DNA of 64,000 nucleotides from Gammaproteobacteria bacterium. GTDB taxonomy: Bacteria > Pseudomonadota > Gammaproteobacteria > 21-64-14. This document shows positions 1 through 64,000 of this stretch, piece after piece. Under the pieces are notes generated by a model. It was not told where the DNA came from and did no database searches. It worked only from the letters and a program-made list of their open reading frames with translations. Every line of letters begins with the position of its first letter. Position 1 is the stretch's first letter. Both the position numbers and the translations under genes were made by a program. The stretch spans positions 124,001 to 188,000 of the forward strand of contig JALUXX010000036.1 of the NCBI GenBank assembly GCA_027013145.1, written 5' to 3'.

Positions 1-1612
<1,612 letters not shown>

Positions 1613-1658
1613 GCGGCCCCGTGGGGCGGCGGTCCGACCGGGCGCGGGGCGCGCGGGG

Positions 1659-2414
1659 GTGAACGTCCTCGAACAGGGGCTGCTGTTCGCGATCGCCCTC
1701 GGCGCCAACACCTTCTCGGCCTTTTCCGGCGGCGGCGCCGGGCTGGTCCAGTTTCCCGCGTTGATCTTTCTCGGCCTGCCGTTTGCGGTCGCCCTGGCGA
1801 CCCACAAGGTGGCCACCGTGGCGCTCGGCCTCGGCGCGACGCTGCGTCACGCGCGCGAGCGCAGTCTGGAGCGCGGCTTCGCGCTGTTCATGCTGGCGGT
1901 GGGGATCCCGGGGGTCGTGCTCGGGGCCGGGGTGGTGCTGCACGTCCCGGGGCGTCTCGCGGAGATCGCGCTCGGGGTCCTGACACTGGGGCTGGGCCTG
2001 TACTCCTGGGGGCGGAGCGGTCTCGGCCAGGAGCACGCCCCGCGGCATCGCGACCGGCGCGGCTACCTCACGGGCGGTGCGGTGCTGTTTCTGATCGCCG
2101 TGCTCAACGGCTCCCTGACCTCGGGCACCGGCCTGTTCGTGACCTTGTGGCTCGTGCGCTGGTTCGGCCTCGATTACCGGCGCGCGGTCGCCTATACGCT
2201 GGTGCTGGTGGGACTGTTCTGGAACGGCACCGGCGCGCTGGTGCTCGGGACGCTGGGCCACATCCGGTGGTCGTGGTTGCCGGCGTTGCTGGCGGGCTCC
2301 CTCGCCGGCGGTTATCTCGGGGCGCACCTCGCCATCGTCAAAGGCAATCGCTGGATCAAGCGCGGTTTCGAGCTGGTGACGGTGGTGATCGGGATCAAAT
2401 TGATGCTCGGGTGA
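1659..2414 (+). CDS. TauE/SafE family membrane transporter
   Basis: The product is a 251-residue, strongly hydrophobic protein with about eight predicted membrane segments. It has the family's N-terminal repeat motif (GGGAGLVQFPALIFLGLP) and a second, related half beginning near residue 130 (LNGSLTSGTGLFVTLWLV). Members export sulfite, sulfoacetate or other small organic anions, or are of unknown substrate; nothing here fixes the substrate. Translation starts at a GTG preceded by GCGCGGGG, 46 bases after argB, so the two may be co-transcribed. It is followed by a repeat-rich gap. Confidence 0.8.
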   Translation: MNVLEQGLLFAIALGANTFSAFSGGGAGLVQFPALIFLGLPFAVALATHKVATVALGLGATLRHARERSLERGFALFMLAVGIPGVVLGAGVVLHVPGRLAEIALGVLTLGLGLYSWGRSGLGQEHAPRHRDRRGYLTGGAVLFLIAVLNGSLTSGTGLFVTLWLVRWFGLDYRRAVAYTLVLVGLFWNGTGALVLGTLGHIRWSWLPALLAGSLAGGYLGAHLAIVKGNRWIKRGFELVTVVIGIKLMLG

Positions 2415-2445
2415 ACCGCGCCGTCGGGCGGCGAACGCTGAAAAT

Positions 2446-2586
2446 GTAGCCCGGATGGAGCGCAGCGCAATCCGGGGAGAGGAAGCTCCCCGGCACCGTA
2501 ATTCCCCGGATTCCGGCCTGCGGCCTGCATCCGGGCTACGAGACTAGGAGACAGGTAGCCCGGATGGAGCGCAGCGCAATCCGGGG
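2446..2586. repeat. REP-like palindromic repeat cluster (TAGCCCGGAT family)
   Basis: Two direct copies of a roughly 32-base unit beginning GTAGCCCGGATGGAGCGCAG lie at 2446-2477 and 2555-2586. Between them, at 2504-2539, is an inverted relative ending CATCCGGGCTAC, so the cluster can fold into long hairpins. It fills the gap between two convergent genes (the TauE-type gene and pyrE). This family differs in sequence from the GGGCGGGCC repeats elsewhere in the window. Similar units are common in gammaproteobacterial intergenic DNA. Confidence 0.75.
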
Positions 2587-2670
2587 GCGCCTTTTCTGGG
2601 GCCGGCGGATTCCCGCGCAACGGTCGCGCGTCATTTGCGGGCACCCGTTGCGCCCGGCGGTCCGTCGGGA

Positions 2671-3324
2671 TCAGGTGATGCGGATCCCGTATTCGGTTTG
2701 ATAGCGGTGGATCGCCGCCAATGCCTCGGGGTCGAAATCGGCGTCGTCTTCCAGATAGGCGATCAGGTCGGCGAGCGTGACGATGCTCGCCACCGGAATC
2801 CCATAGCGCTCCTCGACCTCCTGTATCGCCGAGGGCCCGGCGCGGCCGCGCTCCTGGCGGTCGAGGGCGATCACGACGCCGGCGGGTTCGGCACCGGCCT
2901 CGCGGATGATCGCCACTGAATGCTCCACGGAGAGCCCGGAGGTGATCACGTCGTCGACGATCAGCACGCGCCCGCGCAGCGGCGCGCCCACCACCGTACC
3001 CCCTTCGCCGTGGTCCTTGGCCTCCTTGCGGTCGAAGGCATAGGGGAGGTCGAGGGCGTGGTGGTCAGCGAGCGCCGCGGCGGTGGCCGTCACCAGCGGG
3101 ATCCCCTTGTAGGCGGGGCCGAAGAGCATATCGATCGCGATGCCGGAGCGCACGACCGCCTGTGCGTAGCAGCGCCCCAGGCGGGCGACCGACCCGCCGC
3201 TCGCGAACCGTCCCGCGTTGAAGAAATACGGGCTGATGCGCCCCGATTTCAGGGTGAACCGGCCGAAGCGCAGGGCGCCGGTCTCGAGGGCGAAGCGGAT
3301 GAAGTCCTGTTGGTAGGCGTGCAT
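2671..3324 (-). CDS. pyrE: Orotate phosphoribosyltransferase
   Basis: This 217-residue enzyme joins orotate and PRPP to give OMP in pyrimidine synthesis. The PRPP loop appears as [11 protein letters not shown] (around residue 120), and the N-terminal [18 protein letters not shown] and [10 protein letters not shown] are typical of PyrE. It ends with the family's TEYGI-like tail. The gene lies divergent to the ExoIII/Crc-type gene, with about 140 bases between the starts, the same arrangement as pyrE and crc in Pseudomonas. The other pyr genes of the window are about 10 kb away. Confidence 0.95.
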
Positions 3325-3467
3325 GGACGGGTCCGGCCGGCGGTCGCGGCTGTCGGTTTGCGGCCGGGAACGCCCGCCGCGGCGGTTTCGCGTATCATAC
3401 CGTGCGCGGCGGCGTGCGGAAACGCGGATGGCGCGCCGGTGCCGAAGCGACCGCCGGGGGCCGTGCG

Positions 3468-4265
3468 ATGCGCGTCATCACCCTGAACGTGAACGGGATC
3501 CGTTCCGCCGCCCGCAAGGGCTTTTTCCGCTGGCTCGCGCGCCAGCGCGCCGATGTCGTCTGTCTCCAGGAAACCAAGGCCCAGGAGCATCAGCTCGACG
3601 GCGGCGGTTTCCGCCCGAAGGGGTGGCACGCCTGGTTCTTCGATGCCGAGAAGCCCGGCTACAGCGGCGTGGCGCTCTACTGCCGGCACGAGCCGGACCG
3701 CGTCGTCCGCGGCTTCGGCTGGCCCGACGTCGACGCCGAGGGCCGTTATCTGCAGGCCGACTTCGGCCGCCTGAGCGTCGCCTCGGTCTACGTCCCTTCC
3801 GGCTCCTCGAGTCCCGAGCGCCAGGCGGTGAAGTTCGACTTCCTGGAGCGTTTCGAGGGCTTCCTGCGTGCGCTGCGGCGCCGGCGCCGGGACTACATCC
3901 TGTGCGGCGACTGGAACATCGCCCATCGCGCCATCGACCTCAAGAACTGGCGCTCCAACCAGAAGAACTCCGGCTTCCTGCCCGAGGAGCGTGCCTGGAT
4001 GGACCGGCTGTTCGGCCCGCTGGGCTACGTCGATGCCTTCCGCGTCGTTGACCCGCGCCCGGAGCAGTACACGTGGTGGTCGAACCGCGGGCGCGCCTGG
4101 GAGAAGAACGTCGGCTGGCGCATCGACTATCAGGTCATCACGCCCCGCCTGCGCGCGGCGGTGCGCGCCGCGCGCATCTACAAGGCACAGCGCTTCTCCG
4201 ATCATGCGCCCTTGATCATCGACTACGACCTGACGCCGGAGACGGGCGGCGGCGCGCGGCGGTGA
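3468..4265 (+). CDS. Exodeoxyribonuclease III (XthA/Crc family), catalytic residues intact
   Basis: The 265-residue product belongs to the AP endonuclease/exonuclease III family that incises abasic DNA and degrades 3' ends. Active-site residues are all visible: E35 in CLQETK, D148 and N150 in GDWNIAH, and the D245-H246 pair in FSDHAP. Position next to divergent pyrE is that of crc in Pseudomonas, and motifs such as RYLQADF and LGYVDAF resemble Crc. However, Crc proteins have lost the catalytic residues that are present here, so an enzymatic role is more likely. I chose the ATG at 3468, which gives the family N-terminus [10 protein letters not shown], over an upstream GTG. Confidence 0.88.
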
Positions 4266-4984
4266 ACGGCGGCGCGGATTATATCGCCGCCTTCCTGGTC
4301 GGTCTGCTCGGCGGCGTGCATTGCGCCGGGATGTGCGGGGGCATCGTCGGGGCGCTCACGCTCGGGTTGCCCGAGCGGGTACGCCGCCTGCCGGGGGCGT
4401 TGCCCTATCTGCTGGCCTACAACGGCGGGCGGCTCGCCAGCTACACGCTCGCCGGCGCACTGGCGGGGGCCGCCGGCGCGTGGGCCTCGGACCTGCTGTG
4501 GATGCACCGCGGGCGGCTCGTGCTGATGGGCTTCGCCGGCGTGTTCCTCGCGGCCATGGGGCTGTATCTGGGGGGGTGGGGGAATGCGCTCGCGCCCGTG
4601 GAGCGTCTCGGCGCCGTGCTGTGGCGGCGCCTGCAGCCGCTCGGCGCGCGCCTGCTGCCGGTGCGCTCCCCCGGCGGCGCCGTGCTTCTCGGACTGCTCT
4701 GGGGCTGGCTGCCCTGCGGCCTCGTCTACACCGTACTGGTGTGGTCGCTGAGCGCCGGCGGCGCGGCGCGCGGGGCGCTCCTGATGGCGAGCTTCGGCGC
4801 CGGTACGCTGCCGGCGCTGTTGGCGATGGGGGTGCTCGCCGCACGCCTGTCGGCCTTCGTCGCCAACCCGTGGGTACGGCGTGCGGCCGGGGCGCTGGTC
4901 CTCGCCTTCGGTGCGCTGACCCTGTATCACGCCGTGCGCGGCGGGATGCCGCCGCCGGTCCCTGCGGGCGCGGTTCCCCGATAG
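4262..4984 (+). CDS. COG2836-type TauE/SafE-like integral membrane protein
   Basis: This 240-residue protein has about six hydrophobic segments. It begins with the diagnostic GLLGGVHCAGMCGGI motif and has a second paired motif, LLWGWLPCGLVYTVL, near residue 145. Both cysteine-containing motifs mark the COG2836 family, related to DsbD/CcdA transporters and often linked to cytochrome oxidase or copper maturation; the role here is inferred. Translation starts at GTG, whose last bases form GTGA with the stop of the nuclease gene, so the two are probably translationally coupled. Confidence 0.8.
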   Translation: MNGGADYIAAFLVGLLGGVHCAGMCGGIVGALTLGLPERVRRLPGALPYLLAYNGGRLASYTLAGALAGAAGAWASDLLWMHRGRLVLMGFAGVFLAAMGLYLGGWGNALAPVERLGAVLWRRLQPLGARLLPVRSPGGAVLLGLLWGWLPCGLVYTVLVWSLSAGGAARGALLMASFGAGTLPALLAMGVLAARLSAFVANPWVRRAAGALVLAFGALTLYHAVRGGMPPPVPAGAVPR

Positions 4985-5088
4985 GCGCGACTGCGGGGGG
5001 CGCGGCGGGAGATCGCGGCCGCGCCGCCCGCCGGCGCCGATCCGGCGAAGCCGCGGCGTGCGGCCGGTACCGGCCCGGGTAGGCGGGA

Positions 5089-7095
5089 TCAGCCGGCCAG
5101 TGCGCCCGGAAGGGGCCGGTCGGCGGGCGCGGCCGATTCCCGGGGCGCGGCGGGGGCGCCCGCCGGCAGCGGGCGGTGCAGCGCGTCGTGGATCCAGTCG
5201 AGTTCGCCTAGGCGGGCCTCGAGGTCGAGATAGCGCGCCTCGCGCTCGGCGATGCGCGCGTCGAGCGATTCGCGCGAGCGCTGGATCTTCTGCAGGTTGG
5301 CGCGGCGCTCATCCAGATCGGCCTTGTGTTCGCGCAGTCGGCGCACGAGAGGCCCGAGGGCGTCGCGCAGCCACGTATCGGTGTCCTCATGTGCATCGAG
5401 CCACAGGCGGCGCGCGGCGGTCACGAGGGTGCGGAAGAAGGCGCGGATGACGAAGCTCTGCTCGGTCATGCTGGTGAGCAGGCTGTTACGGAACGCCTCC
5501 GCCTCGGCGTAGAGGCGTTGCAGGCCCATGAGGTGTTCGCGCACCCGCAACGCCCGCGGAGGCGGCAGCTCGCAGTCCAGGCGGGCACGGAAATCCTCGA
5601 ACGCCCGGGCCACCTGCCGTTCCACGGCGGCGGCCTCGCGTGCGGCGCCTGCCATGCGTTCGGAAAACGCGTCGAACAGGGACTTCATCGCCCGTTTGAG
5701 GCCCGGCGTCGTCCAGCTCCCCTTCATGGCGGCGGCGGCGTTCTCGATCAGGGCGTCGATCGTCTCGAGTTCCAGCAGCGCGGTCAGGGTGCGCCCCTGG
5801 TCGCCGAGTTCCCGCCGTACCCGATTGAAGTGCTGTACGTGTTGCAGGTAGGCGGCCTGCTGTTCGCGGTTGCGGCGCATCAGGTGCAGGACCACGTCGC
5901 TGCTGCGGCCGCGCAGGCCGCGCAGTTCCTCGGCCTCCCGGCGCGCGTCGGCCATGCGCGCGCGCAGGGTGCTGCGGCTCTCCGCGAGCAGTTCGTCGAT
6001 CCGCCGGGCGACGTGGTCCTGGAGGATCTCGTGCCGTGCCGGCAGGATCCGCGCACCCAGGTGCGATTCCAGCTCGGACAGCCGGCTCGCGTGCAGCAGG
6101 CGCGCATCGCCCCGGATCTTGGCGGTCAGCGCCTTCTGGCCGGAGACGGGGAAGACGCTGCCCGGGCTGAGCCCGAGCTGCTGCGCCACGCGGCGGCGCT
6201 GCTGCTCGATGCTGGCGGCGATCTCGTCCTCGTCGCGCAGCTCGTCCCAGAGCGAGTCGATCTTGTTCAGTGCGACCGCCAGGCAGCCGTCCTTGCGGTA
6301 GCGGTAGGTGCGGACGTGATTCTGCCAGAGTTCGAGGTCGCTGCGGGTGACCCCGGTGTCGGCCCCGAGCACGAACACCAGCGCGTGGGCCTTGGGCAGT
6401 AGCCCGACGGTCAGCTCCGGCTCGGTACCGATGGCGTTCAGGCCCGGGGTGTCGAGGATGACGAGCCCCCGGCGCAGCAGGGGATGGGGGAAATTGATGC
6501 GTGCGTGCCGCCAGACCGGGATCTCGACGTGGGTCACCGGGACCCCGCGACGCTCGAGTTCGGTGTGCGCCGTCGGATCGTAGAGGCCGAGACTGCGTGC
6601 CTCGGCGACGGTCGCGCGGCGTACGCGGCTGATCTCGCGTAGCGCCGCGGCCATCCGGTCGGGGTGCGCGGGGTCGAGCGGGACGGTGTTCCAGGCGAGC
6701 GGGTCGCGGAGGTACTCGGCGATCGAGGTGTCTTTGAGCCGTGTCTCGATCGGCAGCAGCCGCAAGCAGGGTTCGGGGTTCTCCGCGTCGAAGAACAGCT
6801 CCGTCGGGCACATCGTCGTACGCCCGACCTCCGTGGGCAGGAGTCGGCGGCGGTAGTCGGCGAAGAACAGCGCGTTGATCAGTTCGGTCTTGCCGCGCGA
6901 GAACTCGCCCACGAAGGCGACCACGAGACGGTCCGCGTCGAGGGTCTCCAGGCAGTCGATGATGCGCAGGTCCACGTCGGGGGGGCTCAGCCGGCAGTCG
7001 TCGAGCCAGCGCTGGTAGCGTGCGAGCGCGCCGCGCAGCTCGCTCTTCCAGGCGTCGTAGGCGGCGATCTGGGCGGGCAACAGTTCCGGTACCAT
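5089..7095 (-). CDS. Dynamin-like large GTPase
   Basis: The 668-residue protein has a dynamin-type GTPase domain near its N-terminus: P-loop GEFSRGKT (residues 63-70), G3 motif LDTPGLN near residue 211, and G4 motif LNKID. The rest is mostly charged helix, as in bacterial dynamin-like proteins that bind and remodel membranes. I placed the start at the ATG at 7095, preceded by GGGGAGAAC; the longer upstream frame looks non-coding. Bacterial dynamins often occur as adjacent pairs, but this one is alone. It is read in the same direction as the yggU-yggT-proC-yggS run but separated from it by a hairpin. Confidence 0.85.
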   Translation of the reverse strand: MVPELLPAQIAAYDAWKSELRGALARYQRWLDDCRLSPPDVDLRIIDCLETLDADRLVVAFVGEFSRGKTELINALFFADYRRRLLPTEVGRTTMCPTELFFDAENPEPCLRLLPIETRLKDTSIAEYLRDPLAWNTVPLDPAHPDRMAAALREISRVRRATVAEARSLGLYDPTAHTELERRGVPVTHVEIPVWRHARINFPHPLLRRGLVILDTPGLNAIGTEPELTVGLLPKAHALVFVLGADTGVTRSDLELWQNHVRTYRYRKDGCLAVALNKIDSLWDELRDEDEIAASIEQQRRRVAQQLGLSPGSVFPVSGQKALTAKIRGDARLLHASRLSELESHLGARILPARHEILQDHVARRIDELLAESRSTLRARMADARREAEELRGLRGRSSDVVLHLMRRNREQQAAYLQHVQHFNRVRRELGDQGRTLTALLELETIDALIENAAAAMKGSWTTPGLKRAMKSLFDAFSERMAGAAREAAAVERQVARAFEDFRARLDCELPPPRALRVREHLMGLQRLYAEAEAFRNSLLTSMTEQSFVIRAFFRTLVTAARRLWLDAHEDTDTWLRDALGPLVRRLREHKADLDERRANLQKIQRSRESLDARIAEREARYLDLEARLGELDWIHDALHRPLPAGAPAAPRESAAPADRPLPGALAG

Positions 7096-7201
7096 GACCG
7101 TTCTCCCCGGGATGCGGCGTCGGCCGCCCGCAGCGCACGGCCGCGGGCCGCGGCGGATCGCTCCCTCCGCAGTGGTCGTCTTCTCCCGAGTATAGGGAGC
7201 G

Positions 7202-7224
7202 GCCGCGCACGTACCGTGCGCGGC
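7202..7224 (-). terminator. Perfect hairpin just after the yggU stop
   Basis: A 10-bp perfect inverted repeat (arms GCCGCGCACG and CGTGCGCGGC) with a 3-base loop ends one base before the yggU stop codon. No T-run follows on the minus strand, so it may only be a partial, Rho-assisted terminator or an mRNA-stabilising stem. A TATACT (minus strand, 7189-7194) just beyond it could be a -10 element for the dynamin gene, but I see no good -35. Confidence 0.45.
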
Positions 7225-7225
7225 T

Positions 7226-7531
7226 TCACATTGGTGTGCGCAGTTCCAGTTCCGGCGGCAGGCTGCGGACACCGTGCAGGCGTACGCACTTGCGCCGACC
7301 GCGCGCGCCGCTGATCAAGGTGACATCGCTCAGCGCCACGCGAAAGCGCGTTGCAAGATAGCGGCGCAGGCCTTCGTTGGCTTTACCTTCGACCGGGGGT
7401 GCGGTGAGGCGCACCTTGAGATAGTCGCCCAGGACGCCGGCGAACCCGTCGCGTGCGGCGCGCGGTTGCACGTGCACCTTGAGGATCAGGTCGGTGCCGT
7501 CCCAGCGGTACCACGCGGGATCGCCGCTCAT
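7226..7531 (-). CDS. yggU: DUF167 (YggU) family protein
   Basis: This is a 101-residue small basic protein with the DUF167 pattern: LKVHVQPRAARD near the start and APPVEGKANEGLRRYLA in the middle, followed by the LISGARGRRKCV segment. The fold is known but the function is not. It follows yggT by 16 bases and is part of a yggS-proC-yggT-yggU run whose order is conserved in gammaproteobacteria. Confidence 0.88.
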   Translation of the reverse strand: MSGDPAWYRWDGTDLILKVHVQPRAARDGFAGVLGDYLKVRLTAPPVEGKANEGLRRYLATRFRVALSDVTLISGARGRRKCVRLHGVRSLPPELELRTPM

Positions 7532-7547
7532 GGGGGCGGCGAAGCGG

Positions 7548-8129
7548 TCAGCCGCCGGCGAGCCCCACGCCCAGGTCGCGCAGCGGCGCGACCAGGAGCA
7601 TGGAGGTGAGTTGCAGCAGGACGAGGACGACGATGGGGGAGAGATCGAGCCCGCCGATCGGCGGAACGATGCGGCGCGCCGGGGCCAGCAGCGGCTCGTT
7701 GAGGCTGTAGAGCAATGCGGTGATCGGGCTGTAGGCCCCCGGGCTGATCCAGCTCAGGATCACCTGGATCAGGATGGCGACGAGGTAGATGTGCAGCCCC
7801 AGGTCGATGAGGCTCGCCAGCGCGAGGACCGGCAGGCCCGCGGGGGCGAGCGCGATCCCCCGCACCAGTCCCACCAGCCAGAGCTCCAGTACGCTCAGGC
7901 CCAGCAGCAGGATTACCGATGCGAGGTCGATCCGCGCCAACGGCGGAATCACGCGCCGCAGCGGGACCAGCAGCGGATTGGTCACGCGCACGAGAAACTG
8001 GGAGATCGGATTGTAGAAGTCCGCGCGCGACCAGCCCAGCAGAAAGCGCAGCATCAGTGCGAGCAGGTAGAGGCCGAATAGGACCCGGATGAGGAACTCC
8101 GCGGCGTTGGCGGCGTACGGGCTGCCCAC
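7548..8129 (-). CDS. yggT: YggT family integral membrane protein
   Basis: The 193-residue product contains two copies of the YggT domain, each with a hydrophobic segment followed by an NPLLVPLRRVIPP-type motif (around residues 50-65) or EPLLAPARRIVPP (around 148-160). The duplicated two-domain form is the usual one. The family is linked to osmotic or alkaline cation tolerance in some bacteria, but its biochemical role is not settled. The GTG start lies two bases from the proC stop, so the genes are a single transcription unit. Confidence 0.88.
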   Translation of the reverse strand: MGSPYAANAAEFLIRVLFGLYLLALMLRFLLGWSRADFYNPISQFLVRVTNPLLVPLRRVIPPLARIDLASVILLLGLSVLELWLVGLVRGIALAPAGLPVLALASLIDLGLHIYLVAILIQVILSWISPGAYSPITALLYSLNEPLLAPARRIVPPIGGLDLSPIVVLVLLQLTSMLLVAPLRDLGVGLAGG

Positions 8130-8131
8130 GC

Positions 8132-8959
8132 TCAGGACGCCCCGAACTCTTCGGCGAGCGCGCGCGAGCGGTCGCGCGCCGCGACCAACGCGCGGCGAAA
8201 CTGCTCACGCAGCCCGGCCTGCTCGAGCACCGCCACGGCGGCCTCGGTCGTGCCGCCGGGCGAGGTCACCCGGCGGCGCAGCCCCGCGACGTCCTCGTCC
8301 GACTCCAGGGCGACGCGCGCGGCGCCGATCGCCGTCTCCAGGGTGAGCATACGCGCGGTCGCGGGGGCCAGGCCGAGGGATGTCGCGGCCGCCTCCAGCG
8401 CCTCCATGACCAGGAAGAAATACGCCGGACCGCTGCCGGAAAGCGCCGTGACCGCGTCCATCAGCGCCTCGTCCTCGAGCCACAGGGTGATGCCCACCGC
8501 GCGCAGGATCGATTCGGCGCGGTCGCGCCCGGCGGCGTCGACGGCCGCGTTCGCATACAGGGCCGTGGCGCCGCTGCGCACCAGGGCGGGCGTGTTGGGC
8601 ATCGCGCGCACCACGGCCGCGCCGCCGCCGAGCCAGCGGTCGAGATCGGCACTGCGGATGCCCGCGGCGATGGAGACCACCAGCGGGTGCTCCCGGGCGA
8701 CGGCGGCGGCCAGCGTTTGCGCGACGCCATGCAGGACCTGGGGTTTGACCGCGAACACGAGGACCGCGGCGCCGGCGGCGGCCTCGAGGTTGTCGGCGAA
8801 GACCCTCACCGGTCCCAGCGCGGCGAGGCCCTCGCGCCGGGCCGGATCGGGGTCGGCGACGCGGATGCGCGCGGGATCCGCGCCGTCGGCGAGCAGGCCG
8901 CCGATCAGACTTCGGGCCATGTTTCCGCCGCCGATGAAGGTGATCGTGGCGTCGATCAT
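8132..8959 (-). CDS. proC: Pyrroline-5-carboxylate reductase
   Basis: This 275-residue enzyme makes proline from pyrroline-5-carboxylate with NAD(P)H. It starts with the Rossmann motif ITFIGGGNMA and carries the family signatures VRAMPNTPALV and the C-terminal TSPGGTTEAAVAVLE, with SGSGPAYFF between them. I chose the ATG at 8959; thirteen further in-frame residues upstream do not match the family. It lies between yggS and yggT, as in many gammaproteobacteria. Confidence 0.94.
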   Translation of the reverse strand: MIDATITFIGGGNMARSLIGGLLADGADPARIRVADPDPARREGLAALGPVRVFADNLEAAAGAAVLVFAVKPQVLHGVAQTLAAAVAREHPLVVSIAAGIRSADLDRWLGGGAAVVRAMPNTPALVRSGATALYANAAVDAAGRDRAESILRAVGITLWLEDEALMDAVTALSGSGPAYFFLVMEALEAAATSLGLAPATARMLTLETAIGAARVALESDEDVAGLRRRVTSPGGTTEAAVAVLEQAGLREQFRRALVAARDRSRALAEEFGAS

Positions 8960-9054
8960 CGTGCGCCATCCGCTCCGGGCCTGGGTGGACCCCCGCATTA
9001 TTCACGAACGCGGCCGGCACCTCCAGAGGCGGAGGCGATCCGACGCGCCCCGGA

Positions 9055-9753
9055 TCAGGCGCGGGGCCCGAAGATGCCGGTCCCGATCCGGACGAGGGTC
9101 GCCCCTTCGGCGACCGCCGCCTCGAGATCGGCGGTCATGCCCATCGACAGGGTGTCGAGACCGAAGCCGGCGCGGTTGAGGGCCGCGAAGGCCTCGCGCA
9201 GCGGGCGCAGGGCCGCGCGCTGCGCCGCGAGGCCGTCGGCCGGCGCCGGGATCGCCATCAGGCCGCGCAGGCGCAGCCGCGGGAGGGCGCGCACCCGCTC
9301 GGCCAGTTCGCGCAGCGCCGCGGGTGCGACTCCGGACTTGGTCGCTTCGCCGCTGATGTTCACCTGCACGCAGACCTGCAGCGGTCCGGCGTCCGCGGGG
9401 CGGTGGTCGGAGAGGCGCCGCGCCGTCCGCTCCCGGTCCACGCCGTGCACCCAGTCGAAGCGGGCGGCGATCTCCCGGGTCTTGTTGGCCTGGATCGGGC
9501 CGATGTAGTGCCACTCGAGCGGCAGATCGCCCAGTTCGGCGCGCTTGGCGAGGGCCTCGCGCACGTAGCTCTCCCCGAAGCGGACCACCCCGGCGGCGAA
9601 TGCCTCGCGCACGGCCCCGGGTCCGTGCCCCTTCGAGGCCGCGAGCAGCGCCACCGATCCGGATACGCGACCGTAGCGCGCCTCGGCGGCCCGGATCCGG
9701 GCTTGGATCCGGGCCACGCGCGTGGGTATGGTAGGCGGGTCAGGGACGATCAC
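9055..9753 (-). CDS. yggS: YggS family pyridoxal-phosphate homeostasis protein
   Basis: The 232-residue protein has the PLP-binding lysine in LLAASKG (K41), the family signature WHYIGPIQANKTREIA, and SMGMTADLEAAV with GTGIFG near the C-terminus. YggS/PLPHP binds PLP without known enzymatic activity and balances B6 vitamers and amino acids. It is the first gene of the minus-strand proC run and is divergent from pilT, 131 bases away, as in Pseudomonas. Confidence 0.93.
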   Translation of the reverse strand: MIVPDPPTIPTRVARIQARIRAAEARYGRVSGSVALLAASKGHGPGAVREAFAAGVVRFGESYVREALAKRAELGDLPLEWHYIGPIQANKTREIAARFDWVHGVDRERTARRLSDHRPADAGPLQVCVQVNISGEATKSGVAPAALRELAERVRALPRLRLRGLMAIPAPADGLAAQRAALRPLREAFAALNRAGFGLDTLSMGMTADLEAAVAEGATLVRIGTGIFGPRA

Positions 9754-9884
9754 GGGGCCCTCCGTCGGGCCCGGGCGCAGGCCGGCTCAAGACCCGGGCG
9801 CGGGCGGACGATAACCGAGGCAGCGGGCCGAGACCGCCGCGGACCGCCCGCCCGCTCGTCACGGGGGACCCCCGAGGGATACGC

Positions 9885-10922
9885 ATGGATATCGCCGAAC
9901 TGCTTGCCTTCGCCGTCAAGAACAGCGCCTCCGATCTGCACCTCTCCGCCGGATTGCCGCCCATGATACGCGTGGACGGGGACATCCGCCGGATCAACGT
10001 GCCGGCCGTCGACCACAAGACGGTCCATGCGCTCGTCTACGACATCATGAACGACAAGCAGCGCAAGGACTACGAGGAATTCCTGGAGACCGATTTCTCC
10101 TTCGAACTGCCGGGCCTGGCGCGCTTCCGCGTCAATGCCTTCAACCACAATCGCGGCGCCGGGGCCGTCTTCCGGACGATTCCGACCAAGATCCTCAGCC
10201 TCGAGGATCTCGGCTGCCCCCCGGTTTTCAAGGAGGTGTCCGATCAGCCGCGCGGGCTGGTCCTGGTCACCGGGCCCACCGGTTCGGGCAAGTCGACCAC
10301 GCTCGCGGCGATGATGGACTACGTCAACGATCACCACTTCGCCCACATCCTGACCATCGAGGATCCGATCGAGTTCGTCCACGAGAGCAAGAAGTGCCTG
10401 GTCAACCAGCGCGAGGTGCACCGCGACACGTTGGGGTTCAGCGAGGCGCTGCGCTCGGCCCTGCGCGAGGACCCGGATATCATCCTGGTCGGCGAGATGC
10501 GCGACCTCGAGACCATCCGCCTAGCCCTGACCGCCGCCGAGACCGGCCACCTGGTCTTCGGGACCCTGCACACCAGCTCCGCGGCCAAGACCATCGACCG
10601 CATCATCGACGTGTTTCCGGCCGGCGAGAAGTCCATGGTGCGCTCGATGCTGTCCGAATCGCTGCGCGCGGTCATATCGCAGACACTCCTCAAGAAGAAC
10701 GGCGGCGGACGCACCGCGGCCTGGGAAATCATGATCGGGACCCCCGCCATCCGCAACCTGATTCGCGAGGACAAGGTGGCCCAGATGTACTCCGCGATCC
10801 AGACCGGTCAGGCCCAGGGGATGCAGACCCTCGATCAGCATCTGCAGGAACTGGTCCGGCGCGGGCTGATCAGCCGCATCGACGCCCGCAGCAAGGCCGC
10901 CAACAAGGAGCTGTTCCGCTGA
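9885..10922 (+). CDS. pilT: Type IV pilus retraction ATPase PilT
   Basis: The 345-residue cytoplasmic ATPase drives pilus retraction in twitching motility. Walker A is GPTGSGKST (about residues 130-138), the Asp box contains TIEDPIEFVH, and Walker B is in DIILVGEMRD. The C-terminal motif AIRNLIREDK is specific to PilT. Length fits the family (about 344). pilU follows 49 bases downstream. Confidence 0.97.
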   Translation: MDIAELLAFAVKNSASDLHLSAGLPPMIRVDGDIRRINVPAVDHKTVHALVYDIMNDKQRKDYEEFLETDFSFELPGLARFRVNAFNHNRGAGAVFRTIPTKILSLEDLGCPPVFKEVSDQPRGLVLVTGPTGSGKSTTLAAMMDYVNDHHFAHILTIEDPIEFVHESKKCLVNQREVHRDTLGFSEALRSALREDPDIILVGEMRDLETIRLALTAAETGHLVFGTLHTSSAAKTIDRIIDVFPAGEKSMVRSMLSESLRAVISQTLLKKNGGGRTAAWEIMIGTPAIRNLIREDKVAQMYSAIQTGQAQGMQTLDQHLQELVRRGLISRIDARSKAANKELFR

Positions 10923-10971
10923 GCCGGAAGCCCCGAGCGGCGGATCCCCCGACGAGCCAACGAGGTCGATC

Positions 10972-12087
10972 ATGGACTTCACATCGCTGCTGAAACTGAT
11001 GGTGCACCGCAACGCCTCGGACCTGTTCATTACCGCAGGGTTACCCCCGAGCCTCAAGATCAACGGGCGCATCACACCGGTCTCGCAGACGACCCTGACG
11101 CCCGACCAGGCCCGCGAAGTGGTGCTCAGCGTCATGAACGAGCGCCAGCGGGAGGAGTTCGAGGCGACGCGCGAGTGCAATTTCGCGATCAGCGCCTCCG
11201 GCATCGGCCGCTTCCGGGTGAGCGCCTTCCAGCAGCGCAACCACGCGGGCATGGTGCTGCGCCGTATCGAAATCAAGATCCCGAAGATCGAGGACCTCAA
11301 ACTGCCGCCGGTGATCAAGACCCTGGCGATGACCAAGCGCGGTCTGATCATCTTCGTCGGCGCCACGGGGACCGGAAAGTCCACCTCGCTCGCGGCGATG
11401 ATCGGCTATCGCAACCACAACAGCAGCGGGCACATCGTCACCATCGAGGATCCGATCGAGTTCGTGCACCAGCACGCCGGGTGCATCGTCACCCAGCGCG
11501 AGGTCGGTATCGATACCGAGTCCTTCGAGGTGGCCCTGAAGAACACCCTGCGCCAGGCGCCGGACGTGATCCTCATCGGCGAGATCCGCACGCGCGAGAC
11601 CATGGACTATGCGATCGCCTTCGCCGAGACCGGGCATCTCTGTCTGGCGACCCTGCACGCAAACAACGCCAATCAGGCCCTCGACCGGATCATCAACTTC
11701 TTTCCCGAGGACCGCCGCGACCAGCTCCTCATGGACCTGTCACTGAACCTGCGCGCGCTGATCGCGCAACAGCTCATCCCGACGCCGGACGGCAAGGGTC
11801 GCCGGGTCGCCGTGGAGATCCTGATCAACACCCCGCTGGCCGCCGATCTCATCCGCAAGGGCGAGATCCACAAGCTCAAGGAGCTGATGAAGAAGTCGAC
11901 CCAGCAGGGCATGAAGACCTTCGACCAGACGCTCTACGAACTCCACGCCGCGGGCGAGATCACCTACGAGGACGCCGTGCAGCACGCCGACTCGGCCAAC
12001 GAGGTGCGCCTGATGATCAAGCTCGGCAAGACCAGCCCCGAAAAATACGGCGCCGCCCTCGACGGCATCTCGCTCGTCGAGGAATAG
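10972..12087 (+). CDS. pilU: Type IV pilus ATPase PilU
   Basis: This 371-residue PilT paralogue supports PilT in retraction. Walker A is GATGTGKST (about residues 129-137), the Asp box has TIEDPIEFVH, and the C-terminal region diverges from PilT (LINTPLAADLIRKGEI). Its TAG stop (12085-12087) forms the first bases of a palindromic TAGGGCGGGC repeat, suggesting that repeat DNA abuts or replaced the original end of the gene. Confidence 0.96.
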   Translation: MDFTSLLKLMVHRNASDLFITAGLPPSLKINGRITPVSQTTLTPDQAREVVLSVMNERQREEFEATRECNFAISASGIGRFRVSAFQQRNHAGMVLRRIEIKIPKIEDLKLPPVIKTLAMTKRGLIIFVGATGTGKSTSLAAMIGYRNHNSSGHIVTIEDPIEFVHQHAGCIVTQREVGIDTESFEVALKNTLRQAPDVILIGEIRTRETMDYAIAFAETGHLCLATLHANNANQALDRIINFFPEDRRDQLLMDLSLNLRALIAQQLIPTPDGKGRRVAVEILINTPLAADLIRKGEIHKLKELMKKSTQQGMKTFDQTLYELHAAGEITYEDAVQHADSANEVRLMIKLGKTSPEKYGAALDGISLVEE

Positions 12088-12400
12088 GGCGGGCGAGCCC
12101 CGGCCTACGGTCGCCCCGGCGTCGATGCCTCCGCGGTAGGGCGGGCCTCGGCCCGCCGACGACGCTGGATCCGAACGCCGTCGCCCGAATCCACGGCCCC
12201 GGCCGGGCAAGCCCGGCCCTACCCCGCATCCACGCCGCGCCGGCCCCCGTAGGGCGGGCCTCGGCCCGCCGACGACGCTGGATCCGAACGCCTCGCCCGA
12301 ATCCACGGCCCCGGCCGGGCAAGCCCGGCCCTACCCCGCAACCATGCCGCGCCGGTCCCGGCAGGGCGGGCCTTGGCCCGCCGACGACGTTTGATGCCAA
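12085..12400. repeat. Tandem REPIN-like palindromic repeats after pilU
   Basis: This 347-base gap between pilU and pyrK is made of repeats. A unit of about 113 bp starts at 12136 and again at 12249, with a partial third at 12361. Each unit has two palindromes, GGCGGGCC-TC-GGCCCGCC and GGCCGGGC-AA-GCCCGGCC, facing each other as a doublet bounded by GTAGGGC and GCCCTAC (12136-12222 in the first unit). The spacer contains GACGACGCTGGATCCGAACG, shared with repeats near 51.4 and 61.4 kb. A degenerate related palindrome overlaps the pilU stop. Confidence 0.85.
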
Positions 12401-12434
12401 CGGCGCCGCCCGGGGATCGGCGGTGTCACCGGCC

Positions 12435-13316
12435 CTACGGGCCGCCGAAGACGGCGTGTGCGTCGAACACCGGGCCGTCGACGCAGACGCGTCTCATCGC
12501 CACGCCCGCGGGCCCGCGCACCGGAACGACGCAGCCGGCGCAGCCGCCGACCGCGCACGCCATGAACTCCTCGAGCGAGACCTGGCACGGGACACGGTAG
12601 CGGGCCGCGAGCGCGGCGCAGGCCTCGAGCATCGGCGTCGGCCCGCAGGCGAAGACCTCGACCTGCGCCAGCGCCTCCGGCGGCAAGGCCGCCAGCCAGT
12701 GCGCCGCCAGTTCGGTGACATGGCCGGGGTGGCAACCCGGTTCACCGCGCCCGCTCGCCAGACGCGAGGCGATGCCGAGGTCGTCGAGGAGGGGCAGGGC
12801 GGCGATCGCGTCGGGCGGTATCCCCGGGACGAGGATCCGCGACGGGCGCACCGGGAACGGGAACGGGACCTCCGAGCCCATCAGCACCAGCGCCGAGGCG
12901 CCTTGGCCGCGCGCGCGCAGGGTCTCGGCCAGGAAGATCATCGGAGGGATCCCCACGCCGCCGCCGATCAGGAGCCGTCGCGGGTATTCCGGATGTGTCT
13001 CGAAGCCGCGGCCGATCGGCCCGAGCAGGCTGATCGTCTCCCCGGCGCGGCGTGCCGCGAGCATCCGCGTGCCGGCACCGACGACCTTATATAGGAACTC
13101 GACCCGGCCCGACGCGGGGTCCGCACGCAGGATGGATAGCGGGCGACGCATCGGCAGCGCCGGGTCGCAGCGCAGGTGGGCGAAGCTGCCAGGGGTCGCA
13201 TGGCGCGCGCAGCCCGGGGCGTGCACGCGCAGGACGTACTGGTCCGCGGGGCGGGCCTCGTGGGAGAGGATCGGTGCGTCCTCGAGGAGGATCGGCACGC
13301 GCCCGGCGCCGGTCAC
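12435..13316 (-). CDS. PyrK-like dihydroorotate dehydrogenase electron-transfer subunit
   Basis: The 293-residue flavoprotein has an FAD-binding motif RPLSI (residues 59-63), an NAD-binding LLIGGGVGIPP, and a C-terminal [2Fe-2S] cluster with cysteines 254, 259, 262 and 278, spaced as in PyrK. PyrK passes electrons from the PyrD catalytic subunit of class 1B dihydroorotate dehydrogenase to NAD. No pyrD is in this window. It begins with GTG (GGAG about 9 bases upstream) 40 bases after pyrC', so it probably belongs to the pyrimidine operon. Another FNR-type oxidoreductase function remains possible. Confidence 0.8.
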   Translation of the reverse strand: MTGAGRVPILLEDAPILSHEARPADQYVLRVHAPGCARHATPGSFAHLRCDPALPMRRPLSILRADPASGRVEFLYKVVGAGTRMLAARRAGETISLLGPIGRGFETHPEYPRRLLIGGGVGIPPMIFLAETLRARGQGASALVLMGSEVPFPFPVRPSRILVPGIPPDAIAALPLLDDLGIASRLASGRGEPGCHPGHVTELAAHWLAALPPEALAQVEVFACGPTPMLEACAALAARYRVPCQVSLEEFMACAVGGCAGCVVPVRGPAGVAMRRVCVDGPVFDAHAVFGGP

Positions 13317-13356
13317 GGGTCCACTCCGATCCCCGGCATTCGCGGGCGGCGCCCGC

Positions 13357-14673
13357 TCACGCCGGAGCCTCGTAGACGAGCCGGCCGCCGACGAGCGTGT
13401 GACTCACGCGCCCGGTGAACTCCCAGCCGAGAAACGGCGTGTTGTGTCCGCGGCTGAGCATCTCGCCCTCCTCCAGGCGCCAGTGCCGCTCCGGGTCGAA
13501 CACGCAGACGTCGGCCGACGCCCCGAGCGAGAGCGTACCGAAGGGCAGCCCCAGGATCCGCGCCGGACCGCAGGTCAGTCGCGCCAGCGCCGCGGGCAGA
13601 TCGAGCACGCCCTCGCCGACCAACCGCAGCGTCAGCGGAAGGAGCGTCTCGAGCGCGGAGATCCCGGGGGCCGTGGCCGGGAAGGGTGCGAGCTTGGCGT
13701 CGGCCTCGTGCGGCTGGTGGTCGGAGCAGACCGCGTCCAGCGTACCCTTGGCGAGCCCTGCGCGCAGGCCGTCGCGGTCGCCCGTGGTGCGCAGGGGCGG
13801 GCGCACATGGTAGAGGCCGTCGAAGCCGCCGACGTCGGTCTCGGTCAGGAAGAGCTGATGGGCGCAGACGTCGGCGGTGACCGGGATGCCGTCGTGGCGC
13901 GCGCGCGCCACCATCCGCACGGCGCGGGCGGTCGAAAGCCGGCAGAAGTGCGCGCGTGCCCCGGTCTGTTCGATCAGCGCCAGCGAGGCCGCGACCGCGG
14001 CGGTCTCGGCGGCCTCGGGGATGCCGGGCAGTCCCAGGCGCGTGGCGACCACGCCCTCGTGGACGCAGCCCCCGTCCTGCAGCGCCGGATCCTCGGGGTG
14101 CAGGAATACCGTGAGGTCGAAGGTCGCGGCGTATTCGAGCGCGCGGCGCAGGATCAGCATCCCGGACAGCGGTGCCAGCGCATTGGACACGGCCACGCAG
14201 CCGGCCGACTTGAGGGCTGCCATCTCGCTCAACTGGCTGCCGCCCAGCCCCTGGGTCAGGGCGCCGACGGCGAAGACGCGCGCGGCGCCGCATTGCCCGG
14301 AGCGCCGGCGGATCAGCTCCACCACCGCCGGCGTGTCGATCACCGGGTCGGTGTCCGGCGGACAGCACAGGGTGGTAATCCCCGCGCGCACCGCCGCGGC
14401 GGTCTCGCTGGCGATGGTGGCCTTGTGTTCGTGGCCGGGCTCGCGCATGCGCGCGCACAGGTCGACGATCCCCGGGCATACCACCTTGCCGCGGGCGTCG
14501 ATCTCCCGCTCCGCCCGGAACCCCGGGGGCGGGCGATCCAGCGCCGCGACCCGCCCGGCGTGCAGGAACAGGTCGTGGGGGCCGTCGATCCCGTTGGCGG
14601 GATCGATCACGCGCCCGCCGGTGATGGCGACCCCGACCGCCCCGCCCGCATTCCCCGCCGCCGGCGCGCTCAC
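13357..14673 (-). CDS. pyrC': Dihydroorotase-like protein lacking zinc ligands (PyrC'/pDHO)
   Basis: The 438-residue protein is a full-length class I dihydroorotase homologue, but the HxH zinc motif is replaced by C73-A-R75 ([14 protein letters not shown]), and the usual HLS-type histidine is replaced in [10 protein letters not shown] pair remains in CSDHQPHE. In Pseudomonas the equivalent inactive PyrC' is needed to assemble the aspartate carbamoyltransferase dodecamer. The start overlaps the pyrB stop as ATGA, so the two subunits are translationally coupled. An active dihydroorotase should be encoded elsewhere. Confidence 0.9.
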
Positions 14674-15662
14674 CCGGCCTCCTGTTCGCGCACCTCGGCG
14701 CCGGGCAGGCGCCGGCGCATCGCCAGCGACATCACCGCCATGCGCACCGCGATGCCGTAATGAACCTGCTCGAGGATCACGGAGTGCGCACCGTCGGCGA
14801 CCTGCGAGTCCATTTCGACGCCGCGGTTGATCGGTCCCGGATGCATGACGATGGCGTCGGGGTGCGCGAGGCCCAGGCGTTGCGCCGTCAACCCGTAGAG
14901 CCGGAAGTATTCGTGTGCGCTCGGAAGCAGGGCGCCGCGCATGCGCTCGCGCTGCAGGCGCAGCATAATGATGACGTCCGCGTCGCGGATGCCGGCCTCG
15001 AGATCGTGGAAGACGTGGACCCCCAGGGTGTGCGCCTGCACCGGGAGCAGCGTGCGCGGCGCGACCACCCGGACCTCCCCGGCGCCGAGGATGTTCAGCG
15101 CGTGGATCTGAGAGCGCGCCACGCGCGAGTGCAGGATGTCGCCTACGATCACGACCCGCAGGCGGCCGAAATCGCCCTTGTGCCGGCGAATCGTCAGCAT
15201 GTCCAGCAGCGCCTGGGTGGGATGGGCGTGGCGGCCGTCGCCCGCGTTGATGACGCTGACGTGGGGCGCGGCGTGCTGTGCGAAGAAATGGGCGGTCCCG
15301 CTGTCGGCGTGGCGTACCACGAACATGTCGCAGTGCATCGCCTCCAGGTTGCGCAGCGTATCGAGGAGGGTCTCGCCCTTGATCGTGGCCGAGGCGTCGA
15401 CGTGGATGTTGAGCACGTCCGCCGAGAGGCGCTTGGCCGCGAGTTCGAAGGTGGTGCGCGTGCGCGTGCTGGCTTCGAAAAAGAGGTTGACGATGGTCTT
15501 GCCGCGCAGCAGCGGGACCTTCTTGACGCTTTGTTCGACGACCCCGAGGAACGACTCTGCGGTATCCAGGATCTCGACCAGCAGGTCCCGGTGCAGCCCT
15601 TCGACGGTGAGGAAATGGCGCAGGCGGCCGTCGCCGTCGACCTGCAGATCGGCCCTGTTCAT
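14670..15662 (-). CDS. pyrB: Aspartate carbamoyltransferase catalytic subunit
   Basis: This 330-residue enzyme makes carbamoyl aspartate, the committed step of pyrimidine synthesis. The carbamoyl-phosphate loop is [13 protein letters not shown]; other signatures are [16 protein letters not shown] and [12 protein letters not shown] placed the start at the ATG at 15662, which overlaps the pyrR stop (ATGA); the frame is open further upstream but only as a shadow of pyrR. With pyrC' below and pyrR above, this is the Pseudomonas pyrRBC' arrangement. Confidence 0.96.
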
Positions 15663-16177
15663 GCGTCCTTGCGGATCACGCTGAGGCCGAGCGGTTCGGG
15701 CCCGTTGAGCTTGGCGTGTTCGCCCCGCCGCAGATCCATGTGGCGGCCCACCACCTGGGCTTCGATCGGCAGCTCGCGGCCGCTGCGTTCCACCAATACC
15801 GCCAGCAGGACCGAGGCCGGACGCCCGTAGTCGAAGATCTCGTTCAGGGCCGCGCGGATGGTGCGCCCGGTGTGCAGCACGTCGTCGACCAGGAGGATGT
15901 GACGGTCGTCGACGTTGAACGCCAGCTCCGAGGGGCGCACCTGGGGGTTCATGCCGATGCGCGTGAAGTCGTCGCGGTAGAAGGAGATGTCCAGCAGCCC
16001 CAGGGGATCGCCCAGTCCCAGGCGGCGGTGGAGATGCCGTGCCACCCACGCCCCGCCGGTATGGATGCCGATCATCGCCGGCTGTTCGAGGCGGCGCTCG
16101 GCGATGAGGGCCTCGAGCCGATCGCCCATGGCGGCGATCAGCGTCCCGATCTCTTCAGCGTCGAGCGTCTGCGTCAT
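15659..16177 (-). CDS. pyrR: PyrR bifunctional regulator/uracil phosphoribosyltransferase
   Basis: The product, of about 172 residues, has a PRPP-binding loop [13 protein letters not shown] and the [12 protein letters not shown] segment of PyrR. In Gram-positive bacteria PyrR binds pyr mRNA; in Pseudomonas-type operons the regulatory role is less clear, and I saw no obvious attenuator. The ATG at 16177 is preferred to a GTG six bases upstream. Its first codons overlap the end of ruvX by about 20 bases. Confidence 0.9.
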
Positions 16178-16640
16178 GGGCACCGCCTGCGGTACGGTTG
16201 AACCAGGTCTCGAGGATGAGCCGCGCCGCGACCGGATCGATCCGGCTGCGCGCCGCGCGGCCGGCGACGCCGTGCGCGGCGAGTTCGCGCCGCGCCTCGT
16301 CGCTGCTCAGGCGTTCATCGACGCGGTGCACCGGCAGGCGGTAGCGCCCCTCGAGGCGGCGCGCGAAGCGCTGCGCGTCCGCCGTCATCGGCTGCGGCGC
16401 ACCGTCCAGGTGGAGCGGGACCCCGACCACCAGCGCATCGGGTCGCCAGGTACGGATCAGTTCGGAGACCGCCTCCCAGTCCGGTTCCCCGTCGCGGGCC
16501 GCGACCGTGCGCAGCGCGCGCGCGGTTCCCGTCAGCGTCTGGCCCACGGCGACGCCGATACGCCGCCGGCCGAAGTCGAAGCCGAGGAGCGTGGCGGGGT
16601 CCGCGGCCGCTCGTCCCCCCTCGGGGTCGGTGCCGCTCAT
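16155..16640 (-). CDS. ruvX: YqgF/RuvX Holliday-junction resolvase-like nuclease
   Basis: The 161-residue RNase H-fold protein has its first catalytic Asp in LLGFDFGRRRIGVAVG, a central VVGVPLHLDG strand, RVDERLSSDEA, and the third acidic site in SRIDPVAARLILE. The family is essential in many bacteria and is implicated in pre-16S rRNA processing. Start and stop overlap both neighbours: ATGA with algH and 23 bases into pyrR. Confidence 0.92.
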   Translation of the reverse strand: MSGTDPEGGRAAADPATLLGFDFGRRRIGVAVGQTLTGTARALRTVAARDGEPDWEAVSELIRTWRPDALVVGVPLHLDGAPQPMTADAQRFARRLEGRYRLPVHRVDERLSSDEARRELAAHGVAGRAARSRIDPVAARLILETWFNRTAGGAHDADARR

Positions 16641-17206
16641 CCGTGGCCCGCCTGTCCGGGCAGCAGGCTCAGGTCCACCCCCAGACGCGCCGCGGCGGCG
16701 GCCCAGCGCGTCTCGTCCGGCGTCTCGAACAGAATGTCGGGATCGGCCGGGCCGCTGAGCCAGGAGTTCTCGGCGATCTCGCGCTCGAGCTGGCCGGCGC
16801 CCCAGCCGGCGTAGCCGAGCGCCACGAGGAGCTGCCGGGGCCCGTGGCCGCGGGCGATATCGGCCAGGATGTCGCGCGAGGAGGTCACCGCGATGCCGTC
16901 GCCCACCGCGAGCGTCCCCTCCCAGGGTCCGCCGCCGCGGTGGAGCACGAAGCCGCGGTCGGTTTGTACGGGACCGCCCAGGTAGACGGGCAGCGCCGCG
17001 ACCGCGTCGCTCTCGGTCTTGAGGTCCAACTGCGCGAGAACCTCCCCCAGCCGCAGCTCGAGCGGCCGGTTGATCACGATGCCGAGTGCGCCTTCCCCGT
17101 TGTGCTCGCAGACGTAGGTCACCGTCTGTGAGAAATTGGGGTCCGCGAGCTGCGGCATGGCGATCAGGAAGTGATTGGTGAGGTCCGCGGTTCCGACCAT
17201 GCGCAT
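16637..17206 (-). CDS. algH: AlgH/YqgE (UPF0301) family protein
   Basis: This 189-residue cytoplasmic protein shows the family N-terminus TNHFLIAMPQLADPNF and GALGIVINRP, with VYLGGPVQTDRGFVLH in the middle. In Pseudomonas AlgH influences alginate expression; the biochemical role is unknown. Two ATG codons lie six bases apart (17206 and 17200) and I cannot choose between them. Its stop overlaps the ruvX start. Confidence 0.92.
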   Translation of the reverse strand: MRMVGTADLTNHFLIAMPQLADPNFSQTVTYVCEHNGEGALGIVINRPLELRLGEVLAQLDLKTESDAVAALPVYLGGPVQTDRGFVLHRGGGPWEGTLAVGDGIAVTSSRDILADIARGHGPRQLLVALGYAGWGAGQLEREIAENSWLSGPADPDILFETPDETRWAAAAARLGVDLSLLPGQAGHG

Positions 17207-17254
17207 AGTATCCGGCAGCCGCCCAGCCCCCGCAAGGGCCGCGCGCGGCCCCGG

Positions 17255-18148
17255 TCAGCGGGTAGCGAACTGATTGCCCGGCAGAAACTGCCAGGTGCGG
17301 GTGATGTGCAGGATGTCCGTGTCCTTGCGGATGTCCGCGGGGAACGGCGCGAAGGGCGCGCACAGACGCACGATCCGGATCGCCGCCTGGTCGAGCACGG
17401 GGTGTCCGGAGGAGCGCAGGAGGGTGATTTTTTTCACGCTCCCGTCCGGCAGCAGGGCCACGTCGAGCAGCAGGGTGCCGGTGAGCCCGCGGCGCGCCGC
17501 GGCGTCGGGGAAGTTGAGGTTGCCGATGCGCTCGACCTTGGCCACCCAGGCCTCCATGTAGCTCGCGTATTTGTAGGCCTGGGTGCGTGCGGAGATATAG
17601 GTCTGGCGCGGACGCCGGGCATAGGCCTCGAACGAGCGGTCGAGTTCGGCGGTGAGGCTGGCGATGCGCAGGCTGCGGCTGACCAGCTCGGCGGCGCTGG
17701 GCGTCGTGGTGCGCGGCTGTTTCGGCCGGTCGGTGGCGCTGTCCACCTGCCGCGGCGAGGCGCTGGCGGTCAACACCCGCCGCGGGTGGCGTGCCGAAGG
17801 CGCCGCCGGTGCCGGGGCGGTCGCCACCGGCGCCACGCCCGGGCGCGGCAGCGGCGAGGTGCCGGCGATCGGCCGGCGCGGGCGCACGCGCCGGGCGACG
17901 TTGCCGCCCCCGTCCTGGTTGGCCTGGGCCAGATAGTCCGGTCGCTTCGGTGCCGCCGGCGAATGCCCCTGCACCAGGATCACGTCCAGCCGCGGGGTCG
18001 GGTCGCGGCCCTGGGCGAGGACGCCGTGGAACCCGATGCCGAGGATCACGATCGCATGCAGCGCCACCGAGAGGAACAGCGTCAGCCCCAGGCGGTCGCC
18101 CGCGCCGACGGCGGGTCCCGGTGGAATCGTTGTGGCCGGGTTCTGCAT
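17255..18148 (-). CDS. Energy transducer TonB family protein (TonB3-like)
   Basis: The 297-residue protein has one N-terminal membrane segment (about residues 20-42), a long basic and proline-rich periplasmic stretch, and a C-terminal TonB domain (about 200-290) with YMEAWVAKVERIGNLNFP and LLLDVALLPDGSV. No exbB or exbD is nearby. In Pseudomonas the protein at this locus, TonB3, is needed for twitching motility rather than iron uptake. The neighbouring pil genes make that role likely here. Confidence 0.85.
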   Translation of the reverse strand: MQNPATTIPPGPAVGAGDRLGLTLFLSVALHAIVILGIGFHGVLAQGRDPTPRLDVILVQGHSPAAPKRPDYLAQANQDGGGNVARRVRPRRPIAGTSPLPRPGVAPVATAPAPAAPSARHPRRVLTASASPRQVDSATDRPKQPRTTTPSAAELVSRSLRIASLTAELDRSFEAYARRPRQTYISARTQAYKYASYMEAWVAKVERIGNLNFPDAAARRGLTGTLLLDVALLPDGSVKKITLLRSSGHPVLDQAAIRIVRLCAPFAPFPADIRKDTDILHITRTWQFLPGNQFATR

Positions 18149-18254
18149 GGTCCGCAGTCCGCTGCGACGTCCTCGGTTCGCTGTCCGCGACAGTATACGG
18201 CCGGTGCGGCGGGCGGCGCGTGACGCCGCGCACGCCGGCGGACCGACGCCGGCG

Positions 18255-19322
18255 TCAGGGTCCCGGCGCGCGCCGCCCCAGCGGGGCGCTCAGGGCGATT
18301 GCCCCCTGTCGCTGCAGAAAGTGCACCTTTCGTGCCATCGCGGGATTCATGTGGATCGTGCCGTCGCTTGCGATCAGGAGTACGCCCGCGGCGCCCATCC
18401 GCCGCGCCACCCGGTACCAGTCGCGCGGTCCGGCGACGAACAGGGCGGTCGCGGCCGCGTCGGCGCTCGCCGCATCCCCGTGAAAGAGGACCGTCACCGA
18501 GCGCGTGCCGCGTGCGGGATAGCCCGTGCGCGGGTCGAGGATGTGGTGGTAGCGGCGGCCGCGGTAGGTGTAGCCGCGCTCGTAGTCCCCGGAGGTGAAC
18601 ACGCTCGCGTCGCCGTCCACCTCCAGGGTGGCGAGCACGCCCCCGGCGGGGTTGCGGATGCCGATACGCCACGGCCGCCCGCCGTGGCGGCCGATGGCGC
18701 GCAGGTCACCGCCGGCGTTGAGGAGGGCGTTGCGGATGCCCATCCGGCGCAGCACGGCGACGGCGCGGTCCAGCCCGTAGCCCTTGGCGATCGCGCCGAA
18801 GTCGAGGGCGACCGCCGGGTTGCGGCTGCGCACCGCGTTCCCGCGCACGCGCACGTCGTCCATCCCCGGGTGGCGCGCCAGCAGGGCGCGGACCGCCGCG
18901 GGCGGCGGCGGGCGCGCGTCGGTCCAGTCCTGGCGGTGGAAGCCCCACAGGGCGACGAGGCGGCCGATCGCCGGGTTGAACCGCCCGCCGCTCGCGCGGT
19001 AGAGACGCTTGGAGGCGACGATCAGGGCGCGCAGGTCCGGTGGCACGGGCACCCAGCCGCCGGCGGCGAGGCGGCGGTTGAGCCGGACCACGGGGCTCTC
19101 CTCCCAGGCGTGCCATTCCCGGTGCATGCGCGCGAAGAGCGTGCGCAGGCCCTCGAGCGCGCGCGCGGCGCGCGCGCGCTCCACGCCGTACAGGGTGATC
19201 TCGACCCGGGTACCGAACACCGGCATGTCCGCGGTGACGGTGGCCGTGCGCGCACCCGGCGGGAAAAAGAGCAGGGCCGCGGCGATCCACGCCGCCGCGG
19301 CGCCGGTGCGCCGCACGATCAT
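18255..19322 (-). CDS. apbE: ApbE-type FAD:protein FMN transferase
   Basis: The 355-residue protein starts with a signal peptide (AAAAWIAAALLFFPPGARTA). The ApbE core follows with SGGRFNPAIGRLV, ALDFGAIAKGYGLDRA, LLNAGGDLRAIG and the metal-binding HHILDPRTGYPA. ApbE attaches FMN to threonine in periplasmic proteins such as NqrC or RnfG, none of which is in the window. The ATG at 19322 overlaps the gshB stop (ATGA). The gene is not found at this place in the Pseudomonas order. Confidence 0.9.
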   Translation of the reverse strand: MIVRRTGAAAAWIAAALLFFPPGARTATVTADMPVFGTRVEITLYGVERARAARALEGLRTLFARMHREWHAWEESPVVRLNRRLAAGGWVPVPPDLRALIVASKRLYRASGGRFNPAIGRLVALWGFHRQDWTDARPPPPAAVRALLARHPGMDDVRVRGNAVRSRNPAVALDFGAIAKGYGLDRAVAVLRRMGIRNALLNAGGDLRAIGRHGGRPWRIGIRNPAGGVLATLEVDGDASVFTSGDYERGYTYRGRRYHHILDPRTGYPARGTRSVTVLFHGDAASADAAATALFVAGPRDWYRVARRMGAAGVLLIASDGTIHMNPAMARKVHFLQRQGAIALSAPLGRRAPGP

Positions 19323-20266
19323 GGCAGGCGCGCGGCGATGCACTCGATCAGATCGCCCGCGATGTCCAGGCCGTAGCGCGCGTCGAGTTCGCGGATGCAG
19401 GTCGGGCTGGTGACGTTGATCTCGGTGAGGTAGTCGCCGATGACGTCGAGGCCGACGAACAGCATTCCCTTCGCGCGCATCGCCGGCCCGACCCGGGAGC
19501 AGATCCAGCGGTCGCGCTCGGTCAGTTCCACCCCCTCTCCGTGACCGCCGGCGGCGAGGTTGCCGCGGAACTCCCCCGGGGCCGGCAGGCGCGCCAGCGC
19601 GTAGGGGACCGGTTCGCCGTCGACCAGCAGGATACGCTTGTCCCCCTGCGCGATTTCCGGCAGGAAGCGTTGGGCGACGGCGAACCGGCGCCCGTAATCG
19701 AACAGCGTCTCCAGGATCACGCCCGTGTTGGGCTCGCCGCGACGGATGCGGAACACCGACGCGCCGCCCATGGCGTGCAGCGGCTTGACGACGATCTCGC
19801 CCATCTCATCGAGGAAGGCGCGGACCTCGGCCGCGTCCCGGGTGATCAGGGTGGGCGGGCAGCACTCGGGAAACCAGGCCGTGTAGAGCTTCTCGTTCAC
19901 CTCGCGCAGGCCCGCCGGGCGGTTGACCACCAGGCAGCCTTCATGCTCGGCGCGTTCGAGGATCTGCGTGGTGTAGAGATACTCCAGGTCGAGCGGCGGA
20001 TCCTTGCGCATCAGGATGACCGCGAGATCGGCCAGGGGCACGGTGCGCCGTGTGCCCAGCTCGTACCAGTTCCCGGGGTCGTCGCGCACGCGCAGGGGGC
20101 GGGCGTGTCCGAAGGTGCGCCCGTCGCGCACGTAGAGGTCGCCCGGTTCGAGGTACTCGAGCGCCCAGCCGCGCGCCGCGGCCGCCAGCAGCATCGCCAG
20201 GGTGCTGTCTTTGGCGGGCTTGATGGACCCGATCGGATCCATGACCACCCCCAGCCGCGGGCCCAT
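19319..20266 (-). CDS. gshB: Glutathione synthetase
   Basis: The 315-residue ATP-grasp enzyme adds glycine to gamma-glutamylcysteine. Its N-terminus LGVVMDPIGSIKPAKDSTLAM, the VNRPAGLREVNEKLY segment, KPLHAMGGASVFRI and the C-terminal EINVTSPTCIRELD match GshB closely. It heads the long minus-strand run gshB-apbE-tonB-algH-ruvX-pyrR-pyrB-pyrC'-pyrK and is divergent from pilG. Confidence 0.96.
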   Translation of the reverse strand: MGPRLGVVMDPIGSIKPAKDSTLAMLLAAAARGWALEYLEPGDLYVRDGRTFGHARPLRVRDDPGNWYELGTRRTVPLADLAVILMRKDPPLDLEYLYTTQILERAEHEGCLVVNRPAGLREVNEKLYTAWFPECCPPTLITRDAAEVRAFLDEMGEIVVKPLHAMGGASVFRIRRGEPNTGVILETLFDYGRRFAVAQRFLPEIAQGDKRILLVDGEPVPYALARLPAPGEFRGNLAAGGHGEGVELTERDRWICSRVGPAMRAKGMLFVGLDVIGDYLTEINVTSPTCIRELDARYGLDIAGDLIECIAARLP

Positions 20267-20568
20267 TCAGGGGCCTCCGACCGAAGGGCGGGAGCGGCGT
20301 TCAAGGCCGCGCCCGTGCGGGCCGATACGCTGCACGTGGCGCCCCGCCCGGGGATCCGGGTCCGGCGCCGCGGCCGGGCGGCGCCCCGGGGCGGGGGGCG
20401 GCAGGGATCCGGGGTTCGAGGCCATGGATAAAGTTTGGTGAAACCACGCCGATAGGGGCCGGTAGGGTGACCCGGCCGGAGCCGCCATGGTAGCGCACTC
20501 CGCCGGTACGGCGAAGCGGGCCGCCGCGACGGACTCACGCGGGCGGGGCAGGGGAGCGGAGCGGCGGC
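20267..20568. other. gshB-pilG divergent intergenic region
   Basis: These 302 bases separate two divergently read operons. The stretch is GC-rich except for a short patch around 20425-20445 (GGATAAAGTTTGG), which could hold promoter elements for either side. I found no convincing -35/-10 pair, hairpin or repeat, and no plausible small gene. Confidence 0.4.
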
Positions 20569-21006
20569 ATGAGCATACTCACACAGGAGCACACCGTGGC
20601 AGGAGGCGAAGTGAGCGCGGACGCCTTTGCGGGACTGAAGGTCATGGTGATCGACGACAGCAAGACCATCCGCCGCACCGCGGAGACCCTGCTCAAAAAA
20701 GAGGGTTGCGAGGTGGTGACGGCGACGGACGGGTTCGAGGCGCTGGCCAAGATCGCCGACGAGCGTCCCGACATCATCTTCGTGGACATCATGATGCCGC
20801 GGCTGGACGGATATCAGACCTGCGCGCTGATCAAACACAACCAGGCGTTCAAGTCGACGCCGGTGATCATGCTCTCGAGCAAGGACGGCCTGTTCGATCG
20901 CGCCCGCGGGCGCATCGTGGGTTCGGAACAGTATCTGACCAAACCGTTCACCCGCGAGGAGCTGCTGCAGGCGATACGCGACTACGTCGTTCGCGAACCG
21001 GCGTGA
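20569..21006 (+). CDS. pilG: Pil-Chp response regulator PilG
   Basis: This 145-residue single-domain CheY-like protein has the acidic pair in VMVIDDSKTIRR, the phosphoacceptor Asp in IIFVDIMMPRLDG and the conserved Lys in YLTKPF. Its N-terminal extension of about 25 residues fits PilG. Phosphorylated PilG promotes pilus extension and cAMP signalling in Pseudomonas. It is the first gene of the pilGHIJK-chpABC operon. Confidence 0.95.
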   Translation: MSILTQEHTVAGGEVSADAFAGLKVMVIDDSKTIRRTAETLLKKEGCEVVTATDGFEALAKIADERPDIIFVDIMMPRLDGYQTCALIKHNQAFKSTPVIMLSSKDGLFDRARGRIVGSEQYLTKPFTREELLQAIRDYVVREPA

Positions 21007-21013
21007 CCGGGGC

Positions 21014-21057
21014 GGGCGCAAGGGCAAGGGCAAGGGCAGGGGCAAGGGCAGGGGCAG
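21014..21057 (+). repeat. GGGCAA/GGGCAG hexamer tandem repeats between pilG and pilH
   Basis: Six exact hexamers GGGCA(A/G) run from 21022 to 21057, with a degenerate unit upstream. They begin eight bases after the pilG stop and end just before the pilH ribosome binding site (AACAGGAGACC). The repeated GGG runs on the sense strand could form a quadruplex in mRNA, and copy number could change by slippage. Confidence 0.85.
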
Positions 21058-21079
21058 GAACTTAACAGGAGACCCATCA

Positions 21080-21445
21080 ATGGCACACGTGTTGATCGTA
21101 GACGATTCGCCCACCGAGGTGCATGTCCTCAAGACCATGCTGGAGAAGAACGGCTATCAGGCCTCCTTCGCCACCGACGGCGAGGACGGCGTGGCCAAGG
21201 CGCATTCCGAGAAACCCGACGTGATCCTCATGGATATCGTCATGCCCGGGTTGAACGGTTTCCAGGCGACGCGCCAGCTCAGCAAGGACCCGGACACCGC
21301 CTCGATCCCCGTGATCATCGTCAGCACGAAGGATCAGGAGACCGACAAGATGTGGGGCCTGCGCCAGGGGGCGAAGGAGTACATCACCAAGCCGGTGACC
21401 GAAAAGGAACTGGTGAGCAAGATCAAGACCGTACTGGGCGGGTAG
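21080..21445 (+). CDS. pilH: Pil-Chp response regulator PilH
   Basis: The 121-residue CheY-like protein has VLIVDDSPTEV, phosphoacceptor Asp in VILMDIVMPGLNG, and Lys in YITKPV. In Pseudomonas PilH acts mainly as a phosphate sink or retraction regulator opposed to PilG. Start ATG follows AACAGGAG at a normal distance. pilI starts five bases after the stop. Confidence 0.95.
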   Translation: MAHVLIVDDSPTEVHVLKTMLEKNGYQASFATDGEDGVAKAHSEKPDVILMDIVMPGLNGFQATRQLSKDPDTASIPVIIVSTKDQETDKMWGLRQGAKEYITKPVTEKELVSKIKTVLGG

Positions 21446-21449
21446 GATC

Positions 21450-22013
21450 ATGCAGCAGGGAACGCTCCCGGATGAGCACTGCCCCGGCGACCCCTTCGCG
21501 TTGCTGCTCGAGATCGAGCGGCGCAGTCGGGCGAACGCCGCGGGACTCCCGCGTCAGACCGAGGTCAAGGGGGTCTGGAACGGCATCGGCTTCCGTATCG
21601 GGGCCGCCACCCTCGTGGCGCCGCTCGACGAGGTCGCCGAGATCCTCACCCACCCGGCGCTCTCGCGGGTGCCGCTGGCCAAGTCCTGGGTCAAGGGGAT
21701 CGCCAACGTGCGCGGAAATCTGTTGCCGATCATGGACCTGCAGGGCTACCTGGGGCGCGGCCATGCGTCGCAGGAGCGGACCGCCCGGGTACTCGTGGTA
21801 CACCACGAAGGGGTGTTGGCCGGACTGCTGGTGGACGAGGTCCTGGGGATCCGCCACTTCCTCGAGGAGGAGCGCACGTCCGAGCTGCCGGAACTGGACG
21901 AGGCGGTGCGCCCCTACGTGAGTTACGCATACCGCAAGGGGGGGGAGCACTGGGCCGTCTTCAGCCTCTATGCGCTCGCCCGGACCCCGCGGTTCATGCA
22001 GGTGGCGGTCTGA
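21450..22013 (+). CDS. pilI: CheW-like adaptor PilI
   Basis: The 187-residue protein carries a CheW domain: FRIGAATLVAPLDEVAEIL, VKGIANVRGNLLPIMDLQGYLG and LVDEVLGIRHF. It should link the receptor PilJ to the ChpA kinase. It is in the standard position between pilH and pilJ. Confidence 0.93.
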   Translation: MQQGTLPDEHCPGDPFALLLEIERRSRANAAGLPRQTEVKGVWNGIGFRIGAATLVAPLDEVAEILTHPALSRVPLAKSWVKGIANVRGNLLPIMDLQGYLGRGHASQERTARVLVVHHEGVLAGLLVDEVLGIRHFLEEERTSELPELDEAVRPYVSYAYRKGGEHWAVFSLYALARTPRFMQVAV

Positions 22014-22022
22014 GTCCGGCGA

Positions 22023-22053
22023 GTTGAAAAAGTCCGTCCCGGACTTTTTCAAC
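22023..22053 (+). promoter_or_regulatory. 31-nt perfect hairpin upstream of pilJ
   Basis: A 13-bp perfect inverted repeat (arms GTTGAAAAAGTCC and GGACTTTTTCAAC) with a 5-base loop GTCCC lies 10 bases after the pilI stop and 27 before the pilJ ATG. The pilJ ribosome binding site AAAGGAG follows. A hairpin of the same size and design precedes the degP-type gene at 38887-38917, with four compensatory stem changes. It might tune pilJ mRNA level or translation. Confidence 0.75.
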
Positions 22054-22080
22054 ACATTGTTTGTTTAAAGGAGAGCAACG

Positions 22081-24111
22081 ATGAAGGCACGAAGCGGCGG
22101 CTATCTCGGAGGGTTGGGCGCCAACCGGTCCCTGACCTCTCTGATCGCCCTGGTGGTCATCCTGTTCGTCGCCATGGTGGCGTCGATCCTGTACACGATC
22201 CGCCAGAACGGCCTCGACAAGCTGGCCGTCGGGCGGGTGAACCAGGAGCGCATCCTGGCCCAGGGCCTGGCGATCGAGTCGCTGGAGGCGGCCAACGGCA
22301 AGGCCGACGCCATGGCGCAGTTGCGCCGGGACCGCGACCGGTTTCAGGAGAACCTCGACCGCCTGCGCAACGGCGACCCGGACACCGGCATGCCGCCGGC
22401 GCCGGCGAGCGTGCGTCCGGCGCTGGACTCGCTGTCCACGAACTGGGTGACGGTGCGCGGAAACGTCGCCACCATCCTCGCCGGCGGGATCACGGTGACC
22501 TCCGTCGACCAGTCCCTCAAGCAGGTCGACGAGACCATCCCGAAGATCTCCGCGCGCTACGAGCAGATCGTCGACCGGATGTTGGCGCTCAAGGCGCCGG
22601 AGCGGGTCGTGGTCGCGGTGACGCGCCAGACGGCGCTGCTCGAGCGGATCCAGAACACCCTGCGCAAGATCTTCCAGGGCGGGCAGACCGGTGCCCTCGC
22701 CGCCGACGCCTTCGGGCGCGACATCACCCGCTTCAGCCGCGTCCAGCAGGCGCTGCTCAACGGTGACCCGGGGCTGAGGATCAAACCGCTCACGGATCCC
22801 CAGGCGCGCGCCGATCTGGTCGCCGCGGTCAAGTATTTTAACGGCCTCGATCAGGAACTCTCCGGCGCACTGGCCCGGACCTCGGAGCTGTTCCGGATCC
22901 GCGACGCCGCCGCGCGCGTGGCCGCGCTGTCCACGCGCCTGTCGAAGTCTGCCGACGACGTCGCCGCCGCCTACGACCTGGCGCCGAAGAAGCGGTTGAT
23001 CTCCAGCCAGCTGCCCTTCGAACTCGGCGGCGTCGCGCTGATCATGCTCGGTATCCTCGGCTGGGAGCTGAAGAAGTCCGCCGAGCGCCAGTATCAGCAG
23101 GAGGCGGCCCAGAACGAGCGTAACCAGCAGGCCATCCTGCGCCTGCTCGACGAACTGGGCACCCTGGCCGACGGCGACCTGACGGTGCACGCCACGGTCA
23201 CCGAGGACATGACCGGGGCGATCGCCGACTCGATCAACTACGCCGTGGACGCCCTGCGCAACCTCGTCGGCACCATCAACGAGACCACCGTCCAGGTGTC
23301 CTCGGCGGCGCAGGAGACCCAGGCGACGGCGATGCACCTCGCCGAGGCCAGCGACCGCCAGGCACAGCAGATCACGGCGGCGAGCTCGGCGGTCAACGAG
23401 ATGACCGCATCGATCGAACACGTCTCGCGCAACGCCGCCGAGTCGGCCGAGGTGGCCCAGCACTCGGTGCGCATCGCGCACACCGGCGCCGAGGCGGTGC
23501 GCCGCACCATCCAGGGCATGGACACCATCCGCGAGCAGATCCAGGAGACCTCGAAGCGGATCAAGCGTCTGGGCGAGAGTTCCCAGGAGATCGGCGACAT
23601 CGTCGAGCTGATCAACGACATCGCCGACCAGACCAACATCCTCGCGCTCAACGCCGCGATCCAGGCGGCCATGGCGGGCGAGGCCGGGCGCGGTTTCGCG
23701 GTCGTCGCCGACGAGGTGCAGCGCCTCGCCGAGCGCTCCGGCAACGCCACCAAGCAGATCGAGGCGCTGGTCAAGACCATTCAGACCGACACCAACGAGG
23801 CGGTCATCTCGATGGAGGAGAGCACCTCCGGGGTGGTCAGCGGCGCCAAGCTCGCCGAGAGCGCGGGCGAGGCACTGGCCGAGATCGAGAGCGTGTCGGA
23901 CCAGCTCGCCGACCTCATCCAGAACATCTCCGATGCGGCGCGCCAGCAGGCCCAGGCTTCGGTGAACATTTCCGATACGATGAACTCGATCCTGGATATC
24001 ACCACCCAGACGGCCACGGGTACGAACGAAACCGCGACCTCGATCGGCAACCTGGCGGACTTGGCCAACGAGCTGCGCAAGTCCGTCGCCGGCTTCAAGC
24101 TTCCCGGGTAA
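22081..24111 (+). CDS. pilJ: Methyl-accepting chemotaxis receptor PilJ
   Basis: This 676-residue receptor has a membrane segment at about residues 18-40, a periplasmic domain up to about 313, a second membrane segment near 316-332, a HAMP-like region, and a cytoplasmic signalling helix. The signalling hairpin is visible as [21 protein letters not shown] and [14 protein letters not shown]. PilJ senses surface contact or pili and controls ChpA. The gene follows pilI after a conspicuous hairpin. Confidence 0.95.
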
Positions 24112-24131
24112 GCCCCAGGTGCCGATCGGTG

Positions 24132-25049
24132 ATGGCGGCGAGTGAAAACGTGCAGTTCGGGGAATCGCCACGCCGCGGTTCGCTGCCCGCCATGCCCGCG
24201 GGGCAGTTCGAACAGTGGGCGCGCATACTCGAGCAGCGCACCGGAATCGTCGTGCCTCCGGAGCGCAAGTCGTTCCTGGCGACGAGCATCGCACTGCGCA
24301 TGCGGGAGATCGGCTGTGAGGACTTTCAGGAGTACTTCGATTTCGTGCAGGCCGGCCGCGAGGGGGCGATCGAGTGGGCGGTGCTGCTCGACCGGCTGAC
24401 CGTCCACGAGACGCGCTTCTTCCGCCATCCGCCGAGTTTCCGGATGATCCGGGCGCACTTTCTTCCCTACGGGGAGAATCCGGGCCCGGGACCGCGCGCC
24501 TACAATGCGCTCAGCATCGGCTGCGCCACCGGCGAGGAGCCCTACAGTCTGGCGATGATGATCGACGAGCACCTCTCCGGGCTGGGCGGCGAGTACTACT
24601 TCGGCGTGACCGCGATGGACATCAGCTACGCGGCGCTCAACGTCGGCCGGCGCGGGGTCTACGGGCCGGAGCGGCTCAAGGACGTACCCCCGAGCCTGCG
24701 CGCGCGCTATTTCGAGCGTCAGGACGACCACAGCGCACGGGTCTGCGGGGCGCTGCGCCGTCGGGTCTGTTTCGCGCACATGAACGTGCTCGATCTCGAC
24801 GCCTCGCCGCTGCCGAAGATGGACCTGATCCTGTGCCAGAACGTGCTCATCTACCTCGATCGGGGGCGGCGCATGGACCTGGTGGAACGCCTGGCCGCAC
24901 GCCTGCGCCCGGGCGGCGGGCTGGTGCTTGCGCCGGGGGATCTGCTCTCCTGGCGTCCCGCCGGGATGGAGCGCATCTCCTTCCCGGACACCCTGGCCTA
25001 CCGGCGCCTTGACGGCGCCGCCGACAACGGACAAGGAACCAGCGCATGA
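24132..25049 (+). CDS. pilK: CheR-type methyltransferase PilK
   Basis: The 305-residue product has the CheR layout: N-terminal helical domain with GIVVPPERKSFL, then a SAM-binding domain with LSIGCATGEEPYSLAM and DLILCQNVLIYLDRG. It should methylate glutamates of PilJ. The start may be the GTG at 24129 or the ATG at 24132; both give nearly the same protein. Its stop overlaps the chpA start as ATGA. Confidence 0.93.
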   Translation: MAASENVQFGESPRRGSLPAMPAGQFEQWARILEQRTGIVVPPERKSFLATSIALRMREIGCEDFQEYFDFVQAGREGAIEWAVLLDRLTVHETRFFRHPPSFRMIRAHFLPYGENPGPGPRAYNALSIGCATGEEPYSLAMMIDEHLSGLGGEYYFGVTAMDISYAALNVGRRGVYGPERLKDVPPSLRARYFERQDDHSARVCGALRRRVCFAHMNVLDLDASPLPKMDLILCQNVLIYLDRGRRMDLVERLAARLRPGGGLVLAPGDLLSWRPAGMERISFPDTLAYRRLDGAADNGQGTSA

Positions 25050-28000
25050 TGCCGCGCAGCGAAGGAATGGACTACAGCGCCCTGAACTGGGTGAAGAAGG
25101 AACTCGACGAGACCATCCGGCAGGCGCGGCTGGCACTGGAGGCGTTCGTCGAGAACCCCAGCGACGCCTCGCAACTGCAGTTCTGCGTGACCCATCTGCA
25201 TCAGGCCCGCGGGACGCTGCACATGGTCGAGGTCGACGGCGCGGCGCTGCTCGCCGAGGAACTCGAGGTCCTGGGGCGTGCGCTGATCGATGGTGAGATC
25301 GAGCGCAAGGACGAGGCCTACGAGGTCCTCATGCGCGGGATCCTGCAACTGCCGGACTATCTCGACCACGTCCAGGCGGGTCATCCCGACATCCCGGTCG
25401 TCCTGCTGCCGCTGCTCAACGACCTGCGCGCCCTGCGCGGCGAGTCGCTGCTCTCGGAGAACGCCCTGTTCACCCCGGACCTGACCGTGCCGGTGCCGCC
25501 GCCGCGCGAGCGCGAGTCCTTCGCGCGCGACTCGGGCGAATTGCGGCGGCTGTTGCGGCGCCTGCGCCACGACCTGCAGCTCGGCCTGCTCGGATGGTAC
25601 CGGGGACGCGACCCGCGGGCGGGTCTGGATCGCATCCTCGCGGTGATCGAGCACCTCGATCAGCTCACCCAGCTCGAGCCGGTGCGCCGCCTGTGGTGGA
25701 TCAGCGCGGGCCTGGTCGAGGCGCTGCGCGACGAGGCGCTGGAGGCCAGCGTCTCGGTCAAGCTCCTCCTGGGGCAGGTGGACCGGCGACTCAAGCAGCT
25801 CATCGACGGGGGCGAGGCGGTCCTCGCCGCGGATCTGGCGCCCGATCTGCTGCGCAACATGCTCTATTACGTCGCCCGCGCCGCAGGCGGCGGCGAACGC
25901 GTGAACGCCCTGAAGACTGCGTTCGATCTGGAGCGGCTGCTCCCCGGCGAGGCGTTCGGCGCGGGCGCCGCGCTCGGACCGGGGGTGGATTCGCTGCGCG
26001 CCGTCGCCGAGGCCGTCAAGGAGGACCTCGCCGCCGTCAAGGACGGCCTGGACCTCTACGTGCGCAGCGAGCCGCGCAACCCGGCGGGCCTGGCGCCGCT
26101 GCCGGACATCCTGCGGCGCGCCGCCGATACCTTCGGGATGCTGAGTCTCGGCGCGCAGCGGCGTCTGGCGCAGGAACAGGCCGAGCGCATCGCGGCGATC
26201 GCCGAAGGCGACAGCGATCCCGACGAGGAGACGTTCACGGCGATCGCCGGCGCCATCCTCGAGATCGAGGCCTCCCTCGATCAGATGGCCGCGGGCGGCG
26301 CAGTCTCCGCGGTCGGGGTGCCGGGCGGGGATGCGGCGGGCGCGACCGAGGCGGCGCCGGCGGCGGAGGAGACCGCGCCGGCGGTCAACCCGGGGCGCGT
26401 CAGCGACTCGGAATTCCGGCTCCTGGTCCTGGCCATGGCGCGCGAGGCGGCGGAGAACATGGCGCGCATCAAGGAGGCGGTGGTCGCGTGGCTGGGCGCA
26501 CCGGCGGCCGGCGCGTCGGGCCTCGACGAGGTCCCGCGATGGCTCGCCGAGGTCAAGGGGAGCTTCCAGATCCTGAATCTGCCGCGCGCGGCGCAGGCGG
26601 TGCAGGCGCTGACCGACTACGTGGGCACGTCCCTGGCCGGGCGCACGGAGGCGCCGCCGAGTGGCGAGCAGGACACCCTGGCCGACGTCATCGCGGGGAT
26701 CGAGTACTACCTCGAAGCCGTGGTCGAGCACCGCGCCGACCGCGAGGCGATCCTCGACCGCGTCGATGCGGACCTCGGCCGCCTCGGATCTTCGCCGGAC
26801 GAGCCGAGCGGCGGTCCGGGCGGCGGGGAGCCGGTTGCCGACGGCGGGGTCGACGCCGCCGGTCCCGATGTCTTCCCCCTCTCCGCGCCGGCCGCGGAGA
26901 CGGCGCCGCCGGAAGTCGACGCGGGCCCCCACCTCGGGGAGCGGGCCGCGTCCGGCGACGCGTCCGATCCGCACGGGTATGCGCCGGCGGAGGCGGAGGA
27001 CAGGGATACGCCGACTGACGCGGCGGTCCTCTCCCCGGCGCCGGCGGACCCGGGCCTGGAGGTGGCCGCGGAGGTGCAGGCGGAACCGGGGGCGGGGGAG
27101 GGGCCGGAGGCCGGGGCGGTGGAGTTGGCGCCGGTGCTGGCGGAGGACGGGGATCCGGAGATTCTGGCGATCTTTCTCGAGGAGGCGGAAGAGGAGCTGG
27201 GGTCGCTGCGCACGCAGGTGCCGCGATGGGTGCAGGATCGCGAGGACCGGGAGGCGCTGGGGACGATCCGGCGCTCGTTCCATACGCTCAAGGGCAGCGG
27301 GCGGCTGAGCGGGGCGTTGCGGGTGGGGGAGTTCGCCTGGGCGCTGGAGTCGTTGCTGAACCGGGTGTTGGAGGGGGAAGGGGCGGATGCGGCGGCGGTG
27401 GGGGTGGTCGGCGAGGCGGTGGAGCTGCTGCCGGGGCTGATCGAGGAGTTGCGCGGGGGCGAGGGATGTGATGCGGCGGCGGTGGCGGCGCTGATGGGGC
27501 GCGCGCAGGCGCTGGCGCGCGGGGAGGATGCGGGGGCGGCGGCGCCTGTGGCGGAGACGGCGCAACCGGAACCGAAGCCGGAAGTGGACGCGCTGGCGGA
27601 ACCGGAGCCGGCGGCAGAGACCGGGGCGGAGGCGGGCCCGGGCCTGGAGGTGGCCGCGGAGGTGCAGGCGGAAGCGGAGCCGGCGGCGGAGACCGGGGGG
27701 CCGGAACCGGAGGCGGGGGAGGGGCCGGAGGCCGGGGCGGTGGAGTTGGCGCCGGTGCTGGCGGAGGACGGGGATCCGGAGATTCTGGCGATCTTTCTCG
27801 AGGAGGCGGAAGAGGAGCTGGGGTCGCTGCGCACGCAGGTGCCGCGATGGGTGCAGGATCGCGAGGACCGGGAGGCGCTGGGGACGATCCGGCGCTCGTT
27901 CCATACGCTCAAGGGCAGCGGGCGGCTGAGCGGGGCGTTGCGGGTGGGGGAGTTCGCCTGGGCGCTGGAGTCGTTGCTGAACCGGGTGTTGGAGGGGGAA

Positions 28001-31000
28001 GGGGCGGATGCGGCGGCGGTGGGGGTGGTCGGCGAGGCGGTGGAGCTGCTGCCGGGGCTGATCGAGGAGTTGCGCGGGGGCGAGGGATGTGATGCGGCGG
28101 CGGTGGCGGCGCTGATGGGGCGCGCGCAGGCGCTGGCGCGCGGAGAGGATGCGGGGGCGGCGGCGCCTGTGGCGAAGACGGCGCAACCGGAACCGGAAGC
28201 GGCCGCGGAGGCGCAGCCGGCGGCGGAACCGGCGGCGGAGTTCGAAGCGGACCCGGTGGCCGGGGAGGCGGAAGAGGCGCGCACGCGAACGGAGTCCGAA
28301 TCAGAGTCGCCCGATGCCTCCGCGGAGGCGGGACCCGCGGGGCGGTTCGCGGATCCGGTCCTCTACGAGACCTTCTCGCAGGAGGTGCAGGACCATCTCG
28401 CGACCGTCGAGGCATTCGTCGAGTCCTGCGACGAGGCGGACGGCTCGTGCCACGTCACCGAGGAGTTGGTCCGCGCGTTTCACACGCTGCACGGCAGCGC
28501 TTACATGGCGGGAGTCCCGGAGATCGCGGGCGTCGCCGAGGCCCTGGAGCGGCTGTTGCGTCTGCCGGCGGCCGCCGAGGCGGGCGGGGCGCAGGGGCTG
28601 GTTCCGCTGATCGCCGAGGGTGCCGCCACGGTGCGCGCGCAACTCGCGGCGTTGGCCGCGCCCGGCGGTGAGGCCCCGGACGCCGGACCCCTGCTCGAAC
28701 GCATCGCGCGCCTCGCCGAGGAGCATCGGGCGCGCGGAGGTCGCTGGCCGGAACCGTTCGCGGCGCAGCGACCCGCGGTCGAACCGGCCGGTGACGCCGC
28801 GCCGCCCCCGGCGAACTCCGAGGCGGCGCCCGCCCGCGCGGCCCCGGCGCCCGAGCCGGAACCGGAACCGGAACCGGCGTCCGTACCCGCCGCCGGAACG
28901 GGCGACGAACTGGCCGGGGAGCTGGTGGAGATCTTCCTCGAGGAGGCGGAGGAGCTCCTCGATGCGGCCGACGACATCCTGCAGGCCTGGGAGCGGCACC
29001 CCGAGGAGGTGCGTCGCGTCACCGAACTGCAGCGTGCGCTGCATACCCTGAAGGGCGGGGCGCGCATGGCCGACATCGCGGCGATCGCCGACCTCAGTCA
29101 CGCCATGGAGTCGCTGCTCAGCGCCGTGGTCGACGGCCACGTGGAGGCGTCCTGGGACCTGTTCCAGACCCTGCACGCGACCGTCGACCAGCTCCATGCG
29201 ATGCAGGAATCCGTGCGTGCGGGCGCCGCCCCGGAACCCGCCCCGGACCTCGTCGCCGACCTGGAGGCGGCCCGCAGCGGTCGCAGTGCGCCGGTGTCCG
29301 GGGAGGCGGCGGCACCGGATCCGGCTACGGAACCCGCGCCGCTCGGGACGGAGGCCGATGCAGCGCCGGCCGCCCCGGCCGGGGTGGCCGTTGCGGCGGA
29401 GGTGGAGACGGACCTCGAGGATCCCGCGCTGGATGCGCAGACGGCGGCGGATCTTTCGCAGACGCCGGCCCGTGCCGCCATGCGGGTGGAACGCCGTTCG
29501 GCGCCCCGCGTGCAGTCCGAGAACGTGCGCGTGCGGGCGGACCTCCTCGACAACCTGGTGAACTACGCCGGCGAGGTGAGCATCTACCGCTCGCGCATGG
29601 AGCAGCAGACCGCCGCGATCCGTTTCAACCTGGTGGAGTTCGATCAGACGGTGGAGCGCCTGCGCGAGCAGTTGCGCCGGCTCGAGATCGAGACCGAGGC
29701 GCAGATCCTCTACCGTCACGAGGTCGAAGTGGAGGCCCGGGCGGACTTCGATCCGCTGGAGCTGGACCGCTATTCGCAGGTGCAGCAGCTCTCGCGCGGT
29801 CTCGCCGAGAGCGTCAACGACCTCGTCAGCATCCAGGGGCTGCTCGACCATCTGGCGCGCGAATCCGAGACCCTGCTGCTGCAGCAGTCGCGCGTGAACA
29901 CGGATCTCCAGGAAGGCCTCATGCGCACCCGCATGGTGCCCTTCGCGGGGCTGGTGCCGCGCCTGCGGCGCATCGTGCGCCAGACCTGCACGACGCTCGG
30001 CAAGCGCGCCGAACTCAAGGTGCAGGGGGCCGAGGGCGAGATGGACCGCACCGTGCTCGACCGCCTCGTCGCTCCGCTCGAACACATGCTGCGCAACGCC
30101 ATCTCCCACGGCATCGAGACGCCGGAGGTGCGCCGCGCCGCCGGCAAGGCGGAGGCCGGGACGGTGCTGCTCAGTCTCGGGCGCGAGGGCTCCGAGGTCG
30201 TCATCCGGGTGTCGGACGACGGCGCCGGCATCGATCTCGATGCGATCCGCGCGAAGGCCATCGAACGCGGGCTGCTCGCCGCCGACGCCGAGGTCAGCGA
30301 TCACGACGTCATGCAGTTCATCCTCGAGTCGGGTTTCAGCACCGCACGTACGCTCACCCAGATATCGGGCCGCGGCGTGGGCATGGACGTCGTCAACAGC
30401 GAGATCAAGCAGCTCGGCGGGCAGCTCGAGATCGACTCTCGCGCGGGGCGCGGCATGACCTTCACGGTGCGCCTCCCGTTCACTCTGGCGGTCACCCAGG
30501 CGCTGCTGGTCAACGTGAGCGACGAGGTCTATGCGATCCCGCTCTCCAGCGTGGAGGGCATCGTGCGCCTGGGTTACGACGAGATCTCGCGCTGCCTCGG
30601 CGATGAGGATCCCGCCGTGGACTACGCCGGCCAGCGCTACCGGTTGATCCACATGGGCGCGCTGCTCGGGCTCGCGGCCCCGCCGGTACAGGCCGACCGC
30701 AAGGTGCCGGTGCTGCTGGTGCGCAGCGGCGATCACCAGAGCGCGGTCCTCGTCGACGGGCTGGTCGGCAGCCGCGAGATCGTCGTCAAGTCAGTGGGGC
30801 CGCAGCTCAGCACCGTGCGCGGCATCTCCGGGGCCACCATCCTCGGCGACGGGCGCGTGGTCCTGATCGTCGACGCCGGCACCCTGCTGCGCCTGTCGGC
30901 TGCGGTGCACGGGGCGGCCCCGGCCGAGGAGGAGCCGGAGCCGGAGGCGGAGTCGAGCGGGCGCGTCACCGTCATGGTGGTCGACGACTCGATCACGGTG

Positions 31001-31348
31001 CGCAAGGTCACCACGCGGCTCCTGGAGCGCCACGACATGGACGTGATCACGGCGAAGGACGGTGTAGACGCCGTCGCCCTGCTCCAGGAGCATATCCCGG
31101 ATGTCATGCTGCTCGACATCGAGATGCCGCGCATGGACGGTTTCGAGCTGGCCACGCACATGCGCAACGAGGAGCGGCTGCGCGACATCCCCATCATCAT
31201 GATCACCTCGCGCACCGGCGAGAAGCACCGCGAACACGCCATGCGGATCGGCGTGAACCGATATCTCGGCAAACCGTACCAGGAGGGCGAGTTGCTCGAG
31301 AACATCCACGCGCTGCTCGACGAGCGTGCCGGGCATGGCGGGCGATGA
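25046..31348 (+). CDS. chpA: Pil-Chp hybrid chemotaxis kinase ChpA (multiple Hpt, CheA, CheW, receiver)
   Basis: This 2100-residue protein is the kinase of the Pil-Chp array. Hpt-type histidines are visible at H52 (N-terminal, LHQARG), H746, H953, H1146 and H1333, the last four in HTLKG or HTLHG motifs. A further Hpt-like unit near residue 510 (LAEVKGSFQILNL) has no histidine. The CheA part begins near 1495, with ATPase motifs LRNAISHG (about 1680), DDGAGID and GRGVGMD, then a CheW-like domain and a C-terminal receiver with phosphoacceptor D2024. Hpt units at H746 and H953 are copies of one another, identical over 432 bases. Linkers are rich in Ala, Glu and Pro. The P. aeruginosa homologue is longer (about 2470). 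Confidence 0.95.
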   Translation: MMPRSEGMDYSALNWVKKELDETIRQARLALEAFVENPSDASQLQFCVTHLHQARGTLHMVEVDGAALLAEELEVLGRALIDGEIERKDEAYEVLMRGILQLPDYLDHVQAGHPDIPVVLLPLLNDLRALRGESLLSENALFTPDLTVPVPPPRERESFARDSGELRRLLRRLRHDLQLGLLGWYRGRDPRAGLDRILAVIEHLDQLTQLEPVRRLWWISAGLVEALRDEALEASVSVKLLLGQVDRRLKQLIDGGEAVLAADLAPDLLRNMLYYVARAAGGGERVNALKTAFDLERLLPGEAFGAGAALGPGVDSLRAVAEAVKEDLAAVKDGLDLYVRSEPRNPAGLAPLPDILRRAADTFGMLSLGAQRRLAQEQAERIAAIAEGDSDPDEETFTAIAGAILEIEASLDQMAAGGAVSAVGVPGGDAAGATEAAPAAEETAPAVNPGRVSDSEFRLLVLAMAREAAENMARIKEAVVAWLGAPAAGASGLDEVPRWLAEVKGSFQILNLPRAAQAVQALTDYVGTSLAGRTEAPPSGEQDTLADVIAGIEYYLEAVVEHRADREAILDRVDADLGRLGSSPDEPSGGPGGGEPVADGGVDAAGPDVFPLSAPAAETAPPEVDAGPHLGERAASGDASDPHGYAPAEAEDRDTPTDAAVLSPAPADPGLEVAAEVQAEPGAGEGPEAGAVELAPVLAEDGDPEILAIFLEEAEEELGSLRTQVPRWVQDREDREALGTIRRSFHTLKGSGRLSGALRVGEFAWALESLLNRVLEGEGADAAAVGVVGEAVELLPGLIEELRGGEGCDAAAVAALMGRAQALARGEDAGAAAPVAETAQPEPKPEVDALAEPEPAAETGAEAGPGLEVAAEVQAEAEPAAETGGPEPEAGEGPEAGAVELAPVLAEDGDPEILAIFLEEAEEELGSLRTQVPRWVQDREDREALGTIRRSFHTLKGSGRLSGALRVGEFAWALESLLNRVLEGEGADAAAVGVVGEAVELLPGLIEELRGGEGCDAAAVAALMGRAQALARGEDAGAAAPVAKTAQPEPEAAAEAQPAAEPAAEFEADPVAGEAEEARTRTESESESPDASAEAGPAGRFADPVLYETFSQEVQDHLATVEAFVESCDEADGSCHVTEELVRAFHTLHGSAYMAGVPEIAGVAEALERLLRLPAAAEAGGAQGLVPLIAEGAATVRAQLAALAAPGGEAPDAGPLLERIARLAEEHRARGGRWPEPFAAQRPAVEPAGDAAPPPANSEAAPARAAPAPEPEPEPEPASVPAAGTGDELAGELVEIFLEEAEELLDAADDILQAWERHPEEVRRVTELQRALHTLKGGARMADIAAIADLSHAMESLLSAVVDGHVEASWDLFQTLHATVDQLHAMQESVRAGAAPEPAPDLVADLEAARSGRSAPVSGEAAAPDPATEPAPLGTEADAAPAAPAGVAVAAEVETDLEDPALDAQTAADLSQTPARAAMRVERRSAPRVQSENVRVRADLLDNLVNYAGEVSIYRSRMEQQTAAIRFNLVEFDQTVERLREQLRRLEIETEAQILYRHEVEVEARADFDPLELDRYSQVQQLSRGLAESVNDLVSIQGLLDHLARESETLLLQQSRVNTDLQEGLMRTRMVPFAGLVPRLRRIVRQTCTTLGKRAELKVQGAEGEMDRTVLDRLVAPLEHMLRNAISHGIETPEVRRAAGKAEAGTVLLSLGREGSEVVIRVSDDGAGIDLDAIRAKAIERGLLAADAEVSDHDVMQFILESGFSTARTLTQISGRGVGMDVVNSEIKQLGGQLEIDSRAGRGMTFTVRLPFTLAVTQALLVNVSDEVYAIPLSSVEGIVRLGYDEISRCLGDEDPAVDYAGQRYRLIHMGALLGLAAPPVQADRKVPVLLVRSGDHQSAVLVDGLVGSREIVVKSVGPQLSTVRGISGATILGDGRVVLIVDAGTLLRLSAAVHGAAPAEEEPEPEAESSGRVTVMVVDDSITVRKVTTRLLERHDMDVITAKDGVDAVALLQEHIPDVMLLDIEMPRMDGFELATHMRNEERLRDIPIIMITSRTGEKHREHAMRIGVNRYLGKPYQEGELLENIHALLDERAGHGGR
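27091..27522 (+). repeat. Internal chpA duplication, copy 1
   Basis: By eye this stretch is base-for-base identical to 27712-28143, 621 bases further on and in the same frame. It encodes a complete Hpt module with H746. The match continues imperfectly on both sides, with single-base differences at 27090 and 27524. On the left, the second copy has an extra 33 bases (11 codons). G-rich codons such as GGG, GTG and TTG are more frequent here than in the rest of chpA. Confidence 0.93.
27712..28143 (+). repeat. Internal chpA duplication, copy 2
   Basis: Second copy of the 432-base segment at 27091-27522, encoding the Hpt module with H953. The lack of even silent differences points to a recent duplication or ongoing gene conversion. 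A collapsed or expanded assembly is also conceivable for such a long exact repeat. Confidence 0.93.
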
Positions 31349-32546
31349 GCGGACTCCGCTGCGGGTCGCGGTCCTTGCGCAATCCGGACCACGCCGCGAG
31401 GCCGTAGGGCGGCAGCTCGAGCGCCAGGGCTTTCAGCTTGCGGCGGTCGCCGCCGCGGATGCGGAGGCGATCGCGCAGGTGCTCGCGCTGCCGGAGATCG
31501 ACCTGCTCCTGGTCGACCTCGACGACGAGAGCCTCGCCGACCCCGGAGCGCTGCTGCCGCTGCTCGAACACAGCAGGGTCCCGGTCCTGTTCAACGATGC
31601 CGGCGCCGCCGGCCAGGCCGATCTCGGCCCGCGACTGACCCGCAAGTTCCGCCTCCTGAGCGGCACGCGCCCGCCGCGCCTGTCGTTGTCCGGGGCGCCG
31701 GCCGCACCCGCGGGCGAGCCGCGCGCCGCGGCGCCGCGCGATGGGGACCCGGCCGGGCGCGGCGCGGACGCGGACCGGGTCGGGACGGACGCGCAGGACC
31801 GCGCCCCGGCAGAGGACGCGGCCCCGGCGCCCATGGATCCGGTGCCGGGGGGGCGCACACTCGAGCGGCGCGCACCCGCGTCGGGCGGTTCCGGGCCGGC
31901 GGTCGAAGCGCCCGCGCGGGAGGCGCGGGCGGACGCGCCGGCCGCGGCGGGCGGGGACCGGGCACGGCGCGTGTGGGTGCTCGGCGCCTCTCTCGGCGGA
32001 CCCCAGGCGGTGCGCGCCTTCCTTCATCGCCTGCCGGGGGATCTGCCGGTCGCGTTCATCCTCGCGCAGCACATCGGCGAGGGCTTCGACCGGCTGCTGG
32101 CGAGCCAGCTCGATCGCGAGACCGCCCTGCGCGTGGGCTGTGCCCGCGCCGGGGCCCGCCTGCGCCACGGCGAGGTCCTGCTCGCGCCGCTCGACCAGTC
32201 GCTGCGCCTCGACCGATCCGGGGCCGTGCGCCTGGAGCCGCGGGTGGAGCGCGGAATCTACAGCCCGTCGATCGACGATGTGATGGGCGAGGTCGCGCGC
32301 TGCTACGGCGCCCTCGCCGGTGCGATCGTCTTCAGCGGCATGGGCGACGATGGGATCGAGGGCGCCCGCGCGATCGCCGCGGAGGGCGGAACCGTATGGG
32401 CCCAGGACGCCGCGAGTGCGGTCATCAGCAGCATGCCGGATCACGCGCGCCGCGCGGGGGTGGTGAGCCTCAGCGGTCCGCCCGAGAGCCTGGCCGAGCA
32501 ACTGGTGCGCACCCTCGCGGCACCCGGGGCGTCGGCGGCGCTGTGA
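31335..32546 (+). CDS. chpB: CheB-like methylesterase ChpB
   Basis: The 403-residue protein has a C-terminal CheB esterase domain with catalytic S219 in LGASLGGP, H246 in AQHIG and D339 in GMGDDG. The N-terminal domain (1-115) resembles a receiver but reads VAVLAQSG where a receiver has VxVVDDS, so it is probably not phosphorylated normally; a DLDD near residue 60 remains. A variable Ala/Pro/Gly-rich linker joins the two. ChpB should demethylate PilJ. The start overlaps the end of chpA by 14 bases. Confidence 0.9.
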   Translation: MAGDERTPLRVAVLAQSGPRREAVGRQLERQGFQLAAVAAADAEAIAQVLALPEIDLLLVDLDDESLADPGALLPLLEHSRVPVLFNDAGAAGQADLGPRLTRKFRLLSGTRPPRLSLSGAPAAPAGEPRAAAPRDGDPAGRGADADRVGTDAQDRAPAEDAAPAPMDPVPGGRTLERRAPASGGSGPAVEAPAREARADAPAAAGGDRARRVWVLGASLGGPQAVRAFLHRLPGDLPVAFILAQHIGEGFDRLLASQLDRETALRVGCARAGARLRHGEVLLAPLDQSLRLDRSGAVRLEPRVERGIYSPSIDDVMGEVARCYGALAGAIVFSGMGDDGIEGARAIAAEGGTVWAQDAASAVISSMPDHARRAGVVSLSGPPESLAEQLVRTLAAPGASAAL

Positions 32547-32657
32547 CCGCCCGCCCCGGTTGCAGGGGGCGGAAACGACGTCGATGCGGCGTCGTAAAGA
32601 AGGCTTGAACGGGCCGGCGCGGGCCGGACGAGGAACCCAGGACCGAGGAGCTTCGAG

Positions 32658-33140
32658 ATGAGCCAGAGTGCAACCGCAACCGCCACCGCCGAGGTGCGGG
32701 TACGCAGCCTGCTGCTGCCGATCGTCGACGGGCAGCTCCTGCTGCCCAACGCCGCCGTCGCCGAGATCGTCCCCTATACCGACCCGGAGCCGCTGCCGCG
32801 GGCCCCCGACTGGATGCTGGGTCTGTTCCAGTGGCGCGAGCGCCGGGTGCCGACGCTCTCCTTCGAGGCCGTGTGCGGCGGTCCGGTGCCGCCGGCCGGC
32901 GCGCGCGCGCGTGTGGCCGTGATCAACGCCCTCTCCGGCTGGCTGGATCCGCCGTTCTACGCCCTCGTGATCCGCGACCTGCCGCACCTGGTGCAGGTCG
33001 GGCGCGACGGCATCCGCACGCTGGACGATTCCGGACCGGCCCACGCGGCCGTACGCAGCACGGTGGACGTGCTCGGCGAGACCGCCCACATCCCGTCGCT
33101 GGACACGCTCGAGGGCATGCTGCGCAACGTCATCGCCTGA
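32658..33140 (+). CDS. chpC: CheW-like adaptor ChpC
   Basis: This 160-residue protein is a single CheW-like domain (LLLPIVDGQLLLPNAAVAEIV, DWMLGLFQWRERRVPTLSFE). ChpC is thought to couple further receptors to ChpA. It ends the Pil-Chp operon, 111 bases after chpB, with AGGAGC before the ATG. Its stop sits inside a hairpin shared with the converging rsmE. Confidence 0.9.
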   Translation: MSQSATATATAEVRVRSLLLPIVDGQLLLPNAAVAEIVPYTDPEPLPRAPDWMLGLFQWRERRVPTLSFEAVCGGPVPPAGARARVAVINALSGWLDPPFYALVIRDLPHLVQVGRDGIRTLDDSGPAHAAVRSTVDVLGETAHIPSLDTLEGMLRNVIA

Positions 33141-33159
33141 GCGCGACGGTGGCGCTCAG
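33137..33159. terminator. Shared hairpin between convergent chpC and rsmE
   Basis: Arms CTGAGCGC and GCGCTCAG form a perfect 8-bp stem with a 7-base loop. The chpC stop codon lies in one arm and the rsmE stop in the other. There is no T-run on either side, so termination may be Rho-dependent. Confidence 0.5.
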
Positions 33160-33887
33160 CCCCCGGTCGCCAGATCGCCCCACTGCAACTGCAGGGTCGT
33201 GAGCGCCGCCACCGTCGCGGTCTCCGTGCGCAACACGCGCGGGCCCAGGCGTATGCCGCGAAAGCCCGCCCCGCGTGCGCATTCGATCTCCGCGGGGCTC
33301 AGCCCCCCTTCCGGACCGATGAGCAGCACGACGCCGTCCCCGGCCGGGGCCTCTCCCGCCGCCGGTCCCTCCGCGGCCTGCGGGTCCAGCAGCCAGCGCA
33401 GCCCCGCGGGCGCCGTGTCGAGCCACTGCGCGAGCGTCTGCGGCGCGCCGATCTCGGGGACGCGCACCCGTCCGGACTGCTCGCAGGCGCTGACGGCAAC
33501 GGCGCGCCAATGCGCCAGGCGCGCCGCACCGCGCGTCGCGTCCAGGCGCACGACGCTGCGCTCCGTCGCCAGCGGTGCGAGCGCGTGGACGCCGAGTTCG
33601 ACCGCCTTCTGGACGATGTAGTCCATGCGCGTGCCGCGCGCGATGCCCTGCGCGAGGGTGATCTTCAACGGGGATTCGGTGCGCGGACGGTCGGCGGATT
33701 CGACGCGCACACGCGCCGCATCGAGGAGCCGCGCGCGGTATTCGCACCCGTCGCCGTTGAACAGCGCCAGCGCGCCGCCCGGGCGCAGGCGCAGGACCCG
33801 CGTGAGGTGTCGCGCCGCGGCGGCATCGAGCGCGACCTCCACACCCGGCGCCAGCGGCTGCGCGAGGTGGACGCGCGGGACCCGCAC
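33156..33887 (-). CDS. rsmE: 16S rRNA m3U1498 methyltransferase
   Basis: The 243-residue SPOUT enzyme methylates U1498 of 16S rRNA. The knot region motif LLIGPEGGLSPAEIE and the final GPRVLRTETATVAAL are diagnostic. N-terminal PUA-like part has RHLTRVLRLRPGG. The start is GTG at 33887, 13 bases after the tpx stop. It directly follows chpC in convergent orientation. Confidence 0.94.
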   Translation of the reverse strand: MRVPRVHLAQPLAPGVEVALDAAAARHLTRVLRLRPGGALALFNGDGCEYRARLLDAARVRVESADRPRTESPLKITLAQGIARGTRMDYIVQKAVELGVHALAPLATERSVVRLDATRGAARLAHWRAVAVSACEQSGRVRVPEIGAPQTLAQWLDTAPAGLRWLLDPQAAEGPAAGEAPAGDGVVLLIGPEGGLSPAEIECARGAGFRGIRLGPRVLRTETATVAALTTLQLQWGDLATGG

Positions 33888-33900
33888 CGTACGGTCGGGG

Positions 33901-34398
33901 TCAGAGCGCGGCGAGCGCGCGCTCGTAGTCCGGTTCCTGCCCGATCTCGGGGACCAGCTCCGTATAGCGGACCTTGCCGTCGGCGCCGATCACCACCACC
34001 GCCCGCGCCGTGATCCCCGCCAGCGGGCCGTCGGTGATCAGCACCCCGTAGTCCTTGGCGAAGGTGCGCCCGCGCATCAGCGACAGGGGCACGACGTTGT
34101 CGAGGTGCTCGCCGGTGCAGAACCGATTTTGGGCGAAGGGCAGATCGGCCGATACGATCAGCACCACCACGTCGTCGCGCCCCTTGGCGGCCTCGTTGAA
34201 CTTGCGCGTGGAGACAGCGCACACCGGTGTGTCGAGGCTCGGCACGATGTTGAGCAACAGCTTCTTGCCGGCGTAGTCGCTCAGCGTGCGGTCGTTGAGT
34301 TCGACGTCGGTGAGCCGGAAGTCCGGCGCCGGCGTCCCCACCGCCGGCAGCTCGCCGTTGGTGTGGATCGGATTGCCCTTCAGAGTGACGGTGGCCAT
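33901..34398 (-). CDS. tpx: Thiol peroxidase (atypical 2-Cys peroxiredoxin)
   Basis: The 165-residue protein reduces peroxides with thioredoxin as donor. Peroxidatic Cys60 is in [11 protein letters not shown] and resolving Cys94 in NRFCTGEH. The start at 34398 ([10 protein letters not shown]) is preceded by GAGGAACGCC. It lies 11 bases after gcvPA, exactly where gcvPB would be expected in a gcv operon. Confidence 0.94.
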
Positions 34399-34409
34399 GG
34401 CGTTCCTCC

Positions 34410-35807
34410 TCAGATCTTGGGCCGCACCGGGCAGGGCGGTGCGCCCTGCTTGGACAGGATGCGGCCGAGATGCCGCGCGTAGGCGTCGATCTCCGCGTCG
34501 GTGCGCTGTTCGGTGGCGCATACGAGCAGCGCGTGGCCGAGCTCCGGGTAGTCCCCGGACAGGTCGTAGCCGCCGACGATGTCCTGCGCCGCGAGCGCCC
34601 GCAGCACGTCCGCCGCCGGTACCGGCAGCCGCAACGCCGCCTCGTGGAAGGCGGCGCCGGCGAAGATGCGCTCCACGCCCGGCACGGCGCACAGGCGGTC
34701 GACCAGGGTCCGGGTGTTGCGGTGGCAGCGGGCCGCCGTGCGCTCGAGGCCCTCGGCGCCGAGCAGGGCCATGTGGATCGTGGCCGCGGTCACCGCCAGA
34801 CCCTGATTGGTGCAGATGTTGGAGGTCGCCTTGGAGCGGCGGATGTGCTGCTCGCGCGCCTGCAGGGTCAGGGTGAAGCCGGGACGCCCTTCGAGGTCCA
34901 GCGTGCGTCCGACCAGCCGCCCGGGGAGCTGGCGCACGTATTGCTGCCGGCAGCACAGGAAGCCGAAGTAGGGCCCGCCGGAGGACAGCGGCACGCCGAG
35001 CGGCTGGCCCTCGCCGCAGGCGAGGTCGGCGCCGTCCCGACCCCAGTGCCCCGGGGGGGCGATCACCGTCGCGGCGAGCGGGTTGACCACGGCGACGGCC
35101 AGGGCGTCGCGGGCGTGGGCCCAGTCCGTCAGGGCGTCGGCGTCCTCGAGCACGCCGAAGAAATTGGGCTGCGGAACGACGATCGCGGCGGGGGCGTCGC
35201 CCGCGTGCGCGTCGAGGGCGGCGGGCGGCGTGTCGCCGCGCGCGGGGTCGTAGGGGATCTCGATCAGCTCGATGCCCTGGCGGCCGACCAGCGTGCGCAC
35301 CACCGCGCGGTAGGTCGGGTGCACGGTCCGCGGCAGGAGAACGCGTCCGGAGCGCACCTTGCGGTTGCTGCGCACCGCCATCAGCACCGCTTCTGCGAGG
35401 GCCGAGGCCCCGTCATAGAGCGAGGCGTTGGAGACGTCCATCGCCAGGAGGCGGGCCATCATCGTCTGGTATTCGTAGAGGACCTGCAGCGTCCCCTGGG
35501 AGGCCTCGGCCTGATAGGGTGTGTAGGCGCTGTAGAATTCCCCGCGCGTGGTCAGCTCCCATACCGCGGCGGGGATGTGATGATCGTAGGCGCCGGCGCC
35601 GGCGAAGCACGCCGGGCGCCCGTCGCGTTCGGCGCGCTCGGCGAGGATGCGGGTGACCGCCGCCTCGTCGAGCCCCTCCGGGACGCCCGCGAGCGGGCGG
35701 CAGCGCAACGGCTGCGGGATCTCGTCGAACAGGTCCTCGATGCGGGCGGCGCCGATGGCACGCAGCATCTCGCGGACATCGTCGTCGGTGTGGGGGATGA
35801 AGGGCAT
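34410..35807 (-). CDS. gcvPA: Glycine dehydrogenase (decarboxylating) subunit 1
   Basis: This 465-residue protein is the N-terminal half of split P-protein of the glycine cleavage system. It starts [15 protein letters not shown], has [14 protein letters not shown] and [19 protein letters not shown], and ends with the usual helical domain. The PLP-binding lysine is in the partner GcvPB, which is not in this window. It follows gcvH by 24 bases. Confidence 0.94.
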
Positions 35808-35831
35808 CGGCGATGCCGGCGGCGCGCGGCC

Positions 35832-36227
35832 TCAGTGTTCCTCGTCGGCGAGGAATGCGCCGTAGCCCGCCGCGTCCATCAGGTGATCGAGGGCGGCGCC
35901 CGCGGCGGGGCGGATGCGCAACAGCCAGCCGGCGCCGTAGGGCTCCTGGTTGACCTGCTCGGGGTGATCGGCGAGGGCCGCGTTGCCTTCGACCGTTTCA
36001 CCCGAGACCGGGGCATAGACGTCGGAGGCGGACTTGACCGATTCGACCACGGCGCACGCCTCGCCCGCCTGCAGCGTGCGCCCCGCCTCCGGGACCTCCA
36101 CGTAGACCATGTCGCCCATCTGGTCCTGGGCGTGGTCGGTGATGCCCACCGTGACGGTGCCGTCGTCGTTCAGGCGCACCCATTCGTGGGTCTTGGTGTA
36201 CTTGAGGTCCTGGGGAATCTCGCTCAT
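35832..36227 (-). CDS. gcvH: Glycine cleavage system H protein
   Basis: The 131-residue lipoyl carrier has its lipoylated lysine at K65 in VVESVKSASD, with YTKTHEWVRL near the start and GNAALADHPEQVNQ further on. It carries the aminomethyl group between the P, T and L proteins. Between gcvT and gcvPA. Confidence 0.96.
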   Translation of the reverse strand: MSEIPQDLKYTKTHEWVRLNDDGTVTVGITDHAQDQMGDMVYVEVPEAGRTLQAGEACAVVESVKSASDVYAPVSGETVEGNAALADHPEQVNQEPYGAGWLLRIRPAAGAALDHLMDAAGYGAFLADEEH

Positions 36228-36252
36228 CGTGCCGCCCCGTCGGGTTGGGTGT

Positions 36253-37344
<1,092 letters not shown>

Positions 37345-37426
37345 GAGGCAGCGTCCGGGTTCCGTCGCGATGGGAGATCCCCCACGGCCGCGCGGGCTAC
37401 GGCGGGGGCCGGCGGTCGTGCCCGGC

Positions 37427-37455
37427 ACTATACCGGCGGCGGGGCCCAAAACCAA
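37427..37455 (-). promoter_or_regulatory. Candidate sigma70 promoter for gcvTHPA
   Basis: On the minus strand a TTGGTT -35 (37450-37455) and a TATAGT -10 (37427-37432) are separated by exactly 17 bases. Transcription would start near 37420, giving a leader of about 75 bases before gcvT. I see no glycine riboswitch in that leader. Confidence 0.6.
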
Positions 37456-37480
37456 GACGCCGCCGCGCCCACCGCAGCGC

Positions 37481-38866
37481 CTACTCGATGACGAGATAGA
37501 GCGAGGCGTCGCCGCGGCGCAGGTTGAGCACCAGGGCGCGCGGGTTGCGGCCAACGGCGGCGCTCAGGTCGCCGACCCCGGCCAGGGTGTGGTGATTGAG
37601 CGCCAGGATCACGTCCCCGTCGCGCAGGCCGGCCTCCCAGGCGGGGCTGCCCGGGGCGACGCGCACGACACGCACCCCGCGCGGGCCGCCGCCGATGGGG
37701 TCGGGCGGGACGTCCGCGAACCGGGCGCCGGCGAGCCGCGGGTCGATGCGGCGCCCTTCGATGGTGCGATGCGACGGCGCCGCCATCACCGCCTCGACGG
37801 TCCGCTCGCGGCCGCCGCGCAGCACGGTCAGGCGCACATGGCGGCCCACCGGGAGCAGGCCGACGGCGTTGCGCAGGTCACGCGTGCGCCGCACCGGGCT
37901 GCCGTCCACGCCGATCACCACGTCGCCGACGCGCAGCCCGGCGCGCGCGGCCGGCGAACCGGGCACGACCTGGGTGATGACCGCGCCGTGGTCGCCGCGC
38001 ACGCCGAAGGCGCGGGCCAGCCGCGGCGTGAGGTTCTGGACGGTGATCCCCAGCACCCCGCGGCGCACGCGCCCGTAGCGGATGAGCTGCTCCATGACCT
38101 CGCGCGCCATGTTGATGGGGATGGCGAAGCCGATGCCGATGTTGCCGCCCTGCGGGCTGAGGATGGCGGTGTTGATGCCGACCAGCCGGCCGGCCAGATC
38201 GACGAGTGCCCCGCCGGAGTTGCCCGGATTGATGGAGGCGTCGGTCTGGATGAAGTCCTCGTAGCCCCCCAGTCCCAGCCCGCTGCGCCCCAGCGCGCTG
38301 ACGATCCCGGAGGTCACCGTCTGGCCGAGCCCGAAGGGATTGCCGATGGCGACGACGAAGTCGCCCACGCGCAGGCGGTTGGAGTCGCCGAGCCGGATGG
38401 CGCGCAGCCCCGTTGCGTGCACCTGGATCACGGCGATGTCCGAGGCGCGGTCGGTGCCGACGAGACGCGCCGGCAGCCGGCGCCCGTCGCGCAGTGTGAC
38501 CACGATCCGGTCGGCGCCCGCGATGACGTGGTTGTTGGTGAGAATGTAGCCGCGGCCGGCGTCGACGATGACGCCCGAGCCGATGTCCTGGCGCTGCTCC
38601 TCCTGCGGGAGCCGGGGCAGGTTGAAGAAGCGGCGGAAGAACGGGTCGAGCAGGAGCGGGTTCTGTACCTGCACGTGACCCAGCGCGGTGACGTTGACCA
38701 CGGAGGGGGTCACGCGTTCGAGCATCGGTGCGAGCGAGGGCAGCGGCCGTCCGTCGACGATCGGCGGGATCGAGGCCAGCGCGGCCTGCGCCGGGAGCAG
38801 CGCGCACAACAGCCACGCTGCGAGACGTGCGGCGCGTACGGTGCCGCGCGGGGCGGATGCGGTCAC
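37481..38866 (-). CDS. DegP/DegQ/MucD-type periplasmic serine protease
   Basis: The 461-residue HtrA protease has a signal peptide (residues 1-31), catalytic H113 (LTNNHVIAG), D143 (ASDIAVIQ) and S217 ([10 protein letters not shown]), and two PDZ domains (about 265-350 and 370-455). It degrades or refolds misfolded envelope proteins. The start is GTG with AAAAAGGAGC upstream. Upstream DNA has a 31-nt hairpin and then a 126-bp tandem array. It is read in the same direction as the hsp20-cbpA-cbpM genes. Confidence 0.92.
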
Positions 38867-38886
38867 ATGTAAGCTCCTTTTTAGTG

Positions 38887-38917
38887 GTTGGGAAGGGCCG
38901 TTCCGGCCCTTCCCAAC
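38887..38917 (-). promoter_or_regulatory. 31-nt perfect hairpin upstream of the degP-type gene
   Basis: Arms GTTGGGAAGGGCC and GGCCCTTCCCAAC form a 13-bp perfect stem with a 5-base loop. It ends 20 bases before the GTG start; the ribosome binding site lies between them. It has the same length, loop size and end sequences as the hairpin at 22023-22053, with four matched stem substitutions. Confidence 0.75.
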
Positions 38918-39243
38918 TTCGCCGCGCCCGGCGCGTGTCCGTGCGCGGCTCCGACGGATCGGACACGGGGTGTCCGATCCGCGGGCGGGGCTTATCGCCC
39001 CGCCGCTATTGAGGGGGCGAGGGGCCCTGCGGCCCTTCCCGACTTCGCCGCGCCCGGCGCGTGTCCGTGCGCGGCTCCGACGGATCGGACACGGGGTGTC
39101 CGATCCGCGGGCGGGGCTTATCGCCCCGCCGCTATTGAGGGGGCGAGGGGCCCTGCGGCCCTTCCCGACTTCGCCGCGCCCGGCGCGTGTCCGTGCGCGG
39201 CTCCGACGGATCGGACACGGGGTGTCCGATCCGCGGGCGGGTC
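38917..39243. repeat. 126-bp tandem repeat array between cbpM and the degP-type gene
   Basis: Units start at 38917, 39043 and 39169; the third is cut off near 39243, giving about 2.6 copies. Each unit has a palindrome GATCGGACAC-GGG-GTGTCCGATC and a second stem GGCGGGGC-TTATC-GCCCCGCC. The length, 126, keeps the frame open in several frames, but none looks coding. No gene is visible in 38867-39299. Confidence 0.9.
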
Positions 39244-39249
39244 ATTATA
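39244..39249 (-). promoter_or_regulatory. Lone consensus -10 (TATAAT) upstream of the tandem array
   Basis: A perfect TATAAT reads on the minus strand right where the third repeat unit ends. There is no -35 at 16-18 bases, where the sequence is a G-run. If used, it would start an RNA of about 370 bases of leader carrying the array and hairpin before the degP-type gene. Confidence 0.3.
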
Positions 39250-39299
39250 CGGACCGGCGCGCGCGCGGGGGGTTCCGGGACGGGCCGGCGGCGGACGAT

Positions 39300-39638
39300 T
39301 CAGTCCGATCCGCAGCGCAGACGGTGTTCCAGCGTGCGCACCTGCGCGCGCAGGCGCCGCACCTCGTCGAGCAGGTCGAGCGCCAGCGCCGCGCCGGCGA
39401 GATTGACCTCGAGATCGCGCTGCAGGCGCAGCGCGGTGCGGATGCGGGTGACGGCGACCGCCGCGAAGCGCCACTCGGCGGGCGGGCCCTTGCCGAGGGG
39501 CTCGACGAGCCCCTCGGCCACCATCGCCATGAGCCGCTCCGCGGAGATGTGCGCGGCGCGGCACAGTTCGCCGAGCCCCACCGTGGACTCCTCGTCCAGT
39601 ACCAGCGTCGGCAGCGTCACCGGATCGCCTCGCGGCAT
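39300..39638 (-). CDS. cbpM: Chaperone modulator CbpM
   Basis: The 112-residue protein has a MerR-like N-terminal helix-turn-helix (VGLGELCRAAHISAERLMAMVAEGLVEPLG) and a C-terminal helical part (RIRTALRLQRDLEVNLAGAALALDLLDEV), the layout of CbpM. CbpM inhibits its DnaJ-like partner CbpA. It lies four bases after cbpA. Confidence 0.9.
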   Translation of the reverse strand: MPRGDPVTLPTLVLDEESTVGLGELCRAAHISAERLMAMVAEGLVEPLGKGPPAEWRFAAVAVTRIRTALRLQRDLEVNLAGAALALDLLDEVRRLRAQVRTLEHRLRCGSD

Positions 39639-39641
39639 CGT

Positions 39642-40589
39642 TCATCCTCCCTGCCGGGCGCGCGGGTCGAAGCGAAAGGTGCGCGCCATCTGTTCGTAGA
39701 TCCGCCGTGCCGGCTCCGTGTCCGCCGGCGGTGTGACGATCTGCAGGGTGACGTACTGGTCCCCGGGCGTGCGTCCGGGCAGTCCCCGCCCCTTGAGCCG
39801 CAGCTTGCGGCCGGACTGCGAGCCGGGCGGGATCTGCAGGTCCACCGGGCCGCCGAGCGTGGGGGCCTGGACGCGGGCGCCGAGGGCGGCCTCCCAGGGC
39901 GTGATCGGGAGGGTCACGTGGATGTCGCGCCCGTGCGCCTCGAACTGCGGGTGCGGGCGGAAGGCGATCTCGAGATACAGGTCCCCGGCCGGTCCGCCGC
40001 CGGCGCCGGGTCCGCCCTGACCCGCGAGCCGGATCTGCTGGCCTTCGGTCACGCCCTTGGGGATGCGCACCTGCAGCGTGCGGGTCTTGCGTACGAGGCG
40101 TCCGTGGGCGTCGACCGCCGGCACCTCGAGCTGGATCTGGCGCGTCGTCCCATGGTAGGCGTCCTCGAGCCCGATCAGGATCTTGGCGTGGTGGTCCTCG
40201 CCCTGGAACCCCCGCCCGCGCGCGCCATGGGCGCCCGCAAACGGCCCGCGCGCCCCGAACAGGGCCTCGAAGAAGTCGCTGAAGCCGCCCGCGCCGGCGT
40301 CGGTGAAGCCGCCGCCGCGAAACTCGAAGCCGGCGTCCCAGTCCGGCGGCGGCCGAAACTCCTGCCCGGTCTTCCATTCGCTGCCGAGGCGGTCGTAGGC
40401 CGCGCGCTTCTCCGGGTCCTTGAGGACCTCATAGGCCTCGTTGACCTCCTTGAAGCGTTCCTCGGCGTCCGGTTCCTTGCTGACGTCCGGGTGGAACTTG
40501 CGCGCCAGACGCCGGTAGGCCCGCTTGACGTCCTCCTGCGAGGCGTCGCGTTCGAGACCGAGGGTCCGGTAATAGTCCTTGAATTCCAT
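39642..40589 (-). CDS. cbpA: DnaJ-like co-chaperone CbpA
   Basis: The 315-residue protein starts with a J domain ([11 protein letters not shown] at residues 33-35), then a Gly/Phe-rich segment and two C-terminal substrate-binding domains with [17 protein letters not shown]. There is no zinc-finger, as in CbpA rather than DnaJ. It stimulates DnaK in stress. It sits between hsp20 and cbpM. Confidence 0.93.
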
Positions 40590-40608
40590 CGGCGGCGATC
40601 ACAAAGCG

Positions 40609-40649
40609 GCCCGCGGTCCCGGCCGTGAATCCCGGCCGGGGCCGCGGGC
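40609..40649 (-). terminator. Long GC-rich hairpin between hsp20 and cbpA
   Basis: Two 16-base arms (GCCCGCGGTCCCGGCC at 40609 and its partner at 40634) pair with one wobble across a 9-base loop. No T-run follows, so it may be an attenuator or an mRNA stabiliser that lets hsp20 outproduce cbpA. Confidence 0.45.
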
Positions 40650-40672
40650 GGTCGTATTACCCGCGCGGGGCA

Positions 40673-41116
40673 TCACGCCTCCACGGCGATCTTGCGCGGG
40701 CGCGCGGGCTCCTGCTTCGGAATGGTCACCTCCAGCACCCCGTTTTGCACGCGTGCGGCGATGCGCTCGGAGTCGGCGGTGTCGGGCAGGGTGAAGCGGC
40801 GGTAGAAGGTCCCGCGCACCCGCTCGACGCGTTTGTAGTTCTTGCGCTCTTCCTCCTTCTCCTCGTTGCGGCTCCCCTGCAACGTCAGCACCCCGTTCTC
40901 CATCGTGATCTCGATGTCCTTGGGGTCGACGCCGGGGACGTCGGCGTGCAGGACGTAGCGGTCGGGCTCCTCGCGGATGTCCACCGCCGGGATCCAGTCG
41001 CTGGTCGCCGCGGTCGCCTCGTCGCGATCGCCGAGCACACGCGGGTCGAACAGCCGGTTGATCTCGTTCTGGAGCTGGTTCACGAGGCTCCAGGGTTCAT
41101 AACGCGTCAGGGCCAT
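40673..41116 (-). CDS. Hsp20/IbpA-type small heat shock protein
   Basis: The 147-residue protein has an alpha-crystallin domain (about 40-135) with YVLHADVPGVDPKDIEITMENGVLTLQG split here, and the GVLEVTIPK motif near the end. It holds unfolding proteins. The ATG has a strong GGAGG upstream and a sigma32-like promoter further on. It leads the hsp20-cbpA-cbpM group. Confidence 0.94.
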   Translation of the reverse strand: MALTRYEPWSLVNQLQNEINRLFDPRVLGDRDEATAATSDWIPAVDIREEPDRYVLHADVPGVDPKDIEITMENGVLTLQGSRNEEKEEERKNYKRVERVRGTFYRRFTLPDTADSERIAARVQNGVLEVTIPKQEPARPRKIAVEA

Positions 41117-41168
41117 GGTCGTATCCTCCGATTTCGTTCGGCACCGGACACCGGTGCGGCTGTCGAAT

Positions 41169-41196
41169 AGATATAGGCGGGGCGGGGGTTTTCAAG
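41169..41196 (-). promoter_or_regulatory. Candidate sigma32 heat-shock promoter for hsp20-cbpA-cbpM
   Basis: On the minus strand CTTGAAA (41190-41196) matches the sigma32 -35 exactly, and CTATATCT (41169-41176) fits the -10 in its ATnT part after a 13-base spacer. Its place about 55 bases before hsp20 suits a heat-shock operon. Confidence 0.6.
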
Positions 41197-41231
41197 GGGC
41201 CCCGAATGGCGGCCGGCCCCGCCCGGCACCG

Positions 41232-41247
41232 GCACAAGATGTAGTGG
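41232..41247. promoter_or_regulatory. NrdR-box-like palindrome, distal
   Basis: GCACAAGATGTAGTGG resembles the ACAC...GTGT NrdR box at 12 of 16 positions by my alignment. It lies 280 bases before nrdJ and 173 before a near-identical site. Confidence 0.45.
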
Positions 41248-41314
41248 GCGGGCCCGTGCGGCCGCCGCGGCACGAGTCCATAAAAAACGTGAATGAATCC
41301 AAAAACGTACATAT

Positions 41315-41345
41315 AACTATATGATTATGAAAGTGTAATATAGTT
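41315..41345. promoter_or_regulatory. AT-rich inverted repeat upstream of nrdJ
   Basis: AACTATAT (41315-41322) and ATATAGTT (41338-41345) are an 8-base inverted repeat, 15 bases apart, in a strongly AT-rich patch (41285-41350) of the hsp20-nrdJ divergent region. It could bind a regulator or serve as an UP element for the nrdJ promoter. The rest of the 395-base gap has no gene. Confidence 0.4.
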
Positions 41346-41366
41346 GTATTTTGGCGCAACCGAGGG

Positions 41367-41396
41367 TTGACAGTACCGGGAGGGAAGGTCTACGTT
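41367..41396 (+). promoter_or_regulatory. Candidate nrdJ promoter
   Basis: A perfect TTGACA (41367-41372) is followed after 18 bases by TACGTT (41391-41396), a weak -10. Transcription would begin near 41403, inside or beside the proximal NrdR-like palindrome, which is a good place for repression. Confidence 0.5.
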
Positions 41397-41404
41397 TTGG
41401 GAAT

Positions 41405-41420
41405 GCACAAGATGTTGTGC
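41405..41420. promoter_or_regulatory. NrdR-box-like palindrome, proximal
   Basis: GCACAAGATGTTGTGC is a perfect inverted repeat with a 4-base centre and matches the NrdR box at 12 of 16 positions. It lies just downstream of the candidate nrdJ -10. Confidence 0.55.
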
Positions 41421-41511
41421 CGGTGATCCGGAGACCGCGTCCGGGCCGCCGGGGGCACCCCATGCGGGGCCGCCTCGCCCATAGATAACGACCGGAGGGG
41501 GAACCACCACG

Positions 41512-44500
41512 ATGAAACCCGCGCAGGCCAACGCAGCCACCGGCGCCGCCGCCGAGATCCCGTACCAGGAGGCCTCCCTGGATATCTGGGACAAGAAATA
41601 CCGGCTCAAGGCCAAGGACGGCACCGTCGTCGACGCGACCATGGACGACACCTACCGGCGCGTGGCCCGCGCCCTGGCCGACGTCGAGGCCACGCCCGAG
41701 GCGCGCGAGCATTGGTTCGAGCGCTTCCTGTGGGCGCTGCGCCGCGGGGCGATCCCCGCCGGGCGCATCATGTCCAATGCCGGCGCCCTCGCCTACAAGC
41801 CCTCCACCTCGACCATCAACTGCACCGTCTCGGGCACCATCCGCGACTCGATGGACGACATCCTGCAGAAGGTGCACGAGGCCGGCCTGACGCTGAAGGC
41901 GGGGTGCGTAGCCCCCGGCACGCGGGTGCGGACCGAACGCGGCCTGGTGCCGGTCGAGCGCGCCGTGGCCGAGCGCCATCGGCGCATCCTGAGCTACGAC
42001 CGCGAACGGCGGCGGTTCGAGATGCGTGAGATCCTCCGCCACATGACGGTCCACGTGCCGCGCCGCGAGAATATCGAGATCGCCGCGGGCGGCGTGTCGT
42101 TGCGCACCTCGGTCAAGCACCCGGTCCTGGTCTACCGCGAGGGCGCCCTGCGCTACGTGCGCGCCGACGAGGTCCGGGAAGGGGACGCCCTGGTACGCCA
42201 TCGGTATCCCTGGGAGGCGGATACGGGGCGCGCGCCGGAGGCGTGGTTCGCGGGTGCGCACCTCGGCGACGGTTGCGCGTACGAGAAGCGCTTCGAGTAC
42301 AAGGCCTCGCGCACCCGGTGGGCGCAGCGTGCGCGCGCCTGCGGCCGGCGGCTGGTCTTCAAGATCCGCGCCGCCGAGCGCGAAGTGGTCGAACGTTACG
42401 CGGCATTCTTCCACAGCCGTTTCGGGACCCGCGCCGCGGTGGCGGAAGCGCTGACCGCCAACGGTGTTCCGGTCTGGGACTTCCAGGTCGCCGGTTTCGC
42501 GGCGAGCGCGGCGGAGGAACTGATCGACGGACAGATCGGCCGCAAGACCGCTGCGTTGCATGTCCCGGAGTGGATCCGCAGCGCGCCCGACGCATACTTC
42601 CTGCCGTTTCTCGCGGGCCTGATCGACACGGACGGCACCGTATCGCGCGAGCGGGGGGCGGCGACCATCGCGACCGCGAACTTCGGGTTCGCCGCGGAGT
42701 TGCGCTCCCTGCTCGGCATCTTCGGAGTGGATGCCGGACTCACGCGGCGCGGCCCGCGGTCGCATCACTATCGCGGCCACGAAATCCGCGACGCCGGCGG
42801 GGCGATGCTGCAGATCTCCGACTCGGCGTTTCTGGCGCGTGTCGCGGACTTCATGGCGGACAGCGGCAAGCGCAGGCGCATACGGGAGTGCGCCTCGCAG
42901 TCCGGGCAGTACGACCGTTACCGCCTGCCCGACGACCTGATCGCGGCGCTCAGCGCCGAGGCCGCGGGGCTCGATCACCGCGAACGCCAGGAACTGGGTT
43001 TCTACCACGGCTATCCGGCGCGGGCGGTGGTCAGCCGCGTGTGGCTCGACCGCTGGGCCGCGCGGTTCCCTCATCTGCGCGGGCTGATCGATTTCGCACG
43101 CACCCTGCGCCCGGTCACCTCCGTGCGCCGTGCGCTCGACCTGCCCGAGACGTTCTATGATTTCACCGTCGAAGGCCACAACAACTACCTCGCCGGCGAC
43201 GGCGGTCTGGTAGTGATCCACAACTGTGGGATCGGCTATGAATTTTCGACGCTGCGCCCGCGCGGCGCCTACGTCAGCGGCGCCGGCGCCTACACCTCCG
43301 GCCCGCTCTCGTTCATGGACATCTACGACAAGATGTGCTTCACCATCTCCTCGGCCGGGGGGCGGCGCGGGGCGCAGATGGCGACCTTCAGCATCTCGCA
43401 CCCGGATGCGGCGGAGTTCGTGCGCGCCAAGCGCGAGAACGGGCGGCTGCGCCAGTTCAACTGCTCGCTGCTGATCACCGCCGAGTTCATGGAGGCGGTG
43501 AAGCAGGACGGCCCGTGGCGCCCGGCTTTCCCGCTCAGCCGCGAGGAGGTCGAGAGCGAGGGCATCGACCTCGGCGACCGCGAACAGGTGGTGTGGCGCG
43601 AATGGCCGGTGCACGAGGGCTACATCACCAACGCCCAGGGGCTGGTCGCCTGCCGCGTCTACCGCACGATGCGCGCGCGGCGTCTGTGGGATCTGATCAT
43701 GTCCTCGACCTACGACTACGCCGAGCCGGGGTTCATCCTGATCGACAAGGTCAACGAGATGAACAACAACTGGTGGTGCGAGGACATCCGCGCGACCAAC
43801 CCCTGCGGGGAGCAGCCGCTTCCGCCCTACGGCTCCTGCCTCCTGGGCTCGGTCAATCTCACCAAGTTCGTGCGCGAGCCGTTCACCGAGCGGGCGCGCT
43901 TCGACTGGGACGAGTATCGCGAGGTCGTCGCGGTATTCACGCGCATGCTCGACAACGTGGTGGAGATCAACGGACTGCCGCTCGAGCGCCAGCGCGAGGA
44001 GATCGTGCGCAAGCGCCGCCACGGCATGGGTTACCTCGGGCTCGGCTCCACGCTCACCATGCTGCGCATGCGCTACGGCGCACCGGACTCGGTCGCCTTC
44101 ACCGAGCGCGTCACGCGCGAGATGGCGGTCACGGGTTGGGAGGCGGGCCTGGAGCTCGCGCGCGAGAAGGGACCGGCGCCGATCATGGAGGAGGAGTTCA
44201 CGGTCACCGAAGAGATGCTCGCCAAGCGCCCGGAGATGCGCGCCGACGGCGTGCGCGTCGGCGACCGCCTGCCGGGGCGCGTGTTGCATGCGCGCTACAG
44301 CCGCTACATGCGCCGCCTCGCCGAGGCCGCCCCGGAGCTGGTGGAGGCGCTCGCGGCGGAGGGGGCGCGCTTCACGCACCACACCTCGATCGCGCCCACC
44401 GGGACGATCTCGCTCTCGCTTGCCAACAACGCCAGCAACGGGATCGAGCCGAGCTTCGCGCACCACTACTTCCGCAACGTGATCCGCCCGGGGCGCAAGA

Positions 44501-44985
44501 CCAAGGAGAAGGTCAGTGTCTACTCCTTCGAGCTGCTCGCCTACCGCGCGCTGGTGAACCCGGCGGCCGCGCCGGACGCGCCGTCCCCGCAGGACGCGCT
44601 GCCCGACTACTTCATCACCTCCGAGGACATCACGCCGCGCGAGCACGTCGACATCCAGGCCGCGGCGCAGAAGTGGATCGACTCCTCCATTTCCAAGACC
44701 GCCAACGTGCCGACCGACTACCCCTACGAGGACTTCAAGGACATCTATCTGTACGCCTACGAACAGGGCCTCAAGGGCTGCACCACCTTCCGGTTCAATC
44801 CGGAGGCCTTCCAGGGCGTGCTGGTCAAGGAGAAGGACCTCGCCAACACCACCTACCGCTTCACCCTCGAAGACGGGACGATGGTCGAGGCCAAGGGCAA
44901 CGAGGAGATCGAGTACGACGGCGAGGTGCATACCGCCGCGAATCTCTACGACGCGCTCAAGGAAGGGTATTACGGCAAGTTCTGA
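41512..44985 (+). CDS. nrdJ: Adenosylcobalamin-dependent ribonucleotide reductase (class II), intein-containing
   Basis: The 1157-residue precursor contains a 440-residue intein (C132-N571), leaving a 717-residue enzyme that reduces ribonucleotides with coenzyme B12. Extein motifs include INCTVSGTI, the active-site NPCGEQPLPPYGSCLLGSVNL and PTGTISLSLANNASNGIEPS. The intein interrupts the LTLKAG/CGIGYEFSTLRP joint in the conserved core. A perfect TTGACA -35 and two NrdR-like boxes lie upstream. The separate C-terminal redox part is encoded next door by nrdJb. Confidence 0.95.
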   Translation: MKPAQANAATGAAAEIPYQEASLDIWDKKYRLKAKDGTVVDATMDDTYRRVARALADVEATPEAREHWFERFLWALRRGAIPAGRIMSNAGALAYKPSTSTINCTVSGTIRDSMDDILQKVHEAGLTLKAGCVAPGTRVRTERGLVPVERAVAERHRRILSYDRERRRFEMREILRHMTVHVPRRENIEIAAGGVSLRTSVKHPVLVYREGALRYVRADEVREGDALVRHRYPWEADTGRAPEAWFAGAHLGDGCAYEKRFEYKASRTRWAQRARACGRRLVFKIRAAEREVVERYAAFFHSRFGTRAAVAEALTANGVPVWDFQVAGFAASAAEELIDGQIGRKTAALHVPEWIRSAPDAYFLPFLAGLIDTDGTVSRERGAATIATANFGFAAELRSLLGIFGVDAGLTRRGPRSHHYRGHEIRDAGGAMLQISDSAFLARVADFMADSGKRRRIRECASQSGQYDRYRLPDDLIAALSAEAAGLDHRERQELGFYHGYPARAVVSRVWLDRWAARFPHLRGLIDFARTLRPVTSVRRALDLPETFYDFTVEGHNNYLAGDGGLVVIHNCGIGYEFSTLRPRGAYVSGAGAYTSGPLSFMDIYDKMCFTISSAGGRRGAQMATFSISHPDAAEFVRAKRENGRLRQFNCSLLITAEFMEAVKQDGPWRPAFPLSREEVESEGIDLGDREQVVWREWPVHEGYITNAQGLVACRVYRTMRARRLWDLIMSSTYDYAEPGFILIDKVNEMNNNWWCEDIRATNPCGEQPLPPYGSCLLGSVNLTKFVREPFTERARFDWDEYREVVAVFTRMLDNVVEINGLPLERQREEIVRKRRHGMGYLGLGSTLTMLRMRYGAPDSVAFTERVTREMAVTGWEAGLELAREKGPAPIMEEEFTVTEEMLAKRPEMRADGVRVGDRLPGRVLHARYSRYMRRLAEAAPELVEALAAEGARFTHHTSIAPTGTISLSLANNASNGIEPSFAHHYFRNVIRPGRKTKEKVSVYSFELLAYRALVNPAAAPDAPSPQDALPDYFITSEDITPREHVDIQAAAQKWIDSSISKTANVPTDYPYEDFKDIYLYAYEQGLKGCTTFRFNPEAFQGVLVKEKDLANTTYRFTLEDGTMVEAKGNEEIEYDGEVHTAANLYDALKEGYYGKF
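41905..43224 (+). mobile_element. Intein with LAGLIDADG endonuclease inside NrdJ
   Basis: It begins with Cys132 in the CVAPGTRV segment and ends VVIHN (N571), followed by Cys572 of the extein, the standard splicing chemistry. Block B has H203 (TSVKHPVLV). Two LAGLIDADG motifs are visible: WFAGAHLGDG (residues 245-254) and FLAGLIDTDG (366-375), both with acidic residues, so the endonuclease may be active. Block F/G is FYDFTVEGHNNYLAGDG. The 1320 bases are in frame with no stop. Confidence 0.95.
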
Positions 44986-45021
44986 GACCGCGGCCGCACG
45001 GCGCCCCCGGGGAGAACGGAT

Positions 45022-45765
45022 ATGACCATCAAGATCGAAGGCAGGATCACCGACTACGAAGTCGTCAACGACGCGGCCGAGACCCAGGCCGCGGCGCCCG
45101 CCGCGGCCGGTGCGCCGGCGCCGGGGCAGGCGGCGGAGTCGAACATCATCCAGATGCACGAGAAGGTCGAGCGCCCGGAGGCGCTGTTCGGCTCGACCTA
45201 CAAGGTCAAGACGCCGCTCTCCGAGCACGCCCTCTACGTCACCATCAACGACATCGTCCTCAATGCCGGTACCGAGTACGAACTGCGTCGGCCCTTCGAG
45301 ATCTTCATCAACTCGAAGAACATGGACCACTTCCAGTGGATCGTTGCGCTGACGCGGATCATCTCGGCGGTGTTCCGCAAGGGCGGGGACGTGACCTTTC
45401 TGGTCGAGGAGATGCGCTCGGTCTTCGATCCGCGCGGCGGCTACTTCAAGAAGGGCGGCGTGTTCATGCCCTCGCTGGTGGCCGAGATCGGCGATGTGAT
45501 CGAGCGCCACCTGCGGATGATCGGGCTGCTCAAGGACCAGGGGCTCGACGAGCACCAGCAGCGGTTCGTGGAGGAGAAGCGCGCCGAGTACGAGGCCTCG
45601 CGGGGCCGAAGCGGCGCCGATGCCGGGGGCGAGGGGGCGGAGGGCGGAAGGGAAGCCGCCTTCCCCGAAGGCGCGCGACTGTGCGCGAAGTGTCAGACCA
45701 AGGCCGCGATCATGATGGACGGCTGCCTGACCTGCCTCAACTGCGGGGAGTCGAAGTGCGGCTGA
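45022..45765 (+). CDS. nrdJb: NrdJb-like ribonucleotide reductase subunit
   Basis: The 247-residue protein has the TSCPD-type domain of split class II reductases (LYVTINDIVLNAGTEYELRRP, FEIFINSKNMDHFQW) and ends with a cysteine-rich tail, LCAKCQTKA and CLTCLNCGESKCG, likely the shuttle that re-reduces the active site. A variable Gly/Ala linker precedes it. It starts 36 bases after nrdJ with GGGGAG upstream. Its last 29 bases overlap the end of the converging znuB-like gene. Confidence 0.9.
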   Translation: MTIKIEGRITDYEVVNDAAETQAAAPAAAGAPAPGQAAESNIIQMHEKVERPEALFGSTYKVKTPLSEHALYVTINDIVLNAGTEYELRRPFEIFINSKNMDHFQWIVALTRIISAVFRKGGDVTFLVEEMRSVFDPRGGYFKKGGVFMPSLVAEIGDVIERHLRMIGLLKDQGLDEHQQRFVEEKRAEYEASRGRSGADAGGEGAEGGREAAFPEGARLCAKCQTKAAIMMDGCLTCLNCGESKCG

Positions 45766-46558
45766 TCGGGATCCGCCGCAACTGCGCGGTCAGGTACAGG
45801 GCGAAGCTCAGCCCGGCGATCCACGTGCTGGCGGGGTAGCCGATCGCGTAGGCGGCCGCGAGTCCCGCCCAGGTCACGGCCACGCCGATGGCCACGGCCA
45901 ACAGCAGACCGCCGGCGAGGCTGCGGCTCAGCGCCTGCGCCGCCGCCGGCGGGCCGATGAGCAGCGCGAAGATGAGCAGCGCACCGATGACGGGCACGGC
46001 GACGGCCACGGTCGCGGCCACCAGCGTGATGAACAGCAGATCGAGCCGGCGGGTGTTCACCCCGCGCGCCTGCGCCGCCTCCGGGTCGAGGCTCGCATAG
46101 CACAGCGGCCGGTAGAGCAGGGCGAGGCCGAGGAGACCGGCCGCGGCCACCGCCACGGACAACGTGACCTGGGCGGAGGTGATCCCGACGATGCTGCCGA
46201 ACAGGATCCCCATGGCCGACTGCGAGTTGCCGGTCGCGAGGTTGAGGAACAGGACCCCCAGCCCGAGGGCGAACATCAACACCATGCCGATACCCACGTC
46301 GCGCTCGCGCAGGCGCCGCCCCGCCAGTGCGAGCGCCAGCCCGCCGGCCAGCGTGAAGACGAACAGCCCCGCGTAGGCGCTCACGCCGAGCAGCAGGGCG
46401 CCGGCCGCGCCGGTGAAGCCGAGATGGGACAGCGCGTGCGCGGCGAAGGCCTGGCGCCGCAGCGTGACGAAGTAGCCCACCGCCGCGCTCACCACGGCGA
46501 TCGCGCCGCCGGCGGCGTAGGCATGGCGCATGAACCCGTACTCCAGCCCGAGCATCAT
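45737..46558 (-). CDS. znuB: Metal ABC transporter permease (ZnuB family)
   Basis: The 273-residue membrane protein has eight or nine hydrophobic segments and the ABC-3 family sequence FAAHALSHLGFTGAAGALLLG. It should form the channel for zinc or manganese import with the next two genes. Start ATG-ATG at 46558 overlaps the znuC stop. The C-terminal RRIPISRTSTPRS tail runs into the converging nrdJb. Confidence 0.88.
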   Translation of the reverse strand: MMLGLEYGFMRHAYAAGGAIAVVSAAVGYFVTLRRQAFAAHALSHLGFTGAAGALLLGVSAYAGLFVFTLAGGLALALAGRRLRERDVGIGMVLMFALGLGVLFLNLATGNSQSAMGILFGSIVGITSAQVTLSVAVAAAGLLGLALLYRPLCYASLDPEAAQARGVNTRRLDLLFITLVAATVAVAVPVIGALLIFALLIGPPAAAQALSRSLAGGLLLAVAIGVAVTWAGLAAAYAIGYPASTWIAGLSFALYLTAQLRRIPISRTSTPRS

Positions 46559-47418
46559 GGGCGGCCCCGATCGCGGTGCGGGCCGTGCGCGTGCTCGTGT
46601 CCGCAGTGCCCGGCGCCCTCGGGCATGAAGCCGGAGACCGGGTGGATGAACACGTAGCCGTCGACGCGCGTGACCGACATCGGCAGCCCGTACAGCTCCG
46701 ACAGGGCGGGGCCGTTGACGACCTCCTCCACCGTGCCGATCCGGCCGCGGCCGCCGGCCAGATAGAGGACCCGGTCCATGTGCGGGAGCAGGGGGTTGGG
46801 GTCGTGCGCGGTCATGAGTACGGTGAGCCCGCGTTCCCGGCACAGGCGCCGCGCGGTGAGCAGGATGCGCTGCTGCGCCTGCGGATCGAGGTTGGACAGC
46901 GGCTCGTCGAGCAGCAGTACACGCACCGGATTGACCAGCGCCTGGGCGATGCGCACGCGCTGGCGCTGACCCCCCGAGAGGGTGTCCATCCCGCGATCGG
47001 CGAGATCGCCGGCCTCGAGCGCCGCCAGCGCCGCCTCCACCGCCCGGCGGCGGGCGCCGCGGTCGAGGCCCACGCCCCAGCGCTCGGCGCGCCAGGCGGC
47101 GCCGAGATAGGCGCGCACCGAGAGGAAGCCGTCGGCGCCCGCCGGGTCGCGCTGCGCCACGTACCCGACCTGCGCGCGCGTGCGCAGATCGTCGGCGCCG
47201 AGCAGGCGGACGCGTCCGCGGTCGATCGGCTGCAGCCCCAGCAGGGCGCGCAGCAGGGTCGTCTTGCCGGCGCCGTTGGTCCCGAACACGCCGACGAAGC
47301 TGCCCTGCGGGATGCGCAGGTCGATGCCGTCGAGTACGCGCCGCCCGCCGAGCGTGCAACTCAGGCCCTCGGCCTCCACCGCCCACCGCTGCACCGCGGC
47401 CGCGGCCGGATCGTTCAT
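46555..47418 (-). CDS. znuC: Metal ABC transporter ATPase (ZnuC family) with His-rich tail
   Basis: The 287-residue ATPase has Walker A GTNGAGKTTLLRALLG, signature LSGGQRQRVRIAQAL and Walker B VLLLDEPLSNLD. The C-terminus has HCGHEHAHGPH, a likely metal-binding tail. Overlaps of four bases with znuA and znuB show a tight operon. Confidence 0.9.
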   Translation of the reverse strand: MNDPAAAAVQRWAVEAEGLSCTLGGRRVLDGIDLRIPQGSFVGVFGTNGAGKTTLLRALLGLQPIDRGRVRLLGADDLRTRAQVGYVAQRDPAGADGFLSVRAYLGAAWRAERWGVGLDRGARRRAVEAALAALEAGDLADRGMDTLSGGQRQRVRIAQALVNPVRVLLLDEPLSNLDPQAQQRILLTARRLCRERGLTVLMTAHDPNPLLPHMDRVLYLAGGRGRIGTVEEVVNGPALSELYGLPMSVTRVDGYVFIHPVSGFMPEGAGHCGHEHAHGPHRDRGRP

Positions 47419-48311
47419 CGCGCGTCCCCGGCCAGGGCACGGTCGAGTCCCCGCACGGTCGCGAGCAGCCACTCGACGTATCCGGTGTGCGGGGGCGGGA
47501 ACTCCCGCGCGCCGAACGCCGGGACGCCGGCGCGGCGCGCGACCGCACGCAGGTGGCGCGTGAGGGGGTCGCCGACCTGACGGTTGAACACCAGCAGCGA
47601 GACGCGGTGCTCGCGCAGGCGGGTCTCGAGGCGGGCGACCGCCGCCGGCGCGGGCTCGGTGCCGTTCATTACCGCGTCCTCCACGGCGGGATCGACGTCG
47701 CGCCACCCCAGCCGGTGGAGCAGGTAGCCGAGGACCGGCTCGGTGGCCGCGACGGACAGGCGCGGATGGCGCGCGTGCAGGGCGTCGATGGCCGCATCGA
47801 CGCGATCCAGAGCCGCCTCGAACACCCGCAGATTGTGCGTGTAGTCGCCTGCGTGGTGCGGGTCGAGCGCGCGCAGGCGGGTCGCGAGCCGCCGCGCCAG
47901 TGCGCGCGCGAAGGCCGGATCGTAGAAGACGTGCGGGTTGCGGTTCGCGAGGATCGCGCCGCGATCGAGGTCCGCGACGACGATCACGGTGCGGTCCGGC
48001 ACGGGGGCGGCGGCTGCCAGCCGTTGCATCCATGCATCGTAGCCCAGCCCGTTGAGGATCACGATGCGCGCCGCGGCCACCGCGCGCGCGACCGCCGGCG
48101 TCGCCTCGAAGCGGTGCGGGTCGACGTTGGGTGCGCCGATGATGCTGTAGACCCGTACGTGCGTGCCGCCGACGGCCCGGGCGATCACGCCGTAGGTGCT
48201 CTCGGCCGCCACCACGGCGACCGCAGCCGCACGGACCGTGGCGCACGCACACAACGCCAGCACCGCCAGCAGGCCGGCCAGGGTGCGGATACACCGCGGA
48301 TACCGCCGCAT
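47415..48311 (-). CDS. znuA: Metal ABC transporter substrate-binding protein (ZnuA family)
   Basis: The 298-residue protein has a signal peptide, possibly a lipobox (VLALC at residues 17-21). The family metal ligands appear as His in NVDPHRFEAT and NPHVFYDP. There is no His-rich loop, so zinc versus manganese cannot be told. It leads znuA-znuC-znuB, with a GTTATAT element upstream. Confidence 0.86.
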   Translation of the reverse strand: MRRYPRCIRTLAGLLAVLALCACATVRAAAVAVVAAESTYGVIARAVGGTHVRVYSIIGAPNVDPHRFEATPAVARAVAAARIVILNGLGYDAWMQRLAAAAPVPDRTVIVVADLDRGAILANRNPHVFYDPAFARALARRLATRLRALDPHHAGDYTHNLRVFEAALDRVDAAIDALHARHPRLSVAATEPVLGYLLHRLGWRDVDPAVEDAVMNGTEPAPAAVARLETRLREHRVSLLVFNRQVGDPLTRHLRAVARRAGVPAFGAREFPPPHTGYVEWLLATVRGLDRALAGDAR

Positions 48312-48356
48312 CGCTCGGATTCCGTTCGCAGGGGACGAAGTACTACCGGATGACCG

Positions 48357-48369
48357 GGTACTATATAAC
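48357..48369 (-). promoter_or_regulatory. Possible Zur-like site or -10 region before znuA
   Basis: On the minus strand GTTATATAGTACC lies 46 bases before the znuA ATG. Its left half matches the Zur half-site GTTATA; the right half is weak. It also contains TATAGT, a plausible -10. The rest of 48312-48552 shows nothing further. Confidence 0.35.
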
Positions 48370-48552
48370 AGGATGCCGTGCCGGCGAGGGCGGCGTGACG
48401 GCCGCAGCGGGAATTGGCCGGGCGGGAGGGACGGGTGATGCGCCCGCCATCGTGGGGACGCCTCGATCCCGCGGGGGTATCGGGAGTGCGTCGCCGTGAC
48501 GCGGCTCGGTCGCGGCGGGAGGCCTCGACGATCGGGTGGTCGGGGACTCCGG

Positions 48553-48726
48553 TCAGTCGTTGCGCACGCCGCGCGCGACGAAGCGGAACAGCTCCCGCGG
48601 CGACCGGAACGTACGGCGCACCGGTCGATCGTTTACCGCCCCCACCCAGTACGCCGGCAACGCCTCGCCCTTGAAGACCGGCCGCGCAACCACCGTGTGC
48701 CCGTTGATCGTTCTCGATACATCCAT
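48553..48726 (-). CDS. Small hypothetical protein (57 residues)
   Basis: I do not recognise this protein. It begins MDVSRTINGHTVVARPVFKG and ends ELFRFVARGVRND, with many Arg and Val and no membrane segment. A strong GGAGG lies 8 bases before the ATG, which is the main reason for calling it. The frame is open further upstream but that part is low-complexity. It stands alone between the znu operon and an AT-rich region. Confidence 0.5.
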   Translation of the reverse strand: MDVSRTINGHTVVARPVFKGEALPAYWVGAVNDRPVRRTFRSPRELFRFVARGVRND

Positions 48727-49345
48727 CGCAATCGCCTCCGCGGGGCGTGCGGTTGTTCTTCTTTGCGCTCCCCGGCAGCGGCCGCAGCGCCGATGCCGGC
48801 CGCCCGTGGCCCCGGAAGGCCGGGGTTCGGCGGGCGGTGTGCCCCGTCTTTGCCGAAATCCGAGCAACTTCGATGCCAAGCCGAAATAATATTTATTTTA
48901 CAATGGACTGCAGGCCCACTGGGCCTCGTGATGACGGGTCGGGCGGGGTCTGGCGGTCGAGGTGTAAAGAGTTTCGACGCCACGGTCCCCGGGATTGCGC
49001 CCGTAGGGTGATCTAACAGGTTGAACCTATGAAGTTTTTGGGTGCGCCCGGTGCCATTTCGGTGTCGGTGTCGAAAATCCGCCATCATGCGGGTACGGAG
49101 CGAATGGAACGTAAATTTTTGGTAATTCAATGAGTAATGTGAACTCTAGGTGTAAAGAATTTTGACAGTCCGGGGCACGGAGCGGCGCAGGCGCCCGTCC
49201 ACGGGTGCGGCGCGGCCACGCCGGCGCCGCGAAATGTAAAGTCCGCCGGCGTAAGGGCTGGTTCGGGGGCGGTCGCTGGTGGTGGGGGCGGGCGACCGGT
49301 ATAAAGGGGCCGGTCATCCGGCGCGTCCGGACGGGAGTGCGGGAC
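48727..49345. other. 619-base non-coding region with AT-rich patches
   Basis: No gene is visible here. AT content rises at 48878-48905, where AAATAA-TAT-TTATTT forms an inverted repeat (48884-48898), and again at 49020-49170. A 19-base motif, AGGTGTAAAGAGTTTCGAC, occurs at 48960 and with two changes at 49148. A perfect TTGACA at 49162-49167 overlaps the second copy, but no -10 is evident. The low GC stands out from the surroundings. Confidence 0.6.
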
Positions 49346-51226
49346 ATGCACGAGGATCTCACCCTGGCGCTGGCCCTGGTGGCGGCCCTGGGGATCGGCG
49401 CCCAGTGGGTGGCGTGGCGGCTGCATCAGCCGACCATCGTGCTCCTGCTCGTCGCCGGTCTGCTCGCCGGACCGGTCTTCGGCTGGTTGCACCCGTCCCG
49501 CGACTTCGGTGCGCTGCTGCATCCGATCATCCGGCTCGGCGTGGCCGTGATCCTGTTCGAGGGCGGGCTCAACCTGCACCTGCACGAGCTGCGCGAGGCG
49601 GCCACGGGCGTGAAGCGCCTGGTCTCGATCGGCGTCGTGCTGAGCTGGGTGCTCGGGAGTCTCGCCGCGCATTGGATCGGCGGGCTCTCCTGGCCGGTGT
49701 CGCTGGTCTTCGGTGCCATCACCGTGGTGACCGGGCCAACCGTCATCTTACCGCTGCTGCGCCACGCACGCCTCAACCGCCGTCCCGCTTCCTATCTCAA
49801 GTGGGAGGGGATCATCAACGATCCCCTCGGCGCGCTCCTCGCGGTCGTCGTGTTCCAGTACTTCATCTCCTCGGAGGGGCAGGCGTCGTTCCCGGCGGTG
49901 GCGGCGGGGCTCGCGCTCGGGCTGGCGGCCGCGGCCGCGCTCGGTGTGGGCGCGGGTCTCCTGACCGCCGCGGCGCTCGCGCGCGGCTACATCCCGGAGT
50001 TCCTCAAGGGCCCGGTCCTGTTCGCGGCGGTGCTGCTGATCTACATCGTCGCCAACCTCGCGCAGGCCGAGGCCGGCCTGCTGGCGGTGACCGTCTTCGG
50101 CGTCACGCTCGGCAATCGCCGTCTGGCGTCCATCGTCGAGATCCGCCGTTACAAGGAATACATGACGGTGCTGCTCGTCTCCGCGGTCTTCATCGTCCTG
50201 ACGGCGGATCTCGACCCGGCGGTGTTGGCGCGGCTCGACTGGCGCAGCGGGTTGCTGCTGGCGGCGCTGGTGTTCGCGGTGCGCCCGGTATCCGTGCTGC
50301 TGGCGACCTGGCGCGCCGGCATGACCTGGCCCGAGCGCGCGCTGGTGGCGTGGATCGCTCCCCGGGGCGTCGTCGCGGCCGCGGTGGCGGCCGTGTTCGC
50401 GCCGGAGATGGCCGCGCGCGGCTATCCCGATGCCGCGCTGCTCGTCCCGCTCGTCTTCGGACTCATCCTCGTCACCGTGCTGCTGCACGGGTTGAGCATC
50501 CAACGCCTGGCCTCGTGGCTCGGGCTGGCCTCCACCCGCCGCAACGGGGTCCTGATCGTCGGCGCCTCGCCGTGGGGAGTCGAACTGGCGCGTGTGCTCC
50601 AGGACCTGAAGGTCCCCGTGCTGATGGTCGATCAGTCGTGGGACCGCCTCAAGCCGGCCCGGCTCTCGGGGATCCGGGTCTCGTTCGGGGAGCTGCTCTC
50701 CGAGAGCGCGGAGGAGTCGCTCGAGCTGAACGACATCGGCTGGCTGCTCGCCGCCACCTACAACGACGCCTACAACGCCCTGGTGTGCACGCGCTTCGCT
50801 CCGGAACTCGGGCGCCGGCGCGTGTTCCAGCTGCGCCTGCACGGGGGGGACGAGGACGACCCGCGCGGGCTGCCGCGGACCCTGCGCGGAGAGGTGGTCT
50901 TCGACGAGGGTGCGACCTACGAGGAGCTGATGCGCCGTCACTACCAGGGCTGGCGCTTCCAGAAGACGCGCCTCACGGAGACCTACGATTACGAGGCCTT
51001 CCGGCGCGACTGCCCAAGCGATGCGCTGATCATGCTGCTCGTGCGCGAAGGCGGCGAGGTGGCATTCCAGTCATCGCGCAGTCCGCTCAAGCCGCGCGCG
51101 GGCGACACCGTGGTGTGCTATCTGCCCGCGGCCGAGCGCGCGCCGTCGCGCCCGCCGCCGAGCCCGGCCCCGCTGCCCGGCGAGCCCGCGCCCACCGCCT
51201 CCCAAGGCGCAACGGCGCGCCCGTAG
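49346..51226 (+). CDS. CPA1-type cation/proton antiporter with Rossmann regulatory domain
   Basis: The 626-residue protein has about twelve membrane segments (1-395) with ILFEGGLNL and the ion-site WEGIINDPLGALLAV. A cytoplasmic TrkA-N domain follows (about 405-500; GVLIVGASPWGVELARVL), then a C-terminal part and a Pro-rich tail. Such proteins exchange Na+ or K+ for protons. The ATG at 49346 has GGGAG upstream. The TAG stop is part of a palindromic repeat (GTAGGCCGGGCC), so the Pro-rich end may be a read-on extension. Confidence 0.85.
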   Translation: MHEDLTLALALVAALGIGAQWVAWRLHQPTIVLLLVAGLLAGPVFGWLHPSRDFGALLHPIIRLGVAVILFEGGLNLHLHELREAATGVKRLVSIGVVLSWVLGSLAAHWIGGLSWPVSLVFGAITVVTGPTVILPLLRHARLNRRPASYLKWEGIINDPLGALLAVVVFQYFISSEGQASFPAVAAGLALGLAAAAALGVGAGLLTAAALARGYIPEFLKGPVLFAAVLLIYIVANLAQAEAGLLAVTVFGVTLGNRRLASIVEIRRYKEYMTVLLVSAVFIVLTADLDPAVLARLDWRSGLLLAALVFAVRPVSVLLATWRAGMTWPERALVAWIAPRGVVAAAVAAVFAPEMAARGYPDAALLVPLVFGLILVTVLLHGLSIQRLASWLGLASTRRNGVLIVGASPWGVELARVLQDLKVPVLMVDQSWDRLKPARLSGIRVSFGELLSESAEESLELNDIGWLLAATYNDAYNALVCTRFAPELGRRRVFQLRLHGGDEDDPRGLPRTLRGEVVFDEGATYEELMRRHYQGWRFQKTRLTETYDYEAFRRDCPSDALIMLLVREGGEVAFQSSRSPLKPRAGDTVVCYLPAAERAPSRPPPSPAPLPGEPAPTASQGATARP

Positions 51227-51500
51227 GCCGGGCCTTGGCCCGCCGGCGGCGCCCGGAATCACGATTCCGGCCGGGGTGCCGCTGCGGCCTGCATGGGGAT
51301 GGGATAACAGCGCCACGGAACCCACCGAACCCACGGACCGATTGCCATCCTTCCGTGCATTCCGCGGGGTCCGTGGTCTCTTCCTGCGACCTTGGCCGGG
51401 CAAGCCCGGCCCTACCCCACCCCCCACGTCCGCACCGGTTCCGTAGGGCGGGCCTCGGCGCGCCGGCGACGCCGGATCCGAACACGGTCGCGTCGATCCA
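51222..51500. repeat. REP-like palindromes and a CCACGGAACC repeat
   Basis: The 333-base gap holds a GTAGGCCGGGCCTTGGCCCG palindrome overlapping the antiporter stop, an inverted one at 51394-51415 (GGCCGGGC-AA-GCCCGGCC) and another at 51443 onward, the last with the GGATCCGAAC spacer. Between, at 51312-51384, CCACGGAACCCACCGAACCC and a GGTCCGTGG form a second repeat type, also found at 56808-56875. Confidence 0.75.
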
Positions 51501-51559
51501 CGGCCTCGGCCTTACGGTACCGCCGACGGCGACGGGGGCACCCGCCGGCCGCGTCTCCC

Positions 51560-52117
51560 CTATGCCGGGTTCCCGCGCCATCCGGGCGGCGGCGCGATAT
51601 CCCCGGTGTGGACGGGGAACGTGCCGTTGCGGCGGTCGGCGAAGTAGCGGCGCAGGGTCTCGCGGATGACCGGAAAGGCGAGCCGATCCCACGGGATCCG
51701 CGCCTCGGTGAACAGATCCACCTCCAGGCTCTCGGTGCCCGGCCCGAACTCGGGTCTCGGCAGACGTGCGCGGAATAACACGTAGACCTGACTGATGTGC
51801 GGGAGGTTGAACAGGGCATAGAGACTGCAGTCGCGCACCTGCGCGCGCGCCTCCTCGAGCGTCTCGCGCGCCGCCGCGTCGGCGACGGTCTCGCCGTTCT
51901 CCATGAACCCCGCGGGCACCGTCCACAGACCGTAGCGCGGTTCGATCGCCCGCCGGCAAAGGAGGATGCGGTCCTCCCACTCGGGGATGCAGCCGGCGAC
52001 GATCTTGGGGTTCTGGTAGTGGATCGTCTGACAGTGGTCGCAGACGTAGCGCGGCAGGGCATCCCCCGGAGGGATCCGCAGGGACACCGGATGCGCGCAC
52101 TGACTGCAGTATTTCAC
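51560..52117 (-). CDS. NUDIX hydrolase with zinc ribbon
   Basis: The 185-residue protein has two Cys pairs (YCSQC and YVCDHC) forming a zinc ribbon, then a Nudix box GFMENGETVADAAARETLEE that hydrolyses nucleoside-diphosphate derivatives. After EE the usual glycine is Arg, as in some family members. The substrate is not known. It is divergent from exeA. Confidence 0.88.
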   Translation of the reverse strand: MKYCSQCAHPVSLRIPPGDALPRYVCDHCQTIHYQNPKIVAGCIPEWEDRILLCRRAIEPRYGLWTVPAGFMENGETVADAAARETLEEARAQVRDCSLYALFNLPHISQVYVLFRARLPRPEFGPGTESLEVDLFTEARIPWDRLAFPVIRETLRRYFADRRNGTFPVHTGDIAPPPGWRGNPA

Positions 52118-52224
52118 GGCTCTCCTCCGACGCGGCCGGAACGGCCGGCGGTGCGGTCACCGCGGCCTCGGGGCCCGCGATGCCGCCCTCCGGGCGCGCC
52201 GGCACCGTTGCAACCGTTCCGACA

Positions 52225-52254
52225 TTGTCCGGCCGCGGCGTTTGGCCGTAGTAT
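52225..52254 (+). promoter_or_regulatory. Candidate sigma70 promoter for exeA-exeB
   Basis: TTGTCC (52225-52230) and TAGTAT (52249-52254) are 18 bases apart. Transcription would start about 30 bases before the ATG. Confidence 0.45.
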
Positions 52255-52290
52255 GGACCCATCTGCCCACGGTGACCCGGCCCCTCCCTA

Positions 52291-53250
52291 ATGTATACCG
52301 AATACTTCGGCCTGCGGGAACCGCCGTTCTCCCTGACGCCGGATCCGCACTTCCTGTTCCTCAGCGCGCGCCACCGCGAGGCGCTCGCGCACCTGCTCTT
52401 CGGCGTCGAGCAGGGGGGCGGGTTCGTGCAGCTCACCGGCGAGGTCGGCACCGGCAAGACCACGCTGTGCCGCTCCCTGCTCGATCAGGTCGGCGCGCAC
52501 GTCGACGCCGCACTGATCCTCAGCCCGCGGCTGTCGGCGTGCGAGCTGCTCGCCGCCATCGCCGCCGAACTCGGGGTGCCGGTCGCGCCCGGGACCCGCT
52601 CCCCGAAGGAGCTGGTCGACGCCCTGAACACCCATCTGCTGGCGGCCCACGCGCGCGGGCGCCGGACGGTGGTGATCATCGACGAGGCCCAGAACCTCTC
52701 GCCGGACGTGCTCGAGCAGGTACGCCTGCTGACCAACCTGGAGACGGCGAAACACAAGCTGCTGCAGGTGATCCTGGTGGGTCAGCCGGAGCTGCGCACG
52801 CTGCTCGCGCGCGGCGACCTGCGCCAGCTCGCCCAGCGCATCACCGCACGTTACCACCTGCAGCCGCTCAATCGGTCCGAGACCGGGGCCTACATCCGCC
52901 ACCGGCTCGCGGTGAGCGGCGCCTGGCGCAGCCTGTTCACGCCGCGCGCGCAGGTACGTGTGCACCGCGTGAGCGGCGGCGTCCCGCGGCTGATCAATGC
53001 GGTCTGCGACCGCGCCCTGCTCGGCGCCTACGCGCGCGAGACCTCGGAGATCGGTCCGCGCCTCGTGCGGCGCGCCGCGCGCGAGGTCTTCGACGGGGCC
53101 CGGCCGCGGCGTCGCTGGCGCCCGTGGGTGGCGGCGCTCGTGCTCGCGGCCGGGACCGGGGCGCTGGCGGGCGGGGCCTTTCATGTCTACGCACCGTCGT
53201 CGGCGGCGCCCGGCCACCTCGCCGGGGGGGCGGATGTCGTACATCCTTGA
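52291..53250 (+). CDS. ExeA/GspA-like AAA ATPase
   Basis: The 319-residue protein starts MYTEYFGLREPPFSLTPDP, has Walker A LTGEVGTGKTTLC (about 49-61), Walker B VVIIDEAQNLS, and a single membrane segment near 278-298. ExeA-type proteins help insert the type II secretin through peptidoglycan. The peptidoglycan-binding domain of long ExeA is absent, as in MshM-like forms. Its end overlaps the exeB-like gene by 17 bases. Confidence 0.88.
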   Translation: MYTEYFGLREPPFSLTPDPHFLFLSARHREALAHLLFGVEQGGGFVQLTGEVGTGKTTLCRSLLDQVGAHVDAALILSPRLSACELLAAIAAELGVPVAPGTRSPKELVDALNTHLLAAHARGRRTVVIIDEAQNLSPDVLEQVRLLTNLETAKHKLLQVILVGQPELRTLLARGDLRQLAQRITARYHLQPLNRSETGAYIRHRLAVSGAWRSLFTPRAQVRVHRVSGGVPRLINAVCDRALLGAYARETSEIGPRLVRRAAREVFDGARPRRRWRPWVAALVLAAGTGALAGGAFHVYAPSSAAPGHLAGGADVVHP

Positions 53251-53947
53251 GGCGCTCAAGCGCTCCGAGCGCGAGCGCGGACGCGGCGCGGTCTCGCCCC
53301 TGACCACGGACCTGCGCGTGCCCGACGCGGCCGGGCCCGCCGGGCGGGCGCGCCGGCCGTGGGCCTTGGGCGCGCTCGCCGCGTTGGCCGGCGTGCTCGT
53401 GCTCGCCGGGGCGTGGTGGCTGACGTCGGGCCGACGCGCGCTCGAGCCGGCGCGCGTGGCCGGGCCGGTGACGCGCAACCCGCCGGCCCCGGTCCCGGCC
53501 CCGGCGGGGCCGGCACATGCGCCGGCGGCGCCCGCCGTCGCGCTGGCGCAGCAACCCGCCCCGGTGCCGCGCGCGCCGGCGGCATCCACGAGCGCACCCG
53601 AGCCCGCGACGCCCGTCGCGCCGTCCCCGGCTCCTGCCCCCGCCTTGTCCGCACCCGCGACGGCCGCGGCCCCGCCGCCGCCGGCGAGGCCCGGTGCGGC
53701 CCCCACCCGCGCGCCGATCCCGCGCCTGGACGATCTGTCCGCGGCGTTTCGGGCGCAGCTCCCGAAGTTCGATATCGAGGTCTACGTCTACTCCCCGCAG
53801 CCCGCGCTGCGCTGGGTGCTGATCGACATGCACAAGTACCGCGAGGGGCAGGCGCTGCCGGGCGGCGGGACCCTCGACCGGATCACCGCCGACGGTCTCG
53901 TGGTCGACTTCGCGGGCCGGCGCTTTCTCGTGCCGCGGCCGGGTTGA
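53234..53947 (+). CDS. GspB/ExeB-like type II secretion protein
   Basis: The 237-residue protein has a typical N-terminus MSYILEALKRSERERG, one membrane segment (about 43-62), a long Ala/Pro-rich periplasmic linker and a C-terminal GspB domain with WVLIDMHKYREGQALPGG. It pairs with the ExeA-like ATPase. Start ATG at 53234 overlaps exeA. Confidence 0.88.
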   Translation: MSYILEALKRSERERGRGAVSPLTTDLRVPDAAGPAGRARRPWALGALAALAGVLVLAGAWWLTSGRRALEPARVAGPVTRNPPAPVPAPAGPAHAPAAPAVALAQQPAPVPRAPAASTSAPEPATPVAPSPAPAPALSAPATAAAPPPPARPGAAPTRAPIPRLDDLSAAFRAQLPKFDIEVYVYSPQPALRWVLIDMHKYREGQALPGGGTLDRITADGLVVDFAGRRFLVPRPG

Positions 53948-53978
53948 GCCGGACCCTCCGTGCGCCGGATTCATCTGT

Positions 53979-55646
53979 ATGCACGATCGCTACTACCGCT
54001 ACGAGGAACTGACGGCGCTGCTGCGCGGATTCGCGGAGCGCTTTCCGCACCTGGTGCGCCTGGAGACCATCGGTCGCAGCCATGAGGGGCGCGCCATCGA
54101 AGTGGTCACCGTCTGCGCCGCCCCGGATCCCGAAGGGCGCCCGGCCCTGTGGGCCGACGGGAACCTGCACGCCACCGAGCTTGCGGGTTCGAGCGCCTGC
54201 CTGTACCTGATCGACGCCCTCACGCGCGGCTACGGGCACGATCCGCAGATCACCCGCTGCCTCGATACCCGCGCCTTCTACGTCTGCCCGCGGCTCAATC
54301 CGGACGGGGCCGAATGCGCGCTCGCCGAGCGCCCGCGCCTGATCCGTTCGGGTACGCGCCCGTACCCCTACGACGAGCCCGTGATCGAGGGTCTGGTGCC
54401 CGAGGACATCGACGGCGACGGGCGGTTGCTGACGATGCGCATCCGCGATCCGAACGGCCCGTGGAAGGTCTGCGCGCAGGAACCGCGCCTGCTGGTGCGC
54501 CGCGAGCCGACGGAGACCGGCGGGGAGTACTTCCGCCTGCTGCCCGAGGGCCGCGTGGAGGGCTACGACGGGACCTGCCTGCCGCCGGTGCGCCCGCGCG
54601 AAGGACTCGACTTCAACCGCAACTATCCCGCCCACTGGCGCCCGGAGAGCGAGCAGAAAGGGGCGGGCCCGTACCCGGCCTCGGAGCCGGAGGTGCGCGC
54701 GGCGGTCGACTTCATCGCCCGTCACCCCAACATCACCGCGGCCGTCGCCTTCCATACCTACAGCGGCGTGCTCCTGCGACCTTACTCGCATCAGCCCGAC
54801 GAGTCGATGCCGGCCGAGGACCTGTGGGCGTACGAGAAGATCGGCGCGCGCGGCAGCGCCCTGACCGGCTACCCCGCGATCTCCTGCTATCACGAGTTCC
54901 GCTATCACCCGCGCGAGGTCATCACCGGGACCTTCGACGACTGGGCTTACGAGGATCTCGGCGTGTTCGCCTGGACGGTGGAGCTTTGGAGCCCGCAGCG
55001 GCAGGCGGGGATCGAGAATTACCGCTATATCGACTGGTTCCGCGAGCACCCGCTGGAAGACGACCTGCGCCTGCTGCGCTGGAGCGACGAGACGCTCGGC
55101 GGTGCGGGCCATGTCGACTGGTACCCGTTCGATCATCCGCAGCTCGGCCCGGTGGAACTGGGCGGCTGGGACTATCTCCACGCCTGGCGCAACCCGCCGC
55201 CCGCCCTGCTCGCGCGCGAGATCGCCCCGTTCGCCGAGTGGCTGGTGTGGCACGCCCTGATCTCGCCGCTGCTGGAGATCCGGGAGGCGGCCGTCGTGCC
55301 CCTGGGCGGCGGCGTGTACCGGGTCCGGGTGGTGGTGCAGAACGCGGGCTGGTTGCCGACGGACGTCACGCGCCGCGCCCGCGACCGGCGGCTGGTGCGC
55401 GGGGTCGTGTGCGAGATCGATACGGGCCCCGACGCGGAGCTGGTGAGCGGCCTCCCCCGCGTGGAACCGGGGCAGCTCGAGGGCCGCTCGGGCAAGCCGT
55501 CGGCGCCGAACGACTGGAGCAGCGACCCGACCGACGATCGCGTGCGTGTGGAATGGCTGGTGCGCGGCGCGGTCGGGGCCGAGGTGCGCGTGCGCGCCCG
55601 CCACCCGCGGGCCGGGCGTGTCGAGGTCACCCTGCGTCTTTCCTGA
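53979..55646 (+). CDS. M14 family zinc carboxypeptidase
   Basis: The 555-residue protein has the M14 zinc ligands HxxE in WADGNLHATE (residues 64-67) and the third His in FHTYSG, and the catalytic Glu in WTVELW. A C-terminal beta domain (about 420-555) follows. There is no signal peptide, so it may be cytoplasmic. The substrate is not known. It lies 31 bases after exeB-like but probably is not functionally linked. Confidence 0.88.
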   Translation: MHDRYYRYEELTALLRGFAERFPHLVRLETIGRSHEGRAIEVVTVCAAPDPEGRPALWADGNLHATELAGSSACLYLIDALTRGYGHDPQITRCLDTRAFYVCPRLNPDGAECALAERPRLIRSGTRPYPYDEPVIEGLVPEDIDGDGRLLTMRIRDPNGPWKVCAQEPRLLVRREPTETGGEYFRLLPEGRVEGYDGTCLPPVRPREGLDFNRNYPAHWRPESEQKGAGPYPASEPEVRAAVDFIARHPNITAAVAFHTYSGVLLRPYSHQPDESMPAEDLWAYEKIGARGSALTGYPAISCYHEFRYHPREVITGTFDDWAYEDLGVFAWTVELWSPQRQAGIENYRYIDWFREHPLEDDLRLLRWSDETLGGAGHVDWYPFDHPQLGPVELGGWDYLHAWRNPPPALLAREIAPFAEWLVWHALISPLLEIREAAVVPLGGGVYRVRVVVQNAGWLPTDVTRRARDRRLVRGVVCEIDTGPDAELVSGLPRVEPGQLEGRSGKPSAPNDWSSDPTDDRVRVEWLVRGAVGAEVRVRARHPRAGRVEVTLRLS

Positions 55647-55756
55647 GGGCGGTACGACGCCTCGGCGCCGATGCGGTTTGCACCCGCGCCCCGCGGTTCG
55701 CTAAGGTGGAGGCGCCCGATTCGGGCCCTCACACGACGCGACGCGGGGGAATGCGT

Positions 55757-56683
55757 ATGGACCGGCCGATCGAACGATTCACACACTACCTCGCGGGAAT
55801 CGACTGGGGGTCGGTCGGTGCCGGCTTTTTGCGGGTGCTGCTGATCCTCGTGATCGCGCGGGTGCTCATCGCCGTCCTCCACTCCGTCTTTCGACGGCTC
55901 GAGCGCGAACTCGAGCAGCGCGCCGAGGCGCAGGGGGAGGGGGCGGTGGAGGCACGCAAGCGGGCCGAGACGCTGGTGCGGCTCCTGCGCCAGGGGGTCC
56001 TCCTGCTGATCTGGATCATGGCCGTGTTGATCGTCCTCGGCCAGATCGGCATCAACATCGGCCCGGTCCTGGCAAGCGCCGGGGTCGCCGGTCTCGCCGT
56101 CGGATTCGGCGCGCAGAACCTCGTGCGCGACGTGATCTCCGGGTTCTTCCTGATCCTGGAGAACCAGGTGCGGGTCGGCGACGTTGCCGTGGTCAACGGG
56201 ACCGGGGGGCTGGTCGAGGCGATCAACTTCCGCACCCTGGTGCTGCGCGACCTGTCGGGGACCGTGCACATCTTCCCGAACGGCACCATCAACAATCTCG
56301 CGAACCTGACCAAGGAATGGTCGGCGTACGTGTTCGATATCGGGGTGGCCTACAAGGAGGACACCGACCGGGTCGTCGAGGTCCTGCGCCGCGTCGCCGA
56401 CGGGCTGCGCGCGGACGAGTATTTCGGGCCGCTGATGGTCGACGCGGTGGAGATTTTCGGCGTCGACAAGCTCGCCGACTCGGCGGTCGTGATCAAGGGA
56501 CGCATCCGCACCCGGCCGATCAAGCAATGGGAGGTCGGGCGCGAGTTCCTGCGCCGGGTCAAGCAGGCCTTCGATCGCGAGGGTATCGAGATCCCGTTCC
56601 CGCACCGTTCGCTCTACGTCGGCGAGGCCACCAAGCCGCTCGCCGTGCGCATCCTCGAAGGCGCGCGCGGCGGCGCGTCGTGA
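55757..56683 (+). CDS. MscS family mechanosensitive channel
   Basis: The 308-residue protein has three membrane segments, the last one being the pore helix in VLASAGVAGLAVGFGAQNLVRD. The MscS beta domain follows with DVISGFFLILENQVRVGD and HIFPNGTINNLANL. A charged segment (about 42-72) precedes the second membrane helix. I chose the ATG at 55757, seven bases after GGGGG, over one at 55751. Confidence 0.88.
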   Translation: MDRPIERFTHYLAGIDWGSVGAGFLRVLLILVIARVLIAVLHSVFRRLERELEQRAEAQGEGAVEARKRAETLVRLLRQGVLLLIWIMAVLIVLGQIGINIGPVLASAGVAGLAVGFGAQNLVRDVISGFFLILENQVRVGDVAVVNGTGGLVEAINFRTLVLRDLSGTVHIFPNGTINNLANLTKEWSAYVFDIGVAYKEDTDRVVEVLRRVADGLRADEYFGPLMVDAVEIFGVDKLADSAVVIKGRIRTRPIKQWEVGREFLRRVKQAFDREGIEIPFPHRSLYVGEATKPLAVRILEGARGGAS

Positions 56684-56768
56684 GCCTCGCGGCGCCCGCA
56701 CGGTGCCCGCGCCGGGGCGGGGGGGCGATCCGGCCGTTGTCGTCAGGATCGGGCGTCGTCGGCGGCGG

Positions 56769-57035
56769 GTAGGGCCGGGCTTGCCCGGCCGACGCCGCGG
56801 GAAGAGGCCACGGAACCCACGGAACGCACGGAATGAATGAACCCGTCCGTGGGTTCCGTGGATTCCTTGGCGCCTTGGTCTGTTTTCGAAGGTCCCCGCC
56901 GCGCCGAAGGGAAACCGCAATCCGCGGCGTCGGCGGCGGGGTAGGGCCGGGCTTGCCCGGCCTACCGGCCTATGCCGTGGAACGGTGTGACATCGTGTGG
57001 ACCGAGCGTCGTCGGCGGGGCAAGCCCCGCCCTAC
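56769..57035. repeat. REP-like palindromes between mscS and gspC
   Basis: The 410-base gap between converging genes holds palindromes at 56769-56791 and 56941-56965 (both GTAGGGCCGGGCTTGCCCGG) and an inverted one at 57014-57035 (GGCGGGGC-AA-GCCCCGCC). At 56808-56875 CCACGGAACCCACGGAA faces CCGTGGGTTCCGTGG, the second dispersed repeat type. Also an inverted GGCGTTCGGATCGAAC spacer follows at about 57060. No gene is seen. Confidence 0.8.
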
Positions 57036-57093
57036 GGGCCGACGGCGTCGGTCGGGACGACGGCGTTCGGATCGAACCTCGTCATCGGGCCGA

Positions 57094-57978
57094 TCAGGGG
57101 TTGAGGTTGACGTTGACGCTGACGGCCTGGCCGGAGCGCAGGACCGACAACTGGACGTTGTTGGCGCTGCGCAGGGCCTGCAACGCCTGCATGCTGTTGC
57201 GCGCGTCGTCGAGCGGGATGCCGTTGATCGCGGTGACCAGATCGCCCGGGCGCAGTCCGACCTCGCGGAACAGGGCCCGGTCGCGCGCCGGATAGACGCG
57301 GAAGCCGACGAACTGGCCGTCCTGGCGCGTCGGAATGGCGCGCAGGAGCTGGAAGACCGAACTCGGGTTGGAGACCAGTTCCTGACGGTAGGCGCGCAGC
57401 CGGCGCGCCACGCTCGCGCGTGTGGCCTGCGGAGCATAGGAGGTGTTCGCGCCCGGCCCGGCCATGCCGCCGCCGCGCGCGCGCGGCAGCGGCAGTGTCT
57501 CGTAGCGCCCGTTGCGTTCGAGCAGGACGCGGTCCGGAAAGATCTCGCGCAGGATCGCGTTGCCCGGCAGCAGGTCGCCGACGCGGTAGGGTTTCTCCTT
57601 GCCGCCGGGCGCGCGGATGATGGCGCGTGCGTCGCGGGTGTCGGTGGCGGCGAGGACCCCGTTGAGCACGAGCTTGAGCGTGGTCTCGGGGGCGTTGATG
57701 GGGGCGCCGCCCGCGCCCTGCGCGGGTGCGGTGCCGAACAGGTGCATGGCGGCGATGCGCGCGCCCGCATCGGCGCCGGCCGCCGACGCCGGGGCGGCGA
57801 CGGATACGGGCGGCGGCGGTACCAGGCGCGGCGCCGGCACCAGCAGCCAGGTGAGGGTCGCCAGGCCGTGGGCGACGGCCAGGATCAGCAGCAGGTTCAG
57901 GACGGCCCGCAGGCGGCGCGCGTCCTGCAGCCGGCGCAGGAGTTCCGGCACCGTCTCGTTCCAGGTCGCGGGCAGCAT
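57094..57978 (-). CDS. gspC: Type II secretion protein GspC
   Basis: The 294-residue inner-membrane protein has one membrane segment (about 24-46), a periplasmic homology region with LVLNGVLAATDTRDARAII and YRVGDLLPGNAILREIFPDRV, and a C-terminal PDZ domain (about 205-290; LRPGDLVTAINGIPLDD). GspC links the inner platform to the secretin. No gspD-gspN genes are nearby. It follows rhlB by six bases. Confidence 0.88.
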   Translation of the reverse strand: MLPATWNETVPELLRRLQDARRLRAVLNLLLILAVAHGLATLTWLLVPAPRLVPPPPVSVAAPASAAGADAGARIAAMHLFGTAPAQGAGGAPINAPETTLKLVLNGVLAATDTRDARAIIRAPGGKEKPYRVGDLLPGNAILREIFPDRVLLERNGRYETLPLPRARGGGMAGPGANTSYAPQATRASVARRLRAYRQELVSNPSSVFQLLRAIPTRQDGQFVGFRVYPARDRALFREVGLRPGDLVTAINGIPLDDARNSMQALQALRSANNVQLSVLRSGQAVSVNVNLNP

Positions 57979-57984
57979 GGGGTG

Positions 57985-59250
57985 TCAGGCCGAGGAGGTG
58001 CGCGGGCGGCGCCGCCGGCGCGGCCCGCCGCGTTCGCCGTCCTGGCTGCGGCGTTCGCGGCGCGGCGGATGCTTGGGGACCACCAGCAGCGCCGGATCGA
58101 TCGGTTCCTGCGGGATCTTCTGGCCGATATAGGCCTCGATCTCGGGCAACGAGTAGGCGTAGCGCTCGCACGCGAAACTGATCGCGTCGCCCTCGGCCCC
58201 CAGGCGTGCCGTGCGCCCGATGCGGTGGACATAGTCCTCCGCGTCCTGCGGGAGGTCGAAGTTGAACACGTGGGTGACGTCGGGGATGTGCAGCCCGCGC
58301 GCGGCGACATCGGTGGCCACCAGCAGCGGCAGCTTCCCGCCCAGGAAGCGCGCGAGCAGGTGCTGGCGCTTCTGCTGCGGCACGTCTCCGGAGAGGACGC
58401 CGGTCTGGAAGCCGTTGGCCTCGAGATAACGCGCGACGCGTTCGGCGTCGCGCTTGGTGTTCACGAACACGATGCTGCGCCCCGGGTCCGTGTGCCCGAG
58501 CAGGCCCAGCAGGAGCGGGATCTTGTCCTCGTTGGCGGTGTAGTAGATCCGCTGCCGGACCCGGTCCACGGTGAGCTTTTCGGGCTCGATCTGCACCAGT
58601 TCCGGGTTGTTCATGTGCTCGTAGGCCAGCTCCATGACCCGGTAGGAGAGCGTCGCCGAGAACAGCAGGCTCAGGCGCCGTTCCGGCGGCGGGCAACGGC
58701 GCAGGAGGAAGCGGATGTCGCGGATGAACCCGAGATCGAACATCCGGTCGGCTTCGTCGAGGACCACCACCCGCGCGTCCTTGAGGTCGAAGACGTGCTG
58801 TTTGAAGTAGTCGATGATGCGCCCGGGCGTCCCGATGAGGATATCGACCCCGGCCTTCAGGGCCTCGCGCTGGCTCTCGTAACCGGTGCCGCCGTAGGCG
58901 AGGCCCAGGCGCAACCCGGTGTGGCGCCCCAGCACCTCGGCGTCGCGGTGGATCTGGATCGCCAGCTCGCGCGTCGGCGCGAGCACCAGCGCACGCGGCT
59001 GCGAGGTCGCCGGCGCCTGCGCACGCGGGTTGCGCAGGAGATGATTCAGCGCGGCGATCAGGAACGCGGCGGTCTTTCCGGTACCCGTCTGCGCCTGGCC
59101 GGCGACGTCGCGCCCGGCGAGGACCAGGGGCAGCGTCCGGGCCTGGATCGGGGTACAGTACGCAAACCCCGCATCTTCAATGCCTTGAACGATGGGCGCG
59201 GGCAGGTCGAAGCGCGAGAAGGGGGTGTCCGTCAGCGGGTTCTGGCTCAT
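57985..59250 (-). CDS. rhlB: DEAD-box RNA helicase RhlB
   Basis: The 421-residue helicase has the Q motif [35 protein letters not shown] and [10 protein letters not shown], and an Arg-rich tail. RhlB unwinds RNA for the degradosome. It is divergent from trxA-rho, as in E. coli, which favours RhlB over RhlE. The ATG at 59250 ([14 protein letters not shown]) is preferred; upstream frame is shadow. Confidence 0.9.
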
Positions 59251-59645
59251 GGGCCGAATAGCATACCGCAACCGGGCGGGGGAGTGGACTTGAAAAAGGG
59301 CCGACTTTGAGTTGAAATGGCCCCGGTTACCCCAGACCCTAGTAAGAATCCCGTCCCGCGCACCGGATCCGCCGGGCGCCGTTCCCTTCCGATATCGGCC
59401 CATTGCAGCGGGGAAGTGTCGGAAACGCCCGGGAGACCGGCAGTATCGCCGCATGGTCGCCGGGGCACGCAGGTCTCGAGGACGGGACCGGCCGGTCGGG
59501 GGGTGCATTCGGCCCGGACGCAACGGGAGAAGCCGTTTCGGACCCCCCAGGACTCTTCGGCAGTATCGGGCCTTTCCGGCCCCGCCGGCGGCCGCACGCC
59601 GTGCAAGTTCGGACGAAGACGAACCGCATCCCGGAGGCAGACGAC
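59251..59645. other. rhlB-trxA divergent region
   Basis: This 395-base region should hold promoters for rhlB and trxA-rho. A ten-base GGCAGTATCG occurs twice (59439 and 59559). I found no clear -35/-10 pair, hairpin or small gene. Confidence 0.4.
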
Positions 59646-59972
59646 GTGAGCGAGAACATCGTGTACGTGACCGACGACAGCTTCGAGCAGGAGGTCCTGA
59701 AATCCAGTACGCCGGTGCTCGTGGACTATTGGGCGGAGTGGTGCGGCCCCTGCAAGATGATCGCGCCCATCCTCGACGAGATCGCCGCGGAGTACGCCGG
59801 TAAGGTGCGCATCGCGAAGTTGAACATCGACGAGAATCCCGGGACACCGCCCAAGTACGGGATCCGCGGCATCCCGACCCTGATGCTGTTCAAGAACGGC
59901 AACGTCGAAGCGACCAAGGTGGGTGCCGTGTCTCGGTCCCAGTTGGCCGCGTTTCTGGACAGCAATCTGTGA
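59646..59972 (+). CDS. trxA: Thioredoxin 1
   Basis: The 108-residue protein has the active site [13 protein letters not shown] (about residue 32-36) and cis-Pro in [12 protein letters not shown] chose the GTG at 59646, preceded by GGAGG at 8 bases; this gives the family N-terminus. It reduces many partners, including possibly Tpx here. rho follows after 178 bases. Confidence 0.95.
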
Positions 59973-60150
59973 ATCCACGACGCCCGCGGCGCCTCTGGAT
60001 CGGAGTCGCACGAGGTGGTAGAGTCCGCGGGAGAACAATAGCGGGTCCGGCGCGCGCCGCGCCGGCCGCCGCTTGATCCGTTTCGCAGTCTTCCAAACCC
60101 TTCGTTAGCTCCGCTCACCCGCCCGGCCTGCGGCCGACTGGCACCCGAAC

Positions 60151-61406
<1,256 letters not shown>

Positions 61407-61407
<1 letters not shown>

Positions 61408-61630
61408 GCCGGGCAAGCCCGGCCCTACGGCCCCCCCTGCCGATCCCGGCGCCCGTAGGGCGGGCCTTGGCCCGCCGACGACGTTTGATCCGAACGCCAT
61501 GGTTTCGATTGACGACGTCGCCCCGTAGGGCGGGCCTTGGCCCGCCGACGACGTTTGATCTGAACGCCATGGTTTCGATTGACGACGTCGCCCTGCAGGG
61601 CGGGCCTTGGCCCGCCGATCACGTCTGATT
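61407..61630. repeat. REP-like palindrome and 70-bp tandem repeat after rho
   Basis: A GGCCGGGC-AA-GCCCGGCC palindrome (61407-61428) starts in the rho stop codon. A 70-bp unit then starts at 61455, 61525 and, partial, 61595. Each has GTAGGGCGGGCCTTGGCCCG and a tail with GACGACGTTTGATCCGAACG and ATGGTTTCGATTGACGACG. The cluster fills most of the gap between converging rho and glgP. Confidence 0.88.
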
Positions 61631-61680
61631 CGGGCCGCGTCGGATCGATCGATTGCGCCGGTCCGGCCTGCGTCGGCCCG

Positions 61681-64000
<2,320 letters not shown>

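Follow-up and report, generated by a model that had tools for sequence, protein, structure and literature searches.

The window analysed here, a stretch of 64,000 nucleotides, carries a pil-chp gene cluster on its + strand. Two CheY-like response regulators occupy the pilG/pilH position (20569–21445), followed by a pilI-like CheW, a pilJ MCP and a pilK-like CheR (21450–25049), by chpA (25046–31348), and by a chpB-like CheB methylesterase and a chpC-like CheW (31326–33140). The chpA gene encodes 2100 residues, in which Pfam detects Hpt (five stretches), and, within 29519–31306, H-kinase_dim (residues 1492–1547), HATPase_c (1677–1813), CheW (1818–1949), and Response_reg (receiver, 1976–2087). 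The CheA core, the multiple N-terminal Hpt domains combined with a C-terminal receiver, and the gene order pilG-pilH-pilI-pilJ-pilK-chpA-chpB-chpC all agree, and, judged by its sequence, the product of 25046–31348 is a Tfp-class CheA (ChpA) in a pil-chp cluster.

A home-built profile resolves seven Hpt-like domains ahead of the kinase core. The first, class H1 (residues 9–96; 25070–25333), has its histidine in the segment THLHQARG, and the next two, N2 (315–401; 25988–26248) and N3 (459–545; 26420–26680), are without the canonical histidine. These are followed by two modules of class A (703–788 and 910–995; A1 and A2), which is the first histidine-bearing class after the N-terminal part of ChpA, by class B (1103–1185; 28352–28600; HTLHG), and by the kinase-proximal class C (1291–1377; 28916–29176; HTLKGGAR). 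The domain order is thus H1-N2-N3-A-A-B-C, and A1 and A2 are identical.

In a self-comparison of the window, copy 1 (27091–27522, A1) and copy 2 (27712–28143, A2) match exactly over 432 nt, the longest exact run at an offset of 621, which bears out the perfect in-frame duplication in chpA claimed in the original prediction. As 621 nt equal 207 codons, the repeat is in frame with the + strand reading frame 25046–31348. The homologous unit is wider than this perfect core, and in a gapped alignment extends over about 27037–27640 and about 27625–28255, i.e., about 588–621 nt with diverged linkers included. The linker upstream of copy 1 (27037–27080) is homologous to 27625–27668 at an offset of 588, and a 33-nt insertion ahead of copy 2 shifts the offset from 588 to 621. 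Just beyond the core, the copies differ by G/A at 27090/27711, 27523/28144, and 27554/28175, and the downstream linker contains small indels in the same alignment. Inside the core the copies are alike at about 117 synonymous sites, and a perfect repeat of this length with that many matching synonymous sites is far beyond chance. No third copy was found elsewhere in the genome, a 67-contig draft that could conceal further identical copies.

Among local perfect direct repeats in 458 kb of sampled genome, the runner-up measures about 200 nt and belongs to an array with a 126-nt period, likewise in the window, and all others are 106 nt or shorter. The array (38894–39271) repeats its 126-nt unit three times in tandem (96% and 82% identity) directly upstream of a − strand ORF, assigned from its translation by eye as a DegP/HtrA-like protease. 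The window also holds nine copies, with none expected by chance, of a palindrome-containing interspersed repeat, GTAGGGCGGGCCTYGGCCCGCC, located at 12133–12427, 51223–51509, and 61452–61661 (+), and at 57014–57035 (−). The copies are partly in tandem, with spacings of 113/112 and 70 nt, and resemble intergenic REP-like elements. A strict G-quadruplex motif scan of the two chpA repeat copies returned no motif, and such a structure was rejected as a source of repeat instability. An antisense ORF (24998–28186) that spans both copies was likewise rejected as a gene, because its register matches that of the sense codons and it merely reflects the scarcity of TTA, CTA, and TCA codons.

Perfect repeats of 432 nt are poorly handled by short-read assemblies, and the source of the window is a draft, which raises the question of whether one A module has been written twice. 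A falsely doubled module would need a linker built from the two outer flanks, and the linker between the copies (27523–27711) is not of this kind. Besides the 33-nt insertion, it contains some 50–60 nt without a counterpart in either flank (local alignment scores of at most 13 and 17 over 63 nt); this sequence can only have been read from between two copies. Of the 220 31-mers that start in 27493–27711, 212 occur once in the window. The two copies are furthermore phased by the three G/A differences and the 33-nt indel. An assembly artefact is therefore highly improbable; the likelier error with such a repeat is an undercount that hides more than two copies, and two copies are the minimum number.

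The repeat encodes a complete phosphotransfer module. An AlphaFold2 prediction of its translation (residues 683–825) yields a five-helix bundle with a pLDDT of 94, for which the best PDB matches are the CheA P1 domains 3kyi and 1i5n (TM 0.73–0.76, Foldseek E about 2e-3 to 4e-3). In an alignment of 29 modules, the motif FHTLKGSGR shows almost no variation or none, so that module A combines the four/five-helix bundle and the H-[TS]-L-K-G motif by which an Hpt (CheA P1) domain is recognised. The earlier proposal that each copy holds a full Hpt unit agrees with profile, motif, and predicted fold alike, and its two phospho-histidine candidates, H746 (codon 27281–27283, in SFHTLKGSG) and H953 (codon 27902–27904), are both the histidines of an HTLKG motif. 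According to the model, A1 and A2 should both fold, each with a predicted phosphorylatable histidine.

To place the pair among its relatives we compared 124 ChpA proteins, the one of the window included, of which 117 are full-length. By class assignment, the commonest order is H1-N2-N3-A-B-C (71 of 117 full-length proteins), and class A is single in 108 of the 124. Extra A modules are uncommon (12 of 124), and in seven of these 12 the second A scores weakly and stands in the order A-B-C-A-C. Extra C modules are common, with at least two in 43 of 124 proteins. The best within-protein Hpt pair is 100% identical in the window, compared with 76% or less (median 35%) in the other 123 proteins, and none of the other 123 chpA genes has a near-identical DNA repeat of Hpt-module size; such DNA repeats as those genes do contain are short or form short-period arrays, and most of them lie in linkers. 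In a tree of Hpt domains from the window and its relatives, the domains group into classes by position; relatives have one ortholog per class, and among the proteins of this tree class A is doubled in the window only. A1 and A2 are sisters and adjoin the A module of the congener (support 0.98). The complete identity of the pair, together with the usual single A, points to a tandem duplication of module A that is very recent and specific to this lineage.

An A-A-B-C layout is also present in three proteins of one other family (L155, L163, and L178, from genomes G154, G264, and G359). As in the window, the same Hpt class is doubled in tandem at the same place, and both histidines are kept. Unlike the identical window copies, these A modules are only 46–56% identical, and their A1 and A2 each form a separate clade across two genera (support 0.75 and 0.85), which places this duplication before the split of the genera. 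It is of independent origin and has been retained. Short-period (63–108 nt) tandem repeats outside or between the Hpt domains are seen in the chpA genes of L029, L203, L034, and L187; recurring in several ChpA genes, they suggest that slippage often acts on the length of linkers, which evolve fast throughout the ChpAs.

The age of the duplication can be bracketed from synonymous divergence. A1 and A2 show no differences over about 117 synonymous sites, with a 95% upper bound on dS of about 0.026, compared with a dS to the congener of about 0.34 in module A and about 0.7 over the rest of chpA. Barring a reset of this clock by conversion, the duplication took place long after the two species separated. 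A contrast between flanks and core bears on this exception, as 3 of 91 flank sites differ between the copies and 0 of 432 core sites do (p 0.005). When only synonymous sites of the core are counted, a hand estimate of the same contrast is not significant (p about 0.08), and gene conversion was for this reason not adopted as the sole explanation. Since selection on the protein may account for part of the contrast, gene conversion stays a rival.

In its fuller form, this rival holds that the A-A tandem is older, perhaps dating to the ancestor of the genus, and that gene conversion, or an array that repeatedly expanded and contracted, has preserved the identity of the core. A perfect core between differing, indel-bearing linkers is what such a history would leave, but the flank-core contrast weakens once selection on the core protein is allowed for, and the general speed of linker evolution also counts against it. 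Further points come from the only congener compared (G001), in which chpA is split over two contigs (C40 and C36; loci L013, L089, and L090). Both contigs end inside module A, at the equivalents of window positions 27347 and 27404 (or 28025), so that the assembly breaks in the very module that is doubled here. The contig ends have no overlap and share no k-mers, which is also expected from a break at low coverage; either a repeat at this place or low coverage would explain the break.

A strong bias towards G at synonymous third positions marks a zone (26996–28315, +; codons about 651–1090) that spans exactly the A copies and their linkers. At fourfold sites in codons 651–1090, G has a frequency of about 0.8 and C of 0.14, compared with about 0.47/0.47 in the rest of chpA, and the zone supplies the top four of 285 hundred-codon segments sampled in the genome. 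The same bias is found at both contig ends of the A module in the congener, and to that degree in none of 15 other relatives, as would fit an older tandem shared by the two members of the genus. A horizontal origin of the G-biased module is not favoured, as A1 and A2 group with the A module of the congener inside the class-A clade. The G bias and the contig break in the congener go beyond what a simple one-off duplication explains. On balance, we regard the older, homogenised tandem as unlikely, though the foremost alternative to a very recent duplication.

The geometry of the repeat also bears on copy-number change. Exchange between the copies stays in frame and leaves open products of 1893 or 2307 residues, so that the number of A modules can change without breaking chpA. 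Variation in A number between strains is, from the sequence, mechanically possible. A further reading, in line with the original prediction, is a contingency locus, in which frequent RecA-dependent exchange across the 432-bp perfect direct repeat, with its copies 621 bp apart, leaves one, two or more A modules per cell and thereby tunes surface signalling. Most coding duplications of such size, however, decay or become fixed without a switching role. In our comparison, which covered one genome per species and one congener, differences in Hpt number between species trace mostly to duplications that are old and diverged, a pattern more suggestive of the ordinary evolution of domain number than of a proven fast switch. 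We consider a contingency locus improbable. A broader proposal would make class A of the genus a recombinationally active array, in which copy number changes fast, identity is kept by exchange, the G bias is linked to this activity, and the number of PilG/PilH donors differs from cell to cell and sets the gain of surface sensing; this is slightly less probable still.

The reading we prefer, and hold to be likely, is a very recent in-frame tandem duplication of a class A Hpt, with a unit of about 588–621 nt, that changed the domain order from H1-N2-N3-A-B-C to H1-N2-N3-A-A-B-C and gave ChpA a putative second Hpt2-type donor. Its observed core is that a complete class A module was doubled recently in this lineage, and that an A-A pair has been retained independently elsewhere. 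The probable route is unequal exchange between similar Ala/Glu/Pro-rich linkers. With respect to function, domain order and the class tree suggest that A, B, and C correspond to Hpt2, Hpt3, and Hpt4–6 of Pseudomonas aeruginosa. Class A equals the Pseudomonas domain d4 in both tree and profile assignment, and d4 equals Hpt2 only by the order of the histidine-bearing domains.

In P. aeruginosa ChpA, autophosphorylation takes place on Hpt4–6, from where phosphate moves via the ChpA receiver, and PilG and PilH are supplied mainly by Hpt2 and Hpt3 (PMC5812489). By analogy, A1 and A2 would take phosphate from the receiver and pass it on to PilG/PilH as two equivalent donors. Donor capacity would then increase with the kinase-proximal acceptors unchanged, and more phosphate could be stored at, and passed from, the donor stage. 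Given the position of class A, the most likely effect of the duplication is one more output donor, a second identical phosphodonor for PilG/PilH.

Variation in Hpt number is in itself a known property of Tfp-class CheAs. In the portions of Berry et al. considered here (PMC10542144/PMC10782961), these proteins have a variable number of Hpt domains, up to fourteen, together with a receiver, as does the window ChpA, and domain duplication is recognised as a source of diversity in multi-Hpt CheAs. A nucleotide-identical, freshly duplicated Hpt is not described in those portions. To the extent covered there, the window case would follow a known mode of growth, with a duplication that is unusually young. 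The reason for the many phosphotransfer domains in ChpA-type kinases is an open question (PMC12632253). Nearly all extra Hpts in the surveyed ChpAs are old and diverged, whereas the undiverged pair of the window shows such a gain at its very beginning. The gain also falls in a class thought to feed PilG/PilH, and not in the kinase-proximal class C where expansion is usual. With one versus two identical donors to compare, the window ChpA is a clean natural setting in which to ask whether the number of Hpts alone alters signalling.

Among the closest references is the Pil-Chp system of P. aeruginosa, with the same neighbourhood of PilG/H, PilI, PilJ, PilK, ChpA, ChpB, and ChpC. The Pseudomonas ChpA in our set (L030) has the order H1-N-N-A-B-C and a C-terminal receiver, as for the window ChpA apart from the doubled A. 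P. aeruginosa has three kinase-proximal Hpts (Hpt4–6) and, by order, one of Hpt2 type, whereas the window ChpA has one kinase-proximal Hpt, class C, and two identical Hpt2-type modules of class A.

Follow-up and report, generated by a model that had tools for sequence, protein, structure and literature searches.

Organization of the nrdJ locus

The window, by which we mean the whole analyzed stretch of 64,000 nucleotides, carries on its plus strand an open reading frame of 1157 codons (nrdJa, 41512–44985) whose single stop codon is the terminal one. The frame opens with the N-extein (41512–41904), the N-terminal 131 residues of NrdJa, which harbors the Ribonuc_red_lgN domain (PF00317) at residues 19–91 and ends in HEAGLTLKAG. 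An insert of 440 amino acids follows in frame (residues 132–571; 41905–43224), with Cys132 as its first residue, HN as its last two and Cys572 as the residue next to it. The C-extein (43225–44985, stop codon included), the catalytic barrel of NrdJa, then runs from this Cys+1 and GIGYEF. These coordinates, size and ends agree exactly with those given by a sequence-only reading of this DNA, and the length of about 717 residues that it expected without the insert is also obtained by sequence arithmetic, the exteins summing to 717 amino acids.

The flanks of the insert are recognized as NrdJ by TIGR02504 (547 bits; cut-off, 400) and contain the domains PF00317 and PF02867. Among solved structures, the C-extein is matched by 1xjk, a B12-dependent reductase from Thermotoga, whose residue 162 aligns with residue 2 of the C-extein. 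Downstream on the same strand lies nrdJb (45022–45765), encoding a TSCPD domain (PF12637, above its cut-off) and a C-terminal cysteine-rich tail, and corresponding to positions 587–759 of the 759-position model PRK08665. With TIGR02504 above its cut-off and a separate NrdJb, the enzyme is a split class II (AdoCbl) reductase; the assignment to class II in the sequence-only reading thus stands, with the correction that the gene is of the split kind, NrdJa, and that NrdJb is encoded by the next gene. By analogy with Pseudomonas, the 717-residue product would be an NrdJa that is fully functional only together with the separate NrdJb.

Among the ten ORFs scanned in the surroundings (37481–51226), seven had a family, and none of these was a mobile-element family. 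Upstream, the minus strand encodes a trypsin-like PDZ protease and DnaJ-type and Hsp20 chaperones, and downstream, minus-strand genes for an ABC-3 permease, an ABC ATPase and ZnuA are accompanied by a sodium/hydrogen exchanger. Blastn finds no counterpart of the znu genes next to nrdJb (45766–49344) in the equivalent stretch (L066) of a genome of the same genus, G001, in which the matches on either side of this gap are only about 0.9 kb apart; matching resumes at window position 49345.

The genome has other ribonucleotide reductases. A second reductase alpha gene is located on contig C53, nrdA being followed there by nrdB (the latter recognized by reading), and nrdD is found on contig C31. On contig C31 (G000, L075), nrdD (979–3153) is followed by a separate ORF of 76 amino acids in another frame (3189–3419), which corresponds to the C terminus of the NRDD family, the part with the glycyl-radical motif, and then by an nrdG-like ORF, again by reading. 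The class III reductase therefore appears to be split as well, or the assembly may contain a frameshift at this place. With nrdA/nrdB and nrdD present, nrdJ as the sole, essential reductase was rejected, and the tie of the insert to DNA-precursor supply, proposed in the sequence-only reading, has to be softened, since dNTP supply does not depend on nrdJ alone. In the presence of class I and class III enzymes, nrdJ is probably needed conditionally rather than absolutely, and the host reductase of the insert, one of three, is probably the one required when oxygen is scarce.

Anatomy, predicted fold and conserved residues of the insert

Searched alone, the insert matches both Intein_splicing (PF14890; 9.9e-10, 38.9 bits; cut-off, 35.8) and LAGLIDADG_3 (PF14528; 3.6e-8, 34 bits; cut-off, 22.5), the latter above cut-off on its second half. 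In the whole nrdJa ORF, PF14890 scores 35.6 bits, just under the cut-off, and in a six-frame search of the genome 20.9 bits, also under it. The segment has the full length of an intein with a LAGLIDADG endonuclease, from Cys1 to Asn440. A block B-like motif, TSVKH, occupies intein residues 68–72 (42106–42120), and its T68, S69 and H72 are invariant in all of the 18 occupied genes compared, namely the window's own, six loci from public metagenome-assembled genomes (MAGs) and 11 genes from genomes of the class. The first LAGLIDADG motif, WFAGAHLGDG (residues 114–123; 42244–42273), aligns with AGFIAGDG of PI-PfuI, and the second, FLAGLIDTDG (residues 235–244; 42607–42636), with AGLFDAEG of the same protein; the acidic residues that the sequence-only reading had seen in the two motifs, D122 and D243, are kept in 18 of 18 inteins. 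The C-terminal splicing blocks, block F and the following one, were placed by alignment at residues 416–440 (43150–43224).

An AlphaFold model of the intein, made with seven aligned relatives, reached a mean pLDDT of 77.1 and a pTM of 0.79, whereas the other four models averaged pLDDT 61–65. The LAGLIDADG helices lie at residues 107–118 and 228–243 of the model, and the stretch at residues 122–140 is poorly modeled (pLDDT <50). The best solved structure found by Foldseek is PI-PfuI (1dq3; E 2e-17), to which VIA-align superposed 390 residues with a Z of 24.2 and an rmsd of 4.0 over the range 1–440. Other intein endonucleases come next in this comparison, and after them splicing domains, both from inteins and from hedgehog; the predicted model thus matches solved inteins of the HINT fold from end to end. 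By sequence, too, 1dq3 is the closest solved protein (8.2e-12); the alignment covers both LAGLIDADG motifs as well as the C-terminus.

The residues of splicing and of the endonuclease are intact. At 25 of 28 key positions checked, including C1, S69, H72, D122, D243, D419, H439 and N440, the 18 inteins are invariant; P4 and H425 are kept in 17 and I240 in 16 of them. K214 and P221 are also retained in all 18. Cys1, the block B His, the penultimate His, the terminal Asn and a nucleophile at +1, which is always Cys, are present in every occupied gene. At residue 124, right after the LGDG motif, Cys stands in place of Ser in the window's intein alone, one of the 18.

Empty sites and distribution

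In the same-genus genome G001, the orthologous nrdJ lacks exactly this segment, with zero residues at the joint, and no match to the intein is found anywhere in that genome, while its C-extein is 91% identical to that of the window. The blastn matches break off at window position 41908 and resume at 43231, the corresponding G001 positions, 7783 and 7780, being at most three bases apart, and the order of the matching pieces is conserved over window 36001–45765. The insert length is also zero in seven other empty genes that were fetched, against 439–446 amino acids in the 18 occupied ones; a ninth empty gene, that of G356, has MTLKAG directly before the +1 Cys and falls outside the automatic pattern. 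In all of the 18 occupied genes, the insertion is at KAG/C (the slash marking the insertion point) and ends in HN before Cys.

In a sample of 369 genomes of the class, 174 contain a C-extein match at E ≤ 1e-100, and a full-length intein is found in 12, all of them among the 174 and the window's own genome included. The sequence-only reading had itself named an ordinary domain shared by homologous NrdJ proteins as the finding that would overturn the intein, and these counts speak against it. A 13th matching genome, G310, was dropped for a 25-bit partial match far from its NrdJ gene, and so was a second weak match in G037, which lies inside the same NrdJ frame at the place of that gene's second intein. 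In a phylum-wide sample, the window's own genome is the only one of 398 to match at E ≤ 1e-10. The MAGs of the six loci, which show 61–68% identity, bear the titles Thiohalomonas denitrificans (two), Sulfuricaulis, Gammaproteobacteria bacterium (two) and Proteobacteria bacterium.

The joint had been called highly conserved, and this holds for the protein. For the DNA it does not: an unusually conserved target was expected but not found, as a 36-bp stretch centered on the joint comes 119th of 291 when 22 genes are compared (27 were fetched; four were excluded because their lengths differed, and G260 because its contig ends too early).

Possible carriers of the intein were also searched. Copies were found in none of 72,556 plasmid records, and in IMG/VR one pattern match from the scan with a single protein and 23 from that with alignment A1 gave no confirmed copy, these scans using short patterns that are biased to close kin. 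Among 50,697 phages there was one weak partial match, in Vibrio phage vB_VcorM_GR7B. These searches thus point to no vector. The large phage ORF (L054, 2596–5469), annotated as a hypothetical protein, matches residues 1–111, in the N-terminal splicing part, at 29%, and is perhaps an unannotated intein.

Further inteins in the nrdJ genes of relatives

The nrdJ genes of relatives can hold more than one intein. A second, different intein is inserted at ATNP/CGEQ in nine of the 16 readable genes that are occupied at KAG/C; in L007, its start is visible before the contig ends. It is also found in G126 (L070), whose KAG/C site is empty. In the window's protein, counted with its intein taken out, the ATNP/C site corresponds to residue 324, KAG/C lying after residue 131. 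Two kinds of intein are found there: five end in Gln, with GQ as the last residues (L005, L008, L058, L060 and L062), and four, plus that of G126, end in HN (L055, L056, L059 and L063, plus L070). For example, G151 and G262, which belong to one genus, have different kinds. Furthermore, a third site, PPYGA/CLLGS, is located 11 residues past the second: G354 (L064) and G148 (L065) have an intein of 493 amino acids there and none at ATNP/C, while their congener G259 shows the reverse, and in none of the 16 readable genes are both of these sites filled.

Mobility and selection

On a tree of the exteins of 25 genes (the 27 fetched minus L007 and G260, cut by contig ends), the occupancy of KAG/C requires a minimum of eight changes, six of them forced by starred branches, a number that is not representative, as the nine empty genes had been selected for their kinship with occupied ones. 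For the same reason, what can be read from the tree is that close kin differ in occupancy, and not how frequently it changes. Occupancy is not clustered on this tree in comparison with shuffles (406 of 500 were as low). The extein rows of G354 and G148 have one extra Cys (587 residues in place of 586), with hardly any effect on the tree.

The inteins do not always share the divergence of their exteins. The tree path between G148 and G259 is about 0.58 for the inteins versus about 0.05 for the exteins, while that between G259 and G354 is about 0.01 versus 0.02, and that between G151 and G262 0.02 versus 0.04. Silent divergence, calculated by the Nei–Gojobori method with the first 193 codons of the C-extein, as far as the ATNP site, as the extein part, follows the same directions: dS of intein versus extein is 1.14 (values above about 1 being near saturation) versus 0.23 for G148–G259, 0.03 versus 0.14 for G259–G354, and 0.08 versus 0.16 for G151–G262. 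Since intein dS is 1.4–2.9 times extein dS in the remaining six pairs, a generally higher silent divergence may just be a feature of inteins, and only G148/G259, with its 5-fold excess, and the two pairs with the opposite order would seem exceptional. Replacement or recent transfer would be the best account of these three pairs, and the differing occupancy in close kin and the incongruence of inteins and exteins would together fit an element that moves horizontally.

The dN/dS of the whole intein, at 0.08–0.29 in nine pairs, is far below 1, and that of the endonuclease part is also 0.08–0.29; in the three pairs that include the window's intein, the endonuclease part has 0.25–0.29, to be compared with 0.13–0.39 for the N-terminal splicing part. 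A co-conversion tract beside the insert was not found relative to G001: 11 of 60 positions within 30 bp on each side differ, against 269 of 2088 elsewhere, with Fisher p of 0.24, 0.68 and 0.44 at 30, 60 and 100 bp on each side, and 60-bp windows are also without signal. Nor does the GC3 of the first 10 C-extein codons give one, as low GC3 there occurs in empty genes too. The intein of the window has a GC3 of 0.88 versus 0.96–0.97 in its flanks, which was considered as a mark of late arrival; this is a weak argument, because intein GC3 is below C-extein GC3 in 17 of 18 genes and may thus be an intein trait.

Proposed explanation and alternatives

The families, the predicted fold, the empty-site homologs, that of the same genus included, and the conserved residues bear out the sequence-only reading of an intein with a LAGLIDADG endonuclease in a class II reductase. 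More precisely, the insert is very probably a class 1 intein (Cys1, Asn-terminal, Cys+1) of the splicing type with a two-motif LAGLIDADG homing endonuclease and a homing ancestry. Splicing chemistry is established for this protein family. Its general steps are described in PMC5874633. After translation, the intein would most likely excise itself through a thioester at Cys1, transfer to Cys+1 and cyclization of Asn440, and join KAG to CGIGYEF to form the 717-residue NrdJa, which would pair with NrdJb. At the KAG/C codons of an nrdJa without intein, the endonuclease would make a cut, and repair from an occupied copy would spread the insert. The sequences show the anatomy, the predicted fold, the exact empty sites, the intact catalytic residues, the low dN/dS values and the incongruent histories; splicing, DNA cutting and homing are inferred.

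A reading as an ordinary domain of an NrdJ subfamily that stays in the protein is hardly conceivable: the segment is in frame and present in 18 genes, but most NrdJ genes of the class sample, and that of the congener, do without it, its splice-junction residues are intact, its predicted fold is that of an intein, and inteins of one genus are far more or far less diverged than their exteins. It is also very improbable that the intein has lost splicing and that a non-functional NrdJ is tolerated thanks to the class I and class III reductases. The nrdA gene, the nrdB-like ORF beside it and nrdD would make a loss of NrdJ bearable; however, neither intein nor exteins contain a stop or frameshift, C1, S69, H72, H439, N440 and Cys+1 are in place, the C-extein has stayed close to that of the congener, and nrdJb is open downstream.

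A more serious alternative, though still an unlikely one, is that the intein splices while its endonuclease no longer cuts in this lineage, so that it has become a fixed passenger whose removal would have to be exact at the DNA level. The poorly modeled stretch of the endonuclease, the Cys that replaces Ser at residue 124 in the window alone and the missing co-conversion tract would fit this. Against it stand the retention of D122, D243, K214 and P221 in every intein compared, the dN/dS of the endonuclease part in the window's three pairs set beside that of the splicing part, and the congener without the insert. The endonuclease of the window's intein probably still cuts DNA. Because splicing needs free thiols at Cys1 and Cys+1, we also considered a redox switch, in which splicing is held under oxidizing conditions and released at low oxygen, the condition in which the cell needs NrdJ in addition to the oxygen-dependent NrdAB. 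This is improbable; if conditional splicing were true, a selfish element would be linked to oxygen adaptation. A conserved disulfide inside the intein as the switch is disfavored, as the cysteines beyond Cys1 in the window's intein are rare among the 18 (C124 in one, C146 in one and C329 in three).

With a class 1 intein as the preferred reading, the locus belongs to a coherent, apparently gammaproteobacterial intein family at one joint of split NrdJ. Natural pairs of an occupied and an empty sister, set on starred branches in the tree of exteins (G000/G001, L005/G126, G237/G123 and G337/G129), together with relatives that stack inteins at two nearby sites, make a bacterial set in which homing, loss and competition between neighboring inteins can be studied.

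Comparison with known systems

PI-PfuI of Pyrococcus furiosus resembles the window's intein in its end-to-end fold, in two LAGLIDADG motifs at the same places and in its HN end. It is, however, archaeal and shows 18–20% identity over the model. Its host is the ribonucleotide reductase RIR1.

Further related cases are described in the literature. Azotobacter NrdA and NrdJa contain inteins (PMC4465626), which share with the present one LAGLIDADG_3 and hosts that are gammaproteobacterial reductases, an nrdJa with nrdJb among them. The intein of Azotobacter NrdJa spans residues 321–690 (PMC4465626), and 321 fits ATNP/C, not KAG/C. The rir1-b, -g, -k, -l and -m intein alleles have been surveyed in Halobacteria and bacteria, Thioalkalivibrio and other Gammaproteobacteria included, and are similar as mobile, patchy inteins of reductase large subunits that are shared across phyla (PMC4071816). 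The R2 subunit of Aquifex also has an intein (PMC8772380). In Pseudomonas aeruginosa, which has the same two-gene layout of nrdJa and nrdJb, both NrdJa and NrdJb are required for a biologically functional enzyme, purified NrdJa alone having low activity, and NrdJa has 734 residues (PMC4520616), against 717 here after predicted splicing. The Pseudomonas protein differs in having no intein, a word that occurs zero times in that paper.

A search of a paper library that included the flanking peptide found, among the papers listed, none naming the KAG/C site. Inteins in ribonucleotide reductases are already well known, and that of the window is a further member of this kind.
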